Assembly (NCBI GenBank): GCA_013001595.1
Contig: JABDMH010000008.1
Span: 1-64,000, forward strand
DNA: 64,000 nt
DNA from: Saprospiraceae bacterium
GTDB lineage: Bacteria > Bacteroidota > Bacteroidia > Chitinophagales > Saprospiraceae
Direction of reading: 5' to 3'
Position 1 is the first letter of the stretch. The number at the start of each line of letters is the position of its first letter. A model generated the notes under the pieces. That model saw only the letters and a program-made list of their open reading frames with translations. It did no database searches and had not been told where the DNA came from. The position numbers and the translations under genes were made by a program. Shown one piece after another: positions 1-64,000 of this stretch.

Positions 1-303
1 GGAAGGAGCACATACCGCCGTACCAGCATAAAATTGTGTGAACATCATTCCCTCCCGAGCCATTTTGTCCAAATGTGGAGTTTGGATTTTAGTTTGACCA
101 TAGGGCCCAATGTCCGCATATCCCAAATCATCTGCCATGATAAAGATGATGTTTGGTGGCACCTTCTGTTTAGTGGGGGTGGGGGTAGATGTACAACTGA
201 GTGAGAGCCAGCAAAGACACACGGCAACAAAAGGTTGGGTGAGGACTACTGGCCCTGTTCCAGCAAAGACTTTTAGGATAGCGGAATAATCGTTGTGCCA
301 CAT
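1..303 (-). CDS. sulfatase, N-terminal part (cut by window edge)
   Basis: The first 101 codons of an S1-family arylsulfatase run off the left edge. The translation shows the metal-binding start ([19 protein letters not shown]), the [11 protein letters not shown] segment, and ends exactly inside the formylglycine motif: C-A-P-S are the last four visible residues, so the catalytic Cys98 is present and the expected Arg lies outside. The ATG at 303 gives a 40-residue leader with a hydrophobic run ending in LSLSC, a lipoprotein-type signal, followed by a Thr/Pro linker. A GTG start nearer the hydrophobic run is also possible. The family hydrolyses sulfate esters, here probably on a polysaccharide outside the cytoplasm; the substrate cannot be read. 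It is divergent from the next sulfatase. Confidence 0.88.
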
Positions 304-427
304 GAGGGTAGTTCGTTGTTGAGTGAAGATACTGATATTAGTACTGTATGTAAGGAGCAACTTTTCTAGTCATAAAGTCAGATTGTCGTACTAGCTCAGC
401 TCGAATATTTCGATTGCTAAAAAATGG

Positions 428-461
428 TTTGATCCTATCTTTTTAACTTGTCGTAAATTTG
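428..461 (+). promoter_or_regulatory. possible Bacteroidota-type promoter of the sulfatase gene
   Basis: TTTG (428-431), 22 bases, then TAAATTTG (454-461) fits TTTG-N17-23-TAnnTTTG at the long end of the spacing range. It lies only 8 bases before the ATG at 470, which would make the transcript nearly leaderless. The match could be chance. Nothing else is evident in the 166-base gap between the divergent sulfatases. Confidence 0.35.
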
Positions 462-469
462 ATTGTATT

Positions 470-1855
470 ATGTTTAGAATCCTGAGTATTGTATTTACGC
501 TGCTCGTGAACTTGTCCATCTTTGGACAACAACCTAATATTATCCTCATTGTTTCTGACGATCAAGGTTATCGGGATTTAGGTTGCTATGGCAGCGATGT
601 AGTGAAGACTCCTCATCTGGATCAATTGGCAGCTGAGGGAATAAAATTCACCAATTTTTATGTCACCTGTTCGGCTTGTACACCCTCCAGAAGTGGTCTT
701 TTGACAGGTCGGTATCCTCAACGAAACGGAACTTATGAGCTATTTCGGAATGATCGGGTTGACGATGGTCATCTATATTCGGATTATGAATATCGAGTTT
801 CTCCCGAGCATATTTTGGGCATGGATGTTCGTGAACAAATGATATCAGATTTTTTGAAGTCTGCAGGGTACACAACTGGTATTTTTGGAAAATGGGATCT
901 AGGCCAGTTGCAAAGGTTTTTACCCTTGCAAAGGGGATTTGATAGATTTTACGGTTTTGCCAATACAGGTATTGATTATTTTACCCATGAGCGATATGGT
1001 ATTCCATCAATGTTTGATGATAATCAACCCACAGATAGAGACAAGGGAACTTATGCGACGGATCTATTTGAACGTGAGGCACTTTCTTTTTTAGCAGCAT
1101 CTCATGATCACCCTTTTTTCCTATATCTACCCTTCAACGCACCCCATTCAGCATCCAACCTTGATCCCGAGATAAGAGGTTCAGTGCAGGCACCTGCTGC
1201 AAATTTGGTCCAATATCCTGCCAGTGATGGTAAACGTGAGCAAAGAATACAAGGTTATCGGGCAGCAGTGACATGCATGGATCAAGCCATCGGAAATATT
1301 CTTCAAAAAGTTGAAAGCTATGGTTTAACTGATCGGACGTTGGTGATTTTCTTATCTGATAATGGAGGAAGTGGAGCTGCCGACAATGGTCCACTCAGAG
1401 GAAGAAAAGCGCAGATGTATGAGGGAGGTCTGCGTGTGCCATGTATTATCAAGTACCCTGGTCGAATAAAGCCGGGTCAAACGTTTGATGATTTGGTTTC
1501 AGCCTTAGACATCCTACCGACCGTCTTGGCGGCTACCGAGATTGATATACCAGATGATCTAATTTTGGACGGACATAATCTCTTACCTGAGTTAAATGGT
1601 TCAGAAAGTCGACCTGAGGAACAACGAGCCATGTTTTGGGAATTTAGAGATGAATATGCGGCGAGAGTTGGAAAGTGGAAATGGATTGATAATAAAGATG
1701 GCGAAGGACTTTATGATCTAGAAAATGACGTTGGTGAGCAGCAAAATTTAGCGGATACTAGGCCGGAAGTTCTACAATTTATGAGACAGTCATTCCAAGA
1801 TTGGAAATCTGAAATGATACAGGCAGATCCCCGAGGTCCATTCAGAGATTATTGA
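470..1855 (+). CDS. secreted S1-family sulfatase
   Basis: A complete arylsulfatase-type sulfohydrolase of 461 residues, a usual length. Residues 1-19 form a signal peptide ending SIFGQ. Metal ligands D30-D31 sit in [16 protein letters not shown], and the formylglycine motif is C70-T-P-S-R followed by SGLLTGR, the canonical type-I form. The GKWDLG block and SDNGGSG (about residue 297) are present. It needs an anaerobic or FGE-type maturase to convert Cys70, and none is in this window. Likely role: removal of sulfate groups from an algal or animal glycan in the periplasm or outside the cell. It is convergent with the NAL-like gene. The exact S1 subfamily, and so the substrate, is not assigned. 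Confidence 0.93.
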
Positions 1856-1918
1856 CACTTCCTAGACTAATTTTTCTGAACTACAGTAAATAAATATCCG
1901 ATACAATGATGTGGCTAG

Positions 1919-2827
1919 CTACGTTATGCGATCGAAAAAGTCGAGCGAGTCAAGTGCATGATGAAAGTTATTAAGATCCTGCTTGGATGGACTTTTTAAG
2001 GGAAGTCTTACTGGACCACAATCCAAACCAAGTCTATGCATAATTGATTTCTGGGTAGGCAATAGTCCATATTTCAGGAGTAAACGAACTACTTCAATCA
2101 CCCAGTTTTGGAGATTTCTAGCATGGACCAGATCACCAGATTCGAATGCTGACCTGATCTGAAAGTAGATGGGCGCCATAAAATTATAGGTACTTCCAAT
2201 AAAGCCTTGTGCCCCCACAGATAAAGCGGGCAAGAACATTTCATCGGCACCATACAACATGTCAAACTTCTTGTCTACAGCAACCACGCAGGCCTGAAAA
2301 TCATGCAGTGCTGGACTGCTAAACTTAATGCCCGCAAAATTGGGGATGGACTCTTGAACACTTTCCAATAGAGACACGACATCTACAACGACACCGGTCA
2401 AAGATGGAATATGATAATAATAAAAGGGCGTAGACTCTGCCGCGGAAGATATTTCTTGCAGACAATCAATTAGTACGCTTTCCGATTCTATTTTATAGTA
2501 AGTAGGTAGCGTGGCAGAAATTGCATCTACACCCAATGATTGTGCATGTTGGGCCAAGATTTTTGCTTCAGCTAGGCTGCTATGGCCGATGTGTATCCAC
2601 AAACGAAGGCTTCCTTTAGCACTATCATGAAAGTGCTCGGCCACTTGCATTCGCTCTGCAGAGGTAAGTGATGGGCCTTCGCCCGTACTTCCGCAGACAA
2701 AAAGTCCCTCCAGCTCATTGGTTACATAGTGGTCGACAAGCCTTGGAATTTGATCCAAGTTGAGGTTTCCATTCGGTAGAAATGGCGTAAAGGGGGCTGC
2801 CACCAATCCATTCGTTCTTGATTGCAT
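1919..2827 (-). CDS. N-acetylneuraminate lyase-like aldolase (DapA/NanA superfamily)
   Basis: A cytoplasmic class-I aldolase of the DapA/NanA superfamily, 302 residues. GSTGEGPSLT (46-55) is the NanA form of the carboxylate-binding loop. The segment FYYYHIPSLTG (135-145) with Tyr138 closely resembles animal-type neuraminate lyases. Lys168 in AGIKFS is the expected Schiff-base lysine. Family members split N-acetylneuraminate to ManNAc and pyruvate, but many relatives act on other 2-keto-3-deoxy sugar acids, so the substrate is inferred only. It lies next to an AraD1-type gene and a decayed sialidase-like gene, which supports sugar-acid catabolism. The ATG at 2827 is directly followed by a well-conserved N-terminus (GLVAAPFTPF). 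Confidence 0.85.
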   Translation of the reverse strand: MQSRTNGLVAAPFTPFLPNGNLNLDQIPRLVDHYVTNELEGLFVCGSTGEGPSLTSAERMQVAEHFHDSAKGSLRLWIHIGHSSLAEAKILAQHAQSLGVDAISATLPTYYKIESESVLIDCLQEISSAAESTPFYYYHIPSLTGVVVDVVSLLESVQESIPNFAGIKFSSPALHDFQACVVAVDKKFDMLYGADEMFLPALSVGAQGFIGSTYNFMAPIYFQIRSAFESGDLVHARNLQNWVIEVVRLLLKYGLLPTQKSIMHRLGLDCGPVRLPLKSPSKQDLNNFHHALDSLDFFDRIT

Positions 2828-2957
2828 GGAGAATGGTTTTTAAATGATTGATCTTTAAGATAAGGTGAAAACATCTATGGGCACGAATATAATATCTAGC
2901 TGATTCAGAACCATCTTTTTAGAAAATCACTCCTGAACCGGTTTCGGATCAATACAC

Positions 2958-3965
2958 TCAATAATGCAAGACTTTGACATAAATGGGGTGCTCGGGACTT
3001 TTAGCGATAGCTAGTTTATTTATCAATGCACGTCCCATACCATCCCATTTGACTTCCATCAAGTCTCCATCCGCTAGTTTTATGGAATGTCCAAAACTAA
3101 AGTCATCAGCGCCAAAGAAATGAACATGTGCCTGGCCGGGAAGGCGATGTTGCGGATACTTGAAATGATGATATTCCATATTGGCGATGCTGTGTACCAT
3201 GGCTTTTTCACCAGATGAGATGGTAGCCGACCAAATGGTTTTTTCCCCTCTTCTTACAGCGACTCTTCCTGCCAGATCTTCAAAAGATTCATCGATGCTC
3301 AATTCTGGGCCTATGGCACATTGACGCAGCTTAGACGGCGCCAAGTATAGATAATTCTTTTTTTCCATTTCGTGGTCAGAGAATTCATTGCCACAGGCAA
3401 AACCGATGCGGCAAGGTATGCCATCTTGGTCAATAATATAAGCACCTGCTACCTCGGGCTCTTCACCACCATCATCTGCAAAGGATGGTACTTCCAAGGA
3501 CTGGTTATGCGCACGTAAAATGGTGCCGGTACCTTTGTAGAACCATTCTGGTTGCACTCCAATCTGCTTGTTGTCAGGTTTACCACCTTCCTCACCAAGT
3601 TTATACATGCGCATGCTATCAGTCATATTTTCGGGATTTGCTTCATGCATGGCATTTCGATTTGCAGCACTGGCCCTATGAGTCAGACCAGTACCCACCA
3701 CTAGGCAATGCATAGGATCGCTTGGATGATCAAACGCCGGGAGAATAGACCATGCTGAAGAGCCGAAGTAGATGTCATCGTATTTGATGTTTAGTGATGT
3801 GCGGTTCTGCTTCACTAAATCCGGTATTGATAGGGATCTGGTCAGAGCATCTTTGGCCAATTCATATACTGATGAATATGAGGAAAGAAGGATGAGATCT
3901 GGTTCATCAACCAAAGCTAATTGTCGACCAGATTCTGGATGATGTAATTGTATGATTCGCATCAT
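2958..3965 (-). CDS. AraD1/GguC-family FAH-fold enzyme
   Basis: A 335-residue protein that I recognise as the AraD1 (GguC) branch of the fumarylacetoacetate hydrolase superfamily. Members are often found beside sugar-acid catabolic genes, and several FAH enzymes cleave or hydrate 2-keto-3-deoxy acids. Supporting segments are the VVGTGLTHR stretch (about residues 89-97), the Glu-rich EVAGAYIIDQDG region with the metal-site context GNEFSDHEMEKKNYLYLAPSK, and the C-terminal GDLMEVKWDGMGRALINKL. No signal peptide is visible, so it should be cytoplasmic. It lies 130 bases upstream of the NAL-like gene on the same strand, so the two may be cotranscribed. The precise reaction is uncertain. Confidence 0.78.
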   Translation of the reverse strand: MMRIIQLHHPESGRQLALVDEPDLILLSSYSSVYELAKDALTRSLSIPDLVKQNRTSLNIKYDDIYFGSSAWSILPAFDHPSDPMHCLVVGTGLTHRASAANRNAMHEANPENMTDSMRMYKLGEEGGKPDNKQIGVQPEWFYKGTGTILRAHNQSLEVPSFADDGGEEPEVAGAYIIDQDGIPCRIGFACGNEFSDHEMEKKNYLYLAPSKLRQCAIGPELSIDESFEDLAGRVAVRRGEKTIWSATISSGEKAMVHSIANMEYHHFKYPQHRLPGQAHVHFFGADDFSFGHSIKLADGDLMEVKWDGMGRALINKLAIAKSPEHPIYVKVLHY

Positions 3966-4105
3966 GGAAGGTAAAGATTTATCGTCAATCGCTAAGGTTG
4001 AGCATACATGAGCAAGCTGCCTGCAGGCGATTTGAGAAGAAGGCCAGATAGGGCTATTTTGTTCTTCTTACTTGGGAAAGCATAATCAAACGATAGGTCT
4101 CTGCA

Positions 4106-4935
4106 ATGAAAATAGATCGACGAAAACTTATTCATGACAATGTTCGATTGGGACTTGGCACTGCATTTTCGATGGGATCTATTGTACTGCGGAACTTCTT
4201 AGATAGATCGTCTGATGCGGCAGATGATGTCATTCATATTGCTGTGGATGCATCTTCACACCTAGGTCCTGTGTCTTAGAGCTAGGCTTTTTTTTGGCCA
4301 TGATGAAGCCAATTGGTCCGATTCGGAGAATGGTAAAAAACTGTTGACGGATGTAGACAACTTGGTCCAATACCAGTTTTCATGCGAGCCCATCATTTGT
4401 TTAGAAGTGGTGATCCCCGCACAACCGCTTTGAAGTGGATTTCTACCAATGTTTATCATGAAGAGCCTTCAGTAATCCTTTTTGCCGACAGGTATCATTT
4501 GACCATTCGGCAAGATGAGACTTCCTTTGTGACTTGAAGCGAAGATGGGCTGCATTATGAACCATTATGTGAATGGACTTTTAATGATGGTTCTTGGCTT
4601 GGAAATTATGATACGCAGCAATATTGGGTCGGACATAGTGACGCATTATTTCTTGTTTATTCTCGTAAAGGAGCCAATAATGATCATGTCTTTCGACTTT
4701 GAGCCCCATTTTTTATTGGGTAAATCGATCCAGAAGAATTAACCGTCATAAAAGCAACAGAGCGTATTCTAATTCCGGAGGGGGGTATTGGATTAGGTAA
4801 CTTTGGTGTAGCGGAAGTCAATCAAACCGAGTCTTGGGTGACAACGACAGAGTATTATCGGGGAGAAAAGATTCTGTGGATAATGAGGTTTTCGTCGCGA
4901 AAATCAAGTGGGATAAACCGAATCGGATCTATTAG
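4106..4935 (+). pseudogene. decayed sialidase-like (BNR-type) gene
   Basis: An ATG opens a 57-codon frame with an RR-containing leader (MKIDRRKLIHDNVRLGLG) that stops at 4277-4279. A second frame carries 4296-4389 (GHDEANWSDSENGKKLL...). From 4391 the original frame resumes and encodes a recognisable sialidase-family stretch, HHLFRSGDPRTTALKW ... VYHEEPSVILFADRYHLT ... [17 protein letters not shown] ... GLGNFGVAEVNQTESWVTTTEYY. This stretch is broken by stops at 4535, 4700 and 4721. A further frameshift near 4870 leads to DNEVFVAKIKWDKPN and a stop at 4933. The stops fall inside motifs (for example IG-stop-IDPE where IGQIDPE is expected), typical of point-mutation decay. It was probably an exported glycan-processing or glycan-binding propeller. 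Confidence 0.88.
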
Positions 4936-5238
4936 AATAGAATTACTTTGATTAGACTGGTAATAAAATTAGTCATGGGTGTCTCCGGGAATCTTTGGAT
5001 GATGCTCAAAATGATTGATTTTTGCTTTATACAAGGCAGTCCGAAGGAGCCATATTTAGCTAAGTAACCGAGGACTAAGAAAGTATAAATCAGAGAGAAT
5101 CATTTGAACATTTCAATGGAAATTTTGCTGAGCCCACGAGCGGGCTTGGGAGGCACCTCATGGTAATGCATATACTAGAACCTCTCTCTGTTTGTTTGAA
5201 TATGCTGACCATGAACCAACTTCCTGTTTTATATGAAT
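4936..5238. other. intergenic region with a small hairpin
   Basis: 303 bases between the pseudogene and the convergent SprB-repeat gene. No convincing gene is seen. An imperfect hairpin with AGCCC/GGGCT arms lies near 5132-5148, about 90 bases past the stop of the leftward gene. It lacks a clear T-run, so I do not call it a terminator. Confidence 0.4.
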
Positions 5239-7659
5239 CTACTTTTTGGCAACCTTTTTTACAGCTACTTGCCTATCACTGCGTATTTTAATAAAATAAA
5301 GCCCTGTAGGTAAATAGCTCATATCGATTGGGTTTTGCAAATCCGGTTTTGTCGGTGGTTGCATTTCAACTCCACTAGAATTGTAGATTGTAATTTCCGG
5401 ATGAATTATTTTATTGTCAGAAAAGTCAATCCATATATGTTCGGATGTGGGATTGGGAAAGATGCTGATTTTATTAGAAAAGCTCTGGTCAATATTTGCT
5501 GTAACCATATCAACTTGCACAAAAAAGGAGCAACAACCAATATTTCCGAAAAGATCAACAGCCATGAAGGAGACTTTGGTTTCACCAACAGGAAATATTG
5601 ATCCACTTGGTAGTCCTTCGATCATCTCAAATGTATCAACTTGGCAGTTGTCAAATGGTATGGGTGTTTCATATTCTACAATTTTGCCACTATCTGCATC
5701 AATATCTTCAACACATATAAAGTAAGGAGCAATGGTGTCTATTACAATCAACTCCAGGATCGTATCCAAAAGGTTTCCGGCATGATCCAGCACATAAATT
5801 TGCGTCTGCTGACTATCGACCGAGCTACAAAATAGCGTATCTGAATCCACCCAAAACGAGTCGATTCCACAATTGTCTGTGATGCCCATTTCGAGGTGAT
5901 CCTTATCAATGATCGCATGCCCGTTCGAATCAAGGTAGATCTCGAAGGGTGCTAGATTCACCATTGCAGTCATTGAATCCTGAAAAGATAGAAATTGTGA
6001 ATCAATGGCGGTGCAACCCATTTCGTCTATTACGGTTAGGACATGTTTTCCAGTTTTTAGACCACCAGTCATGGATTGTATACTACCTGATGACCATTGG
6101 TACAGGTAAGGTGCGGTTCCACCACTGATGTTGGCTGAGACTTGACCTGTGCTGTCACCAGGACAAAGTGGATGTATAGCATTAAAGGTGATGTCAAGTG
6201 AATCAGGTTGGACAATGTTTATCGCAAAGATTGCCTGGCATTGATTAGCATCGCTAACGGTCACATCGTACATACCTGCTTTCAGACTGTCGATATTGGC
6301 GGTAATGTCACCGTTGGACCACAAATAGGATATTGGCTCCTGAGCACCGGAGACACTGATTGATGCTTGACCAGTACCATTTCCAAAACAATCTACATTT
6401 GTAGTAGTAACGATGGCATCGATTCCACAGGTAAAAGGCTGTACAACTACTAAATCCTCGGCAGTACACTCATTGGCGTCAGTGACGGTGACCATGTATG
6501 TGCCGGGGGCCAATCCATTCAAAGTCTGTTCAGTTGACCCTGTATTCCACAGATAAATATAACCACCTACACCTCCAGTTGCGGTAACTGATGCTGTACC
6601 ATCGCTGGCCATAAATGCTTTTTCATCAGTTGTCGTCATATCTAATTCGATGGCAGTTGGCTCCTCGATGTCAAAAATGCCAGATGCTGAACAATCATTT
6701 GCATCATTGATGGTCACTCCGTAACTCCCCGCAGCGAGGTCCGAGATGGCCATCCCTCCACTGCCATTTGACCAAATGACCTCGAAGGGCTCCGTGCCAC
6801 CATTTAGGGTGATGGCAGCCGATCCGGACATGCCTCCTGAGCAAAGTACATCTACTGTGGATATACCACTTATGGCCAGCGTCGGAGGTTCCAAGATTGT
6901 TGTAGTGGCTGTCGCCTCACTTCCATTATTGTCAGTGACAGTCACGGAGTAGGTTGCTGGAGGTAAGTTGCTAATGTTTGCTGTAGATTCATTGTTTGAC
7001 CAATTGAAACTATATGGAGTTGCTCCTCCAGATGCGTTTGCCTGTGCGGATCCGTTCTGCAGTCCCTGACAACTGACATCCGATTTGGCGATTGCTACCA
7101 CCAAAGGATCAGCAGTTCCGGCCAGATTAAATGTCATAGAACCTGAGCGAGGTCGATCACCTGAGGATGAGTTGTTCCCGTTTGCAATGTTGCCGGCATA
7201 ATACATCGTGATTGAAGCACCGTCGGGACCCTCTGGTGCAACCCAATCGAAGGACCAACTCGCAACATTATTCGTAAAAGATTTGGCACCCCGGTGTTCA
7301 ATGTATTCCCTACCTCCAGAAGTGTTGCTGCCTTCATCTGAAGAATTGGGTATGAAATCACCCGCATTTGATTGATCTGCGAATGTAGACACCATTTGAA
7401 ATCCTGCTCTTACGGCATTGCCTGTTGTTGCAGTGACGGTCAAAGTCACTGGATAGGTTTGGCCTCCTTGCACCGTTTCTGGAATACCCGTTATCGACAC
7501 GCTTCCATCCAAAGATGATGATGGTGAATGGCAGCTGGTGCAGAAACTATCAAAGGGTGCATTAGTATATCCATTCGGAGGATTACCAGCTCGGCTGCTC
7601 CATATCATCCAGGCTGCAAAAAGCAGTGCGTAACCTATCAGTATTCTCTTTATGTTCAT
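5239..7659 (-). CDS. secreted SprB-repeat protein with choice-of-anchor V domain and T9SS sorting tail
   Basis: An 806-residue exported modular protein. The order is: signal peptide (1-24); a choice-of-anchor V/Reeler-like domain starting with a single CxxCH motif (C40-T-S-C-H44) and running to about 180; five SprB-type repeats of about 70 residues (180-560), each with the ...GGxxPYxxxWSNG...L..GxYxVTVTDANxC pattern; a HYR-like region (about 570-720, with TIAPYF and VGETKVSFMAVDLFGN); and a C-terminal Por sorting domain (ISIFPNPTSEHIWIDF ... LPTGLYFIKI). SprB repeats are known from gliding adhesins, so a surface adhesin or matrix role is likely. Whether the CxxCH binds heme is unknown. Transcribed alone, with no partner gene adjacent. 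Confidence 0.88.
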   Translation of the reverse strand: MNIKRILIGYALLFAAWMIWSSRAGNPPNGYTNAPFDSFCTSCHSPSSSLDGSVSITGIPETVQGGQTYPVTLTVTATTGNAVRAGFQMVSTFADQSNAGDFIPNSSDEGSNTSGGREYIEHRGAKSFTNNVASWSFDWVAPEGPDGASITMYYAGNIANGNNSSSGDRPRSGSMTFNLAGTADPLVVAIAKSDVSCQGLQNGSAQANASGGATPYSFNWSNNESTANISNLPPATYSVTVTDNNGSEATATTTILEPPTLAISGISTVDVLCSGGMSGSAAITLNGGTEPFEVIWSNGSGGMAISDLAAGSYGVTINDANDCSASGIFDIEEPTAIELDMTTTDEKAFMASDGTASVTATGGVGGYIYLWNTGSTEQTLNGLAPGTYMVTVTDANECTAEDLVVVQPFTCGIDAIVTTTNVDCFGNGTGQASISVSGAQEPISYLWSNGDITANIDSLKAGMYDVTVSDANQCQAIFAINIVQPDSLDITFNAIHPLCPGDSTGQVSANISGGTAPYLYQWSSGSIQSMTGGLKTGKHVLTVIDEMGCTAIDSQFLSFQDSMTAMVNLAPFEIYLDSNGHAIIDKDHLEMGITDNCGIDSFWVDSDTLFCSSVDSQQTQIYVLDHAGNLLDTILELIVIDTIAPYFICVEDIDADSGKIVEYETPIPFDNCQVDTFEMIEGLPSGSIFPVGETKVSFMAVDLFGNIGCCSFFVQVDMVTANIDQSFSNKISIFPNPTSEHIWIDFSDNKIIHPEITIYNSSGVEMQPPTKPDLQNPIDMSYLPTGLYFIKIRSDRQVAVKKVAKK

Positions 7660-7901
7660 TCCCTCTTTCTCTTTTGTAAATTCCTTTTACCTTTTTTTGT
7701 CAGAGCTAGGAAAGCAGCTAAAGTTGAAAAATGACTATGAAAACTCTTTGACCAAAAAGATAATCCAACAATTTTGTAAATACTAGAGTCCAGTATAATT
7801 TATTACTGATTGGGAGAATTCTTTAACCAATAGGGATATTTTGCAGAATCTTAGTACTTACAGATATATTGAGCTCTTTCATAATTGAAATAGAGGTGTA
7901 G

Positions 7902-9122
7902 ATGATCAGATATGTTTTTCTTTTACTTAGTTTTTCTGCGATTTCATCAGTTGAAGCCCAAAATGGCGACCCAGGTCTAACTTTTCATACAGATTTTGAG
8001 GCTGCAAGCCTAGGTGAAATTAGCAAGTTAAATGGTAATCATTGGCAGATGGCACTTACGGGTGAGTCAGATTCCGATGATAGAAATCGGCAAGTGAGTT
8101 GGTACTACTTTCGCGTGGAGGGAGCAAAAGATCGCCCGCTGAGACTGACACTCTCTGATCTTGTAGGTGAGTATAATTATAGAAAGGGATCGCATGCCAT
8201 CACTTCCGAAACGCGACCAATGATCAGTTATGATCAAAAACACTGGACCCACTTACCCGATTCAGCCGTTTCCTGGGATGAGCAGAAAGTTCAATTAACG
8301 TTCACACTACTTCCAGATCGGGATACAATTTGGATTGCTCATCAACCACCATACACTACGGAAAATCTACTGAGTCTGTTGAAGCGGTACGAGTATCATC
8401 CTGCCGTCAAGAAGATGGAGTTGGGAAAAACGGTCGAGCAGAGATCTATGCCGCTCTTATCCATTACGGATCACAGTGTGAATATAGCAGACAAAAAGGT
8501 GGTCTGGATCATGGCTAGACAGCACTCCTGGGAATCAGGCACCTCATGGCTTATGGAAGGGCTAGTCCATCATTTACTGGAATCAGAGCAGGGAACGGAG
8601 TTGCTAAAGAAAATGCATTTTCAACTTTTTCCCATGGGTGATCCGGACGGGGTGGCTCGAGGTGGGGTTCGTTTTAATACTCACGGTCATGATTTAAATC
8701 GAAATTGGGATCTGGTCAAGCCCGTAGAAATGCCAGAAATTCATCTGCAGAAAAAGGCCATTCGTGAATGGTTGGAGGAGAATCATCCCATAGATCTATT
8801 CATCACGCTACACAATACGGAAAGGGCGGATTACATTCAGGGGCCTGACTTGCCAGTGGGCCATGGGTTGTGGGAAGAAATGGTTGGTCAAACTTCATTT
8901 GAATCAACGGAGGGAGTCAGGGAAATGCCACTAAGTACAACCCCCGGCAAACCTGGTCGAATGACTGTCAATCAAGCACTTTGGGCAGAGATGAACATAC
9001 CCGCGTATCTGATGGAGCTCAAGGTAGAGGCAGTTGATAAAATAGATGGTCGTAGGGGAGTGGAAGATTGGCTTGAACTGGGCCGCGGGCTTCTAGAGGC
9101 GATCGACAAGTCCCTTAGATAG
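7902..9122 (+). CDS. secreted M14-family zinc carboxypeptidase (CCP-like)
   Basis: A metallocarboxypeptidase of 406 residues with a signal peptide (1-19, ending VEAQ). Residues 25-150 form the beta-sandwich domain that precedes the catalytic domain in cytosolic-carboxypeptidase-like (M14D) enzymes (VSWYYFRVEGAKDRPLRLTLSDL). The zinc ligands H208 and E211 (RQHSWE) and H304 (ITLHNT) are present, as are the substrate-binding N-R-N-W (266-269) and a general-base Glu near E372 (YLMELKVE). It should trim C-terminal residues from peptides or proteins outside the cytoplasm. It is monocistronic, and the next gene has its own promoter. Confidence 0.87.
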   Translation: MIRYVFLLLSFSAISSVEAQNGDPGLTFHTDFEAASLGEISKLNGNHWQMALTGESDSDDRNRQVSWYYFRVEGAKDRPLRLTLSDLVGEYNYRKGSHAITSETRPMISYDQKHWTHLPDSAVSWDEQKVQLTFTLLPDRDTIWIAHQPPYTTENLLSLLKRYEYHPAVKKMELGKTVEQRSMPLLSITDHSVNIADKKVVWIMARQHSWESGTSWLMEGLVHHLLESEQGTELLKKMHFQLFPMGDPDGVARGGVRFNTHGHDLNRNWDLVKPVEMPEIHLQKKAIREWLEENHPIDLFITLHNTERADYIQGPDLPVGHGLWEEMVGQTSFESTEGVREMPLSTTPGKPGRMTVNQALWAEMNIPAYLMELKVEAVDKIDGRRGVEDWLELGRGLLEAIDKSLR

Positions 9123-9151
9123 TGTACTTTAAATTCTGCAATTGCATGAAT

Positions 9152-9181
9152 TTTGACATGTGATCAAATTGTATACTTTTG
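9152..9181 (+). promoter_or_regulatory. Bacteroidota-type promoter of the SulP gene
   Basis: TTTG (9152-9155), an 18-base spacer and TACTTTTG (9174-9181) match the -33/-7 consensus of the Bacteroidota primary sigma factor exactly. The 5' leader to the preferred start would be about 145 bases. Confidence 0.65.
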
Positions 9182-9333
9182 CATCCGCTAATAAAGCAGG
9201 GTGAAACTACATTAGCAGTTGGGCGACTGGGATCTAGTATAGCCACTTTTTTTCCACGATACATATTGCTGGTCTTTCATGGGATTTCGGTTCTGTGGGT
9301 GACCTTTTTTATGCATCCCAAGTGAAATTTAAC

Positions 9334-10863
9334 ATGAAGAAGTTTTTCAATTTGTTTGATTTAACCCAGAAGGTAGACTATCGGACAGAGGTGTTGGCTG
9401 GACTCACGGTGGCATTGGCACTGGTACCAGAGGCGGTAGCCTTTGCGATGATCGCAGGGTTGGCACCTTTGGTTGGACTTTATGCAGCCTTCGTGATGGG
9501 CTTTGTCACTTCGATTTTTGGGGGTCGACCAGGAATGATCAGTGGCGCTACCGGAGCAGTGGCCGTGGTGATTGTTTCGTTGGTACAGGATCATGGTGTA
9601 GAATATGTATTTGGGACGGTAATTATTGCAGGGATCATCCAAATCTTAGCGGGAGCGTTCCGACTAGGTAAACTCATGCGGTTGGTGCCACATCCGGTAA
9701 TTTTTGGGTTCGTCAATGGGTTGGCCATCATCATCTTCACCTCACAGCTTGATCAATTTAAAGACGCTACCGGAGCATGGCTGACTGGGAGCACCTTGTA
9801 CATTTTGTTGGCACTAGTACTATTGACAATGTTGATAATCTGGGGGTTACCCAAGTTGACCAAGGCATTTCCAGCCTCACTCTTTGCCATCTTGGTCATT
9901 TTTGGTTTCGTCACGGTTTTGGGCATTGATACCAAGACAGTGGGCGATATTGCTTCCATCAAAGGGGGATTTCCTCCTTTCCACATTCCCCAGATACCAT
10001 TTAATATAGAGAGTCTACAGATCATCTTTCCCTATGCTGCGATTGTAGCGGGAGTTGGATTGATAGAAAGTCTGCTTACCCTAAACATCATTGACGAGAT
10101 CACAGAAACTAGGGGACGAGGTAATAAGGAGGCAGTTGCTCAAGGGGCGGCAAATATTTTGTCAGGGCTTTTTTCAGGCATGGGCGGATGTGCAATGTTG
10201 GGTCAGAGTTTGATTAATGTTTCATCTGGTTCTCGTGCCAGACTTTCTGGAATCTTTGCCTCGGTGATGCTACTAATGTTTATCATGTTTGCTGCTGACC
10301 TCGTGGAAAAACTGCCCATTGCTGCCCTGACTGGTCTGATGATCATGGTGGCCATTGGTACCTTCGAGTGGGCTAGCCTTCGCACTTTTCGGCGGATGCC
10401 TAAATCAGACATCTTTGTAATGGTTATGGTGACACTCGTAACCATCTTCTTGCACAATCTCGCCTTGGCAGTGATGGTGGGTGTGATTATTGCTGCGTTA
10501 GTATTTGCTTGGGATAATGCCAAAAGAATTCGCGCACGCAAACGCATTGATGAAAATGGTGTAAAGTACTATGAAATATACGGACCGTTATTTTTTGGAT
10601 CGGTGACCGTATTCAATGAAAAATTTGATGTCTTAAACGATCCTGATGATGTGGTCATCGATTTTGCGGAAAGCAGGGTGGTAGATATGTCGGCCATTGA
10701 GGCATTAAATAAAATCACTGAGCGATATCAAAAGGTAGGGAAAAAGGTACACATTAAACACTTGAGTTTGGATTGCCGGAAATTGCTTAAAAATGCCGAA
10801 GAAATCATCGATGTAAATGTACTGGAGGATCCGCGATACAAGGTGCTGGTGGATCATATCTAA
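9334..10863 (+). CDS. SulP-family anion transporter with STAS domain
   Basis: An integral inner-membrane protein of about 509 residues. The start at 9334 (MKKFFNLFDLTQK) is preferred over the ATG at 9295, because the family begins with this short amphipathic stretch before the first membrane segment (TEVLAGLTVALALVPEAVAFAMIAGL). About 10-14 hydrophobic segments follow, with the SulP signature GGRPGMISGATGAVAVV and the GFVNGLAIIIF region. The C-terminal ~100 residues form a STAS domain (DDVVIDFAESRVVDMSAIEAL). The family carries sulfate, bicarbonate or other anions. With three sulfatases nearby, sulfate handling is tempting but inferred; many Bacteroidota SulP proteins are bicarbonate or sodium-coupled transporters. 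Confidence 0.92.
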   Translation: MKKFFNLFDLTQKVDYRTEVLAGLTVALALVPEAVAFAMIAGLAPLVGLYAAFVMGFVTSIFGGRPGMISGATGAVAVVIVSLVQDHGVEYVFGTVIIAGIIQILAGAFRLGKLMRLVPHPVIFGFVNGLAIIIFTSQLDQFKDATGAWLTGSTLYILLALVLLTMLIIWGLPKLTKAFPASLFAILVIFGFVTVLGIDTKTVGDIASIKGGFPPFHIPQIPFNIESLQIIFPYAAIVAGVGLIESLLTLNIIDEITETRGRGNKEAVAQGAANILSGLFSGMGGCAMLGQSLINVSSGSRARLSGIFASVMLLMFIMFAADLVEKLPIAALTGLMIMVAIGTFEWASLRTFRRMPKSDIFVMVMVTLVTIFLHNLALAVMVGVIIAALVFAWDNAKRIRARKRIDENGVKYYEIYGPLFFGSVTVFNEKFDVLNDPDDVVIDFAESRVVDMSAIEALNKITERYQKVGKKVHIKHLSLDCRKLLKNAEEIIDVNVLEDPRYKVLVDHI

Positions 10864-10889
10864 AGTATTGAAATCTTTTAGCGAAGTGC

Positions 10890-10927
10890 TGGGTGTGGGA
10901 TCAATCGCATCACATTCCCAACACCCA
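10890..10927 (+). terminator. hairpin after the SulP gene (possible terminator)
   Basis: An interrupted inverted repeat (TGGGTGTGGGA against TTCCCAACACCCA) begins 27 bases after the SulP stop codon. The stem is GC-rich but no T-run follows, so it may be a transcript-end stabilising structure instead of an intrinsic terminator. The rest of the 290-base gap to the DUF1501 gene shows nothing recognisable. Confidence 0.4.
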
Positions 10928-11153
10928 AAGTCTTCGAATCTAGCTCAAGCACTCTTTGCTTCTTTTCGTAAACTGGATTTGAGGTCCGCTGGAAGCTCGT
11001 CCCATTGGAGGTCCAGCAATTCACCGTGCAACGAGCATAAATAATAGCAAACTGGTAATGTTTGAGCTTTATGTTTTTTTGCTAGTGTCTGATATTACTT
11101 GCCAACCTGTCAACGCACCAATATACCATTGAATAAATCCTTAATTTTAAGCT

Positions 11154-12599
11154 ATGGATGACAGTCAAAAGCACTGTAGGAGGACTCGCCGAGATTTTCT
11201 CAGGCACACTGCTTCGGGACTGGGTGCTATGGCCTTGGGATCGCTGGTGAACAAGGAGCTTTTAGCGCAAGGTGCTTCGAATCATTCAGGAGGCACACTC
11301 GATAGCAGCCATTTTCCAGCCTCGGCCAAACGCATCATCTATCTTTTTCAGAGTGGAGCTCCATCGCAACTAGAGACCTTTGATTACAAACCCGAGCTGG
11401 CCAAATGGCATGGGGAGGAGATTCCCTCATCCTTGCAAGCCACACAACGCAATTCGGGAATGGTAACAGCTCAGTCTACTTTCCCACTGGTAAAGTCCAT
11501 CTTCAGCTTTGATCAATACGGTGACAGTGGTGCTTGGATATCCGAACTTTTTCCCAATACGGCTAGGATAGTTGACGATCTCTGTATCATCAACTCCATG
11601 TATACGGAAGCGATCAATCATGAGCCAGCGGTAATTTTCTTACAAACCGGTTCACAACAAAGTGGTCGGCCCTCAATTGGATCTTGGTTAAGTTATGGAC
11701 TGGGTTCTGCCAATGAGAACCTACCTAATTTCGTGGTATTGATCTCCAAAGGTGGAGGTGCTCAACCGCTTAATTCACAATCCTGGGGAAATGGTTTTTT
11801 GCCTTCTCACCATCAGGGAGTGCAATTTCGTTCAGGCAAGGACCCGGTGTTGTATCTGAATAATCCTTATGGTATTCATAAGGAAGACCGTCGCAGACAG
11901 CTAGATCTTATTCGTACACTGAATGAACAGCAATATGACCTTTGGGGAGATCCAGAGATTGAGTCAAAGATCAATCAATACGAGATGGCCTTTCGTATGC
12001 AATCATCGGTACCTGAGGTCTTAGATCTTGCCAATGAGCCAGTACATGTGTATAAGCTATATGGTGAGGATGCACGTACACCTGGAACCTACGCCTACAA
12101 TTGCTTAATGGCGAGAAAGCTGGCTGAAGCAAATGTCAATTTCATTCAACTGTATCACATGGGCTGGGACCATCATGGTGGTTTGCCAGGTGGTATGCGT
12201 CGCCAAGCTAAACAAACAGATCAGGCATCTGCAGCCTTAGTAATGGACTTAAAGCAGCGTGGATTGCTTGACGACACTTTAGTCGTATGGGGTGGAGAAT
12301 TTGGTAGGACAAGTTTTTCGCAAGGGCGTCTGACCAAGAATAATTATGGTCGAGATCATCACCCGGGCTGCTTCAGTATGTGGATGTCGGGGGGAGGAGT
12401 GAAAGGAGGTACCGTGTATGGGAAGACAGATGATTTTGCCTACAATGTTGCTGAAAATGGGGTCCATGTCCATGATTTTCAAGCGACACTCATGCATCTG
12501 ATGGGGATCGATCACGAACGACTCATCTTCAAGTATCAGGGCCGAAGATTCCGACTCACTGATGTACATGGACATGTTGTGAAAGACTTGCTCGCTTGA
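11154..12599 (+). CDS. DUF1501-family protein with twin-arginine signal
   Basis: 481 residues. The N-terminus RRTRRDFLRHTASGLGAMALG (about residues 9-29) is a twin-arginine signal, so the folded protein is exported. The body has the DUF1501 (alkaline-phosphatase-like fold) hallmarks: FQSGAPSQLETFDYKP, GSQQSGRPSIGSWLSYGLG, the WDHHGG metal-like site, WGGEFGRTSFSQG and RDHHPGCFSMWMSGGGVKGG. DUF1501 proteins are abundant in Planctomycetes, usually beside PSCyt/DUF1549-DUF1553 cytochrome proteins; that partner is replaced here by the heme-binding protein two genes downstream. The biochemical activity is not established. It is probably the first gene of a three-gene operon. Confidence 0.9.
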   Translation: MDDSQKHCRRTRRDFLRHTASGLGAMALGSLVNKELLAQGASNHSGGTLDSSHFPASAKRIIYLFQSGAPSQLETFDYKPELAKWHGEEIPSSLQATQRNSGMVTAQSTFPLVKSIFSFDQYGDSGAWISELFPNTARIVDDLCIINSMYTEAINHEPAVIFLQTGSQQSGRPSIGSWLSYGLGSANENLPNFVVLISKGGGAQPLNSQSWGNGFLPSHHQGVQFRSGKDPVLYLNNPYGIHKEDRRRQLDLIRTLNEQQYDLWGDPEIESKINQYEMAFRMQSSVPEVLDLANEPVHVYKLYGEDARTPGTYAYNCLMARKLAEANVNFIQLYHMGWDHHGGLPGGMRRQAKQTDQASAALVMDLKQRGLLDDTLVVWGGEFGRTSFSQGRLTKNNYGRDHHPGCFSMWMSGGGVKGGTVYGKTDDFAYNVAENGVHVHDFQATLMHLMGIDHERLIFKYQGRRFRLTDVHGHVVKDLLA

Positions 12600-12665
12600 C
12601 TTTGATTCGTCGGCAGCTCCATGCATACTTTTACTATCTTTCTGCAAAGAAAAATTGCATCAATT

Positions 12666-13256
12666 ATGACGAAAATCTGGATGTTGGCATTGGCAGTGGC
12701 CTGTGCCTTACCTATGGAATGGTTGGGAGACCCTCCCCTGAAGTCGATTTTTAATGGAGAAGATCTGAGCGGATGGGTCGTACCTGATGACAATAAGTGG
12801 TGGTCAGTCAAAGATGGAATCTTGATGGTACAAAGTGATCCCGATAAGCAGGGCAGCAATCTATGGACCAAAAAGAAATACAAAGACTTTATCATCGAAG
12901 CAGACTTTAAGTTTGGTGATGGCACAGTAGACTCTGGATTTTTTATGAGAAGTGATCATGACCAAATTCAGATCGGTGAGTCTGGATCCCTAAAGCGCGA
13001 TATGACCTGTTCTCCCTATATTCCAGGCAAAGGCTATCCAGTTGAGGCAACTGTCGAGGATGTCATCAAAATGGATGACTGGAACACCATTAAGGTGAAA
13101 GCCGTAGGGAATACATATACAGCCTGGCTCAATGGGAAAGAAGTTATGAATTATACCTCAGAGACAGCCGTTGAGAAGGGGCCTATTGGAATTCAACTCC
13201 ACCCAAAAAGAGACATGAGCATACTGTACAGAAATATAAGGGCGGCAAAGATTTAG
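12666..13256 (+). CDS. 3-keto-disaccharide hydrolase-like secreted protein (DUF1080)
   Basis: A single-domain protein of about 196 residues. The start at 12666 (MTKIWMLALAVACALPM) gives a clean signal peptide; the upstream ATG at 12621 would place 15 unlikely residues before it. The domain shows the concanavalin-like DUF1080 pattern: LKSIFNGEDLSGW, WWSVKDGILMV, KDFIIEADFKF, DSGFFMRSD, DWNTIKVKAVGNTYTAWLNGKEV and GPIGIQLHP. Some family members hydrolyse 3-keto-glycosides made by Gfo/Idh-type oxidoreductases, while others may only bind sugar. It sits 66 bases after the DUF1501 gene and 1 base before the heme-protein gene, so it is clearly in the same transcript. Confidence 0.88.
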   Translation: MTKIWMLALAVACALPMEWLGDPPLKSIFNGEDLSGWVVPDDNKWWSVKDGILMVQSDPDKQGSNLWTKKKYKDFIIEADFKFGDGTVDSGFFMRSDHDQIQIGESGSLKRDMTCSPYIPGKGYPVEATVEDVIKMDDWNTIKVKAVGNTYTAWLNGKEVMNYTSETAVEKGPIGIQLHPKRDMSILYRNIRAAKI

Positions 13257-13257
13257 C

Positions 13258-16200
13258 ATGCAGTCTCATGGGGCTTTGAGCTTGCGATGGAAGTGGATGC
13301 TGGTGGTATGTTGCCTCTTAGGGTGTACAGACCGAAACAATGAGACAGATTCCTTTGCCGATCGAGCAGCTAATAAAGATGTGGCTGAATACATGCAGCG
13401 ATTTGCAGGTCGGGGTGCATTAACAGACGAATCACCTTTGACCAGCATTTCTCAGGCATTGTCGGCAATGCAAATCGCTGATGACTTAAAGGTCGATGTT
13501 GTATTAGCGGAGCCGGAAGTGACTCAACCACTGGAGATCAATTTCGACCCTAGGGGGCGTATATGGGTGGTACAGTATGGTCAATATCCTTACCCTAAGG
13601 GTCTGAAGGTCACTGGAATCGACCATCATATCCGTATGACTTTTGACAAAAAACCTGCTCCACCGCCTGCAGGTGTTCGCGGAGCTGATAAAATAACCAT
13701 CTTTGAAGATTCCGACGGCGATGGAACGTATGACACTTCTACTGATGCCATCACTGGGCTAAACATTGCCACGGCAGTAACCTGGGGACGGGGTAAAATT
13801 TGGGTACTTAATCCTCCCTATTTATTGGCCTATCCAGATCCAGATGGAGATGGCCTTCCGAACGGAGATCCGGTTGTCCATGCCGATGGGTTTGGTCTTG
13901 AAGACACTCATGCTGTTGCCAATAGCCTTCGCTGGGGCCCAGATGGATGGCTCTACGGTGCCCAAGGCAGCACGACCACTGCAGTGATCAATACAAAGAA
14001 CTCGAAAGACGTTGGTTTCTTAGGACAAGCCATCTGGCGGTATCATCCACAACGGCAGATTTTTGAGGTTTTTGCCGAAGGAGGAGGTAATACTTTCCAT
14101 GTAGAAATAGATGCAAAAGGACGAATTTATTCGGGCACCAATGGTATTACCCGTGGCCAGTACTACAAGCAGGGAGCCTATTACACCAAAAATTGGGGAA
14201 AGCATGGAGCCCTGACGAATTCCTATGCCTTTGGTTATTTACCAGATATGGATTTTACTGGAGAAAAAATACGCTTCACCCATGCTTGGATCAAATATGA
14301 AGGAGGAGCATTACCCGCTGCATATGAAGGCAAAATGTTTGCCATCAATCCATTGCAGAATTACATCCAACTTAGTCGTCTCGAACTGAATGGTTCCACC
14401 TTTGCCACCTTTGATGAAGGGAAAGTTTTAGCAACTGAAGATCGGTGGTTTCGCCCAGTTGACATCAAGGCCGGACCCGACGGCGCAATCTACTTGGCAG
14501 ATTGGTGTGACAGCCGGCTTTCACATGTAGATCCAAAAGATACCTGGCACAAGCAATCAGGCAGAATCTATCGTATAACAGGTAAAGATTCCCCTCATTC
14601 TCACCGTGTTGATTTGACGCTGTTTAGCTCAGATTCATTGGTATCGGTGCTAAGTCATGAAAATAAATGGCATCGTCAACAAGCGTTGCGACTATTGGGT
14701 GATCGGCAAGATGCATCCACGCATGAGCGACTAACTGGGCTACTGCAGACAGCTGATGGACAGACTGCATTGGAAGCGCTATGGGCCCTCTACGTAAGTG
14801 GTGGATGGAGTGATGACATTACTTCCATGGCCCTAAGCAATCAAGATCCCCATGTGCGCATGTGGGCTGTCAGGTTATGTGCCGATCTCACTAAGCCGTC
14901 TGCTACACAGGCACAACAATTACTTGCCATTGCGGATGTTGAAAGGCATCCGGAAGTACTCAGTCAATTGGCAGCGACGGCTAAGCGAGTGGAACCAGAC
15001 TTAGGACTGGCACTGGCCAGGATGATTTCTGATCAGGTATCGAAGCACGATGCGGACAATCCAATGATGCTTTGGTGGGGGTTCGAACCACACATTGCTG
15101 GGGAAAATCACGAATACGTAGTTAGGACCTTTGCAAGAAAAGCTATCTGGAGTAATCCGGTGATCAAAGAAGTTGTGCTCAGTAGGATGATGCAGAAATT
15201 AATTTTGAAAGGTGAACCTGCCGATCATGAATTGGCAGCAGTCTTATTTGAGCAGGCACCCTCCTCTGAACTGGGTGGTATTTTGATGAATGGATTATTG
15301 GAAGGGTTGAGGGGTGGTGATGTCATGTCCTTACCACAACATCTTTTATTATCCTTAAAACCCTTTCAGGCGAGCAACGAGGGTGAACTGGCTATGTCAC
15401 TGAGAAGTAAAGATCCTGAAACCATTGCCCAGTCTCTGGATATCATTAGAGATGGTGAATCACCGCTCGCTGAGCGATTGTCTTACATCAAGATTCTGGG
15501 GCAACTTGCTATCCCCACTACAGTATCTGGCCTATTGGATGTGATGAGGGACGCCAATGCACCTCCCACGATCTTGAAGACCACCCTTAGTGCACTGAAT
15601 TCATTTGAGCAGGATTCGATCGCCAGGCAGATATTGGATGACTATCCCAATCATCTACGTGCTGATGAGGGTGTTCGACTAGCTGCGCTTTATACCCTAG
15701 TTAGTCGCGAATCGTGGGCTACTCAGTTGTTGGAGCGGATTCAGTACCAGAAAGAAATTCATAAAGAAGACTTTACACACCAAATAGTGAGTCAGTTGAA
15801 ATTAATAGAAGAAGAGACGTTTGCAGAAGCTGTCAACACCCTATGGCCTGGAACAAGACTTGCTACCGACGACGAAAAAGAGGAGCAAATAATTCAAATC
15901 AAGAACGCAGTGACAAGCTATGAAGGATCTCCAGCCCAGGGTAAAGTGCTGTACGGTGCCATTTGTGGAACTTGCCATAAGCTATTCGACGAAGGAAGTG
16001 AGATTGGACCTGCTCTTACAGGATATGATCGGCAAAATGTGAACTACTTGGCACTACACATTGTGGATCCGAATATTGATATCAGGGAGGGTTATGTAAA
16101 CTATGAGGTACAAACTAAAGATGGTCGAGTATTTACGGGAATCATTCGAAATCGTACCGCCAATGAGGTGCGATTAAAACCAGTAGGTGGAGAAGCGGTC

Positions 16201-16332
16201 ACCATATCATCCGATCAAATTCAGGAGATACGACCACTCCCGATTTCCATCATGCCTGAAAAGTTGATCAGTGGGCTCTCAGATGAGCAGGTTGCTGATT
16301 TATTTGCATACATTATGTCTCAACCGCAATAA
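13258..16332 (+). CDS. PVC-type heme-binding dehydrogenase/HEAT lipoprotein
   Basis: 1024 residues in three parts. A lipoprotein signal ends LLGC23. A beta-propeller of the Pirellula/Verrucomicrobium membrane-bound dehydrogenase type (TIGR02604-like) spans about 65-440, with EINFDPRGRIWVVQYGQYPYP, DKITIFEDSDGDG and VDIKAGPDGAIYLADWCD. A HEAT-like helical repeat region spans about 450-830. A C-terminal cytochrome-like module (TIGR02603-like) has C903-G-T-C-H907 and a likely axial Met at residue 999 (SIMPEKL). It was probably an extracytoplasmic electron-transferring sugar or alcohol dehydrogenase. The ATG lies one base after the DUF1080 stop, indicating coupling. Its closest architecture is in Planctomycetes and Verrucomicrobia, though Bacteroidota also carry it. 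Confidence 0.9.
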   Translation: MQSHGALSLRWKWMLVVCCLLGCTDRNNETDSFADRAANKDVAEYMQRFAGRGALTDESPLTSISQALSAMQIADDLKVDVVLAEPEVTQPLEINFDPRGRIWVVQYGQYPYPKGLKVTGIDHHIRMTFDKKPAPPPAGVRGADKITIFEDSDGDGTYDTSTDAITGLNIATAVTWGRGKIWVLNPPYLLAYPDPDGDGLPNGDPVVHADGFGLEDTHAVANSLRWGPDGWLYGAQGSTTTAVINTKNSKDVGFLGQAIWRYHPQRQIFEVFAEGGGNTFHVEIDAKGRIYSGTNGITRGQYYKQGAYYTKNWGKHGALTNSYAFGYLPDMDFTGEKIRFTHAWIKYEGGALPAAYEGKMFAINPLQNYIQLSRLELNGSTFATFDEGKVLATEDRWFRPVDIKAGPDGAIYLADWCDSRLSHVDPKDTWHKQSGRIYRITGKDSPHSHRVDLTLFSSDSLVSVLSHENKWHRQQALRLLGDRQDASTHERLTGLLQTADGQTALEALWALYVSGGWSDDITSMALSNQDPHVRMWAVRLCADLTKPSATQAQQLLAIADVERHPEVLSQLAATAKRVEPDLGLALARMISDQVSKHDADNPMMLWWGFEPHIAGENHEYVVRTFARKAIWSNPVIKEVVLSRMMQKLILKGEPADHELAAVLFEQAPSSELGGILMNGLLEGLRGGDVMSLPQHLLLSLKPFQASNEGELAMSLRSKDPETIAQSLDIIRDGESPLAERLSYIKILGQLAIPTTVSGLLDVMRDANAPPTILKTTLSALNSFEQDSIARQILDDYPNHLRADEGVRLAALYTLVSRESWATQLLERIQYQKEIHKEDFTHQIVSQLKLIEEETFAEAVNTLWPGTRLATDDEKEEQIIQIKNAVTSYEGSPAQGKVLYGAICGTCHKLFDEGSEIGPALTGYDRQNVNYLALHIVDPNIDIREGYVNYEVQTKDGRVFTGIIRNRTANEVRLKPVGGEAVTISSDQIQEIRPLPISIMPEKLISGLSDEQVADLFAYIMSQPQ

Positions 16333-16380
16333 TTCAATCAGAAGAATCGGAATCTAGGCAGCAAATGGAGAAATCGGTAC

Positions 16381-18654
16381 TTAATTCGTGAATGTAAGCA
16401 TATAGCGTACGATGTAGTCGGCATCTCTTTCAGTCAATTTTTCATGAGCTGGCATGATGATATTACCCGGCCAATTTCCAGTGCTTCCATCTATGATTTT
16501 TCTGGAAAGAAAATCAATGTTCTCTTTTGAGTTTGGATATCTACTGGCAATTTGTTTAAAACTTGGACCTACTAATTTTTCTGTGGGATGATGGCAGCTC
16601 ATACAAGGATTGGATAAGATCAATTGTCTACCATTTTCGTAGCCCGGCTTTTGAGGGAGCAGTTGTGCATGTAGGTTTTTAGGATCCACTAAGTCCACAC
16701 GATGATCAGGTTTCGGTCGGTTGGGTGTGTAGCGAATTCTCTTTATTGCAGCATCTGCGTTGGCCTGGTATCCACTACTACCGTATTCCAAAACATAGAG
16801 AGATCCATCGGGTCCAAATGCCATGTCAATAATTTTTGAAAATCTGTGTGAACTTAAGAATGGGACCATTTCCTGCACTTGATGTTGGTCGTCAAAAGAA
16901 AGGCATAGAATCCAATTTCTCACCCAATCATAGAGAAATACTTTTTCATTGAAGAACTGTGGAAAGCCTGTGGAGGCCGGAAAGTCATCGGCATAATATT
17001 TTGGACCCACCATAATGTTTGCACCTCCGCTTCCCACATAGGGGAAATCTTGACTTTCACCCTTGGGGTAATAAAATACCGGTGGGCGAGGAGGTGATAG
17101 CCTTTTGATTCCCGTATTATTGGGAGAATTATTTCGTGGTTCTCCAGCATTGAAAAATGATCCGAGCTGATTGTCACTGTAGTCAAAATCTCTATATGGG
17201 ATGTTATTGGCCACAAAGTAGGGCCAGCCATAGAAGCTGCCGGAGGTCGCAATATTTAGCTCGTCAAAACCTCTGGATCCCTTTTCACCGTCTTCCCAGG
17301 CATCGGGTCCAACATCCCCAATAAATAGCAAATCTTGACGTGGGTCAGGTGTGAAACGGTATGGATTTCGGCAACCCATTGCAAAAATCTCGGGTAGGGT
17401 GGTATCTGTATGATGTGAGAAGAGGTTGGTTTCTGGTATGGTATATGATCCGTCTTCTTCAGGATGGATGCGTAGAATCTTTCCCAAATATGAATTAGAA
17501 TTTGCCGAAGTGCGCTGTGCATCCATTTGATGGTGACCCGGACGCTCGTCTATTTGAGCATATCCACTTATGTCTTTAGATTGCAGGGTGAAGTCGCCCA
17601 TGCTGATGTACAGATTGCCTCGACCATCAAATTCGATAGAATTGGTACCGTGCCAACCATTTATTTTTCGAATGGGAATCTGCATGATGACTTCCTCTGA
17701 CTTAATATTGAAATGATTTTGATGGAAAGTAAATCTAGATATACGCTGGTGTGATGTATCTTGGGTGGACAGATAGGAAAGATAGACCCAATGGTTTTCT
17801 GCATAATTCGGGTCTAGGGCCATACCATTTAGGCCGTTGGATTGAGAAGAGATCACCGCCAGCTCGGCAACAGTCTCCACAGATTTGTCCTGTGTGCTAC
17901 AGATTTTCACTTTCCCTGCTCTTTCAATAAAGAGCACATTGCCATCAGGTAAGACCTCCAATTCTATTGGCTCGTCGAGAAACATCGTCAGTGTATCAAC
18001 TCCAAACCAATGATCCGGTGGCAGCTCTTCCAAAGGTATATCATCATAGTTCGGTTCTCGTAAATCATCTAGAATTGGAGATAAAGCCTTGGACCACTGG
18101 ATATTTGAGTCGCTATTTTCTACTAGGGAGATGCGACCATTCCCAAATACTTTTTGGAGCCCTGCTGCCTGACCCTTCTTGTAAATAGAGGTGTGAAATA
18201 TTTCGGGAGCAATGTATTGATCCTTCGCCTCCATTGTTAGGCCGACTCCTATGAAGGTTCCACCTGCGTATATAAAACGCCGAAGCGTATTGAGCTGAAA
18301 ATGATCCAGTTGACTAAATGTTATACCATCTAAAATCACGGCACCGTAGTCCAATAGGGAATCTTCCAGTAAAGTATAGCGTTGCCCAGAGACGATGGAA
18401 AACTGATCTTCTTTATTGAAGAAACTTGGCAATTCGTCAAAGGCAGTGTTGCTGGTGTCTTGTTGTGATAGTAAGAGGATGGCATGTTCTTCCTGGCAAC
18501 CATAAAGCAAAAGGACCAAAGCCAGAGCCCCAAAATAACGCTGAATAATGCTACCAATGGTGAAAGTTTTTAGCTCCAAAGCATGCTGTTCTATAGCATT
18601 CAAGATAGTACTTGTAAACGCTACATTGGTTATGATTTCTGAAAATTGATGCAC
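16381..18654 (-). CDS. ThuA-like / soluble sugar dehydrogenase / cytochrome c fusion lipoprotein
   Basis: 757 residues read from the ATG at 18654. A lipoprotein box ends LLYGC53; the 30 residues before the hydrophobic run look too long, so a later non-ATG start is possible. Residues 58-165 resemble a ThuA/class-I amidotransferase-like fold (AILLLSQQD ... YGAVILDGITFSQ ... RRFIYAGGTFIGVG). Residues 215-660 form the glucose/sorbosone-dehydrogenase beta-propeller (IELEVLPDGNVLFIERAGKVKI, GLNGMALDPNY, ISMGDFTL, GWHGTNSIEFDGRGNLY, DVGPDAWEDG). A class-I cytochrome c closes the protein: C684-M-S-C-H688 with Met734 (NIIMPAHEKL). It should oxidise a sugar in the periplasm and pass electrons to its own heme. 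It is convergent with the other heme protein. Confidence 0.88.
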   Translation of the reverse strand: MHQFSEIITNVAFTSTILNAIEQHALELKTFTIGSIIQRYFGALALVLLLYGCQEEHAILLLSQQDTSNTAFDELPSFFNKEDQFSIVSGQRYTLLEDSLLDYGAVILDGITFSQLDHFQLNTLRRFIYAGGTFIGVGLTMEAKDQYIAPEIFHTSIYKKGQAAGLQKVFGNGRISLVENSDSNIQWSKALSPILDDLREPNYDDIPLEELPPDHWFGVDTLTMFLDEPIELEVLPDGNVLFIERAGKVKICSTQDKSVETVAELAVISSQSNGLNGMALDPNYAENHWVYLSYLSTQDTSHQRISRFTFHQNHFNIKSEEVIMQIPIRKINGWHGTNSIEFDGRGNLYISMGDFTLQSKDISGYAQIDERPGHHQMDAQRTSANSNSYLGKILRIHPEEDGSYTIPETNLFSHHTDTTLPEIFAMGCRNPYRFTPDPRQDLLFIGDVGPDAWEDGEKGSRGFDELNIATSGSFYGWPYFVANNIPYRDFDYSDNQLGSFFNAGEPRNNSPNNTGIKRLSPPRPPVFYYPKGESQDFPYVGSGGANIMVGPKYYADDFPASTGFPQFFNEKVFLYDWVRNWILCLSFDDQHQVQEMVPFLSSHRFSKIIDMAFGPDGSLYVLEYGSSGYQANADAAIKRIRYTPNRPKPDHRVDLVDPKNLHAQLLPQKPGYENGRQLILSNPCMSCHHPTEKLVGPSFKQIASRYPNSKENIDFLSRKIIDGSTGNWPGNIIMPAHEKLTERDADYIVRYMLTFTN

Positions 18655-18670
18655 TCAGAGAGGGTTGTCA

Positions 18671-18690
18671 AAATTAGATAGGTCTAATTT
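18671..18690. promoter_or_regulatory. inverted repeat between divergent genes
   Basis: AAATTAGA-TAGG-TCTAATTT is a perfect 8-base inverted repeat with a 4-base spacer. It starts 17 bases upstream of the sugar-dehydrogenase ATG and lies before the divergent SGNH gene. The overlapping CAAAATTA (18669-18676) reads TAATTTTG on the minus strand, a -7-like box, so the palindrome may be an operator. No -33 partner was found. Confidence 0.35.
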
Positions 18691-18857
18691 GAGCTCTTTC
18701 CATCTTTCTGAATGGTGAAGTCTGACAAAAGCCTTAATGGTGTTGCTCTTTCTTTTGCTCCAATATTTCGATGCATCCTCATTCCTTGGAAGATTCATGT
18801 ACTTTAAGGAGTGCCCTAAAAAATTCAGATATTGGTTTTCTGATAATGTCTATTTAG

Positions 18858-20067
18858 ATGAATATAGAGCTGTTTGGTTTATGCATCTTCACCTGTGGTG
18901 TTCTATGCCTCCATGCATGTCGAGGCAGCATGAATGAAGAACTTCGCGATGGTGAGGTGCAGGTTTTGTCTGTAGATTTCGAGCAATCGAAACTCGATGG
19001 ACCTTGGTTAGTGACTACTTTGAAAAAGCAGTCCCAAATTGACACACTGGATCCAAGCAATATTGGGTCCCCATCGATTGAGACGCCCAATGTGCTAAAA
19101 AGCCCGGGATTTAAAATTGAACCACTGAGATATTATCGATTGGACTTCCGAGCTCGCACTACAGCTAAGTCATTCTGGGTAGTGACTTTCTTTGATGCCT
19201 CAGGAAATATGCTCTTAGCTGATGTGTATTCTAGTTTTGATCCCGCGACTATGAATCAGCTTCATACCTTTTATTTTCAATCAAAGGTGGATGCGCACAC
19301 TGCAGAATTTTGGATGCGACCGAATGGAGAAGGTACGCAGGTTGATTTATTATCTATACGAATTACCTTAGTCCAGGATCCAGTAGAAATTATACAATGG
19401 GCGGATAGTCTTTATGCCACCATACCCCCAATTGCTTCTTTTCTGCAACCCATTGACCCAGAGGAGGTCATGCCCAAGTCAATTAATACCATTGAGAAAG
19501 GAGGAAAGTTGAGAATCGTCATGCTCGGTAATTCCATCATTAATGACACGGGCAATTCTGCAATGGGAAATGCTGGTGGAGGAAAAGTATGATGAAGTGG
19601 ACCTGGAGGTGATTACATCGGTACGTGGGGGTAAGGGATGCTGGTATTATCAAAATGATAAACAAGTAAATACTTTTGTGTTGGCTTATGATCCTGATCT
19701 AGTAATCATTGGAGGTATCTCACATAGAAAAGATACCGCCTCGATTCACCGTGTTATAGATCAAATAAGAGCAGGTAGTGATGCTGAAATTCTACTAATG
19801 AGTGGTCCAGTAGGTCGTCAAGGTGATCTAAGGACCAATGCCGATTTCAACATTCCACCCGCTTCGGGAGATTTTAGGTTGGAATTGGCAGATCTGTCAG
19901 ATCGAGTGGATGTAGGATATATCGACATGAAGTCAGATTGGGGGCGGTACATCCAATCTTCAGGCCAACTATATGATTATTTTCTCCGCGATCCTGTCCA
20001 TGCCAATGCGAGAGGGAGGCAAGTGCTGGCAAGATTAATGGCTCATTATTTCGGAGGATGGCGCTAA
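18858..20067 (+). pseudogene. SGNH/GDSL-family lipoprotein esterase, interrupted by one frameshift
   Basis: The first frame (18858-19592) gives a lipoprotein signal ending LHAC21, a carbohydrate-binding-like beta domain (about 35-170, YYRLDFRARTTAKSFWVVTFFD) and block I of an SGNH hydrolase, IVMLGNSIINDTGNSA, with the nucleophile Ser226. The reading then fails. The continuation WEMLVEEKYDEVDLEVITSV ... DLVIIGGISHR ... RDPVHANARG (with the Asp/His of the last block) is in another frame, to 20067. Removing one A at 19562/19563 restores one protein of about 402 residues. All catalytic blocks survive on both sides, so this is either a very recent mutation, programmed frameshifting, or a base-call error. 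Intact relatives deacylate carbohydrates. Confidence 0.88.
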
Positions 20068-20079
20068 GTCACTAAGGAA

Positions 20080-21519
20080 TCAGTGCATCTTCTCCACCAT
20101 CTGGGCATTCATTTCAGCCAATGATGATTGTAGTTCTGCTTTCAGCAAAGCTGCCCTGTCAGGTAGTGAATCTGCTAAGTCGATCTGCTCACGGAGATCT
20201 TCACTCAAGTCAAACAGCTCCACCTGATCTCCTTCATAAAAATGTACCAGTTTCCAATCGTTTTTTCTGATGGCCGATCCAGGTCGCCACATCGATCCGT
20301 GGTAATGTGGATAGTGCCATACAAAGGTTCGGTTTTGTTGATCATTCGGATTTTCCAATATTGTGCGCAGGCTAATTCCATCTTGATGCTGGTCTGCCAT
20401 TTTCGGGAGATTGCAAAAATCCAGCAATGTAGGGTAATAATCCATGCTAATTGCTGGAGCATCGGTGGTTGTTCCTCTGGACACCATACTTGGATACTTG
20501 ATGATCAGTGGAACCCGAATTCCACCCTCATAACACCAACCTTTTCCAGCGCGAAGGGGTTTGACAGAAGTAGGTCCTGGTTTGCGAAGAGTAGATAGCC
20601 CACCGTTGTCTGAAGTAAAAACCAGCATGGTGTTTTCCCAATTTCCTGAAGCTTTCAATGCATCAATTAAGCGTCCCACATTGTCGTCCAGCGATCGTAA
20701 CATGGCGGCATATTTGGCATTGCTTTGATTGATCCGGGTAAGCCCATCATGTTCTACAACAGATTCTATTATCCCGCTATCTGGCAATTGTTCTTGCTTC
20801 TGCCTATAAATGTCGTCATAGGTTTTGCAACCTTCGATTGGTGTGTGTACCGTATAAAAAGAGAGGTAGAGGAAAAATGGTTGATCCGCGGAAGCCTCTA
20901 TGAATTGGATCGATTCATTGGTGAGTCTATCCGTTAGGTACTCTCCATCGGGGCCATCTGCAAGTTGTGGATTGCCATAGGGAGCATAGTAGCCACCTCC
21001 TCCTCCAAAGCTGGGAGAGCCCCAATTACAACCACCCTTATTGACATCAAAGCCATGGGCTTGCGGCCATGATGCCTCCGTTTCACCAAGGTGCCATTTA
21101 CCGACAAAGCAAGTTTTATAACCTGCTTTTTGAAATGTTTCTGCCAATGTTATTTCTGCAGCTGGCAGGTTGTGTAGATCTTCAGGAGTGATGAGAGATG
21201 GATTATCTGCCTTCTCCGTAGGTCTTCCAGGAATCCAGTCGGTCATATGTAGACGAGCTGGATTTTTTCCGCTCATGATGGCTGCTCGTGTAGGTGAGCA
21301 TACCGGATGGGCAGCATAAGCGTTGGTGAAGCGCACTGATTCGGCAGCGAGTCTATCTAGATTGGGTGTCTCGTAAAATGTACTACCGTAGCAACCCAAA
21401 TCTGCCCATCCCAGATCATCAACAAGAATAAAAACTACATTGGGTTGTTGCGCGATCTCCTCCGTGACTTTACAATTAAACTGAACGAGGATAAAAAATA
21501 AGAATAGGTAGTTTCGCAT
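20080..21519 (-). CDS. S1-family sulfatase (lipoprotein)
   Basis: 479 residues, complete. The N-terminus MRNYLFLFFILVQFNC16 is a lipoprotein signal. Metal ligands lie in ILVDDLGWADLGCYG (D34-D35). The formylglycine motif is C74-S-P-T-R78 followed by AAIMSGK, the C-x-P-T-R variant common in exo-acting polysaccharide sulfatases. TFVGKWHLG, FTSDNGG and GGIRVPLIIKYP blocks are present. It is convergent with the broken SGNH esterase, 12 bases apart, and so belongs to the same locus of sulfate- and ester-removing enzymes. The substrate is not readable from sequence; subfamily assignment would need comparison against classified sulfatases. Confidence 0.93.
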   Translation of the reverse strand: MRNYLFLFFILVQFNCKVTEEIAQQPNVVFILVDDLGWADLGCYGSTFYETPNLDRLAAESVRFTNAYAAHPVCSPTRAAIMSGKNPARLHMTDWIPGRPTEKADNPSLITPEDLHNLPAAEITLAETFQKAGYKTCFVGKWHLGETEASWPQAHGFDVNKGGCNWGSPSFGGGGGYYAPYGNPQLADGPDGEYLTDRLTNESIQFIEASADQPFFLYLSFYTVHTPIEGCKTYDDIYRQKQEQLPDSGIIESVVEHDGLTRINQSNAKYAAMLRSLDDNVGRLIDALKASGNWENTMLVFTSDNGGLSTLRKPGPTSVKPLRAGKGWCYEGGIRVPLIIKYPSMVSRGTTTDAPAISMDYYPTLLDFCNLPKMADQHQDGISLRTILENPNDQQNRTFVWHYPHYHGSMWRPGSAIRKNDWKLVHFYEGDQVELFDLSEDLREQIDLADSLPDRAALLKAELQSSLAEMNAQMVEKMH

Positions 21520-21775
21520 TTCGGATCTGTTAAGTGTTGCAGTTCAATATGAGATGATGAAGGGCACAATAATGCTTGTAAAATAAGACTACTGGTCGAA
21601 ATTTATGCCATCACATGACTTAATATATATCATGGGTAGTTAGCACATCGGAAAAAGATGAAAGCGTACTGCTCCGGTCGAGCCCTGCGAGAAATCTTGT
21701 CCCTTATCCGACATATTGCATCTACAGTAGTTTAGATTTTGTGGCACCTTCTTGTACTAAAATAAATCTATCAAA

Positions 21776-22288
21776 ATGAAAAATTTATGTACGCTAATGA
21801 TCCTTGGTTTGGCATCGCTGGCAAGTGCACAGGCAGATCTGGCTCAGTCAAGTATCAAAGGTATGTTTAGTCGTAACGCAGATCAAATCACCTCGCTTGG
21901 AGATGCCTTCAGTGAAGAGCAATACAATTGGCGACCTGCGGAAGGAATTCGCTCAGTTGGAGAGTCACTCATTCATGTGGCAAAAGCAAATTATTTTTTC
22001 CTGATGAAAATGGGTTTCGAGCTTCCAGAGGGGATTGATATGATGGGGATGGATGGCATCACTGGCAAGGCCAATATCATGGAAGCCGTGTCTAAATCTT
22101 TTGATTTCACTAAGGAGAAGATTACGATGGTAGAGACAGATCAATTGGGAGACTCAGTCGAAATGCCATTCGGAGAATTCAATAAGATGAGCACCTTACT
22201 ACTGGTGCTAGAGCACAGTGGAGAGCACAAGGGGCAACTGATTGCATATGCACGATCTAGTGGCATTGCGCCACCATGGAGTCAATAA
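21776..22288 (+). CDS. secreted DinB-family protein
   Basis: 170 residues with a signal peptide (1-18, ASLASAQ). The helical-bundle DinB/YfiT pattern is clear: a short N-terminal helix, VGESLIHVAKANYFF with the first metal-type His, and LEHSGEHKGQLIAYARSSGI with the closing His pair. DinB-like proteins are metal-binding four-helix bundles, and some are thiol- or glutathione-dependent enzymes. An exported version is common in this phylum and has no fixed role. It is probably monocistronic. The 255-base gap before it holds no visible gene. Confidence 0.8.
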   Translation: MKNLCTLMILGLASLASAQADLAQSSIKGMFSRNADQITSLGDAFSEEQYNWRPAEGIRSVGESLIHVAKANYFFLMKMGFELPEGIDMMGMDGITGKANIMEAVSKSFDFTKEKITMVETDQLGDSVEMPFGEFNKMSTLLLVLEHSGEHKGQLIAYARSSGIAPPWSQ

Positions 22289-22568
22289 CGTTTCGAGGTC
22301 ATTTCTCTTTATGTAGTATGATTGGAACCACATAGGCACATAGTACGCATAGTTTTAAATGGTTTATACTCCAACCATCCGGGAGGTTATTATCTAGGTT
22401 CTGCCAAATAATCTCCGTTCAGGTCGTACTGATAGTTGTACCGTGAGCCCACATTTTTAGATTTTGTCCTTTCAACCTCTGACGAGATCTATATCTCAAG
22501 TGGAGGCCACCATATAGGCACAGCTTTTGCAAAGTTGATTGGTATTCTTAACTAAATCAACTTGTCGT

Positions 22569-23006
22569 ATGAGACGATCTATATTCAAAATGTCACTGCT
22601 GACTTTATCGTTGCTTATCTTTTCCATCGCCTGCAATAAGGATGACAAGGCCGATGAAGGATTCTCACTCGTGGGTACCTGGAGCTTGGAAAAAGTGGAG
22701 GTATCAGCAAATCTGCCGCTCGTGGGTGAACTCTCAGACACAGATGCAGATCCCTTCGGAACCATCACATTCTCAAATCAGGGCTTGGGAAGGACTGCCT
22801 ATCAATTTACGCTATTGAATGAACCCTATGCCAGTGCAGGATCGTTTGCGTGGGAAAAAGACGGTGATACAGTTACCATTGTCGATGCGGCAGGAACAGA
22901 TACCTGGAAAATTCTGGAGTCTAGCGAAAAGAAGTTGATTGCTGAATGGACAGAGATCATGGAAGGTAGTGAACAGGGCACATACAAGATTGAATTGAGC
23001 AAATGA
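22569..23006 (+). CDS. lipocalin-like lipoprotein
   Basis: A 145-residue lipoprotein. The ATG at 22569 (MRRSIFKMSLLTLSLLIFSIAC) gives a proper signal with the lipobox Cys followed by NKDDKAD; the ATG at 22539 would add ten unlikely residues. After a short linker, LVGTWSLEKVEV opens a lipocalin-like eight-stranded domain with GTITFSNQG, FAWEKDGDTVTIVDAAG and GTYKIEL strands. These small outer-membrane lipoproteins are frequent in Bacteroidota. The ligand is unknown. No operon partner is evident. Confidence 0.75.
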   Translation: MRRSIFKMSLLTLSLLIFSIACNKDDKADEGFSLVGTWSLEKVEVSANLPLVGELSDTDADPFGTITFSNQGLGRTAYQFTLLNEPYASAGSFAWEKDGDTVTIVDAAGTDTWKILESSEKKLIAEWTEIMEGSEQGTYKIELSK

Positions 23007-23111
23007 TGTAGGCTAACCAAGGAGCGTTTCCATCCTCACCGATGGGAGTGTGATTGCTATGGACATTGGCTTCAATTGTGTATTTTAGGCTTTGATCAGC
23101 TAATAATCGCA

Positions 23112-25175
23112 ATGCAAACAATATTGCCTACAGCTTGCCTTGCCGTCGTTTTTTCCGCGATATTTTTTATGCACGGCATTAAAGCTCAACAAGGAACTGC
23201 CACTTTATTTGAAGATGATTTTTCATTGCTGCCTTCTGGAAGACTGTCATCTGACCATGGAGCGCATACAGAATATCACTTCACTGAATCCTGCCGACCC
23301 ATTGGCAGCTGGCAAGTGAGCAGCTTTGATCACGATCGAGAATCTCAGATAGCTTGGAAGGTCTTCACTCACCAGGACGAGCGAGTGATGGCCCAGACGG
23401 TGCACTATCCAAAAAGATTTACCCATCCTATGGTTACCGCTGGAGACTCACTTTGGCAAGATTATAAGGTAGAGCTAAGACTTTCAGCTCCTGATACTGC
23501 GCAGACGGGAATTTGCGTGCGTTACCAAAATAGTCGATGTTATTATTTTGTTGGCCTCTATCAAGGTGAGGTCGTAATAAAAAGGGTCAATCATGCTTCC
23601 GCACTATACCGCCCCAATGAGGTAGTGCTGGCTTCCCGTGAATTTGTCATGAATCGCAAGGCATTTTTCAACTTGGTCATCTCCCTCAATGGCGAGCAAA
23701 TTTCCGTGGAACTTCCCGATGGATCTATGTTATCGGCATTGGATCCTACTTACCATCGAGGAAAGATTGCCTTACTTTCTGATGGTCCTGCTTATTATTC
23801 AAAGGTAAAAGTTACCAGTACAGAAGAGGAACATAATGCCTTTATCGATCGTGTCGGAATAGTCGCTCAGGAGGAGAAGGCCCTTCAGATGGAAAACCCC
23901 GGCATGAAACTGTACAAGAAATTTGGCATCCAAGGTTTTGGAGTAGGTAGAAACCTGAGGTTTGGTGATTTAAATAATGATGGGCAACAAGATGTGTTAA
24001 TTGGTCAGGTGGTTCATCATGGACCTCAAGACGCTTTTAGCGAATTGAGCTGTCTGACAGCAATGACCTTAGATGGGGAGCAACTATGGCGTATTGGCAA
24101 GCCCGATAACTGGAAGGATCACCTTACAAACGATGTGGCTTTCCAGATCCACGACCTTGACGGAGATGGGAAGACGGAAGTGGTTTACTGCATGAAAGAG
24201 AAGATTATTGTGGCTGCAGGAGCAACCGGCATCACGAAATATGAGGCTCCAACTCCGCTTGCTGGTTTGAATGCACTGGAACGGAGACGTGCACTGATTG
24301 CACCGGATCGCATATTGGGTGATTGCCTCTATTTTGCAGATTTCCGTGGACTGGGTCATGATCGTGATATTATTATTAAGGACCGCTATAGGCAGTTTTG
24401 GGTGCTTGACGATCGTCTACAGTTACTATGGAAGGGGAGCGGCCAAAATGGACACTATCCCTATGCCTGGGATATCGATGACGATGGGAAAGACGAACTT
24501 GCTATGGGGTATTCCCTCTATGATGATACCGGTAAACAATTGTGGACTCTTGATGACACCTTGACGGATCATGCGGACGGTATTGCACTCGTAAAGCTCA
24601 AGCAGGACCAACCTTATAGGGTGGTTTGTGCGGCTAGTGATGAAGGTATGTTTTTTGCAAACCTGGATGGAGAGATTTTGCAACATCATTTTGTAGGTCA
24701 TGCCCAAAATCCCATCATAGCCAATCTGCGTGATGATCTTCCTGGACTAGAGTCTTTATCGATCAATTTTTGGGGCAATCAAGGAATAATTAATCTATAC
24801 GATGGTGATGGTGGGCGCTACAAAGAATTTGAACCTGTACAACATGGGAGTATGTGTCTGCCCATCAGTTGGAATGGATCTACCGAAGAGTTCTTTATTC
24901 TATCGCCAAATGTAGAGCAAGGTGGACTCTATGATGGTTGGGGTCGGAGAGCGGTACGATTTCCCGATGACGGCCATCCAGATTTATGCAATGCCGTATT
25001 GGATGTAGTTGGCGATTCACGAGATGAAATAATTGTTTGGGACACTAAGGAAGTTTGGATATATACACAGGATGATGGTCCGCAGGAAAATCCATATAGA
25101 CCCATTCGAAATCCTATGTACAATTATTCCAACTATCAAACAACGGTGAGTCTTCCTCCGGAGTTCTTGAACTAA
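23112..25175 (+). CDS. secreted beta-propeller protein with N-terminal laminin/DUF1080-like domain
   Basis: About 687 residues from the ATG at 23112 (MQTILPTACLAVVFSAIFF..., signal peptide ending IKAQ); an upstream ATG at 23076 is less likely. Residues 25-230 resemble a concanavalin-type carbohydrate-binding domain (DDFSLLPSG ... WQDYKVELRLSAPDTAQTGICVRYQ ... YYSKVKVTS). The rest is an FG-GAP-like propeller with Ca-binding loops: FGDLNNDGQQDVLIGQ, IHDLDGDGKTEVVY, WDIDDDGKDELAMG, VVGDSRDEIIVWD. It ends IYTQDDGPQENPYRPIRNP. The propeller and C-terminal tail recall PL11 rhamnogalacturonan lyases, but I cannot assign that family with confidence. It is probably a polysaccharide-binding or -cleaving enzyme outside the cell. 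Confidence 0.7.
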   Translation: MQTILPTACLAVVFSAIFFMHGIKAQQGTATLFEDDFSLLPSGRLSSDHGAHTEYHFTESCRPIGSWQVSSFDHDRESQIAWKVFTHQDERVMAQTVHYPKRFTHPMVTAGDSLWQDYKVELRLSAPDTAQTGICVRYQNSRCYYFVGLYQGEVVIKRVNHASALYRPNEVVLASREFVMNRKAFFNLVISLNGEQISVELPDGSMLSALDPTYHRGKIALLSDGPAYYSKVKVTSTEEEHNAFIDRVGIVAQEEKALQMENPGMKLYKKFGIQGFGVGRNLRFGDLNNDGQQDVLIGQVVHHGPQDAFSELSCLTAMTLDGEQLWRIGKPDNWKDHLTNDVAFQIHDLDGDGKTEVVYCMKEKIIVAAGATGITKYEAPTPLAGLNALERRRALIAPDRILGDCLYFADFRGLGHDRDIIIKDRYRQFWVLDDRLQLLWKGSGQNGHYPYAWDIDDDGKDELAMGYSLYDDTGKQLWTLDDTLTDHADGIALVKLKQDQPYRVVCAASDEGMFFANLDGEILQHHFVGHAQNPIIANLRDDLPGLESLSINFWGNQGIINLYDGDGGRYKEFEPVQHGSMCLPISWNGSTEEFFILSPNVEQGGLYDGWGRRAVRFPDDGHPDLCNAVLDVVGDSRDEIIVWDTKEVWIYTQDDGPQENPYRPIRNPMYNYSNYQTTVSLPPEFLN

Positions 25176-25383
25176 GGGACAGATAAAAAATAACTTCCCG
25201 ATTTATACTAGTTCTTTTGAATTTATACTGCGTTATAAAAATTCACGTAACCCCACTATGTTTATTTTTTATGCCTTTCTTCTGCTCCGCTCAGAACAGG
25301 TTGTTTAAATTCAAAGTAAAATCATCTAAATGGAAAACGTATTATCTAACGATCACTAGGTGACGAAAATTTAAGTGGACTGG

Positions 25384-25409
25384 AAATTGCTGCGCATACG
25401 CAGCAATTT
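25384..25409 (-). terminator. strong hairpin between convergent genes
   Basis: A perfect 11-base stem AAATTGCTGCG / CGCAGCAATTT with the loop CATA begins 4 bases past the stop codon of the leftward DUF4185-like gene. Each arm ends in a short A/T run, so it could stop transcription from both sides. The rightward propeller gene ends 208 bases away. Confidence 0.7.
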
Positions 25410-25413
25410 TGAT

Positions 25414-26472
25414 CTATTTCCTAAAATGTCCTTGGATAAAACTTATGTTATCATACTCTGGCCATCCAGACCAGCCCATCCAAAAAGAATGATCTTCACT
25501 ACCGAGGAATTTCCCTGGAATCATATAGTTGAATTTGACGTGGTCATCCAGAAATTTATTTTCATAATAAATGGTTGACCAAGGACCCCATGGATAGGGT
25601 GCATCGAAAATACCCAGTCCAGACATGGTGCTTTTTGGTGCAAAGGGGGTCATCCGGTCATCATCAAAATCATAGTGTGGTTTACATAAGACTATCCGAT
25701 TAAAATCCGGGTGAAGAAAGGCACTTATATGCCATAAGTAAGCTTGGTTATCATGGAACACCGCAGATTTTCGATGATGGCTCTTATGCCAAGATGCAGA
25801 TCCATCTCCATTCAAATGAGTGAACCACTCATAGGCATCTTCTTCAAATATGTGTTGTTGATCAACCCTAGCAAGGTATAGATCTGGATGTCGATTGTAT
25901 CCAAAATAGATGTATAGATATCCATCCATTGCCCTCGAGTTTGCTTTGCCAAATTGACATATTCCCCGCACTCGGAAACCTGCCGGAAGATTTGAAAATA
26001 TGCGATCTGTGCCTAGTGTCCATGTTAGTCCCTGATCGTACGACACCGCAGCATATGAATCATCATCATACTTACTATCGCCATTGACCCAAAACATGTG
26101 AATGACATCATGCACAGCCACCAAAGCATCTGGTTTGCCAAAACTTTGTCCCATTCCGGCTCCCCATGTATCCTCCGCAGTTAACGAAGGTGGAAAACCG
26201 GAGATCTTACTTACACCGATCGATCTTTTTCGGGTGGTTTTTGCAGTACCGTTCCAACCATAGCCATCTCCCCATGATGCTACCAAGGTGCCATCTGAAC
26301 TCCAAGTCATTGGCCACTGATCACTTCCAGAACCAAAGGTCAGCACCGTTGAAGTGTCAAAGGTGACTTCACGGATTTTCTGGCTAGCAGGATAAGGAGG
26401 ATTTTGGGCATTAACCTGACCACACAAGGCAATGGCAATCATCACGAGCAACAGACTTGCTAGTTTCAACAT
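25414..26472 (-). CDS. secreted DUF4185-like propeller protein
   Basis: 352 residues with a signal peptide (1-22, GQVNAQ). The opening TFGSGSDQWPMTWSSDGTLVASWGDGYGWNG and the blocks SIGVSKISGFPP, GKPDALVAVHDVIHMFWV, YAAVSYDQGLTW, DGYLYIYFGYNR, and GLGIFDAPYPWGPWSTIYY match what I remember of DUF4185/five-bladed-propeller glycosidase-like proteins. No catalytic pair can be assigned. It lies 3 bases after the stop of the upstream ASPIC/FG-GAP gene, so it is the last gene of that operon, followed at once by a strong hairpin. It probably binds or processes the glycan handled by the SusCD unit. Confidence 0.6.
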   Translation of the reverse strand: MLKLASLLLVMIAIALCGQVNAQNPPYPASQKIREVTFDTSTVLTFGSGSDQWPMTWSSDGTLVASWGDGYGWNGTAKTTRKRSIGVSKISGFPPSLTAEDTWGAGMGQSFGKPDALVAVHDVIHMFWVNGDSKYDDDSYAAVSYDQGLTWTLGTDRIFSNLPAGFRVRGICQFGKANSRAMDGYLYIYFGYNRHPDLYLARVDQQHIFEEDAYEWFTHLNGDGSASWHKSHHRKSAVFHDNQAYLWHISAFLHPDFNRIVLCKPHYDFDDDRMTPFAPKSTMSGLGIFDAPYPWGPWSTIYYENKFLDDHVKFNYMIPGKFLGSEDHSFWMGWSGWPEYDNISFIQGHFRK

Positions 26473-26475
26473 GTG

Positions 26476-29400
26476 CTAATTATTAGCTATGATACGTACT
26501 TTAGAAGCACCTTGGTAGTATGTCAATGAGTCCTGAAATGGAAGCTTTGCAATGCTATTACTGGACTGGGATAGAAATCCCTGGCCATAGTACCGTTCAA
26601 TTTTTTGCATGCGACCGTCCCGGTCATATAACAGGGCAAAATCTTCATCGGGTAAGAAATCAGATCTGATTCTTCCTGGGGATTGGGTTTGGTAAATTGC
26701 CATTCGATCATTGTTACGTCCTGCCAGAATCAGCCAATGGCCTTGATGTGGAAACCCAACAAGTCCACGTCCCTCTCCTTTGACAAAGAACCCGCTTTCC
26801 ATTGATGATACACCAGTAAAATGACCATTGCCATCGCCTTTCAGTAGCAACCCTTTTTGAGCATTGTGCCAGCCCGAGATGACTTCTGTCTGCCTACTAT
26901 TTCCGATGGTCGCTATGTCTAAATATCCATCCGCATCTACATCAGTGATGTGTATGCCATATACAGGGCTCAATTGTACCTCTGAAGGAAGTGCTTTAAC
27001 CTGGAATGTACCATTGCCCAAATTTTCGATAATGGAAGACTGCATATGGCTTGCTTCGAAAATCTCCATGTGCTCAGTATGTACAACGTTCAGGATGGCA
27101 GTCATATCAGATTCAGCAAAGGATTGATAGCTTGGAAATTTATATTTAAGTACTTCAATTTGTTCAATCAATGCACCCCTTGGAGCGATGGGATATTCTA
27201 TGTCACCAATATACCGGGAAAAAATTGCGTCTACCGTAGCGTTTTCATCAAAGTCTCCCACATACATCCGCAGTGGTTTTTCATGACTGGCCTTCCAGGA
27301 GGAATTTAGCCCTAAATTTCCAGCGACATAATCTATATCACCATCTCGATCAAAATCTCCTCCTGCAACACTATTCCACCAGCCTGGATATTGGTTCAGT
27401 GTTTCCGAATGAAATTCAGTCAATTTACCGGCTACATTTTCCAAGAGTGTAGGGGCCATCCACTCACCGACCAGCAATAGATCATGATCATAATCATTGT
27501 CAAAATCTGTCCAAAGAGCAGCAGTAACCATTCCTATATTTCTCAGATTTGGTGCCACTTCGTCGGTCTTATCTACAAACAGTCCGGATTCATTAATTAG
27601 TAGATAATTGTTTGGGGATTGCGGATACTTGCCAGGCACAAGCCTTCCACCAACGAATAAATCAAGATCACCATCAGCGTCATAATCTGAGGCGACCACA
27701 CAAGAACCACTGGATTCTATTATTGGTAATTTTCCCTGATCGAGGATTAACTGCCCATTCTCATCATTGACATAAAGGCGATCCTGATAATGGCCTTTAC
27801 TAAAGTACTTGATGCTACTTCCGCCACTCACGACATAAAGCTCTTCATTTCCATCTCCATTACTATCGAAGAATAAGGCACCCATGTCTTCGAAATAAGC
27901 ACTATTGGCCAACGTGTCAATCGACCAGCTGTTGTCTTTAATATTGATGATGGTGCTGGCTTGACCTCGAGCACCGCCTAAAAATATGCGTCGCGAACCG
28001 TCTTGGTCAGGATTCGAAACGGCGATTCCCGGACCAAAATTATCATATTGTTGCAAGAGCAAAGGTTGATATCGAAATTCGTTATTTCTGTTTTCAGTAT
28101 GCTGGTAGCTAATATTCCATTTATCGGATATCTCAGCCAATGCAGGTTGGTCGAAAGAATCAGTGCTGATACTTTTTTCCTCAATTTGTTTTGAGAATTC
28201 GATTTGCAAAAGGGTGTCTATTGGAAGATGGTAGAACCATTGACCTTGACCACCAGGCCAGGTTATTTTGATAGAATCGATTTTTTCTATCTGCCCCAAA
28301 CCTATATGAAGTGGTGCTGCGATAGATGACATGTATCCATGTATTGGGTGCAGTAGTACCTCTTTCATCGTATGATTGGGCAGGTACAAAGAGACCTTGC
28401 TACCAATGGCGTCTTTGTTTTGCTGTGGTCCTGTAAGATCGATTTTTATATAATGTCTATTTTCATCAGGCAACGTATTATTATGATATAGAAATGCTGG
28501 TTGATCAATATTATTTACGGTGATTTCTAGGTCTCCATCATTATCCAGATCAGCATAAGCTGCCCCATTTGATAGTGAAGGTCTTTGTAGGCCCGACGAC
28601 TTTGTTACATCCTTGAAGGTGAGGCTACCCATGTTTTTATATAAATAGTTGGAAATATTCACAGAATTTAGTGTCATTAATTCTTTGACGAAATCGGGGA
28701 TGGAGAGTTGTCCTGATCCTTCCTGAAATATGTCCTTCTGTTCAGTGTATTCTTGGAAATCATGATTGGTCACATCTCTACGAATTCCATTTGTAATGTA
28801 AATATCATTGCTGCCGTCGTTGTCGAAATCAGCAATGAGCGGGCTCCAACTCCAATCGGTCTGATGTAATCCAGAAAATCTGGCAATTTCCTGAAAGTGG
28901 AATTCGCCATTTGGGTTTTTTCCTGCATTTAATTGCAACGTATTGCGAATAAATTGGGGCGCAAATCCACGTTCGGTGGTTTGTCTGAAATGAGCATAAT
29001 TCATCTTGGAGGTCATGGTCTTTTGCCGTTCATTATCTTGTGGCAGCATGTCTAAGATGAAAATGTCTTGTAGTGCGTCATTATTTATATCTGCTACGGC
29101 AATCCCCATGGCATTTCTTGAACATTGATCGAAGTAGTCATGTAGTTTATTAGTAAAAGTGCCGTTTCGATTATTGACATACATGAGATCACTGCCTAAG
29201 TAGTCATTAGCTACATAGATGTCGGGCCAATCGTCATCATTCACATCCAATATTGCGAGACCTAGGCCATATCCTTCAATCAATATGCCGGCACTATCAG
29301 ACACGTCCCGGTATAAGGGATGTCCATTTTTCTCAATCCCTATGTTTTGGAACAGTCGATCAGTACTGGGGCCTCTACCATCCTTGTGGGTATATAGTTT

Positions 29401-30003
29401 ACTCAGCATTTGATAGGATTCGTTGGCATGCTCCATCACGTAGAGGTCCAAATCTCCATCACGGTCATAGTCTAGAAAAGCAGCTTGCGTGGAATAATGA
29501 TCATCATCAATGCCATATTCTTTAGCAGACTCAGTGAAAGTCAGATCATGATTATTGACAAAAAGTAGATTTGTACGTTGTGGAGGATCGGCAAACCCAC
29601 CAACGCAGAGGTATATGTCCATCCAGCCATCGTTGTTAATGTCTATACACGACACACCGGTCACCCATCTCTGCGTATTTAAGCCAGCAGACATGGTTAT
29701 GTCCTTAAATTCAAGATTTCCTTGGTTGACGTAGAGCTTGGAGGATACCATATTTCCAGAAAAAAAGATGTCTTCCTTCCCATCATTGTTAAAATCAGCA
29801 ATACCAACACCAGCTCCAGTGTAGATGTAGGGAAAGTTGAAGTAGTGGATGGAATCTGATTCAGTTAGGGTATTGGCAAATGTGATTCCTGAGTCTGACG
29901 GTTCAACCAATTGGAAAAGAGGAGTCTTTGCGGGCTGACTACAAGCAAGCATGAGCACAATAACGTGGACCACCAGTAGTAAATGTAAGTGAAGAGGTCT
30001 CAT
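26476..30003 (-). CDS. CRTAC1-like FG-GAP/ASPIC lipoprotein, second copy
   Basis: 1175 residues. The signal ends MLAC21 (lipoprotein). FG-GAP/VCBS repeats with DxDxDG-type Ca loops fill residues 60-510 (IADFNNDGKEDIFF, DINNDGWMDIY, DYDRDGDLDLYV, ADFDNDGSNDIYI, ADLDNDGDLEITV). An ASPIC/UnbV domain lies at about 520-600 (IDLTGPQQNKDAIGSKVSLY ... HIGLGQIEKIDSIKITWPGG). A second propeller set runs from about 650 to 1150. This is the CRTAC1-like architecture, expanded in Bacteroidota and often beside SusCD. Its function is unknown; it may be a surface adhesin or glycan-handling scaffold. The start codon overlaps the upstream gene's stop by one base (TGATG), implying translational coupling. Confidence 0.9.
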   Translation of the reverse strand: MRPLHLHLLLVVHVIVLMLACSQPAKTPLFQLVEPSDSGITFANTLTESDSIHYFNFPYIYTGAGVGIADFNNDGKEDIFFSGNMVSSKLYVNQGNLEFKDITMSAGLNTQRWVTGVSCIDINNDGWMDIYLCVGGFADPPQRTNLLFVNNHDLTFTESAKEYGIDDDHYSTQAAFLDYDRDGDLDLYVMEHANESYQMLSKLYTHKDGRGPSTDRLFQNIGIEKNGHPLYRDVSDSAGILIEGYGLGLAILDVNDDDWPDIYVANDYLGSDLMYVNNRNGTFTNKLHDYFDQCSRNAMGIAVADINNDALQDIFILDMLPQDNERQKTMTSKMNYAHFRQTTERGFAPQFIRNTLQLNAGKNPNGEFHFQEIARFSGLHQTDWSWSPLIADFDNDGSNDIYITNGIRRDVTNHDFQEYTEQKDIFQEGSGQLSIPDFVKELMTLNSVNISNYLYKNMGSLTFKDVTKSSGLQRPSLSNGAAYADLDNDGDLEITVNNIDQPAFLYHNNTLPDENRHYIKIDLTGPQQNKDAIGSKVSLYLPNHTMKEVLLHPIHGYMSSIAAPLHIGLGQIEKIDSIKITWPGGQGQWFYHLPIDTLLQIEFSKQIEEKSISTDSFDQPALAEISDKWNISYQHTENRNNEFRYQPLLLQQYDNFGPGIAVSNPDQDGSRRIFLGGARGQASTIINIKDNSWSIDTLANSAYFEDMGALFFDSNGDGNEELYVVSGGSSIKYFSKGHYQDRLYVNDENGQLILDQGKLPIIESSGSCVVASDYDADGDLDLFVGGRLVPGKYPQSPNNYLLINESGLFVDKTDEVAPNLRNIGMVTAALWTDFDNDYDHDLLLVGEWMAPTLLENVAGKLTEFHSETLNQYPGWWNSVAGGDFDRDGDIDYVAGNLGLNSSWKASHEKPLRMYVGDFDENATVDAIFSRYIGDIEYPIAPRGALIEQIEVLKYKFPSYQSFAESDMTAILNVVHTEHMEIFEASHMQSSIIENLGNGTFQVKALPSEVQLSPVYGIHITDVDADGYLDIATIGNSRQTEVISGWHNAQKGLLLKGDGNGHFTGVSSMESGFFVKGEGRGLVGFPHQGHWLILAGRNNDRMAIYQTQSPGRIRSDFLPDEDFALLYDRDGRMQKIERYYGQGFLSQSSNSIAKLPFQDSLTYYQGASKVRIIANN

Positions 30004-33000
30004 CAGAATGGGTTCTTATTGTTGGTCGAGTTAAGCATGAAAGATTGAATCGAATCATTGTTGCAGCCAACCACCACAGTATAATTATCACCAACCTGCA
30101 CTCTGACCAGGCTTTTGACATCCTTGGGAATCATAAAGCCACTGGCCGCTGGTGAGAGCGAAGTGAAAGAACCATTGCCATCACCTAGTAGAACTAAACC
30201 CAAACTGGCATCGTTGCGTACGGTTTCAACTTCACTACCATACATATTTCCTCCCAGTATGAGATCGAGATTATTGTCATGGTCGATGTCTTTAATCAAA
30301 ATTCCATTGACAGCAGAAAATTGTGCCTCAGCGGGCAAAGAGTGATGTAGAAAATCACCACCGCCTACATTTTCTAAATAGATGCTATTAAAAGTATATG
30401 CCTTGTGGTGAAGGGAATTTTTTAAATCGATTTCACTGTAAATCTCGGTAAGTGATGCTGATGCAAAAGCTGTGTAGGAGGGAAACTCCTTTTTTATGAT
30501 GGGCATTTGTTCTGCCGAACACTGACGACCCCTGAGGGGAAATAGCTCGCCATTGTCAAAATAACCCAGCACAATATCGATGGATCCATTGTCATCAAAA
30601 TCATGTGCGAAAACTTGAAAAGGTTCGGTTAAGGAAGCTTTGTATTTATAATTGGTCCCTAGATTGCCCATTACGTAGTCTAGATCGCCGTCACTATCCA
30701 TATCTGCTTGAGCCAGGGAATACCACCATCCATGGGTGCTATCTAGGGATGCATTTACTTGTCTATGCCATTTGCCTTCTACATTTTCTAGAATAGTAAT
30801 GGGCATCCATTCACCCACCAACATGAGATCTTGATCTGAGTCACCATCAAAATCGGTCCATTGTGCATCCGTCACCATACCGATTTCGATAAGGTCCGGT
30901 GCAATTTGGCTGGTGATATCTTCATAAGTGTGTCCGTTATTAATCAATATTTGCGAAGAAACGGGAAAAGGATATTTCCCTGGAGTTTGTCTCCCTCCGA
31001 TAAATAGATCAATATCTCCATCTCCGTCTATATCATCGGGCCGAACAATTGAGCTACTAAGAAATCTTTTAGGCAACACACTTTGGTCCCGTTTGAAGTT
31101 TCCATTTCCATCATTCAGATACATCCGATCCTCAAGCATGGTTATGTTGTCTTGATCATTCCCTCCACTTGCCACATAGAGATCTAAATCTCCATCCAGG
31201 TCAAAGTCAAAAAATGCAGCACCCATGTCTTCGTATTTGGCGTCTGCTGACCAAGGATTATGACGCTGTACGAAAGCACCATCTTTAGTTTGTAAAAAGA
31301 GTGCTCCCGATTGGTTCTGGGCGCCACCGATGTATAGATCATCGAATCCATCGGCATTGACATCTCCAACGGTTAAGTATGGACCTAGTCTGGAATACCT
31401 GTGTGGGAGCAGTACCTCTTTCTCAAAATCATTAAAACTGTTCTCCTGATGTTGCCAATTTAGTGAGGTGTATCTTTTGAAAAAGGGCTTATGCGGTTGT
31501 CGATTTGGTTGCCTATTGGCAACAGATGTTTGCTGAACGATTTCAATGGTTTGATCAGCAGACACATCAGTAAGCACTTGGATACTCCCATTAGGCCAGG
31601 TAACCACCACCGAGTCAACCACTGAGGAAGAACCCAAACCAAAATGCAGCATGGGTGCTACCGATGATTGAAATCCCCGGCTGGTTTGTATGTGTTGAAA
31701 TTGCTGAAGTTGTCCGCAAGAGATCCTGGCTTTAGCACCGATGCCAAAGATATTGTCAATTGTTCCCCGCAGTTTAATTTGTAAAAAATGTGCATACTCC
31801 TGCGCACTGTTTTCGTAGATACGAGCTTGATCATCTATATTATTCAGTACCACTTCAAGATCGCCATCACCATCCAGGTCGGCATAGGCAGCTCCTGTAG
31901 AAAATCCTTCATGGTCTAAACCCCAGTTTGATGTAACATTTTCAAATAGATAAGATCCTGAATTTCTAAATAGAAAATTCATCATTTTTTGTGAAGGTAG
32001 ATTATTGACTATGTGCATAGGATTGTCACGTGGATCTATGTTCTTTTGTTGTAGATCATAGCGCAGGTCTTTATACTGAATATCTCTCCTTATCCCATTG
32101 CTGACAAAAAGGTCTTTCCAGCCATCATTATCAAAATCGGCAAAGAGTGGCCCCCAGCTCCAGTCCGTCTCCGCAACACCTGAATATTCGGCAATTTCAC
32201 TAAAGAATGCTACTCCTCGATTGAGCTGCAGTGTGTTTTGCATATATTGGTAGTGATATCCTCCGTCTACCATTTTTCGAAAACGTTCTACATCCATACT
32301 TGCCATCAATGCTTTCTTGCGGTAGTTGTCGGCAGATTGCATGTCGCACACCATTAGATCCACCCAGCCATCGTTATTGAAATCAGCTGCATCAGAACCC
32401 ATGCTACTAAAAGAAGTATGCGGCATTAGATCTTTGAGTCGATTGACAAAAGTTCCGTTTTGCTGATTGACATAAAGGAAATCTGGTTCGAAAAAATCAC
32501 TGGCTGCGTAGATGTCTGGATATCCATCGCCATTAAAATCTGCAATGGCCGCACTAAGACCGAATGCAAAATGATCAATGCCTGCGGCTTTGCTCACATC
32601 TTCGAAATGTCCATTTCCTTGATTAAGGTATAGCTTATCTCGTTCTTCATCGGAGGGATTGTCTATGGTAAAAAGGGCCTCTTGATTTTCGAAAAATCGC
32701 TTCGAATGATTGACCAGATACATATCTAGATCACCATCTAAATCGAAGTCAAAAAAGTAGGACTGAACAGAATATCCATTGTCATTGAGTCCAAAAGCTT
32801 TAGCTTGCTCTTGAAATTTTCCATTTTGAAGATTGACATAGAGAAGGTTGTGTCGGTAGGAGCCCATTCCAGATCTGCAGACATAAATATCTAGCCACCC
32901 ATCATTATTGATGTCAACCATGGTTACACCAGTTGTCCAGAGGTTACTACTAAGTATGCCACACTTGGTGGTAACGTCATCAAATGACAAGTTGCCCAGA

Positions 33001-33302
33001 TTTTTATAAAGACGATCTCCAACCATATTCCCAGTAAAGAAGATATCGGGCAAATCATCATTGTCCAGATCTCCAATAGCTACACCACCACCATTGTAGT
33101 AGTATGGGTATAAAACGATATTTGCTTCTTTTGTCTCTTTAAGCTCGTTCTTGAAGGTAATACCGGTCTTTTGTTCGTGAATCTCGTTGAAGAGATGATT
33201 TTTTTGGAAAGTCGAAGAATCCTTGACTTGGCAACTAGCTAGCCACAGGGCCATTATGGATGGTAGAAAAAAGATTGCAGATTTCCTTGATGTGCTTAAC
33301 AT
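30003..33302 (-). CDS. CRTAC1-like FG-GAP/ASPIC lipoprotein, first copy
   Basis: 1099 residues with the same domain order as its downstream neighbour: a lipoprotein signal ending LASC24, N-terminal FG-GAP repeats (IGDLDNDDLPDIFF, DINNDGWLDIYV, FDFDLDGDLDMYLV, ADFDNDGWKDLFV, ADLDGDGDLEVVL), an ASPIC/UnbV block (IKLRGTIDNIFGIGAKARISC ... HFGLGSSSVVDSVVVTWPNG) and a second propeller set. Shared segments such as TDWSWGPLFADFDNDGWKD mark the two genes as tandem paralogues, though they are well diverged. No T9SS sorting tail is present, so lipid anchoring is the likely surface attachment. It starts 159 bases beyond the SusD stop, behind a terminator-like structure, so it may be expressed by read-through or from its own weak promoter. 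Confidence 0.9.
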   Translation of the reverse strand: MLSTSRKSAIFFLPSIMALWLASCQVKDSSTFQKNHLFNEIHEQKTGITFKNELKETKEANIVLYPYYYNGGGVAIGDLDNDDLPDIFFTGNMVGDRLYKNLGNLSFDDVTTKCGILSSNLWTTGVTMVDINNDGWLDIYVCRSGMGSYRHNLLYVNLQNGKFQEQAKAFGLNDNGYSVQSYFFDFDLDGDLDMYLVNHSKRFFENQEALFTIDNPSDEERDKLYLNQGNGHFEDVSKAAGIDHFAFGLSAAIADFNGDGYPDIYAASDFFEPDFLYVNQQNGTFVNRLKDLMPHTSFSSMGSDAADFNNDGWVDLMVCDMQSADNYRKKALMASMDVERFRKMVDGGYHYQYMQNTLQLNRGVAFFSEIAEYSGVAETDWSWGPLFADFDNDGWKDLFVSNGIRRDIQYKDLRYDLQQKNIDPRDNPMHIVNNLPSQKMMNFLFRNSGSYLFENVTSNWGLDHEGFSTGAAYADLDGDGDLEVVLNNIDDQARIYENSAQEYAHFLQIKLRGTIDNIFGIGAKARISCGQLQQFQHIQTSRGFQSSVAPMLHFGLGSSSVVDSVVVTWPNGSIQVLTDVSADQTIEIVQQTSVANRQPNRQPHKPFFKRYTSLNWQHQENSFNDFEKEVLLPHRYSRLGPYLTVGDVNADGFDDLYIGGAQNQSGALFLQTKDGAFVQRHNPWSADAKYEDMGAAFFDFDLDGDLDLYVASGGNDQDNITMLEDRMYLNDGNGNFKRDQSVLPKRFLSSSIVRPDDIDGDGDIDLFIGGRQTPGKYPFPVSSQILINNGHTYEDITSQIAPDLIEIGMVTDAQWTDFDGDSDQDLMLVGEWMPITILENVEGKWHRQVNASLDSTHGWWYSLAQADMDSDGDLDYVMGNLGTNYKYKASLTEPFQVFAHDFDDNGSIDIVLGYFDNGELFPLRGRQCSAEQMPIIKKEFPSYTAFASASLTEIYSEIDLKNSLHHKAYTFNSIYLENVGGGDFLHHSLPAEAQFSAVNGILIKDIDHDNNLDLILGGNMYGSEVETVRNDASLGLVLLGDGNGSFTSLSPAASGFMIPKDVKSLVRVQVGDNYTVVVGCNNDSIQSFMLNSTNNKNPF

Positions 33303-33382
33303 GATCCTATAGAATTAAATATAGATCAATATTTCTGCTTGTACTGAGGTAAAATAAACTTTCATATGCTGAACACACCATC

Positions 33383-33409
33383 TTTGTCCGCACCGTCAGT
33401 ACGGACAAA
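33383..33409 (-). other. second hairpin adjoining the SusD terminator
   Basis: TTTGTCCG (33383-33390) and CGGACAAA (33402-33409) form an 8-base stem with an 11-base loop. It directly follows, and slightly overlaps, the T-run of the terminator hairpin on the transcribed strand. It may stabilise the 3' end or modulate read-through into the tandem ASPIC genes. Confidence 0.5.
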
Positions 33410-33437
33410 AAAAGCCCAACCAAGTAGGCTGGGCTTT
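33404..33437 (-). terminator. intrinsic terminator after susD
   Basis: On the minus strand, AAAGCCCA and TGGGCTTT form an 8-base stem (33411-33437 with loop) followed by seven T residues (33404-33410). It starts 24 bases after the SusD stop codon, so it fits a terminator or attenuator between SusCD and the downstream ASPIC genes. Confidence 0.8.
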
Positions 33438-33460
33438 CATAAAGAATGGTTCTTGCAAAT

Positions 33461-34951
33461 TTAATTTGGATACTGGGTCAGATTTTCCATTAGATCCAAT
33501 TCAGCATTTGGTACTGGCCAATACTCATGACGGCCCACGACATATCCCAGAGGCCCTAAGACTTCAGCGGCAAGGCCCCATCGTTGCAGGTCATAGAATC
33601 GCTGTCCTTCGAAAACTAATTCACGTCTCCTTTCCTCTCGGATCGATTGACGCAATGCATCTTGACCGGTCTCCGTAAATTCCGGAGCTTGTGCTCTACG
33701 ACGTATCATATTAACAAGTTCAAGTGCTTCCGCAGAGTTACCGAGTTCATTTTGGGCTTCGGCCAAGTTCAATAGTACCTCGGCATAGCGCAGGATGATA
33801 AAATTAACGTCAAAGCTATTGGCTTGTGTCATGTTCTTACCTTCTGGTAGCCACTTTCGCGTGTTGGCACCATTGAAATAACTTGAATTCATATTTCCAG
33901 AAGGAAATTGTTCACGAATGCCGTCGCCATTAGTATCTATCGAGTCGGGCGGGTTGGCGTCAACCACAAGAACACTGGCTTTTCGTCTTATATCACCTTC
34001 CTCAAACTGCTGATAGGATCCGGGACTAGGAGAATACCAATTGGCCCATCCTATTACAGGACTCCAGTGAATACTGTAAAAGTTTTCTGAACTGGCACCC
34101 CAGAAACCAGGTGCCTGTGCCACAGATTGATACTCCAAAATGGACTCAACACTGTTTTCATTATTGCCATTGAATAGAGTGATATACTCTTCTGAGGGAA
34201 CGAGCTGATACGTCCCTTGATTGACTACAGCCATGGAGGCATTAACAGATTCCTGCCACTTATTTTGGTACATGTAAATCCTTCCAAGTAGGGCGTTTGC
34301 AGCACCTTTGGTGGCCCGCCCAACTGGGTCTCCAGCTTCAATCGGAAGGACAGCAGCAGCATCTATCAGATCCTGTTCCATTTGAGCATAAATTGTATTC
34401 TTATCGGTCCTGGCCAATTCATTGTATTCTTCTCTACTCAGCACAGACGTCACAAAAGGAACATCTCCAAATGCATTGACGAGATTATGATAGAATAAGG
34501 CCCGTAAGAATTTGGCCTCTCCAGCAAATCTCGCCTTTAGACTTTCGTCCATTTCGATATCGGGTAATTTCTCGAGGAGGATGTTCGCCCTGAAGACACC
34601 CTTATAGCCATCGTACCAGCGCGCCGTAGAAAAAGGATTACTCGGTTCCCAGCGATAGTCACTCCCTGCCCGAAAGTATGTCCCGTAGTCTCCATTATCA
34701 CCGGTGAGTTCATTAATGTCATCACTGATGGCATCACCCAAAAGTACAATGGCCTCTCTGTACAGACCTTTCTGACTAATGATGTCGTAAACAGCTGTCA
34801 AAGCTTGCTCCGCGTGCGTTTCATTTAGGAAGAAATTGGCATCCACCACGCCATTCTTAAATTCCTTGGTCACAAATTCTTCTCCACAAAAGACGAAGAC
34901 CATAGCCACAAGGCTAAGGACTAAGAGTTTTAAATTTGATTTATAATGCAT
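33461..34951 (-). CDS. susD: SusD/RagB-family glycan-binding lipoprotein
   Basis: About 496 residues from the ATG at 34951 (MHYKSNLKLLVLSLVAMVFVFC), where the lipobox Cys22 follows the hydrophobic run; the ATG at 34957 is an alternative, and the far upstream one at 34999 would overlap susC. The family pattern is clear: NETHAEQALTAVYDIISQ, a TPR-like helical core (AKFLRALFYHNLVNAFGDVPFV, ATKGAANALLGRIYMYQNKW) and the C-terminal NFIILRYAEVLLNLAEAQNELG ... IREERRRELVFEGQRFYDLQRW. SusD lids the SusC barrel at the cell surface and presents the ligand. It begins about 20-25 bases after susC, and a terminator follows it. Confidence 0.95.
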   Translation of the reverse strand: MHYKSNLKLLVLSLVAMVFVFCGEEFVTKEFKNGVVDANFFLNETHAEQALTAVYDIISQKGLYREAIVLLGDAISDDINELTGDNGDYGTYFRAGSDYRWEPSNPFSTARWYDGYKGVFRANILLEKLPDIEMDESLKARFAGEAKFLRALFYHNLVNAFGDVPFVTSVLSREEYNELARTDKNTIYAQMEQDLIDAAAVLPIEAGDPVGRATKGAANALLGRIYMYQNKWQESVNASMAVVNQGTYQLVPSEEYITLFNGNNENSVESILEYQSVAQAPGFWGASSENFYSIHWSPVIGWANWYSPSPGSYQQFEEGDIRRKASVLVVDANPPDSIDTNGDGIREQFPSGNMNSSYFNGANTRKWLPEGKNMTQANSFDVNFIILRYAEVLLNLAEAQNELGNSAEALELVNMIRRRAQAPEFTETGQDALRQSIREERRRELVFEGQRFYDLQRWGLAAEVLGPLGYVVGRHEYWPVPNAELDLMENLTQYPN

Positions 34952-34976
34952 GATCATTCTTTTAAATCTTTTTAAA

Positions 34977-37900
34977 TTAAAATCCAACATTAAGGCCAAA
35001 GGACCATGATCTCACCTGTGGGTAGAGATCTTGATAAATGCCTGCAACGGCACTATTACCTTGATCAAAACCAACTTCTGGATCTATGCCCGTGAATTTG
35101 GTTAAAACAAATACATTTTGGCCGGACACGTAAAAACGGGCATTCGTCAATCCTATCGATTGAAGTACCGATTGAGGAAGGTTATATCCCAGTTGAAGTG
35201 TACGGAGTCTTAGGTAAGATCCATCTTCAACCAAGTGATCTGCCAATGTGATGTTTTGATTGGGGTCTTGAACGTTGGGTCTGGGTATGCTGTTACTTGA
35301 CCCTGCTCCATTCCATGCATTAACCACCGAAACGCTCTTATTGTATGCTCGTCCCGATGCCTCTAACTGAGAGCGCGCTACGTTAAATATATCATTACCA
35401 GATACACCAAAGAACTGGAAGTTCATATCAAGCTGCCCATAGCGAAGGTTACCTCCAAATCCATAGGTGAAAGAGGGAATCGGACTACCTACTATTTCCT
35501 TGTCGTTGTTGTCAACTTTCCCATCTCCATTTAAGTCCTTCCATTTCCAGTCTCCAGGTGCGGTACCTGCGTTTTGGTATGGTGTTCCGGGTTCCCCGTC
35601 GATGGCATTAGCGGCATCAACTTCAGCTTGTGTTTGAAACAACCCGTCAGATCGTCTTGCCAAGAAGACACCCAAGGGTTCTCCGGGACGAATGACAACC
35701 GTCGCTCCTGCTCCTGAATAGCTGAAAGCCACGATTTCCTCCAAGCCCCCTAAATCCACGACTTCACTGTTCATCGTCGAGAGGTTGGCATTAAAATCAT
35801 ATTGGAATTTACCGATGGCATTTTGATACCCTGCTCCAAACTCAAGGCCACTGTTAACCACTTCACCCACATTTTGTACCGTAGTCCCTAGGCCCGAGAC
35901 ACCCGGTAGTGGAAGAACCAGTAACATATCTGTTCTGGAGCGGTTGAAGTACTCGGCACTAAGTGTCAGTCGGCCATCGAGAAATCCCGCATCAAATCCG
36001 AAGTTATATTCAGTTGCTGTTTCCCATCGAACATCGGGATTGGCTAAATCCTCTAGGGCTGCACCCAGCGATGACGTTGCTGTTTGATTCCCAAAGCCAT
36101 AGTCAAAGTCTGTGCTTAATCTCGCTAGATAGCGGAAGTTACCGATGGCATCAGAGCCAACCTGTCCCCAACCCCCACGGACCTTCAGGTCTGTGAGGAA
36201 ACCGGGTGTGAAAAAATCTTCTTGGGATATTCTCCATCCAACCGTGAAGGATGGGAACACACCAAACTTGTTGGCGGGACCAAATTTTGAAGAACCATCC
36301 CTTCGAACGGCTGCAGTCAGAAGGTACTTGTTGTCATAGTCGTAGGATATCCTGCCAAATATCGAAGCCAGCGATTCCTCAGAGCTGCTGCTCGTGGTAT
36401 TCAATTGGGCTGCACCGTTGACGATCTCCGTAAAAACGTTGGTCGTATAGGCCGCAGTAGCATTAAAGCCACTACCTTCAAACTCCTGGGCGGAAGTACC
36501 AGCCGTTAGGACAAAATTGTGGTCACCTACACTCTTGGCGTAAGTGAGTATGTTTTCCCAAGACCAGAATAATGAGTTTGATCGTGATTGGTTGATCGAA
36601 GATAGTCCACCTGAATTTAGCAGCCCTTCTTCCCATATCGGCGTATATGAATAGTTGTTATCGGTTTGAATATCTGCTGAAAATGAGGTCCTTAGCGTAA
36701 GACCCTTAATCGGGGATATATCGATATAGACATTGCCTAAAATTCGATCAGTACTATTGTCACGAGTAGGAAGCATGTATTGTGAATGCAGGTTGCGTCG
36801 TCGTTCCAGTCGGGTATCGGTAGGTCCGGCATAGCCTGAGGTCGAAGTTTCATCGAATATCGGTTGCGTGGGTAGCGCTTGATATACATTCGTAAATGCA
36901 CCGTGGATGAATGTACGATTACCAGCATTGTTGTCAAAACGCGAACCGCGGCTGTAGGTCAGACTATTTCCAATTTTCACGCCCTTGGTGATGGTGTTGT
37001 CCGTATTGGCTCGAAAAGAAAACCTGCGCTGAAAAGTCTCCATCATGATGCCATCATTGTCGAAGTAATTGAAGGACACGTAGTATTTGTGTGCTTCTGA
37101 GCCACCAGAAACTGCCAATTGATGGTCCGTAATGAAGCCATTAGTGACGATTTCATCCATGTAGTTCACTCCTTCACCAAGAGATGCAGGATTAGGAAAT
37201 GGAGCCTCTTCACCAGCAGCAGTAAAGGCCCTATTCATATTCTCGGCAAATTCAGTAGCGTTCATCGGCCGTGGAATATTACTTACAGGTTCTTGTACTC
37301 CCACGTATGCATTGTAGGTCACTGACGGTTTACCAACCTTTCCGCGTTTGGTAGTGATTAGTACAACCCCATTGGCAGCCCGAGCACCATAGATGGCAGT
37401 CGATGCCGCATCTTTAAGGATGTCAATGGTTTCGATATCATTAGGATTGATGGTTACTAGCGGGTTTGAGTTCTCATTGTTACCAGCACCCACAATGACT
37501 CCATCGATCACATAAAGGGGGTTACTGTTGTTGATTGAGCCAGCTCCACGGATTCTTACAAAGACACCACCTCCAGGCTGACCACCGTTGGTGGTCACAT
37601 ATACACCGGGTACTTTACCTTGTAGTGCCGCATCAAAACTTGGAGTGGCTACTTTACTAATTTCCTCGGCACCCACGGAGACAATTGACCCGCTCACATT
37701 GCTTTTCTTTTGTGTGCCATAACCTACCACTACTACTTCATCTAATGCAGCTATATCTTCATCCATCTGCACAGATAAACTGGTACGACCCTCCAGTTGC
37801 ACTTCTTGTGTGCGGTATCCCGTGTAGGAAATTTCTATAATACCATTGACGTCAGGCACATCAAGACTAAAAGCACCGGATATGTCCGTAGCTGTTCCGA

Positions 37901-38066
37901 TGGAAGTCCCTTTCATAGACACAGTAGCACCGATCAGAGGTTCCCCCGCCTGGTCAGTAACGGTGCCTGAGATCTGAGTTTGTGCCTGCAAGCTCGCAAA
38001 GCCGGCAAACAGGATAAACATGCCCATGAGCCGTGCTATCCCTTTTTGTAAGTTAAGGTTTCTCAT
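34977..38066 (-). CDS. susC: SusC/RagA-family TonB-dependent outer-membrane transporter
   Basis: 1029 residues, a usual SusC length. It has a signal peptide (1-28, ASLQAQ), a CarboxypepD-regulatory-like domain (about 30-110, ISGTVTDQAGEPLIGATVSMKG), a TonB-box-like LDEVVVVGYGTQKK, and a plug domain (about 120-225, GVYVTTNGGQPGGGVFVRIRG, NPLYVIDGV, ILKDAASTAIYGARAANGVVLITTKRG). A long beta-barrel ends in aromatic LNVGF. It imports oligosaccharides with TonB energy. Paired with susD downstream; a divergent AraC-type regulator starts about 450-540 bases upstream. No extracytoplasmic-sigma/anti-sigma pair is present here, so regulation through the AraC protein is the likeliest route. Confidence 0.96.
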   Translation of the reverse strand: MRNLNLQKGIARLMGMFILFAGFASLQAQTQISGTVTDQAGEPLIGATVSMKGTSIGTATDISGAFSLDVPDVNGIIEISYTGYRTQEVQLEGRTSLSVQMDEDIAALDEVVVVGYGTQKKSNVSGSIVSVGAEEISKVATPSFDAALQGKVPGVYVTTNGGQPGGGVFVRIRGAGSINNSNPLYVIDGVIVGAGNNENSNPLVTINPNDIETIDILKDAASTAIYGARAANGVVLITTKRGKVGKPSVTYNAYVGVQEPVSNIPRPMNATEFAENMNRAFTAAGEEAPFPNPASLGEGVNYMDEIVTNGFITDHQLAVSGGSEAHKYYVSFNYFDNDGIMMETFQRRFSFRANTDNTITKGVKIGNSLTYSRGSRFDNNAGNRTFIHGAFTNVYQALPTQPIFDETSTSGYAGPTDTRLERRRNLHSQYMLPTRDNSTDRILGNVYIDISPIKGLTLRTSFSADIQTDNNYSYTPIWEEGLLNSGGLSSINQSRSNSLFWSWENILTYAKSVGDHNFVLTAGTSAQEFEGSGFNATAAYTTNVFTEIVNGAAQLNTTSSSSEESLASIFGRISYDYDNKYLLTAAVRRDGSSKFGPANKFGVFPSFTVGWRISQEDFFTPGFLTDLKVRGGWGQVGSDAIGNFRYLARLSTDFDYGFGNQTATSSLGAALEDLANPDVRWETATEYNFGFDAGFLDGRLTLSAEYFNRSRTDMLLVLPLPGVSGLGTTVQNVGEVVNSGLEFGAGYQNAIGKFQYDFNANLSTMNSEVVDLGGLEEIVAFSYSGAGATVVIRPGEPLGVFLARRSDGLFQTQAEVDAANAIDGEPGTPYQNAGTAPGDWKWKDLNGDGKVDNNDKEIVGSPIPSFTYGFGGNLRYGQLDMNFQFFGVSGNDIFNVARSQLEASGRAYNKSVSVVNAWNGAGSSNSIPRPNVQDPNQNITLADHLVEDGSYLRLRTLQLGYNLPQSVLQSIGLTNARFYVSGQNVFVLTKFTGIDPEVGFDQGNSAVAGIYQDLYPQVRSWSFGLNVGF

Positions 38067-38515
38067 AAACGTTCGCTATTTGGTTTTTAACAATTGATAT
38101 GAAATATTTTGTTGAATAAGTTTTGCAAGCATTCGCAACCTCTCAACCTGAGATCCACTGAAAATAGTATATATTTTATAATAGTGGCCCACAGGTTGTA
38201 CTAATATTATGGTAGGACGCAATTTCCAGTATCTTATTTGCCTGATCCTTCATATTTATACTATTTATTTTGAGATACTGATATTGCCATGATCTTCAGG
38301 GGTAGTCCTTACTTCATGAATATTTGGAGGTATGATCTCGAATATCACCAAGTTCTCAACAAGGAGTGTTGCAGACTGCTTTGACCTTTTCAGCCTCCAT
38401 CTACCAAAGTTTACCTTTCTAGATTGCATTGATGTCAGCAAACATAGCTTGTTTCGGCCTTTACTACTACCATTTTACTTGATAATACTGATGCTTTTTT
38501 TGCCTTTGAATATGC
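38067..38515. other. divergent regulatory region between susC and the AraC-type gene
   Basis: About 450 bases (540 if the regulator uses its TTG start), AT-rich, with no gene. CAGTATCT (38227-38234) and AGATACTG (38273-38280) form an inverted pair 38 bases apart, a candidate regulator-binding arrangement. Near-consensus -7 boxes are present (for example TATTTTG at 38266-38272), but no exact TTTG-N18-TAnnTTTG match was found for either gene. Confidence 0.45.
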
Positions 38516-39460
38516 ATGTTTGTAATTTATAGAAAAAAAAGCAGTAGAATTGCTACCTTATGCGGGGAAGAATTTATTGAATGTCATTGCAGATTTGATG
38601 TTGGTTTGAAACTACGGCTAATAGATAGAAGCTTAGGGCACAAGAGGCCCTTCGTCGTTAAAGAAAAGCGCTATCCTAATTTCTTGAAGATCTGGCATTA
38701 CCATCCCGAACTGGAATTGGTAGTGATCAAGGAAAGTGTAGGTACTCGGTTTGTTGGGGATGGTATTGAAAAATTTAGGCCAAATGAGGTAGTATTGATT
38801 GGAAAGAACTTACCACACATGTGGCAAAATGATGAAGAGTATTTTCAACCCAACTCCGGATTAATGGCATCAGCCTTGAGCATCCATTTCAGAGAGGATT
38901 TTGTGGGTAGTGAATTCTTGCAGCATTCTTCCGCTCAACATCTTTTAGAGCTATTTGCAAGAGCTAAGAGAGGCATCAAGTTTAACAACTTGCGTTTTCC
39001 TGTTCAATCAGCAATCCAGCAGTTGATGCAGGAAAAAGATGACTTTCAAAAGCTAATCAAACTTCTGTTGATATTACATCAACTGGCAAAACATAGTGAC
39101 ACTTCCTTCCTATCAAGTGAAGGCTACTCGAATACCAGAATCAGTGAGGTGTCGGATAGCATACATGAGTACATCTTCGAAAACTTCAATCGCCCTATTC
39201 GTCTGGAGGATATTGCGGCTATTGCAGGAATGAACACCTCTGCGTTTAGCCGCTATTTTAAGAGGATTCATCGTAAGACTTTCTCCAGATATTTGATTGA
39301 AATACGCATTGGATATGCCTGTAAATTGTTGATGGAGAATAAGAAAAGTATAAGTTCCATCTGTTACGAATCTGGTTTCAACAATTTATCCAATTTTAAT
39401 AAGCAATTTCTGAAAGTAAAACAGATGAACCCTTCACAGTATATTCGCCTACATCGATAA
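38516..39460 (+). CDS. AraC-family transcriptional regulator
   Basis: 314 residues from the ATG. An N-terminal cupin-like sensor (FLKIWHYHPELELVVIKESVGTRFVGD ... EVVLIGKNLPHMWQND) is followed by a C-terminal double helix-turn-helix (PIRLEDIAAIAGMNTSAFSRYFKRIHRKTFSRYLIEIRIGYACKLLMENKKSISSICYESGFNNLSNFNKQFLKVKQMNPSQYI). The first 30 residues do not look like the family; a TTG at 38606 gives the usual start MKLRLIDRSLG and is probably the true one. The sensor type usually binds a sugar or sugar derivative. The divergent position makes susC and its operon the likely target, inferred from context. Confidence 0.88.
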   Translation: MFVIYRKKSSRIATLCGEEFIECHCRFDVGLKLRLIDRSLGHKRPFVVKEKRYPNFLKIWHYHPELELVVIKESVGTRFVGDGIEKFRPNEVVLIGKNLPHMWQNDEEYFQPNSGLMASALSIHFREDFVGSEFLQHSSAQHLLELFARAKRGIKFNNLRFPVQSAIQQLMQEKDDFQKLIKLLLILHQLAKHSDTSFLSSEGYSNTRISEVSDSIHEYIFENFNRPIRLEDIAAIAGMNTSAFSRYFKRIHRKTFSRYLIEIRIGYACKLLMENKKSISSICYESGFNNLSNFNKQFLKVKQMNPSQYIRLHR

Positions 39461-39839
39461 GGAGTTTTTTTACGACCTATTTCAGATTTAGTGAGTTGCA
39501 GTAGTGCAAGTGCTTAAAGGTAATGACACAAGTGACTTTCTATCAATCTAAAATTTGTGTTCTAAGGGACATCTGAAAAGCCTCATCAAGGATCTAATAT
39601 TCCTTTTGTATGGATAATAGATCTGGGATCGGTTGAGCTTTACCCTGGGATTGGCTGGATTTCTGCGTAAAAACCATAGCAGTCCTCCATGATGATTAAC
39701 ATTAAATGATCTGGCAGGTGCACAGATCATCGCCACTAAGTATGATTGTGACTAACGAATATGCTACTCGGGAGTAGGGTTGTTGGTACGATTCGTGCAA
39801 CTAGGAACAATGGACAGCCTTAGGCCTAGATTTGCTCGT
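39461..39839. other. intergenic region with a hairpin
   Basis: 379 bases without a supported gene. A perfect 8-base inverted repeat, ATGATCTG / CAGATCAT with a 9-base loop, lies at 39706-39730, about 110 bases before the S15 gene. It has no T-run, so an operator or leader structure is more likely than a terminator. The remainder shows nothing recognisable. Confidence 0.4.
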
Positions 39840-41732
39840 ATGAAAAAGATCCTAGTCTATTTTCTAGTATTTGTCGTAGGCGTGATGGACGCTCAATCGC
39901 CCATTACAATGGAAATTCCAATGCGAGATGGAAAAATGCTTGCTGGGGATTTATACCTTCCTAGTGCTACCAGTCGATTTCCCACACTTTTTGTCTTTAC
40001 ACCCTATGGTAAATTCTTTTACTCACTGAATGGGCTTCCTCTTGGAATAGATAAAATTGCTGACAGTGATTATGCCATCGTGATCGTCGATTGGCGATGT
40101 AGATTTGCTTCTCTCTCGGCATGTGCCACTGGATCAACTAATGGAGAAGATGGCTACGATGTAATCGAGTGGATCGCTGAGCAACCATGGTCAAATGGAA
40201 AGGTTGGAATGTATGGACCATCGGCATTGGGGAATGTGCAATTCCAGACCGCTCGCGAGCAACCTCCAAGTCTTGTGGCTTGTGTACCAGAAGTAGCAGC
40301 ACCACATTTTTCTTACGACCAATATTATCAGGGAGGCATACTTAAACTGGCCAGTGTACAGACATTAGATCTGCTTTTTGGTTTTGTAGGTCCAATAGTC
40401 AACTCACCGTACTTTAATTTCTTCTGGGAGATTGCTGAAAATGGTAGTATGTATCCAGAAAGGATTGATATTCCCATGTTGCTGGTCGGAGGTTGGTTTG
40501 ATCACAATGTCGATCAATTGGTGCGATTTACGGATACCTTATACAGTAGCTCACAGGAAATGGTGCGCGATCAACATAGAACTTTGATTGGCCCTTGGGT
40601 ACATGGAGGCGCTGGCCAAGCAAATGTAGGTAGTGCTGTCCAAGGTGATCTATTTTTTCCTGAAGCGGAAGGCTTCAACACAGAGTTTGCTTTGGAGTTT
40701 TTCAATTATCACCTGCGTGAGCAAGATAATGGGTGGAACAATCGCGCTCGAATAACATACTTTCAGATGGGAGAGGATGCTTGGGTCGAATCAGTTTCTT
40801 GGCCACCATCTGCTGCTGAACGGCAGCACTATTTTTTGCATAGTGACATGGGCATACGTAAAGAACCTCCACCAGAAACAGGCGCTCATGTCAGTTTCAC
40901 GTATAATCCCGAGGATCCCTCACCGACTGTTGGCGGAAAGACTTTGAATCTAAGTTTAGTTCAGGGACCGCTAGACCAGCGTGAGTTGGTCGAGGCACGT
41001 GATGATGCTTTAATCTTTAGCACGGAGGCATTGAGTGAAAACTTAGCTGTTGTTGGCAAGATCGATGTTAAGTTATTCGTTTCCTCCAACCGTCCTGACA
41101 CAGACTTTGCGGTTCGAATTACGGATGTGTATCCAGATGGCCGATCCATCTTGCTACTGGATGATATTCAACGGATGCGATTTCGCAATGGATTTACGAC
41201 CCGAGATACAGCCTTTATGGAACCTGATGAGGTATATAATATCACACTAACCCTTGATGATATTGCCCATACCTTTGGGCCTGGTCATCGTTTACGTCTC
41301 ATTATCACATCCTCCAATTATCCGCAGTATAACCGAAATATGAATACCGGTGGACAGATGCATCCGGATGGAAATATGGATACATTGGTTCATGCTCTGG
41401 TGGCAAGAAATTCTGTATTTATGGAAAGCCAAGCCGCCTCTGCTCTCATTCTTCCCATTTTATCCAATCCAACGGTATATGTCTTCAACCACAGTACGCA
41501 AATACTGAACGTATCTCCTAATCCGGCAAGGGATCAGATCAGTATTTCGGGTCTTCCAAAAGAGCGTGTAACGATGCAGCTTCATGATGCTAGAGGTATG
41601 CATATAGGCTCAATATCTACAGCTGGTTTTGACGAAGAGAACATAGATATTTCCTTCTTGCCAAAAGGTCTTTATGTCCTACAAGTAGTTTCCAAGTCAT
41701 CGTACTATTTGGCGAAGTTTATGGTGTATTGA
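39840..41732 (+). CDS. secreted S15 (CocE/NonD-type) hydrolase with T9SS sorting tail
   Basis: About 630 residues from the ATG at 39840 (MKKILVYFLVFVVGVMDAQ, clean signal peptide); ATGs upstream are rejected because they precede the signal. The alpha/beta-hydrolase domain has the nucleophile motif G-P-S128-A-L-G after WSNGKVGMY, the YxV/D strand VIVDWRCRFAS, the acid in GGWFDHNVD and the His in IGPWVHGG. The X-Pro dipeptidyl-peptidase C-terminal jelly-roll follows (DVKLFVSSNRPDTDFAVRITDVYPDG). The last ~75 residues are a Por sorting domain (LNVSPNPARDQISI ... LPKGLYVLQVV). It is therefore a surface or extracellular acyl-ester or peptide hydrolase. Substrate is unknown; a glycan ester is plausible from context. 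Confidence 0.87.
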   Translation: MKKILVYFLVFVVGVMDAQSPITMEIPMRDGKMLAGDLYLPSATSRFPTLFVFTPYGKFFYSLNGLPLGIDKIADSDYAIVIVDWRCRFASLSACATGSTNGEDGYDVIEWIAEQPWSNGKVGMYGPSALGNVQFQTAREQPPSLVACVPEVAAPHFSYDQYYQGGILKLASVQTLDLLFGFVGPIVNSPYFNFFWEIAENGSMYPERIDIPMLLVGGWFDHNVDQLVRFTDTLYSSSQEMVRDQHRTLIGPWVHGGAGQANVGSAVQGDLFFPEAEGFNTEFALEFFNYHLREQDNGWNNRARITYFQMGEDAWVESVSWPPSAAERQHYFLHSDMGIRKEPPPETGAHVSFTYNPEDPSPTVGGKTLNLSLVQGPLDQRELVEARDDALIFSTEALSENLAVVGKIDVKLFVSSNRPDTDFAVRITDVYPDGRSILLLDDIQRMRFRNGFTTRDTAFMEPDEVYNITLTLDDIAHTFGPGHRLRLIITSSNYPQYNRNMNTGGQMHPDGNMDTLVHALVARNSVFMESQAASALILPILSNPTVYVFNHSTQILNVSPNPARDQISISGLPKERVTMQLHDARGMHIGSISTAGFDEENIDISFLPKGLYVLQVVSKSSYYLAKFMVY

Positions 41733-41884
41733 TGGACGCCTTTCGGACAGGTTTCTGAACAGAGGTCAGCACTTCTGTGAATCTTTTACCAATCAACAGC
41801 CCTTGCAGCACTGATCATTATCTCCTATTTTACGTGCTTAATTTAATTCCAATGTATATGCGATCACTTTGGATTTTGGAGTCT

Positions 41885-43840
41885 ATGAATAGGTCTCTTT
41901 GTCGAATTTTTGTTTCGTGTAGTATGGTAATGATGTTGTACATCAACCTTTCTGCCCAAGGAGATGTAATTGGTACCATAACCATTGAAAGTGGAGACTA
42001 TGAGCGATACAATACGCCTGTCTATGCGGATATCTCACATTTCAACCTAAATGCCAGTGATTCAATCTCACTGGTGGAGGTTGTGGATGGTCAGCGACAC
42101 TTGATCAGTTCACAAATTGATCGCAGTGACAGAACCATTCTGTGGTGGATCGTGCATGGAAAAACTTCAAGACAGCGTGTACGTCACTACGAAATTGTGG
42201 CTGGGATGGATGGGGAATCCAAGTCAATGGAATCCACTGATAACACAATGACATTGATCATAAAACAGGAGGAGACGCCTGTGTTTGCTTATCAATATGG
42301 GAAGGCTCCGGTTCCAGAGGGGGTCTCAGAGATCTTCAGTAGGGCTGGCTACATTCATCCACTTTGGTCTCCGGCCGGTCAAATATTAACAAGAATTCAA
42401 CCTCCTGATCACTATCACCACTATGGAATTTGGAATCCATGGACCCATACGGAATACAAAGGTAGGGAAGTCGATTTTTGGAATTTAGCGAAAGATCAAG
42501 GTCGCGTTGATGTGTCAGGAAAACCTGCAGTCAATACGGGATCTATTTATGGAGAGATCTCAACTGTGCATAGGCATATAGTTCATGCAGATAGCCAATA
42601 CACAAAAGAGACAGAGGTGCTTCGCGAAGAGTTGAGCCTACGGGCTTGGAATATTGACCCAGGTCAAAGGGCGTGGCTTGTGGATGTATCTTCCACACTC
42701 AATTGCAGCAGTAGTGATCCCCTGACAATCAAAGCATATCGCTACCAGGGATTCGGTTTTCGTGCTCGTGAGAATTGGAATGATGAAAATCTCCATATGC
42801 TGACCTCCGAAGGGTATGATAAGAGTACGGGTAATGCCACTCGAGCAAAGTGGTGTAAGGTCAGTGGGCCTACGGACAACGGTATGGCAGGTATATCCTT
42901 TATGACCCACCCAGAAAACTACAATTACCCGGAGCAATTACGCATTTGGCCCACAGGAGCTAATGAAGGTGAGGAGAATGTATTTGTGAATTTTAACCCT
43001 GCCCAAGATCGCGATTGGATCATCCACCCGGGGAAGGACAAGGTGTTAAAATATCGCATGTTGGTATATGATGGTACCATCGATAGCCTAACCGCAGAAA
43101 GGTACTGGCATGATTTTGCTCATCCACCAAGTGTGCAGATCCAGAAGCTTACACCGCTGCAAGGAAAGCGGATCTTGGTTTATACCAGAAATGGAGAGGG
43201 CTATAGACATGAGAATATTCCATTCACCATTAAAGCTTTGACAAAGCTGGGAACTGAACATGGCTTCGCGGTCGATGCTACTGAGGATGCAGGTGTTTTT
43301 ACACCTGCGAATTTAGCACGCTACGATGCACTCATATTCTCTAATACCAATAATAAGATTTTTGATACTGAAGGGCAGCGGACCGCTCTACAGAGCTACA
43401 TCAGGAAAGGTGGAGGGTTTGTGGGTATTCACATCGCATCTGGCTCTGAAAGAGATTGGCCATGGTATTGGAAGATGATTGGTGGTACTTTTTTCCGGCA
43501 TCCGAAGAAGCAAGTATTCTCAGTAGATGTAGTCGACAAGGCCCACCCCTCCACATATTTTCTTCCTGAGAGATGGGAAACTAAAGATGAATGTTACTTT
43601 CACAAGCACTACAATCCAACTGCTCATGTGTTATTAACTGCTGACTTGGCTACGGTTGAGGATGATAAGAAGGAGGACTACCCGGGAGATACTTTTGGAA
43701 ATGCACTTCCCATAGCATGGTGTAATACCTTCGATGGAGGTAGACAGTGGTTCACCGCCTTAGGCCATGATGCCGAACGATATGAAGATCCACAATTTAT
43801 GCGCCATATTCTCGGAGGCATTCAGTGGGTGATAGAATGA
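41885..43840 (+). CDS. DUF6807 (PmoA-like) - ThuA fusion, secreted
   Basis: About 651 residues from the ATG at 41885 (MNRSLCRIFVSCSMVMMLYINLSAQ, signal peptide). The first part (about 25-410) is a DUF6807/PmoA-like domain: GKAPVPEGVSEIFSRAGYIHPLWSPAGQ and the His cluster PPDHYHHYGIWNPWTHTEYKGREVDFW. The last ~230 residues form a ThuA/trehalose-utilisation class-I amidotransferase-like domain (RILVYTRNGEGYRHENIPFTIKAL ... YDALIFSNTNN ... YIRKGGGFVGIHIASGSERDWPWYWKMIGGTF). ThuA proteins accompany 3-keto-sugar metabolism with Gfo/Idh/MocA oxidoreductases, and such a gene follows 123 bases downstream. The role is inferred as periplasmic modification of a sugar. Confidence 0.82.
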   Translation: MNRSLCRIFVSCSMVMMLYINLSAQGDVIGTITIESGDYERYNTPVYADISHFNLNASDSISLVEVVDGQRHLISSQIDRSDRTILWWIVHGKTSRQRVRHYEIVAGMDGESKSMESTDNTMTLIIKQEETPVFAYQYGKAPVPEGVSEIFSRAGYIHPLWSPAGQILTRIQPPDHYHHYGIWNPWTHTEYKGREVDFWNLAKDQGRVDVSGKPAVNTGSIYGEISTVHRHIVHADSQYTKETEVLREELSLRAWNIDPGQRAWLVDVSSTLNCSSSDPLTIKAYRYQGFGFRARENWNDENLHMLTSEGYDKSTGNATRAKWCKVSGPTDNGMAGISFMTHPENYNYPEQLRIWPTGANEGEENVFVNFNPAQDRDWIIHPGKDKVLKYRMLVYDGTIDSLTAERYWHDFAHPPSVQIQKLTPLQGKRILVYTRNGEGYRHENIPFTIKALTKLGTEHGFAVDATEDAGVFTPANLARYDALIFSNTNNKIFDTEGQRTALQSYIRKGGGFVGIHIASGSERDWPWYWKMIGGTFFRHPKKQVFSVDVVDKAHPSTYFLPERWETKDECYFHKHYNPTAHVLLTADLATVEDDKKEDYPGDTFGNALPIAWCNTFDGGRQWFTALGHDAERYEDPQFMRHILGGIQWVIE

Positions 43841-43963
43841 ACCGCCCAAGATTTTTTGGTATTTTGAAGTGGAATCATATGCAACATCTGGAGAGATAAG
43901 AAATCTACCTTTTTACCAATAATTTGGTGAGAACAACTAAAGCACTTTAATTAAAAACTAAAT

Positions 43964-45367
43964 ATGAACAAGCACCAAGCGCCTACATTGAGCCGACGAT
44001 CTTACTTGAAAAGATCAGCCCTAGCTACTTCCGGACTTTTGGTTCCGACCATCGTTCCGGCTTCTGTTGTATTTGGAAAGAATGCACCAAGTGACAAGAT
44101 CAATATTGGTCAGATCGGTTGCGGTCGGATTGCACGTTCACATGACCTGCCAGACACTATGAAATATGATGTAGCACGCATAGTGGCAGTCGCGGATTGT
44201 GATAAGAAGAGGGCGGAGGAGTGTAAAGAGCTGGTAGAAAATTGGTATAAGACCAATCGAGGTTCGGAGAAAATGGTAGATGTAAAGGTCTATCAAGATT
44301 ATCGGGAGATGCTATTAGATCCAGCCATCGATGCAGTGATGATAAGTACGCCTGATCATTGGCATGCCCAGCCAGCTATAGAGTCGGCTCTTGCCGGAAA
44401 GGATGTGTATTTACAAAAGCCCACTTCACTCACAGTTGCAGAAGGGCGTGCGATGGCAGATTGTATTCGGCAGAAGGGCACCATTCTACAGGTGGGTACG
44501 CAGCAAAGATCAAGCGCACAATTTCGCATTGCTGCTGAATTGGTTCGCAATGGTCGTATTGGCCGGTTGCACACCGTAAGGATCGGGTTGCCTGGAGATC
44601 CTCCTGGACCTCCCGAACCGATGATGCCTGTACCCAAAAACCTGGATTATGATATGTGGTTGGGATCGACGCCAGAGACCTTCTATACCAAAAATGGGGT
44701 GCACCCCCATGAGGGTTATTCTAGACCAGGCTGGTTAAGGCGCGAACAATTTGGTGCCGGCATGATTACAGGTTGGGGCCAACATCACATCGACTCTGCT
44801 TATTGGGGTATGAATACGGAATATACAGGTCCAGTCGAAGTGTCGGCTGTTGCGGAATTTCCGCGAAGTGGCCTTTGGGATGTCCATGGTGATTTCATGG
44901 TTAAACTGCGCTACGAAGATGACATTTCCATGTATATAAGTGGAGGATATACCAATGGCATTAGATATGAGGGTACGGACGGTTGGATCTTTGTCTCTCG
45001 CGGCAACTACCAGGCTACAGCGAGTGATCCCGTGGCTCAGGAGGCAAGTGCCAAAGCTTTAGACGCGAGTGAAAGATCGATACTGACTTCTGAAATTCAA
45101 GATTCCGAAACAAAGCTCTATGTCAGTGAAGATCAGCACGGAAACTGGTTGGATTGCATCAAATCTCGAGAAGCTCCGATTTCTACTGCGGAGGTCGGAC
45201 ATCGCGTTTGCACAACCTGCTTGATTAGCCACATTGCTATGAAATTGCCACGAAAATTGCAGTGGGATCCAGCAAATGAAAGATTCAGGGAAGATGATGA
45301 AGCTAATGCCATGTTGAGCCGCACTCAGCGAGCACCGTGGGGATATGAAAACATCGATATGGGATGA
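43964..45367 (+). CDS. exported Gfo/Idh/MocA-family oxidoreductase
   Basis: 467 residues. SRRSYLKRSALATSGLLVPTIVPA at the N-terminus is a twin-arginine-type signal, so the enzyme is exported folded with its nicotinamide cofactor, as glucose-fructose oxidoreductase is. The Rossmann motif is IGQIGCGRIA (48-57). The usual EKP is QKPTS (151-155), a common variant in this exported subgroup. The active-site-like His lies in GWGQHHIDSAYWGM. It probably oxidises or epimerises a sugar in the periplasm using a tightly bound NAD(P). It follows the DUF6807-ThuA gene on the same strand, which supports a shared 3-keto-sugar pathway. Confidence 0.88.
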   Translation: MNKHQAPTLSRRSYLKRSALATSGLLVPTIVPASVVFGKNAPSDKINIGQIGCGRIARSHDLPDTMKYDVARIVAVADCDKKRAEECKELVENWYKTNRGSEKMVDVKVYQDYREMLLDPAIDAVMISTPDHWHAQPAIESALAGKDVYLQKPTSLTVAEGRAMADCIRQKGTILQVGTQQRSSAQFRIAAELVRNGRIGRLHTVRIGLPGDPPGPPEPMMPVPKNLDYDMWLGSTPETFYTKNGVHPHEGYSRPGWLRREQFGAGMITGWGQHHIDSAYWGMNTEYTGPVEVSAVAEFPRSGLWDVHGDFMVKLRYEDDISMYISGGYTNGIRYEGTDGWIFVSRGNYQATASDPVAQEASAKALDASERSILTSEIQDSETKLYVSEDQHGNWLDCIKSREAPISTAEVGHRVCTTCLISHIAMKLPRKLQWDPANERFREDDEANAMLSRTQRAPWGYENIDMG

Positions 45368-45454
45368 TCTAATTCTACTTTTTGTAAGCTTTTCGTGTGT
45401 TTAAGAGGCCCACATCGTATTGATAACAAATTGAAGCTTTCAACGTTAAAACCT

Positions 45455-45484
45455 TTTGAAAATACCGAATTCGGCATAGATTTG
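45455..45484 (+). promoter_or_regulatory. Bacteroidota-type promoter of the M23 gene
   Basis: TTTG (45455-45458), an 18-base spacer and TAGATTTG (45477-45484) match the consensus exactly, 27 bases before the GTG start. The position supports the GTG as the true start, because the following ATG would give a longer leader and a poorer signal peptide. Confidence 0.7.
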
Positions 45485-45511
45485 GTAGCATTTTAGCCAA
45501 CAATTGACCGT

Positions 45512-46591
45512 GTGTTGACATCTTTAGGACCATCGAGGCAGTCAGCAATAATGCTGCTGATTTCTTCTCTTATATACTCAAATTCTGTGCACGCGCAGGG
45601 GCCTGCAGCTATGGCAGCGTCGCTCAGCCTAGGTAGTGCGCTCGATTTTGGAGCCAACTATCTAATGGCACCTCTGGCCGATTCTACCAGCTCAGCGTCT
45701 GCAATCTGGGACTTCGCCGATTGGGAAACACGAAGATTTAATCCATACAAGGCCGAGGATGTAAAGTTTCCCATTCAGATTGACTTTGCAGATTCGACGT
45801 TTGCCTTGCCAATGGCAAGAAAGATGGTAGTAACTTCTCGGTATGGTTGGCGCAATGGAGAACTTCATCGTGGCATTGATCTTGACCTCATCACTGGTGA
45901 TGATGTATATGCATTATTAGGAGGTAAGGTTAGGTATGTGAAATACCATACAGGCCATGGCAAGACCGTGGTCATTAGGCATGCCAATGGACTCGAGACC
46001 GTTTATGCGCACTTGTCCAAACAATTGGTTAAGGTAAACGATATTGTGAAGAAGGGTCATTTAATTGGCAAAGGAGGTACCAGTGGTAATGCTAGGGGAA
46101 GCCATCTGCACCTAGAAGTACGTTTTCAGGGTCGCACGCTGAACCCAGAATCCTTCTTTGATTTTACGAAGAGCGATCACATCAGAGCCAAGCGCCTTTG
46201 GGTTACAAAGGCCTATGCCAATCCCAGAAATTACTCATCGGTACGACCTTCAAGACTACCCGTTTTGACTAACTATCCGACACCAAAAATTGAAAAACCT
46301 AAGTCAGAGGTGGCGGTAAAAGAAAAGCCGATTCCCAGGGAGGGAGCGGATCAATCAATCCAGCCCAAGAAAGAGATTCCAATAGAAGTAGCATCACAAG
46401 AGCCAAAAAGATTGTCAATTAACGGCAATGTGAAGTATAATCAGAAAAATCCATATGTTATTAAATATGGAGATACGCTATACAGTCTGGCAAGGGCTCA
46501 TCATACCACAGTCGATGGCATTTGTAAGGAAAACGGCATTCCAGATGCCTTTAAAATCAAAGTAGGTCAAAAGGTAATTCTTGATTTTTGA
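45512..46591 (+). CDS. M23-family peptidoglycan endopeptidase with LysM domain
   Basis: 359 residues from a GTG start. A signal peptide (about 1-28, SNSVHAQ) is followed by a lysostaphin-type M23 domain (about 105-215). The zinc ligands H119 and D123 lie in LHRGIDLD and H200 in GSHLHLEVR; the catalytic His167 is in VYAHLSK. A Pro/Lys/Glu-rich linker leads to a C-terminal LysM domain (about 312-358, YVIKYGDTLYSLARAHHTTVDGICKENG). It cleaves cross-links in murein outside the inner membrane for growth or cell separation. The complete set of zinc residues argues for activity, in contrast to degenerate EnvC-like activators. It is convergent with the sqr gene. Confidence 0.92.
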   Translation: MLTSLGPSRQSAIMLLISSLIYSNSVHAQGPAAMAASLSLGSALDFGANYLMAPLADSTSSASAIWDFADWETRRFNPYKAEDVKFPIQIDFADSTFALPMARKMVVTSRYGWRNGELHRGIDLDLITGDDVYALLGGKVRYVKYHTGHGKTVVIRHANGLETVYAHLSKQLVKVNDIVKKGHLIGKGGTSGNARGSHLHLEVRFQGRTLNPESFFDFTKSDHIRAKRLWVTKAYANPRNYSSVRPSRLPVLTNYPTPKIEKPKSEVAVKEKPIPREGADQSIQPKKEIPIEVASQEPKRLSINGNVKYNQKNPYVIKYGDTLYSLARAHHTTVDGICKENGIPDAFKIKVGQKVILDF

Positions 46592-46604
46592 ACCCATCCC
46601 TGAA

Positions 46605-47849
46605 CTAGACATCTTTACCCTTCATCATTTTATTCCAATAGAGATAAGGTAGTACATATTTCTTTAGTATCCAAAGCCTCCAGTGTTCCTTAGCAGAGTC
46701 AAAAACGAGCATCTGTTTTAGTTTGGGATCAGGTGTAAATTTATTGTCATAGTCGAATTCAGCCAAAACCATTTTACCATATCCCGTGATTAAGGGACAT
46801 GAGGAGTATCCATTGTATTTTCTATCAGTCAATAGATCTTGATCCATCAATTTCATAATATTCGCCACAACTATGGGTGCCTGTTTTCTAATGGCTGCCC
46901 CTGTTTTTGCTGTTGGCAATCCAGCAACATCTCCCAATCCAAATATATTTTTGAAAGTATTATGTTGCAAAGTCTGATGATCTACATCTACCCATCCGTC
47001 TTGATTGGAGAGACTCGAGTTTTTTATAAAGTCAGGAGGTGATTGTGGTGGTGCTAAGTGCATCATATCATAATGGATACCAATCAATCCATTTTCTCGA
47101 AACTCTTCAACCTCTTTGTGATTATATTCTTTCTCATGATCTGCCATTTTGTACCATGCAATCTTTTTATTGGCATCCACACGGACAAGTTCATAACCAA
47201 AGCGGAGATTGATATCATGTCTATCCACTACCTTCATTAAAGTAGATGCTATACGTGGGATACCAAAGATCACCGTACCTGGCGTGGCAAATATGATGTT
47301 TGATTTGTCGGCCAGATTCGACCGTCGTATATGATCCGCTGCGAGGTACATGATCTTTTGGGGTGCCCCTCCACATTTGATGGGAGTTGTAGGTTGGGTA
47401 AATAGTGCCGTACCTCCCTTGAAGTTCTTCAACACTTCCCAGGTATGCTCAGGGTCTGTGTAATTACTGCAAACTTGGTCTTTGTCCATAGCTTCTTCCA
47501 ACCCGTCCACCAGTGTAGGATCGATTTTTAGTCCTGGACAGACAACCAGATATTGATAGTTATATGACTCATTGCTGGCAGAAACCATAATATTTTGTTC
47601 TGGATCAAAGGAAGCAGCGTAATCCTTAATCCATTCTACACCCTGCGGTATCAAAGTTCCCATAGACCTTGCTGTGTCTGCAAAATCGTATGTGTTAGCT
47701 CCCACTAAGGTCCAGGCAGGCTGATAATAGTGCGTTTCCGACGGTTCGATCAATCCAATGGAAAGACTTGGTCTTGCTTTCTTTAATTGTGAAGCTACCA
47801 TAATGCCGGCTGTACCCCCACCGATGATCAGTACTTCGAATTTTTTCAT
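46605..47849 (-). CDS. sqr: sulfide:quinone oxidoreductase
   Basis: 414 residues of the two-dinucleotide-binding flavoprotein family. FAD motif GGGTAG (10-15); the redox cysteines C159 (TPIKCGGAPQKIMYLA) and C351 (NGYSSCPLITGYGK) match the mitochondrial-type SQR pattern; NIFGLGDVAGLPTAKTGAAIRKQ is the FAD-closing block. The C-terminal amphipathic stretch (WRLWILKKYVLPYLYWNKMM) suits peripheral membrane attachment. It oxidises sulfide to persulfide or polysulfide and reduces quinone, useful for detoxification or energy. It appears monocistronic. A symmetric TGTGA-N6-TCACA site lies 48 bases upstream of its start codon. Confidence 0.92.
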   Translation of the reverse strand: MKKFEVLIIGGGTAGIMVASQLKKARPSLSIGLIEPSETHYYQPAWTLVGANTYDFADTARSMGTLIPQGVEWIKDYAASFDPEQNIMVSASNESYNYQYLVVCPGLKIDPTLVDGLEEAMDKDQVCSNYTDPEHTWEVLKNFKGGTALFTQPTTPIKCGGAPQKIMYLAADHIRRSNLADKSNIIFATPGTVIFGIPRIASTLMKVVDRHDINLRFGYELVRVDANKKIAWYKMADHEKEYNHKEVEEFRENGLIGIHYDMMHLAPPQSPPDFIKNSSLSNQDGWVDVDHQTLQHNTFKNIFGLGDVAGLPTAKTGAAIRKQAPIVVANIMKLMDQDLLTDRKYNGYSSCPLITGYGKMVLAEFDYDNKFTPDPKLKQMLVFDSAKEHWRLWILKKYVLPYLYWNKMMKGKDV

Positions 47850-48207
47850 TTTGCTTTGCCTTTGGGGTAAAGTTGACTAATAAAATCTTGATAGACTGTG
47901 ACTACTGTCACAGAGATGGTCATACTTTCGCAACACTTTTCCAGCGAAACTGTAAGTTTCATCGTGACCGAGCCTTGGCGGTAAGTTTCAGTATCAGTGG
48001 AGACCTGATAAGAACCTATCGGGTCTATATTTTAGCATCACGATTGACCTTGGGATTGGTGAGATATTAACCAAAATCTTGACAACCACTGATTTCGACC
48101 AAAACGATCAGTCATCTGCCTTCCAATTTTGCATGGGTTGATTATAGCACGATGGTGTATGTAGGTCTCATTTTACTCGAGCTACTTTATCCGTCACCAA
48201 CTAGGAT
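47850..48207. other. intergenic region with direct repeat and hairpin
   Basis: 358 bases upstream of sqr and downstream of the phosphotriesterase-like gene. Besides the palindrome listed separately, it holds a direct repeat of GTAAGTTTCA (47952-47961 and 47981-47990). It also holds a near-perfect hairpin (48001-48026, arms AGACCTGATA and TATCGGGTCT, one G-U pair) followed by ATATTTTA in the rightward direction. No coding sequence is convincing. Confidence 0.45.
47896..47913. promoter_or_regulatory. CRP/FNR-type palindrome upstream of sqr
   Basis: CTGTGACTACTGTCACAG is a perfect 7-base inverted repeat with a 4-base centre. It contains TGTGA-N6-TCACA, the consensus core of CRP-family binding sites, and lies 47-64 bases before the sqr start codon. 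A Crp/Fnr-type regulator controlling sulfide oxidation is plausible, but none is encoded in the window. Confidence 0.5.
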
Positions 48208-49257
48208 TTAAGGATAGTTGCGCACTCTAATTATGTACGCTTCCAATGGGTTTTTAACTAGTAGTTGATTGATATCAGTCTCACTGAAGCCTCTTTTTAC
48301 AAGTATGGGAAAGAGTAATTCAAAAATAGGCGTGTAAGGTTGGTATTTATCTTGTGATTTGTCACCCACAGTATACCACCCGGCATCGTGTGAAATCAGT
48401 GTGCGATGTAAAAATCCAGCTTCTTTTAGGTTTGATATCATGTCTACATATCGGTAGAGTTTAGTTGAGTCACCATTGGTCGGATGTACCCATCCCAATC
48501 CATCCAGTGAGATCCATGCTCCTTCCCTCGCTTGGTTCAGATGGCCTTCTTTAGTGCCGCGTTGAGCGTGAGTCCAAACAAATGCTTCTGGGGCCACCCC
48601 ATGTTCTCGAAGTAGGGAGATCTGTAGTGCAGCAGTTTGATCTGTTCCTGTATGGGATACGATGGTGAGCCCAGTTGCCAGGTGAGTTTTTGCCGCTGCA
48701 AGAACCAATTTCTGGTCATTGGAGGTCAGGTTCTCCCTTGCATCAAGACCAATTTTAATAAAGCCCGGCCTTACTTGCCCACCACCAATGCCAACATTGA
48801 ACTCGTTAATCCAGATTTCTGCGATTTCTTCGGCTGTCTGCTCGTAAAAGCTTTGCGGAATGTGTTGATATTTTCGGGCAGCATAGTATCCGGTATTGGT
48901 TAAGATTTGCAAGCCTGTAACCTTTGCAATTTCTAGAAGCAATTGTGGATTGCGTCCTAGATAAGCTGGTGTACATTCCAGGAAAGTGCGCACTCCATTT
49001 TCCTTCATGCCCTGCAGGTAAGGCAAAATGATGCGCAGTGCATCTTCATTGTTCCATTGGCCTTTATCTAGTTTATCTGCCCCTGACCAATCCAGGAAAA
49101 CATGTTCGTGGATTAGGGCAAGCCCCATACTATCGGCTGCAATCGGACCTGTGATGGTCATAATTGATCCTTCGGTCTGATTTAACAGGGAGTGTTGACC
49201 CACCAGCAGCGTTGAGCTGACCAATGTGCAGATATAGATGGAAAGGTATCTATTCAT
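48208..49257 (-). CDS. secreted phosphotriesterase-family metallohydrolase
   Basis: About 349 residues from the ATG at 49257 (MNRYLSIYICTLVSSTLLVGQ, signal peptide); the more upstream ATG adds 33 residues that would bury the signal. The binuclear-metal amidohydrolase ligands are all visible: H50-x-H52 (ALIHEHVFLD), the carbamylated Lys168 (FIKIGLD), H202 (VSHTG), H230 (WTHAQ) and D291 (SHDAGW). The family includes lactonases and phosphotriesterases. With an intact site it is likely a lactonase, perhaps acting on sugar lactones such as those the nearby dehydrogenases could make; that substrate is inferred. Confidence 0.87.
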   Translation of the reverse strand: MNRYLSIYICTLVSSTLLVGQHSLLNQTEGSIMTITGPIAADSMGLALIHEHVFLDWSGADKLDKGQWNNEDALRIILPYLQGMKENGVRTFLECTPAYLGRNPQLLLEIAKVTGLQILTNTGYYAARKYQHIPQSFYEQTAEEIAEIWINEFNVGIGGGQVRPGFIKIGLDARENLTSNDQKLVLAAAKTHLATGLTIVSHTGTDQTAALQISLLREHGVAPEAFVWTHAQRGTKEGHLNQAREGAWISLDGLGWVHPTNGDSTKLYRYVDMISNLKEAGFLHRTLISHDAGWYTVGDKSQDKYQPYTPIFELLFPILVKRGFSETDINQLLVKNPLEAYIIRVRNYP

Positions 49258-49466
49258 CCGATTAGACAAAGAGCAGTTCTTTTCATTGTAGTGCCATGGT
49301 CTGCATCTGTGGAGAATTTCCTTCGCCGAGCAAATCATCCCAAATGTCGACGTCATTATTTAGTCTCTTGACTCTCCTATACGCCAATCTGCTGTCAAGG
49401 TAATCAGTAAAAGTCGAACCACTGCTACCACAAATGATTCGGCACGAATACCAATTTGATCTCGTC

Positions 49467-50369
49467 CTATTCACGTGCGTAATATTCATCTATTTTGTGC
49501 CCCATAAATTGATCAGAATCAATGAAGCCTACCATATTAAAGACACTTTCCTTTACGGACCAAGTGTAGGTGAATGTGCGTCCAACAGCGGAGAGATCTC
49601 CCAAGGAGATGATGGTTTCGGTGAGGTAGTCAGGAGTAGCTTTGTAGGTGCCAAATGAAAAATTATCTACACCCCCGGTCTCCCGATACCGCAAGGCATA
49701 AAAGTAACCAGGAGTAAAGATTTTAAATCCATAATGATTTCTGGGTAATGGCACAGCCATCTGCCGTTCTCCATTGGCCCATTTTTCCAATTTCCAGGAT
49801 CCAGCCAGGAGGCTGGTACCTTCAACCTGACTGATTGGCGGTTCAATACGTTGATAGATTTCCTCAAGTGCACTTCCATCGGTGGCTCCACCTCTGATAA
49901 CACCCTCTTGGGTAAAAAGGTCACCTTCAAAGATGCAGGTAAATGTCTGAGGAAAATCTACTAGCGTACTATCCCAGCTGTGGTAATCTATGTATTCCGT
50001 GAATTCATCGCCCAGCTGAATGTAAGTACCTCCCCCAGTACCCAGCAGTGTGCCAGTTTCCTTGTGGTAACGTACTACGGCGAATCGATTTCGTGTAAAT
50101 ATCTTCAGTGCTACAACCTCTGAGTCGTTGGTGAATTCATCGGATTCTCCTTCTCCCGTATGGGCAAGCTTGGCTGCGCGTAATTGCCAAGTGCCCTCAA
50201 GCGTATTTCGTCGAATGTCAGTGTCGATTCGCTCCATCCTGTCAATCGGAGGTGGAGCTGGTGGTAGTGTGACTGGTGGGGCTTCAGCTGTTTTTTTAGC
50301 AGTTGGTGCGTTACAGCTGAGTAGAACGGCGCAAATGGCCAAACTTCTCAAGACTTCTTCCATCATCAT
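49467..50369 (-). CDS. lipoprotein with two lipocalin-like domains
   Basis: 300 residues. The signal peptide ends VLLSC19, then a Pro-rich linker (PPVTLPPAPPPIDR). Two domains of about 120 residues each begin with the same strand pattern, LEGTWQLRAAKL (about 57) and LAGSWKLEKWAN (about 188). Each contains a KIFTRNRFAVVRYH / KIFTPGYFYALRYR strand and a GTYIQ / GTYKA strand. This internal duplication of a lipocalin-like (DUF4488-type) domain is clear. The domains probably bind a small hydrophobic or sugar ligand in the periplasm or outer membrane. I do not recognise a named function. Nothing functional is obvious in the flanking gaps of about 200 bases on each side. Confidence 0.75.
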   Translation of the reverse strand: MMMEEVLRSLAICAVLLSCNAPTAKKTAEAPPVTLPPAPPPIDRMERIDTDIRRNTLEGTWQLRAAKLAHTGEGESDEFTNDSEVVALKIFTRNRFAVVRYHKETGTLLGTGGGTYIQLGDEFTEYIDYHSWDSTLVDFPQTFTCIFEGDLFTQEGVIRGGATDGSALEEIYQRIEPPISQVEGTSLLAGSWKLEKWANGERQMAVPLPRNHYGFKIFTPGYFYALRYRETGGVDNFSFGTYKATPDYLTETIISLGDLSAVGRTFTYTWSVKESVFNMVGFIDSDQFMGHKIDEYYARE

Positions 50370-50575
50370 TTCTGTTTTTGATTCATCTCAATGCCATGGG
50401 CTTATATATCTCGAACACATCTACCGAGTGGTTCGCCAACTATTCGGTCTTGTACTCATGCACGGCTACATTAATATAGTCAAAATCTTCGTTAAAGAGG
50501 TAGTGCTCTTCTAAAATCATTGCTTAGAATTGGCTCACTACATTGTGTCTCTTGCTAATTTTTCAGAAATTTCTT

Positions 50576-51358
50576 TCATGCCTTGAGTTTTTTCAGAAGA
50601 ATATTCGGATCAGAAGCCTGTTTCAAACGGTCGTCATCTCTCCGTTCCTCGTCTGCTTTACACCAAATCTTTAGCAGCTTGACGTCAGTATTCCAAGATG
50701 TCCCATCAAAGAATGCTAGGCCCTTATGATCTCTCACTTTGTACAAAGACTTACTTCCATAACAGGTGCCCAGATACACTTTTTCTAAATCCTGTTCCTT
50801 CGCCCAATTAATGACATACCACATCATCCATTTGCCCAGTGAATGAGAGCGCATGAGCTCAACATTGAAAAAGCTAAACCAGTAGTGGAGCATTTTTCCT
50901 TCGATGGCAGCAAGCACAAATCCAACATCTCCTAACGTTTGACTTTGGAAATTAAAAACATGAGTTCCCGTTTCCAAGTTGCAGATGTATTGGAAGCGCT
51001 GCACCGATAGATGATCTCCTATTCTCTCATTTGCATACGCCAAACAGAAGGACTCAAACGTTTTGTGTGTTTCTAAAAATTGGACTTTAGGATGACAAGA
51101 AACTGTGATATCTAATTCGGCAATTTTTCTCTGCACACGGCGATTTTCTGAAGTGTCCTGAAATCGGTCTATGTCAACTCGTAGGCTGCGTGCCAAATAA
51201 AATAATTCGCCTCTTATCTGAGTGTTGGCCGAGTAGGGCAGAAATCCCTGTTCGTAGATCCTTGGCAACTCTTCCTGCAATTCTTTAAGGCAGTAAATGC
51301 CGTAGTTGAAGGTATATGATGGATAATGTGGTTTGCCTTCAGAGAAAAATATTTTCAT
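50576..51358 (-). CDS. arginyl-tRNA--protein transferase-like protein
   Basis: 260 residues without a signal peptide. FLPYSANTQIRGELFYLARSLRVDIDRFQDTSENRRVQRKI (about 39-79) resembles the N-terminal part of the bacterial ATE/Bpt-type aminoacyl-tRNA-protein transferases. The GNAT-like core (LGDVGFVLAAIEGKMLHYWFSFFN ... SLGKWMMWYVINWAKEQDLEKVYLGTCYG) resembles the C-terminal ATE domain. Such enzymes attach Arg or Leu to acidic N-termini in the N-degron pathway; other members of the fold transfer amino acids to peptides. It lies 10 bases after dacB in a murein-peptide recycling operon, an unusual setting. The assignment is by recalled motif similarity only. Confidence 0.62.
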   Translation of the reverse strand: MKIFFSEGKPHYPSYTFNYGIYCLKELQEELPRIYEQGFLPYSANTQIRGELFYLARSLRVDIDRFQDTSENRRVQRKIAELDITVSCHPKVQFLETHKTFESFCLAYANERIGDHLSVQRFQYICNLETGTHVFNFQSQTLGDVGFVLAAIEGKMLHYWFSFFNVELMRSHSLGKWMMWYVINWAKEQDLEKVYLGTCYGSKSLYKVRDHKGLAFFDGTSWNTDVKLLKIWCKADEERRDDDRLKQASDPNILLKKLKA

Positions 51359-51368
51359 TATAAAAGAA

Positions 51369-52700
51369 TTAGTAATTACTTTTTACAAAGTGCAATAGGC
51401 CTTCCATTTTTCTCTTCACAATTGATGAGGACCCTAAATAATTGTTATGCATGAAACTAAAGATCAATGTTTTTCCTTGGTCGGTCTTTAGATAGCCACT
51501 CAGGCAATGACTTCCGGACAGTGTTCCCGTCTTAGCATAGATGTACGGCTCCGCTCCATCGATATTTTTATACCAGTGCCGCAATGTGCCAGATTGACCA
51601 CCAGCAGCAAAAATTAATTTTATTTCTTCCCAACTCATTTCTTTTAGTAGCTGACTTAACACCGTCACCAATGCTGCTGGAGAAATTAAATTATATCTGG
51701 ATAGTCCTGATCCATCTACCCACTGTATCTCATCTTTGATTTGATCCAAGTACTCATTTTGCATATGGTTGATGATCTCTTTCGGATAAAGATTGCCAAA
51801 AGTAGCACCAGCACACATCAGTAATAATTGCTCGGCCATAAAATTGTCACTGTCCTGCATCATAATTTGATAGGCTTCCACTGCCCTGGTGCTAAATACC
51901 GCATTAGCACCAGTCTGATCAGGACATTGGTGAGATATCTTCACTTCATGTGATGTAATTTGATTCAGCAGTGTTCGGAACGCATGCTCGGACATATGCA
52001 TCGGTATATTGAGTGCGAAATCATCACTCTCTTCTGGGGGCAAAGAGATTTCAAATTTATTGGACTGAGGTGTTCGCATATATCTCAACACAGAATCTAG
52101 AGAAATGGTGTGATTAAAGGCACGGGGGAAGAAGTCGAGCAATCGAGTTGAATCTTTGGCTTTGGTGTACCACATTTGGTTGGCATATAGGGGAAACGAA
52201 GAACGCTCAGTCTGATATGCGTAAGTATAGTCATCCCAAGCCCAACCTGGACCAAGTGGTTTGAAGAAGACATGATTTTGACAAAAGGTCAATCCTTCTG
52301 GAGAATCTGGTAATATACGGAGGCTGTTTGGTTGATCTTCGAACTTTGGATGTAGAGTAGTTGGGTCGGCCATGCCCCAGATATAGTGGTGGTTCTCAAT
52401 GGTCTTATACGTATGGGAGATGAGTGAGTCTCCCAGGGTCTTCATCGCCGTATAAAGGGTGAGTATTTTTATGTTGGACGCGGGAATAAACAATTTATGT
52501 GCATTAAACGCATAGATTTCTTTGTCGACTTCTGGGTCATAGATTTGTATGCCGTACAGATGGTCGTTGAAGAGGCCGTTACTTTGGATTCGCTCATCGA
52601 GGGTGCGCTGAACATTTCTTTTGTGGCTATGACAGCTGATCAAGAAACTACTAACGAGAATCACGAGAACGCTTAATATATACAGGTTTAATTTTCCCAT
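51369..52700 (-). CDS. dacB: D-alanyl-D-alanine carboxypeptidase/endopeptidase (S13, PBP4 type)
   Basis: 443 residues. A lipoprotein-type signal ends FLISC23. The three penicillin-binding motifs are present: S75-N-I-K78 (FIPASNIKIL), the S-x-N-region DGSGLSRYNL, and K-T-G in YAKTGTLSG. The S13 inserted domain lies between the first two. It removes the terminal D-Ala from pentapeptides or cleaves cross-links in the periplasm. Its first 13 bases overlap the upstream epimerase gene, so the two are translated in close coupling. With the LD-carboxypeptidase and the epimerase it forms a murein-peptide trimming and recycling operon. Confidence 0.9.
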   Translation of the reverse strand: MGKLNLYILSVLVILVSSFLISCHSHKRNVQRTLDERIQSNGLFNDHLYGIQIYDPEVDKEIYAFNAHKLFIPASNIKILTLYTAMKTLGDSLISHTYKTIENHHYIWGMADPTTLHPKFEDQPNSLRILPDSPEGLTFCQNHVFFKPLGPGWAWDDYTYAYQTERSSFPLYANQMWYTKAKDSTRLLDFFPRAFNHTISLDSVLRYMRTPQSNKFEISLPPEESDDFALNIPMHMSEHAFRTLLNQITSHEVKISHQCPDQTGANAVFSTRAVEAYQIMMQDSDNFMAEQLLLMCAGATFGNLYPKEIINHMQNEYLDQIKDEIQWVDGSGLSRYNLISPAALVTVLSQLLKEMSWEEIKLIFAAGGQSGTLRHWYKNIDGAEPYIYAKTGTLSGSHCLSGYLKTDQGKTLIFSFMHNNYLGSSSIVKRKMEGLLHFVKSNY

Positions 52701-53725
52701 TCTTTCTCATCTTGGAGGAGTGCACAGCCAAGTCCCGATTCATTGGGATACACTGGCTTACCATATTGAAAGGAAACTCCTTTGGCAATATCACGTTTAA
52801 GCAACATGTTTCCATCCAGATCGACAAAATCTACTAGAGAAATGAGTTGTGCTGCGGCACTAATGCCAATAGAAGACTCAGTCATACATCCGATCATGAT
52901 TTGCATGCCCAATGATTTTGCCTGACCAATCATCTGCAATGCCGGTGTAATTCCGCCGCATTTCATCAATTTGATATTTATGCCGTCAAAATACCGGTGA
53001 CAAGTAGCCACATCTTCTTTTCCTTGGCAGCTCTCATCCGCAATAATCGGTATAGATAAAATCGATCGAAATTGTTTGGTGGCTGCGTAATTACTTCGTG
53101 CAAACGGTTGTTCGATCAGATCAATATTTAAGTGTTCCAACCTGGTTTTGATGTCAGCTGCCTGAGCCTCGCTCCATCCCTCATTTGCGTCAATCCGCAG
53201 GGTGTGATTAGTGATTTCTGAAACAGCATTTAATATGGCCAGATCATGGTCTGTACCAAGTTTGATTTTATATATCGGCCACGGTTTTCGTAGGATTTTA
53301 TCTTGCATGGATTGTGGGTCACTTATGCCAATGGTGTATGATGTGTAGGCTGGCTCATGCTTATCTTCAATCCCCAAGTAATCTCGGATTCGCAAGCCAT
53401 TTAATTTTCCATAAAGATCATAGGCTGCACAATCGAGTGCTGAGCAAATAAAGGGATCTTCTGGGAAGAGCTTGATAATCTTTTGGTAAAAGTCTTCTGG
53501 GGAATCCAACTGGACATCTTCAAGGAACCGCCTTTTTTTTACCAGTTTTACAATAACATCTTCAAGGATAATTCCATAGTAGTTTATTTCAGAAATCTCT
53601 CCAAGGCCACATTGCCCACTTTGCTCGATTTTTACCACTAAACATCTACGGTGTGCGTAGGATCCTTTGGCAATGGTAAATGGTCCATCAAGTTCGAGAT
53701 GATATATTTTCCATGATATTGTCAT
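52688..53725 (-). CDS. enolase-superfamily dipeptide epimerase (L-Ala-D/L-Glu type)
   Basis: 345 residues, cytoplasmic. The two-domain enolase-superfamily fold has all catalytic residues of the muconate-lactonising/epimerase subgroup: K153-I-K155 (IYKIKLGTDHD), D179 (RIDANEGW), E205 (LIEQPF), D230 (IADESC) and K252 (INIKLMKCGG). The KxK motif and the KLMKCGG loop fit Ala-Glu epimerases, which convert L-Ala-D-Glu from murein to L-Ala-L-Glu for degradation. Its place between an S66 LD-carboxypeptidase (4 bases upstream) and dacB (overlapping) supports this over other dipeptide specificities. The exact dipeptide is inferred. Confidence 0.87.
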   Translation of the reverse strand: MTISWKIYHLELDGPFTIAKGSYAHRRCLVVKIEQSGQCGLGEISEINYYGIILEDVIVKLVKKRRFLEDVQLDSPEDFYQKIIKLFPEDPFICSALDCAAYDLYGKLNGLRIRDYLGIEDKHEPAYTSYTIGISDPQSMQDKILRKPWPIYKIKLGTDHDLAILNAVSEITNHTLRIDANEGWSEAQAADIKTRLEHLNIDLIEQPFARSNYAATKQFRSILSIPIIADESCQGKEDVATCHRYFDGINIKLMKCGGITPALQMIGQAKSLGMQIMIGCMTESSIGISAAAQLISLVDFVDLDGNMLLKRDIAKGVSFQYGKPVYPNESGLGCALLQDEKEWEN

Positions 53726-53729
53726 GGCT

Positions 53730-54752
53730 TTAAAAGACAGCAGATTCGAGTAGGGTCAGCGAGAGTCTGTCGGCATTAAATTTTGCTCGAATTCCCTGTG
53801 GTAAGGTACACTGATGATCAATATGCCCAAAAGAAAAGCCATAACAAGCCGGCACCCTTAATGCCCTAAAATGCCCTTCTAAGGTTTCAGCTAGACTCAG
53901 AGATTTATCCTCTGGATCTGGCTGGCAGTCATTGAATATTCCAAGAATTATTCCGGCAGCTTGGTGTAAATCTGTTGCCTGAAAAAGTTGTACCAACATG
54001 CGATCGATGCGATAAGGTTTTTCACCGATGTCTTCAATGAAGACCAGTTTGTCTTTGTAAATAGGCGACCAAGGTGTTCCGGCAAGAGCAGCCATCAGTG
54101 AAAGATTGCCACCGACGAGTGGTCCTTCTGCCGTGCCAGGAAAAATCTGATAAGATTTAAAGTAGGGTTTGGTATGCGCTAAAGCACGATTTTTGGAAGC
54201 ATTACGAATGGTTACTGGATCAGTATTAAAAATTATTTTTTTAAGGATTGACAAAGTATAGTCGGTAGGTTTTGAGGTAGCCACCGGTCCATGGATCGAT
54301 ACCAGCTGACTCTTTTCTAAGAGAGCCATATGAAGTGCGGTCACATCGCTATAGCCAATCAGCAACTTGGGATTGCGACGAATCAAATCATAGTCAAGTA
54401 AGGGTAGGAGGCGAGTGCAGCCATATCCTCCCCTCAGGCACCAGATGGCGTCGATATCGGGACGCTTAAACATAGTATGCAGATCAGCGGTTCGTTCGCT
54501 ATCAGTTCCTGCTATGTAGCCCAAAGCTTTGTTGGCATGTGCACCCAATATGGGATTAAGATTTAGGCGCTGAACAGTTTCAAGGGCTTGTTGAATTTTC
54601 TCCTTAGGCACAGGACTACCGGGGGCAACCAACCCCACATTATCGCCTTCCTTGAGCTTTGCTGGCTTGATAAGTGATTCACTCTTGCTCCAAGAAGAGA
54701 TGGGCTGCATGCCTAGCGCCATGGCGAAGCGATTGAAATCTCTTCTTTTCAT
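53730..54752 (-). CDS. S66-family LD-carboxypeptidase
   Basis: 340 residues. The catalytic triad of the S66 family is visible: Ser135 (LLIGYSDVTALH), Glu240 (LVFIEDIGEKPYRIDRML) and His310 (FSFGHIDHQ). LRGGYGCTRLLPLLD is the conserved loop. The N-terminus MKRRDFNRFAMALG resembles a twin-arginine motif but lacks a strong hydrophobic stretch. It cleaves the L,D bond that removes the terminal D-Ala from murein tetrapeptides. First gene of the recycling operon, divergent from the beta-lactamase-type gene. The 199-base divergent gap includes an unusual GCGCGCGCGC run at 54810-54819 but no convincing promoter match. Confidence 0.9.
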   Translation of the reverse strand: MKRRDFNRFAMALGMQPISSWSKSESLIKPAKLKEGDNVGLVAPGSPVPKEKIQQALETVQRLNLNPILGAHANKALGYIAGTDSERTADLHTMFKRPDIDAIWCLRGGYGCTRLLPLLDYDLIRRNPKLLIGYSDVTALHMALLEKSQLVSIHGPVATSKPTDYTLSILKKIIFNTDPVTIRNASKNRALAHTKPYFKSYQIFPGTAEGPLVGGNLSLMAALAGTPWSPIYKDKLVFIEDIGEKPYRIDRMLVQLFQATDLHQAAGIILGIFNDCQPDPEDKSLSLAETLEGHFRALRVPACYGFSFGHIDHQCTLPQGIRAKFNADRLSLTLLESAVF

Positions 54753-54951
54753 AAGATAAATGTAGGTATTTACTGGTGAGAAAGCAGTTTAGCCTTGCTA
54801 AATCTAGAGGCGCGCGCGCTGACTTTTCAAGGTAAGAGCAGTGGCGTTGTTGAGAACAAAGGATCACAATTTTTCTCCCATGGTTTTCGGACACTCTTTT
54901 ATATTATTATATTTTACCATTTTATAGATTTAACATTTCCTCAATCTGCAT

Positions 54952-56703
54952 ATGCCTTCTTTTACTAAGTTTTTTGTCTTCTGCTTTGCTTTATTATGGG
55001 CGGACTTATCTCAAGGTGAGACTGTCTTACTCAAGAACGAAAGCTCTATTGTTCCCATCCAAAATCTGGAGCTTTTTGACCTACATATAGTTACGATTGG
55101 AGTCCAGCAGCCAAGTAAAATTTTAGAACGTGTTTCATTTCACAAGGCAGTGACCACGCATGTCAAGACGATGGATGATCTGGATGAGGTTAAAACTTCT
55201 GTTGGTGAGATGTACCTTTTCGTCATCGGAAGCCAACAAGATAATCGACTTAGAGACTGGCTCAGTCGTTCTCCTAACATCCAATCAATAGTCTGTTTCA
55301 TTGATAGACCGCCGGTTGCAATTGAGCATGCTGATGCCATTGTGTATCATAATCCTAAGGTGATTGGCGACGAATTAGCGCTCATTGATCTGATATGGGG
55401 CGTCGAGCCCTTTGAGGGTATTTTGTCAAGGGATTTTGGAGATTTTGATCTTGGACAAGGACTGACTACTGCAGCCCAACTCAGACTAGGATACCCAGAT
55501 CTACTGCAGGCATATGCATATCGACCGCTGCAAGATAGTATGGATGTTATCATGAAGGAAGCGATCGATGCACGGGCCTTTCCTGGAGCACAGTTACTAG
55601 TAGTTCATGATAACGAGGTAGTGATCGACAAAGTCTATGGCCATCGCACCTATGAGGCGGCAAAACCAGTACAACATCAAGATCTTTATGACTTGGCTTC
55701 CATAACCAAAGTTAGTTCTGCAGTACCAGCGCTCATGTATATGTTGGATCAGAAATTGATCAACCTCGATGATCCACTTTGCGACCATCTCCCATCGTTT
55801 TGCCGGTCAGATAAAAAGACGATTACCTTACGGCAAGCTCTGGCTCACAACGGGCGGCTTCAGCCCTACATTGTCTATTGGCAAGCAGCCATTAAGAAAA
55901 ATGGAAAATTTAAGGCAAGGTCTTTTCACAAAGAACTTAGTTCAAAATATGTAATTAAGATAACTGATAGTCTATTCTTGCATAGGAAGTATAAAAGGAA
56001 GATCGATCGAGCGATTAAAAAATCCGATTTGAATCCCGAACCTGGATACGTGTATTCTGGATTAACATTTTTGTTGTATCCCGATCTGGTCCGCGAAAAG
56101 TTAGATCTGCCCATTGATTCCTTCCTTTATCAATATTATTACTGGCCTTTGGGTGCAGAATCTTTGACATATCGTCCATTGGATAGATTCTCACTAGGTG
56201 ATATCGTTCCCACGGAAATCGATACGGTCTTTAGAAATCAACTTGTACACGGAATGGTGCATGACGAAGCAGCCGCTATGTTAGATGGTGTATCATGCAA
56301 TGCAGGTCTATTTAGCAATGCCAGAGATCTTGCCAAGCTCTCTGCAATGTTCCTGAATAAGGGCACTTATGGAGGCAAGCGCTTTATTTCTGAAGAGGTC
56401 GTCCAAGAATTTATCCGTTGCGCTTTTTGTAGTGAAGGAAACCGTCGTGGATTGGGATTTGATAAACCTCTGCTAGCATATAATCCCAGATATAGTTATG
56501 TGGCTGAGTCTGCCAGTCCAGAAAGCTTTGGGCATTCTGGATTTACCGGCACTTTCTTTTGGATGGACCCTACAAATAAAACCATTCTCATCTTACTGAG
56601 TAATCGTGTTTATCCCTCGCGCAATCAAAGAAGTCTCTATACCCTTGGCATTCGTCCTAGGTTGCATCAAGCGATTTACGATTTCCTTGACCATGCTCAA
56701 TAG
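54952..56703 (+). CDS. beta-lactamase-type serine hydrolase with orphan GH3 C-terminal segment
   Basis: 583 residues with a signal peptide (1-22, LSQGE). Residues 23-150 resemble the C-terminal domain of GH3 glycosidases (ETVLLKNESSIVPIQNLE...; LFVIGSQQDNRLRDWL), which in Bacteroidota is usually preceded by a GH3 TIM barrel and followed by a beta-lactamase domain. Here the barrel is absent. From about 190 the class-C/S12 domain is complete: S250-x-x-K253 (LASITKVSSA), Tyr in GYVYSGLTF, and H-S-G in FGHSGFTG. It probably hydrolyses peptides or esters of cell-wall-related substrates. The divergent neighbour is a murein LD-carboxypeptidase, which fits. Confidence 0.83.
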   Translation: MPSFTKFFVFCFALLWADLSQGETVLLKNESSIVPIQNLELFDLHIVTIGVQQPSKILERVSFHKAVTTHVKTMDDLDEVKTSVGEMYLFVIGSQQDNRLRDWLSRSPNIQSIVCFIDRPPVAIEHADAIVYHNPKVIGDELALIDLIWGVEPFEGILSRDFGDFDLGQGLTTAAQLRLGYPDLLQAYAYRPLQDSMDVIMKEAIDARAFPGAQLLVVHDNEVVIDKVYGHRTYEAAKPVQHQDLYDLASITKVSSAVPALMYMLDQKLINLDDPLCDHLPSFCRSDKKTITLRQALAHNGRLQPYIVYWQAAIKKNGKFKARSFHKELSSKYVIKITDSLFLHRKYKRKIDRAIKKSDLNPEPGYVYSGLTFLLYPDLVREKLDLPIDSFLYQYYYWPLGAESLTYRPLDRFSLGDIVPTEIDTVFRNQLVHGMVHDEAAAMLDGVSCNAGLFSNARDLAKLSAMFLNKGTYGGKRFISEEVVQEFIRCAFCSEGNRRGLGFDKPLLAYNPRYSYVAESASPESFGHSGFTGTFFWMDPTNKTILILLSNRVYPSRNQRSLYTLGIRPRLHQAIYDFLDHAQ

Positions 56704-56783
56704 GTCGAAGCCTTGATTGTTTCCATTGTTATTTGTTCTAGCAGTGCTTTAAGTATCTAGATCTGACTGCTCCAGGTGGGCAC

Positions 56784-56818
56784 AAAAAAAGGGTGCGACC
56801 TATTTAGTGCACCCTTTT
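56784..56818 (-). terminator. intrinsic terminator after gap
   Basis: On the minus strand, AAAGGGTGC and GCACCCTTT arms form a 9-base stem with a 12-base loop, followed by seven T residues (56784-56790). It starts about 25 bases after the GAPDH stop codon. Confidence 0.85.
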
Positions 56819-56842
56819 AAAACTTGCAAGTTGATTGGTAAC

Positions 56843-57847
56843 TTAGACTCCTTGGGCGATCCTTTCGCAAAGATCATAGAGTCTTGCTGAGTAACCTGCC
56901 TCGTTATCATACCAGCTAACCACCTTTACAAAATTGCCATCCAACACTTCTGTCATCAAAGAATCAAATATGGAAGAATGGGGATTTTGTAAAATATCAG
57001 TTGAGACGATTGGATCTTCACAGTACTCTAAGATGCCCTTAAGGTCACCTTCAGCGCCAGCTTTAAATACTCCATTGATCTCTTCTTTGGTAGTAGATTT
57101 TTCCACCAGGCAATTGAGTTCAATGAGTGAGCCAGTAACTACCGGGACTCGAAGGGCAATGGCGGATAATTTACCCGCTACAGGTGGCACAACTTTCCCG
57201 ACTGCTGTTGCAGCTCCAGTAGAGGTAGGTACGATGTTGATACCGGCTGCACGTGCTCTGCGCAAGTCGCTATGTGGCCCATCTTGAATATTTTGATCTC
57301 CAGTGTAGGCATGGGTAGTTGTCATACTGCCCACTTTTAAACCCCAGTTATCATTGACAAGTTTTGCAACCGGAGCCAAACAATTGGTGGTACAACTGGC
57401 ATTGGAAAAAATATTTTCGTTCAGGTCTAGTTCGTCGTCATTTACACCTAGTACGATGGTTTTGATCCCATCTCCCTTACCTGGCGCAGAGATCACTACT
57501 TTCTTGGCACCCGCTTCCAGATGCAGGCCTGCTTTTTCAGCAGTTCTAAAAATTCCGGTACATTCCAGCACAATATCCACACCCATTTCTTTCCAAGGAA
57601 GGTTAGCGGGATTTCTTTCTGCAGAAGCACGAATTTCTTTTCCATTCACGATCAGAAATTCATCATTCGACGATACAGTACCGTCAAATTTCCCTTGCGC
57701 AGAATCGTATTTCAGCAAGTGGGCCAATGTGGCGTTATCAGTTAGATCATTGATCGCAACGACTTCCAGATCTGAAGATTCCAAAAGGTTTCTAAATGTC
57801 AGTCTACCGATTCGACCAAATCCATTAATGGCAATTTTCTTTGACAT
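56843..57847 (-). CDS. gap: glyceraldehyde-3-phosphate dehydrogenase, type I
   Basis: 334 residues, the family's normal length. NAD-binding INGFGRIGR (7-15), an acidic Asp34 in AINDLTD favouring NAD over NADP, the catalytic C152 in SNASCTTNCLAP and H179 in THAYTGDQ, and the SGAATAVGKVV-like block TGAATAVGKVVP are all present. It converts glyceraldehyde-3-phosphate to 1,3-bisphosphoglycerate in glycolysis. Monocistronic: a TATTTTTG -7-like box lies at 57896-57903 on the minus strand, about 50 bases upstream, though no -33 box was found. A strong terminator follows. Confidence 0.97.
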   Translation of the reverse strand: MSKKIAINGFGRIGRLTFRNLLESSDLEVVAINDLTDNATLAHLLKYDSAQGKFDGTVSSNDEFLIVNGKEIRASAERNPANLPWKEMGVDIVLECTGIFRTAEKAGLHLEAGAKKVVISAPGKGDGIKTIVLGVNDDELDLNENIFSNASCTTNCLAPVAKLVNDNWGLKVGSMTTTHAYTGDQNIQDGPHSDLRRARAAGINIVPTSTGAATAVGKVVPPVAGKLSAIALRVPVVTGSLIELNCLVEKSTTKEEINGVFKAGAEGDLKGILEYCEDPIVSTDILQNPHSSIFDSLMTEVLDGNFVKVVSWYDNEAGYSARLYDLCERIAQGV

Positions 57848-58016
57848 GGTATGATTCTTTGATTAGTTTAAAATTAGCTCTCGAATTAGAGTGGGCAAAA
57901 ATAACATTTTGAGACTTACTATTAGGTGCATTCAATGCTAAGTTTGTGCAAACAATGTAATGATTCTTGTCAACACTGGATATGGCTTGAGATCATTGTT
58001 TATGGTGGGCAGTTCT

Positions 58017-58051
58017 AAAAATAGATGGCTGCGAGGAGGTTGCAGCCATCT
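58017..58051 (-). terminator. intrinsic terminator after tRNA-Glu
   Basis: A perfect 10-base stem AGATGGCTGC / GCAGCCATCT with a 9-base loop begins 8 bases after the tRNA 3' end and is followed on the minus strand by ATTTTTA. It ends a single-tRNA transcript. Confidence 0.85.
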
Positions 58052-58058
58052 GAGTGGG

Positions 58059-58133
58059 TGGTAGCCCCTAGGGGAATCGAACCCCTGTTTCAAGGATGAA
58101 AACCTTGCGTCCTAACCACTAGACGAAGGGGCC
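58059..58133 (-). tRNA. trnE: tRNA-Glu (anticodon TTC)
   Basis: A 72-base cloverleaf plus an encoded CCA. The acceptor stem is GGCCCCT/AGGGGCT with a G-U first pair. The anticodon arm is CAAGG-TTTTCAT-CCTTG, giving TTC. The T-arm is AGGGG-TTCGATT-CCCCT, and the D-loop contains GTGGTTAGGAC. The discriminator base is A. It stands alone with its own promoter and terminator. Confidence 0.97.
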
Positions 58134-58179
58134 TTATCAATCCGATAGTATGTTAACACTACCTTTTTCAAAAGCTCGA

Positions 58180-58209
58180 CAAATATATAACTTTCACAAT
58201 AATTTCAAA
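58180..58209 (-). promoter_or_regulatory. Bacteroidota-type promoter of tRNA-Glu
   Basis: Read on the minus strand, TTTG (58209-58206), an 18-base spacer and TATATTTG (58187-58180) match the consensus perfectly. The tRNA 5' end lies 47 bases downstream. Confidence 0.75.
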
Positions 58210-58286
58210 GTGTAATCATCGTATTCGGTCAAACACAATTGGTAGGCCTTCTTAATGACTTAAGCGCATGATTCCGTCTGAATGAG

Positions 58287-59687
58287 TTAACTACTTAGTT
58301 TGTCAACCTGAATTGCAACCACAGCATAAATGGAGAGTGCCCCCAATAGGATCAAGTCTAAGCGAATACCTCCCAAACTCGTGGAAATGAGGCCGAGATT
58401 GGCGCATACCAAGGTGACGATTGCTATCAAGGTCAGTATCGGTAGAAGTCGAATCTTTGCCGAGTTGTCATAAAATATTCCAGTAAAAATCATGGGGGCA
58501 AGTAGCGAGGTACCAGCAAAACTGGCGCGTGCCAAAAGCACTAGTTCATCACTGCTCAATATGGCAAATCCCAAGGCGAGGAGAGCAAAAAGACCAATTG
58601 CCAAACGGGCGATCTTCACCATCTCCTTATCCTCACCCTTGAGTAGTGATCGAGTTTCTCCTCCCAGAGAAAAAATCTGTGAATCGGCAGTTGAGATCGC
58701 CGCTGCTACTAGCCCGATGATGACAAAGGCTCCCAATACACCTGGCTGATCGTGAATGAGGGTGTTTCCAAGAAATTCCGGTGTCGTGGCATCTGGATAT
58801 TTGATGGCACCGTACATACCTAAGAATACGGTGGGCAAGATCACCAGAATGGCAAAACTGCCTAACCCAATGGCGGTGCGAAAAAGAGCCCTGGTATCTT
58901 TCATGATAATGAGTCGTGTAGAGACCTGGGGTTGAGTGAAAGGGATCATGCAAATGGCCACCATGGACCCAAAGAGAAACTGAAAGTCGAAGAGTCCCTT
59001 CGGACCAGGAGTCGAAAGCAGGGCCTCATTCTGTTCTGAAATCTGGGTAAACATCTCTTTGATGCCACCTACTTCCTGAAGGCATAGAAAACCGATAATC
59101 CATATCACGACTAGTAGGACGATGCCTTGTAGTACATCACTGTAGATGATCGCTTTGAGGCCACCGATTTCACTATATATCAACATGATGGCGACGATGC
59201 AAATGGCATATACCCACAGAGGTGGTGAATTTTCAAAAGCTTGCTGCAAGAAAAAGGATACACCTCGAATCTGAATGGCTACATAGGGGATCAAGAAGAT
59301 GAAAGCTCCGGCAAAAGCTACAATGCCCGCTAGTCTAGATTGAAAACAGCGCTGCATAAAGCCAGCCATACCTAAATACTGATGGCCTTGCGTCTTTTTT
59401 CTGAGGTAATGCCCTATCCAAAGCAATCCAAAGACCATTACTATGTCTGAGACGGCTAAGAAGATCCATGCCCCAACACCATGGACTCTGAAAAAATCGG
59501 GCATTCCTAGCAAGGTAAAAGTGCTGAATAAGGTGGCCGCAAAGGTGAACAATCCCAACAATGACCCCAGATTCGATCCCGCCATAAAATAAGAGGCACT
59601 GTCTTTTTCTGTGGTACGGGTCGATAGGGTGAAGAACGCTAGAATACCCACATAGATGGTGCCGACAATGATGAGTGTTTTTACCAT
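58287..59687 (-). CDS. sodium:solute symporter family transporter
   Basis: 466 residues with about 12-13 hydrophobic segments and the SSS pattern: TLIIVGTIYVGILAFFTLSTRTTEKDSASYFMAGSNLG at the start, a GGLKAIIYSDVLQGIVLL loop (about 175) typical of the family, and VAAAISTADSQIFSLGGETRSLL (about 335), which carries sodium-site-type serine/threonine residues. SSS carriers import sugars, uronates, sialic acid, proline or short acids with sodium. Ninth base after the small membrane protein and last gene of an operon that begins with a GH88 uronyl hydrolase, so an unsaturated-uronide-derived sugar or acid is the likeliest cargo; this is inferred. Confidence 0.9.
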   Translation of the reverse strand: MVKTLIIVGTIYVGILAFFTLSTRTTEKDSASYFMAGSNLGSLLGLFTFAATLFSTFTLLGMPDFFRVHGVGAWIFLAVSDIVMVFGLLWIGHYLRKKTQGHQYLGMAGFMQRCFQSRLAGIVAFAGAFIFLIPYVAIQIRGVSFFLQQAFENSPPLWVYAICIVAIMLIYSEIGGLKAIIYSDVLQGIVLLVVIWIIGFLCLQEVGGIKEMFTQISEQNEALLSTPGPKGLFDFQFLFGSMVAICMIPFTQPQVSTRLIIMKDTRALFRTAIGLGSFAILVILPTVFLGMYGAIKYPDATTPEFLGNTLIHDQPGVLGAFVIIGLVAAAISTADSQIFSLGGETRSLLKGEDKEMVKIARLAIGLFALLALGFAILSSDELVLLARASFAGTSLLAPMIFTGIFYDNSAKIRLLPILTLIAIVTLVCANLGLISTSLGGIRLDLILLGALSIYAVVAIQVDKLSS

Positions 59688-59696
59688 GGTATTCTG

Positions 59697-59915
59697 TTAT
59701 TGGTCTTTATGATCTCTTCCTGGATGCACTAGAGATCCAATGATGGTGAGTCCGAGCAGTACGAAGCTCAATATGATTCCGCTCCAAAGCGTATATGGCA
59801 TTCCTAACAAGAAAGGTTCGGCCACACCCTTTGGTGTGATCACCGGAGTGAATGTCAAGATCACCATAATGATGACCAGTGCTCCACATAATTGCCAAAT
59901 CAGGCGTTTGCTCAT
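59697..59915 (-). CDS. small membrane protein paired with the symporter
   Basis: 72 residues with two hydrophobic segments (LIWQLCGALVIIMVILTFTPVI and TLWSGIILSFVLLGLTIIGSLV) and a charged tail (HPGRDHKDQ). Small two-span proteins of this kind (DUF3311/DUF485-like) are commonly encoded just upstream of sodium:solute symporters and are thought to be their small subunits. Here the gap to the symporter is 9 bases. No enzymatic motif is present. Confidence 0.8.
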   Translation of the reverse strand: MSKRLIWQLCGALVIIMVILTFTPVITPKGVAEPFLLGMPYTLWSGIILSFVLLGLTIIGSLVHPGRDHKDQ

Positions 59916-59967
59916 GGTAAAGTCATTTGATTGAAGGTTAGGTATATTACTTCTTCTTGTCCATTTT

Positions 59968-60735
59968 TTATAGTCGTTGAATGGTCAATCCACCATCGAC
60001 CATAATCACTTGACCTGTCGAATAGGCAAAATCCCCCCTACTTAAGGCAACTACAGCCCTTCCTACGTCTTCAGGATAGCCCCATCTTTTCTGGACCGCC
60101 AGACCATCCGCAAAAAGCCTATCGTATTTTTCCTTTACGGATCCAGTCATATCAGTGGCTATTACTCCCGGGCGCACTTCAAAAACGGGTATGTTTTCTT
60201 CTCCCAGTCTCGTAGCAAACAATTGGGTGACCATACTCATGCCAGCTTTAGATATGCAATACTCTCCACGAGATATGGATGCAATGGTAGCCGAGATGGA
60301 AGACACGTTAATGATCGCAAATCCATTGTCCATTTGCTGCTTGACCGAAAGCATATGATTGGCCACAGATTGGGAGAGAAAGAATGCTCCTTTGAGATTA
60401 ATGTCCATTACCCGGTCGTAGCTTTCTTCAGTTGTTTCTAAGATATCCAGTCGCTGAAGCGGTGCTACACCAGCATTATTTACCAGTACATTGATTTTAC
60501 CAAAGTGCTCCACTGTGTTTGAGACCATTTGTTTACGGGCTTCTCCATCTCCAATATTCCCTGGTACATAGATCACATCGGAGCCAAACGAGCGGAGTTG
60601 GGAAAGCACATCTTCAACAGCATCCTCAGGTCGCATTCCATTTATCGCCAGATCAAAACCGTCCTTTGCCAATGCCTCCGCAATACCGAGACCGATACCT
60701 CGACTACCACCTGTAATAAGCGCGTTCCTGGCCAT
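59968..60735 (-). CDS. short-chain dehydrogenase/reductase
   Basis: 255 residues from the ATG at 60735 (MARNALITGGSRGIG), the usual family start; an upstream ATG at 60777 would add an unlikely charged extension. Cofactor motif TGGSRGIG, NNAG (VLVNNAGVAP), catalytic Ser in INVSSISA and Y-x-x-x-K in EYCISKAGM are all present. The pattern fits FabG-type and sugar/polyol 2-dehydrogenases. Its ATG shares one base with the stop of the Gfo/Idh gene (TGATG), implying coupled translation. Position in the GH88-symporter operon suggests oxidation or reduction of a keto-sugar acid instead of fatty-acid synthesis. Confidence 0.88.
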   Translation of the reverse strand: MARNALITGGSRGIGLGIAEALAKDGFDLAINGMRPEDAVEDVLSQLRSFGSDVIYVPGNIGDGEARKQMVSNTVEHFGKINVLVNNAGVAPLQRLDILETTEESYDRVMDINLKGAFFLSQSVANHMLSVKQQMDNGFAIINVSSISATIASISRGEYCISKAGMSMVTQLFATRLGEENIPVFEVRPGVIATDMTGSVKEKYDRLFADGLAVQKRWGYPEDVGRAVVALSRGDFAYSTGQVIMVDGGLTIQRL

Positions 60736-61892
60736 CAGACTAAATCTTTTACGTCCACCCAAGCTCTCTTTTCCCAACTTTCTAGACCCAGTTCAGCAAG
60801 TTGTACACCTTTGGCTCCTTCCAGTAGTCCCCATCTGAAGGGCTCGTCGGTTACAACATGCTTGAGAAACATCTCCCATTGCACTTTAAACGCATTCTCA
60901 TAGGACGATTCACCTTCCACTTTGTTCCATTGGTCAAAGAAGTTGATGGGCTGAGGAATATCTGGATTCCAAACAGGTACTGGTGTTTCTTCATAATTTT
61001 GAGTATAGCATTCTCGTAGGCCTGCTACTGCCGTGCCTTTAGTGCCATCTATCTGCATCACCAAGAGATCGTCTCGACGTACACGCACTGCCCATGAAGA
61101 ATTAAAATGTGCTATGATGTCGTCTTCCAGCTCAAAGGTGGCATACGCCGAATCATCGGCAGTACATTTATACGGATTTCCATCCTCATCAATTCGCTCC
61201 GGGATATGGATGGCACCGCGACATGAGACGGACTTAACGGATCCAAAAACATCGTCGAGAACATAGCGCCAGTGGCAAAGCATATCCATGATGATGCCAC
61301 CACCATCCTCCTTGCGGTAGTTCCATGAAGGCCGATTGGGAGGAACGGAATGGCCCTCAAAAACCCAATAGCCAAATTCACCACGTACAGATAATATTTT
61401 GCCGAAAAAGCCTTCGTCTATCAGTTGTTTGATCTTCAAGATGCCTGGTAGCCAAAGTTTGTCTTGCACCACTCCATGCTTAACTCCCTTTTGCTCTGCC
61501 AGCCGGTGGAGTTCCACCGCTTCTTCCACAGTGGTGCCGGTGGGTTTTTCGCAGTAGATGTGCTTGCCCGCATCGATGGCACTCTTGACCGCATCAAACC
61601 TTCTACCTGTAATTTGCGAATCAAAGTAAATGGGGTATCCGGGCACCGACAGTGCCTCTTCTAGAGAAGTAGTATACTTCTTGATGCCATGCTCAGTGCA
61701 TAATTTTTTCAGCTTTTCCTCATTTCGGCCAACCAGCAAAGGCTCTGGTATGATCGATTCATTAGATCCGATCTTAACACCTCCCTGCTCCCTAATGGCT
61801 ACCATGGATCGGATCAGATGCTGTCTTGTTCCCATCCTTCCCGTGACACCATTCATGATGATGCCAATGCGATGTACTTTATTTTCTTCCAA
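60735..61892 (-). CDS. cytoplasmic Gfo/Idh/MocA-family oxidoreductase
   Basis: 385 residues without a signal peptide. The N-terminal Rossmann segment is IGIIMNGVTGRMG, then EKPTG (about 134-138) with its catalytic Lys, and GGGIIMDMLCHWRYVLDDVFG carries the Asp/His of the active site. The unusual insertion after the first strand (REQGGVKIGSNESIIPEPLLVGR) marks a Bacteroidota and soil-bacterial subgroup. Family members oxidise inositols, sugars or sugar acids with NAD(P). It lies 12 bases after the isomerase-like gene and overlaps the SDR gene. The substrate is unknown, but coupling with isomerase and GH88 suggests a uronate-derived sugar. Confidence 0.9.
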   Translation of the reverse strand: MEENKVHRIGIIMNGVTGRMGTRQHLIRSMVAIREQGGVKIGSNESIIPEPLLVGRNEEKLKKLCTEHGIKKYTTSLEEALSVPGYPIYFDSQITGRRFDAVKSAIDAGKHIYCEKPTGTTVEEAVELHRLAEQKGVKHGVVQDKLWLPGILKIKQLIDEGFFGKILSVRGEFGYWVFEGHSVPPNRPSWNYRKEDGGGIIMDMLCHWRYVLDDVFGSVKSVSCRGAIHIPERIDEDGNPYKCTADDSAYATFELEDDIIAHFNSSWAVRVRRDDLLVMQIDGTKGTAVAGLRECYTQNYEETPVPVWNPDIPQPINFFDQWNKVEGESSYENAFKVQWEMFLKHVVTDEPFRWGLLEGAKGVQLAELGLESWEKRAWVDVKDLV

Positions 61893-61904
61893 TTTTCTAG
61901 TGAT

Positions 61905-62729
61905 TTATATATGATACAATTCTTTATACGAATGAACGATCTTTGACAAAAACTCATCTTGATTCATCGACCAATATCTGTTCGAGAATATCTCTACTTC
62001 ATGCATGCCTGTGAAACCTGTAGCACTGACCCATTCTGAAATTTGTGCAATAGGTATGCACCCTTCACCCATTAGACCACGATCATTAAGCATATCTTCA
62101 GGTGGATACTTCCAGTCACAGATGTGGTAGGCCAGAAGATTGCCCATGGACCCACATCGCTTGATCTCTTTTTCGAGGTGAGGATCCCACCAAAGGTGGT
62201 AGACATCTACCGCTACACCAACATGTTCACAATCAAAAATTTCCGCCATATCATTGGCTTGCTCCAATGTATTTATAGCTGAGCGAGTGTCTGCATACAT
62301 AGGATGAAGTGGTTCAATGGCCAGTTTGACGTCATGGGCTTGGCAATGCGGCAGGATGGCCTCAATGCCGTCCTGAATTTGATTTCGAGAAGCGACAAGC
62401 CCTGCGGTTGGCTCAGCACCACACACCAATACGAGTATGGGTGCTCCCAGAGCGGCCGCCTCTTCAATCATTACTTTATTGTCATTAATGGCTTGTTGTC
62501 GAGCAGCATGATTAGGACCTGGGAAAAAACCACCCCTGACATAGGAAACTACCTCGATGGAGTGTGCTGCCAGAAAGCTGGCTGCTTGTGATATACCATA
62601 TGGCTCAACAGCGTTTTGCCAAACACTGACTCCGCCCACACCCGTGGCCGCATATTTATCCAATAGTTCTGGAAGTGGCCAGGGCTTGTTAGTTATGGTA
62701 TGAAGACATAATTTGCTCAAAGGATTCAT
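61905..62729 (-). CDS. sugar phosphate isomerase/epimerase-family TIM barrel
   Basis: 274 residues of the xylose-isomerase-like TIM-barrel family. The metal ligands and barrel strands are typical: VGVAVDVYHLWWDPHL with Asp/His, LAIEPLHPMYAD with the Glu, AYHICDWKYP with the His, and GMHEVEIFS with the closing Glu. The family holds isomerases, epimerases and dehydratases of keto-sugars and inositols. The ATG abuts the GH88 stop (TAAATG) without spacing. No phosphate-binding feature can be asserted; a free keto-sugar acid is an equally good substrate. Confidence 0.88.
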   Translation of the reverse strand: MNPLSKLCLHTITNKPWPLPELLDKYAATGVGGVSVWQNAVEPYGISQAASFLAAHSIEVVSYVRGGFFPGPNHAARQQAINDNKVMIEEAAALGAPILVLVCGAEPTAGLVASRNQIQDGIEAILPHCQAHDVKLAIEPLHPMYADTRSAINTLEQANDMAEIFDCEHVGVAVDVYHLWWDPHLEKEIKRCGSMGNLLAYHICDWKYPPEDMLNDRGLMGEGCIPIAQISEWVSATGFTGMHEVEIFSNRYWSMNQDEFLSKIVHSYKELYHI

Positions 62730-64000
62730 TTATGCATTTTTCACACCATTAAAAAAGGTATAGTGGTTCATATCGTGGTTGAATCCATGCAGGTACAGGC
62801 ACAACTCCATGGCATGATAGTCTCCCCACATGCTGGATTCGCCGCAAGGTTGTTTTTTGCCTGTTGGAATATGGTCCCATCCATTTGGCCTATGATAGAT
62901 GGAATGCAATATCAATCCTTGATGGCCGGGATCGACGGATAAGTAAGGCTCTTCCAAAAGTCTATTCGCAACATGCAATCCAGCTTGCCAATAGCGGTCA
63001 CCATCTTCACCATGATCGTTGAGGTACTTGCCCAGACGCAACAATCCTTGTGCACCAATGGCTGCTGCAGAGCTATCTACAGGCTCGAAATCATTGAATG
63101 GATCTGCTGGTTGACTTAGGTAATCACCCAGCATGTGTAGATCTGGTGCTCCCGTATCCCAGTAAGGGATACCATCTGGAGGGGTGTAGTTGATGTAAAA
63201 ATTGCAGGTAGCTTGAGCCGCTTTTAGGAAAATGTCTTGATATTTTTTCAACCCACCACGATGATCAAGTGCATCGGATGAGAGCGTATCCAAATACTCT
63301 AGTTGCTCAGCGAAGCCTAGCATAGCCCAAGCCAGACCCCTGGTCCAAGTAGTGAAGCCTGAAAATCCTTGCTGACTGTTGGGGCATCGATACCTACCAT
63401 CATTCAGATTAAATACACTCTCGTGGGCAGTACGACCTTCTACGTCATAGGTGTCGCGACCTTCTCCATAGTAGACCGAATAAGCTGCTGTAGAGACGGC
63501 ATGGTCTAAAGCCTTGTCAAGCAAACTAGACACTTTATCGTTTTCTGCTCGATAATCATGTCCTAATTCGTGGCTGACAATCAGTGCTCGCACTGAGCGG
63601 ATGGTGTCTACAAAGAGGGAGTGAGGGCCATTGAATGAGTAGATATAGCCACCACCAGCTGGTAAATCCGTCCATCGATGAGCTTGCACTGATCCCGATA
63701 GCTTGAGTGCTAGTTCATACAGTTCTTTTTCACGACTGGCCGCATCGATCTTTCCTTCTACAATGAGTCTATGGAGATTGCCGTACGTACTTACGTTATT
63801 AAATCCATGGTCATGGACACCAAAGTGTGTGACATGTGGCGCCATTCTTTGGATGGTGGCATCGCGGCCGAGGTCAAGGAATCGTTCATCACCAGAAACC
63901 TCAAATTGGATGATGGCAGCACCATATTGAAATCCTTGTGTCCATTCAGTCCAACCCCGTGATCCATATTTACCATTGACGGTAAAAACGGGAGCACCCG
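62730..64000 (-). CDS. GH88-family unsaturated uronyl hydrolase (5' end outside window)
   Basis: 422 residues are visible and the frame runs off the right edge without a start. It opens GAPVFTVNGKYGSRGWTEW. The alpha/alpha-barrel GH88 features are present: WTQGFQYGAAIIQFE, the catalytic Asp in HFGVHDHGFNNVSTYG (codon at 63810-63812), the second in SLFVDTIRSVRAL (63606-63608), and TTWTRGLAWAMLGFAE, SSAAAIGAQGLL, and CGESSMWGDYHAMELCLYL. These enzymes release delta-4,5-unsaturated uronic acid from oligosaccharides made by polysaccharide lyases acting on glycosaminoglycan, ulvan or xanthan-like chains. It is the first visible gene of the uronide operon. Confidence 0.92.
   Translation of the reverse strand, partial: GAPVFTVNGKYGSRGWTEWTQGFQYGAAIIQFEVSGDERFLDLGRDATIQRMAPHVTHFGVHDHGFNNVSTYGNLHRLIVEGKIDAASREKELYELALKLSGSVQAHRWTDLPAGGGYIYSFNGPHSLFVDTIRSVRALIVSHELGHDYRAENDKVSSLLDKALDHAVSTAAYSVYYGEGRDTYDVEGRTAHESVFNLNDGRYRCPNSQQGFSGFTTWTRGLAWAMLGFAEQLEYLDTLSSDALDHRGGLKKYQDIFLKAAQATCNFYINYTPPDGIPYWDTGAPDLHMLGDYLSQPADPFNDFEPVDSSAAAIGAQGLLRLGKYLNDHGEDGDRYWQAGLHVANRLLEEPYLSVDPGHQGLILHSIYHRPNGWDHIPTGKKQPCGESSMWGDYHAMELCLYLHGFNHDMNHYTFFNGVKNA

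Follow-up and report, generated by a model that had tools for sequence, protein, structure and literature searches.

A SusCD operon with two putative double-propeller ASPIC lipoproteins at the SusE/SusF position in a Saprospiraceae bacterium

On balance we think it probable that the operon analyzed here serves nutrient uptake by SusCD and that its two double-propeller ASPIC lipoproteins, which are old and inherited together, take the place that SusE/SusF or another surface glycan-binding protein (SGBP) has in classical operons. It lies within a window of 64,000 nucleotides from contig JABDMH010000008.1 of a Saprospiraceae bacterium, and its ASPIC genes stand at the susE/F place behind susD.

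The operon and its proteins

An earlier note on this DNA had claimed the order susC, susD, a terminator-like hairpin, two ASPIC/FG-GAP genes overlapping at TGATG and a DUF4185-like gene, and this order was borne out (Table 1). The SusC protein is additionally matched by TIGR04057 (63.1 bits) and by the Plug, barrel and CarbopepD_reg_2 profiles, and this receptor of the SusC subfamily adjoins a SusD-family lipoprotein, forming a SusCD transporter pair. The susD open reading frame opens at a TTG codon, and the real start is probably an internal ATG near position 34957; a cysteine is found within the segment VFVFCGEEF. P0002 and P0001 share one base, and P0003 begins 3 bases past the P0001 stop codon. 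By its position, the AraC-type protein is a candidate local regulator. Outside the operon the window has an RGL11_C match at 23076-25175 on the opposite strand and a sulfatase at 20080-21519; among the five proteins of the operon no CAZyme family scored above its curated Pfam cut-off.

Table 1 Features of the SusCD-ASPIC operon and its flank, with positions in the window.
Feature	Position	Strand	Description
P0003	25414..26472	-	DUF4185-like, 352 aa, N-terminal signal-like stretch; PF13810 30.6 bits, E 2.6e-7
P0001	26476..30003	-	Diverged ASPIC/FG-GAP paralogue, 1175 aa; FG-GAP_3 205.2 bits, ASPIC 54.8 bits; weak lipobox MLAC
P0002	30003..33302	-	ASPIC/FG-GAP protein, 1099 aa; FG-GAP_3 235 bits, ASPIC 78.2 bits; lipobox LASC
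Terminator-like hairpin and U tract	33413..33437	-	Begins 23 nt past the susD stop, in the susD-P0002 spacer
susD	33461..34999	-	SusD-type lid lipoprotein; PF07980 132 bits, PF14322 89.8 bits
susC	34977..38066	-	SusC-type TonB-dependent outer-membrane transporter, 1029 aa; TIGR04056 893 bits (cut-off 368)
AraC-type regulator	38516..39460	+	Divergent from susC; HTH_18 70.8 bits

Both P0002 and P0001 show an FG-GAP propeller followed by ASPIC, with PF13517 and PF07593 above cut-off, which places them in the UnbV/ASPIC (CRTAC1-like) family. The two proteins are 40% identical in the alignment and carry the ASPIC domain in mid-protein (residues 520-586 in P0002 and 532-599 in P0001), leaving 512 and 576 residues downstream, respectively, which contain a second FG-GAP propeller, so that the architecture of both is propeller - ASPIC - propeller (below called long). 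The predicted structure of P0002 (pLDDT 81.2, pTM 0.81) was aligned in a fold search with murine CRTAC1 (9etn) at Z 41.7 over 461 residues with an rmsd of 2.5, and a sequence search of the PDB with P0002 likewise gave CRTAC1 as its sole relative. The predicted fold joins a second propeller to a CRTAC1-like core: mouse CRTAC1 shares the propeller and ASPIC core with P0002, whereas the solved CRTAC1 chains of 551-586 residues are too short for a second propeller. CRTAC1 is not known to carry a lipid anchor.

The lipoboxes of P0002 and P0001 were spotted by eye; a strict lipobox pattern matched 25/47 long proteins. A cysteine occupies the lipobox column in 37/39 SusCD-linked sequences vs. 30/37 unlinked copies, which is not a significant difference (p 0.08), and the idea that a lipoprotein difference separates linked from unlinked copies was dropped.

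P0003 aligns to positions 127-225 of the 309 of the DUF4185 profile only. Since its score falls under Pfam's curated 39.5 bits, "DUF4185-like" is the right wording for a protein that matches part of a profile whose members, DUF4185/GH183, are endo-D-arabinofuranases according to PMC10115798. At E 1e-10 the only relatives among 198 genomes were P0003 itself and one protein from its own genome, on contig C160. The single-sequence model (pLDDT 36.5) was too poor for a fold search, and the sole PDB sequence matches, to steroid monooxygenase at E about 0.009, were taken as chance. A search of NCBIfam returned no name for P0001, P0002 or P0003.

Recurrence of the SusD-ASPIC pairing

ASPIC domains were present in 51 of the 119 genomes of a class-wide sample, giving 141 matches, from which one in G084 was dropped (a frame with a stop) and among which one G025 protein with two matches was counted twice. 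In this sample a gene was called linked when a SusD gene preceded it on its own strand by no more than 5 kb; genome-wide SusD counts used PF07980 only, scored for at most ~17 candidates per genome, and for the class neighbourhoods we used SusD profiles of our own. In the SusD-bearing genomes 17/25 clusters of the long architecture were linked, where 0.24 were expected from first-look PF07980 candidate counts, and 15/21 when the window's own genome was removed. Counted by gene in the same genomes, 25/38 long vs. 1/41 other ASPIC genes were linked. Over the whole class sample only 1/93 of the other architectures was linked, ruling out that all ASPIC proteins accompany SusCD. Eight of the 25 long clusters were unlinked, and 9/47 long ASPIC genes came from genomes devoid of any PF07980 SusD, none of the nine having a SusD upstream.

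In a second sample, taken from the window's own order and leaving out G000 and G034 (both in the class sample), the genes were sorted by open-frame length rather than by architecture, and 5/43 long ASPIC genes in SusD-bearing genomes were paired with SusD, where 0.23 were expected from the matches listed. For the remaining 38 no PF07980 SusD was present within 10 kb upstream on the same strand. The sample comprised 43 long clusters, 20 with sequence and the others judged from coordinates; among the sequenced clusters SusC and SusD directly preceded ASPIC in two (L167 and L184), and in L170 a SusC was found upstream and no SusD was detected. In the window's order the pairing is thus enriched, yet confined to a minority. 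Four ASPIC genes whose length falls outside that of the long class (4/37 other genes overall), all in G143, were also near SusD; these cases blur the architecture rule and weaken the statement that only the long class accompanies SusCD.

It is clear that the co-occurrence of CRTAC1-like genes with SusCD is not random, which was the refuting outcome named in the earlier note. The repeated association proposed there stands as an enrichment in both samples; it is facultative, and the class sample shows it almost exclusively for a single architecture. Because many long ASPIC genes stand without SusD, SusCD is not needed for long ASPIC function.

We picked 26 loci for having a long ASPIC gene no more than 6 kb downstream of a SusD gene. 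The ASPIC open reading frame began at most 321 nt from the SusD stop in 23/26, and SusC was seen in 25/26. Distances between SusD proteins correlated with those between ASPIC proteins (r 0.732, n = 23, with 0/5000 permutations as high, species kinship being ignored). The SusD of the window is 77, 76, 68 and 65% identical to those of L020, L019, L021 and L026, respectively, and at most 33% identical to the next three among the matches listed. P0002-type and P0001-type proteins form separate clades (SH-aLRT 100), and both types recur behind SusD in L019 and L021, whose second copies together with P0001 make up the P0001 clade. A recent tandem duplication is ruled out, as the two genes fall into different deep clades, each with members from other loci. 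L025 bears a P0002-type gene, and no SusCD was seen upstream of it.

The hairpin behind susD lies in an 81-nt stretch with a fold z of -6.98, and a second hairpin of 12-13 bp follows at about 33383-33410. A similarly placed hairpin, 13-31 nt past susD, was found in 11/20 susD-ASPIC spacers (60 shuffles gave a mean of 0.1 and a maximum of 3) and was absent from the other 9; in 5 of the 11 at most 30 nt remain between the hairpin and the next open reading frame.

Competing explanations

A vanadium haloperoxidase (VHPO) is the other recurrent neighbour, and it might be the primary partner: the long ASPIC proteins would serve a surface process of an oxidative or halogen-related kind, and SusCD would have been added in some lineages for import of the product. 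An ASPIC domain was at most 5 kb away for 14/35 VHPO relatives of the class sample (0.27 expected) and for 13/23 of the order sample (0.33 expected), and the pairing persisted where PF07980 had no match in the genome (G003, G048, G083 and G112). The protein aligns to 4cit (E 5.8e-137), a Zobellia iodoperoxidase, with its K-x6-RP, SGHS and SR-GGIHY active-site segments retained. Among 19 VHPO proteins K-x6-RP was present in all, while the strict PAP2 patterns P[ST]GH and SRx5Hx3D were missed in 17/19 and 19/19, respectively; we regard these misses as an issue of the patterns because a 14-row alignment shows SGHS and SR-GGIHY conserved, and both segments align to 4cit. For four VHPO relatives submitted, NCBIfam gave no name. 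The VHPO profile matched 4/20 sequenced order clusters (L171, L172, L181 and L182). Against a primary role speaks that the query had been picked for its ASPIC neighbourhood, that VHPO is absent from the window's own locus, the own-genome copy lying on a contig (C90) free of ASPIC, and that none of the 16 class-sample matches under 250 bits was near ASPIC. Moreover, 6/13 near pairs of the order sample are on opposite strands, 2/13 are closest to a shorter ASPIC frame, and VHPO was seen in at least 8/26 SusCD-ASPIC loci (loci ending at 20 kb or at contig ends). We consider this explanation distinctly unlikely. A combined proposal, which we put forward as doubtful, is that double-propeller ASPIC proteins form a class of their own among SusCD accessory subunits and work with VHPO in part of the Bacteroidota, SusC-SusD-ASPIC(1-3)-VHPO being an oxidative uptake module for halogenated or oxidised polymers at the cell surface.

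The long ASPIC protein could instead be an enzyme, with an active site in the C-terminal propeller as in aldos-2-ulose dehydratase, processing a sugar or oxidised product before uptake by SusCD. The C-terminal propeller matches that enzyme at Z 28.9 over 351 residues, and in the C-terminal half of 76 sequences non-calcium polar residues including H618, E620, E831, W859, W860, Q932 and Q994 are conserved. However, many unrelated propellers score alike (LGI1 EPTP 30.9, WD40-type proteins around 24-26), and the conserved Trp, Gln and Glu also fit structural or binding roles; we hold the enzyme reading to be unlikely. Finally, the ASPIC genes could simply hitch-hike in SusCD operons, for instance as general adhesins under shared regulation, which would agree with the facultative and lineage-dependent association. 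Enrichment in two samples, the correlated divergence, the near-constant place directly behind susD and the co-inheritance of both paralogues make such a purely genomic neighbourhood very unlikely in our view.

Proposed role and related systems

For a SusCD operon with ASPIC proteins at the SusE/SusF or SGBP position the following mechanism may be envisaged. The ASPIC lipoproteins would sit on the outer membrane alongside the SusCD pair, presumably surface-exposed and in complex with it, and their Ca-loop propellers would catch a polymer, perhaps a glycan, or its fragments and pass it to the SusD lid, while the DUF4185-like protein, presumably secreted, would trim the ligand. The AraC regulator would control the operon, and read-through of the hairpin would let part of transcription pass, leaving SusC and SusD in excess over the propeller proteins. 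Two sugar-binding proteins, PVL and tachylectin-2, are among the propellers of the VCBS superfamily (PMC8023676).

According to PMC7618045 the levan and dextran utilisomes contain SusCD, one binding protein and one glycosidase, and SusE/SusF and surface glycan-binding proteins are likewise lipoproteins encoded beside susCD. SusE/F-type binders are multi-domain proteins of another make, whereas P0001 and P0002 have a Ca-loop propeller on either side of a CRTAC1-type ASPIC domain, and binding is their presumed role. DUF1735, at the susE/F position, and BACON have likewise been assigned to SusCD operons by gene neighbourhood, being near SusD in 98% (DUF1735), 38% (BACON) and 28% (BACON_2) according to PMC11216935; different distance rules underlie these percentages and our values of 25/38 (class) and 5/43 (order). 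The same paper describes an Ig-like fold, in contrast to the propellers of long ASPIC proteins. A limited literature search found no earlier report of an ASPIC role beside SusCD.

With one ASPIC architecture assigned to the susE/F position, a large unassigned family acquires a function that can be tested, and, if true, complexes of the utilisome type would no longer be limited to the binding proteins known from work on gut species; the VHPO link offers a second concrete experimental handle. Among the neighbours scanned in the SusCD-ASPIC loci, glycosidase families were found in several: GH65 in L074 and L147, GH5 and GH35 in L148, GH30 in L143, GH3 in L149 and a melibiase-like protein in L122.

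Architecture of the window operon

The layout claimed in the earlier note, with susC, susD, a terminator, two ASPIC genes and a third gene, was borne out by coordinates, Pfam and NCBIfam, and its DUF4185-like assignment of the third product, P0003, stands as a Pfam profile match that scores under the curated cut-off.

Features of the SusCD-ASPIC operon and its flanks
Feature	Positions	Strand	Remarks
AraC-type regulator	38516-39460		divergent from susC
susC	34977-38066	-	Pfam and NCBIfam confirmed
susD	33461-34999	-	Pfam and NCBIfam confirmed
terminator-like hairpin	susD-P0002 spacer	-	between susD and P0002
P0002	30003-33302	-	FG-GAP_3 repeats and one ASPIC, well above cut-off
P0001	26476-30003	-	FG-GAP_3 repeats and one ASPIC, well above cut-off
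P0003	25414-26472	-	DUF4185 match, below curated cut-off
RGL11_C-like protein	23076-25175	+	other flank; converges on the operon; FG-GAP matches weak
sulfatase	20080-21519	-	past the RGL11_C-like gene

In a search at E 1e-10, none of the 197 order genomes besides its own gave a match to P0003; its only relative was found on contig C160 of the same genome, which also has a SusCD-ASPIC set. Four of the six DUF4185 matches in this genome lie on ASPIC-bearing contigs (C54 twice, C160 and C103).

According to Pfam the ASPIC domain covers residues 520-586 in P0002 and 532-599 in P0001, leaving 512 and 576 residues C-terminal of it, respectively. A structure model of P0002 built from a 16-row alignment (pLDDT 81.2, pTM 0.81) was matched by murine CRTAC1 with Z 41.7 over 461 aligned residues ranging from 34 to 1047 in the model, and the match would correspond to the N-terminal half of P0002. 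By sequence, CRTAC1 is the sole PDB relative at E 0.01. In the fold search residues 604-1099 resembled many propellers, with LGI1 EPTP ranking first (Z 30.9); aldos-2-ulose dehydratase scored Z 28.9.

Association of long ASPIC genes with SusD

The earlier note proposed a repeated association of such lipoproteins with SusCD, and we tested this by counting co-occurrence. ASPIC was present in 51 of 119 class genomes with 141 matches, 140 of which were mapped to ORFs and classified by architecture, the long class being defined as 1080-1230 aa with 498 or more residues following ASPIC. In SusD-bearing class genomes a SusD gene was found within 5 kb upstream on the same strand for 25/38 long genes and for 17/25 long clusters, where 0.24 clusters are expected from SusD density, and the association is not random. 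These 25 clusters come from ten genomes including that of the window, without which 15/21 clusters remain linked. No SusD was found upstream of the nine long genes in class genomes without PF07980, the SusD profile. The other architectures pooled gave 1/93, and this single case adjoins a long gene.

Within the window's order (32 genomes, judged from coordinates alone), PF07980 SusD, the only SusD family counted, lay within 10 kb upstream on the same strand of 5/43 long-frame genes against 0.23 expected, and of 4/37 other ASPIC genes (0.16 expected), the four all belonging to genome G143; an additional five long and six other genes sit in order genomes without PF07980. Thus the association is above chance in the order as well, but as a minority trait, and its confinement to the long architecture is not a strict rule. 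The exceptions are shorter-frame genes near SusD on G143 contig C11, two of the four behind a long one. At locus L170 (8373-17744) a 411-aa gene and SusC were seen upstream of a long ASPIC gene on the same strand, with no SusD detected.

Six ASPIC proteins, from four loci, are encoded in the window's own genome. SusCD precedes three of these six, namely the window pair and the C160 copy, which make up two of the loci. At L015 (contig C138, 3022-12551) a weakly esterase-like gene, below the Pfam cut-off, sits between two long ASPIC genes, and a 495-aa FG-GAP gene comes after them; no SusCD was seen there, the contig beginning only 3 kb upstream. On contig C54 (L016/L017) a long ASPIC gene is divergent from a double SusCD set, with DUF4185/DUF5005 genes next on its strand.

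Inheritance and the hairpin after susD

In a quick-method tree of 79 ASPIC rows with SH-aLRT support, a 7-row clade (support 100) unites P0002 with the copies nearest SusD at L019, L020 and L021 and with further copies from L022, L025 and L026, and a 3-row clade (support 100) unites P0001 with the second copy at each of L019 and L021. SusD of the window shares 77% identity with that of L020, 76% with L019, 68% with L021 and 65% with L026, the next loci being at 33 and 31%. With species phylogeny not removed, SusD and ASPIC distances correlate with r 0.732 over 23 loci (none of 5000 permutations as high, the highest 0.418), SusC and ASPIC distances with r 0.748 over 20 loci, and SusC and SusD distances with r 0.941. 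In the neighbourhood examined at L025 no SusCD was seen upstream of the P0002-type gene, which counts against strict pairing.

A terminator-like hairpin starts 13-31 nt past the susD stop in 11 of 20 susD-ASPIC spacers shorter than 700 nt, compared with a mean of 0.1 and a maximum of 3 in 60 approximate dinucleotide shuffles; by this pattern it is absent from the other nine, L019 and L020 included. At L137, L165, L167, L147 and L027 only 10-30 nt are left before the next ORF, taken from its first start codon. Since this gives little room for a promoter, read-through is the simplest explanation for the expression of these five ASPIC genes. The window spacer retains 108 nt after the hairpin, so that P0002 may have a separate promoter. 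A second hairpin of 12-13 bp (33383-33410) follows directly, part of the U tract being common to both.

Possible roles and the haloperoxidase neighbour

Because of the gene position, the likely lipid anchor and the fold, we propose that the two ASPIC proteins would capture ligand for SusCD, with binding, complex and substrate all putative. The lipobox column is Cys in 88% of 76 long sequences. In the levan and dextran utilisomes SusCD is described as bearing additional lipoproteins at the lip of SusC (PMC7618045), and VCBS-superfamily propellers are described as including sugar lectins (PMC8023676). The main rival explanations are a catalytic role of the ASPIC proteins, or a primary role with a vanadium-haloperoxidase relative (VHPO). 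Residues outside the calcium loops are kept at 85% or more in the 76 long sequences, for example T379, W381-W383, H618, E620, E831, W832, W859, W860, Q932 and Q994. CRTAC1-family genes are also described next to hydrazine-synthase-like genes (PMC12758564). In the open-licence PMC literature, outside which such reports may exist, we found none linking UnbV/ASPIC to SusD, CRTAC1 to polysaccharide utilization or vanadium-dependent haloperoxidase to SusD, and none on the subject of FG-GAP/VCBS/ASPIC together with SusC/SusD, where sparser mentions could escape.

The VHPO is a PAP2-superfamily family of approximately 440 aa adjoining long ASPIC genes, with 15 members in the loci examined. The member searched matched PDB entry 4cit at E 5.8e-137, a record titled vanadium-dependent haloperoxidase, which we take to be the Zobellia enzyme. 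With a query chosen for being an ASPIC neighbour, 14 of 35 VHPO matches in the 119 class genomes (E 1e-20) had an ASPIC domain at most 5 kb away, each time on the same strand, where 0.27 are expected; the near ones make up 14 of the 19 matches of at least 250 bits and none of the 16 weaker ones. The order sample gave 13/23 within 5 kb against 0.33 expected, seven on the same and six on the opposite strand, two being nearest to a shorter ASPIC frame; counted by ASPIC gene, 11/48 long and 4/43 other genes had a VHPO within 5 kb. VHPO was seen in 8 of 26 SusCD-ASPIC loci (L074, L121, L137, L146-L149 and L165). It is absent from the window, and the VHPO of the same genome is on contig C90, without ASPIC there. 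In the order sample the four best-scoring VHPO matches (G131:C53, G143:C53, G119:C279 and G000:C90), which share 55-57% identity with the query, sit on contigs without a detected ASPIC domain, in contrast to many relatives. A vanadium iodoperoxidase of Zobellia is described as raised on Ascophyllum (PMC9296495). In the SusCD loci L074, L086 and L147 the ASPIC genes are followed by related genes of 679-692 aa; those of L074 and L147, the two scanned, are assigned to GH65 by Pfam, and in both of these loci the VHPO gene comes next.
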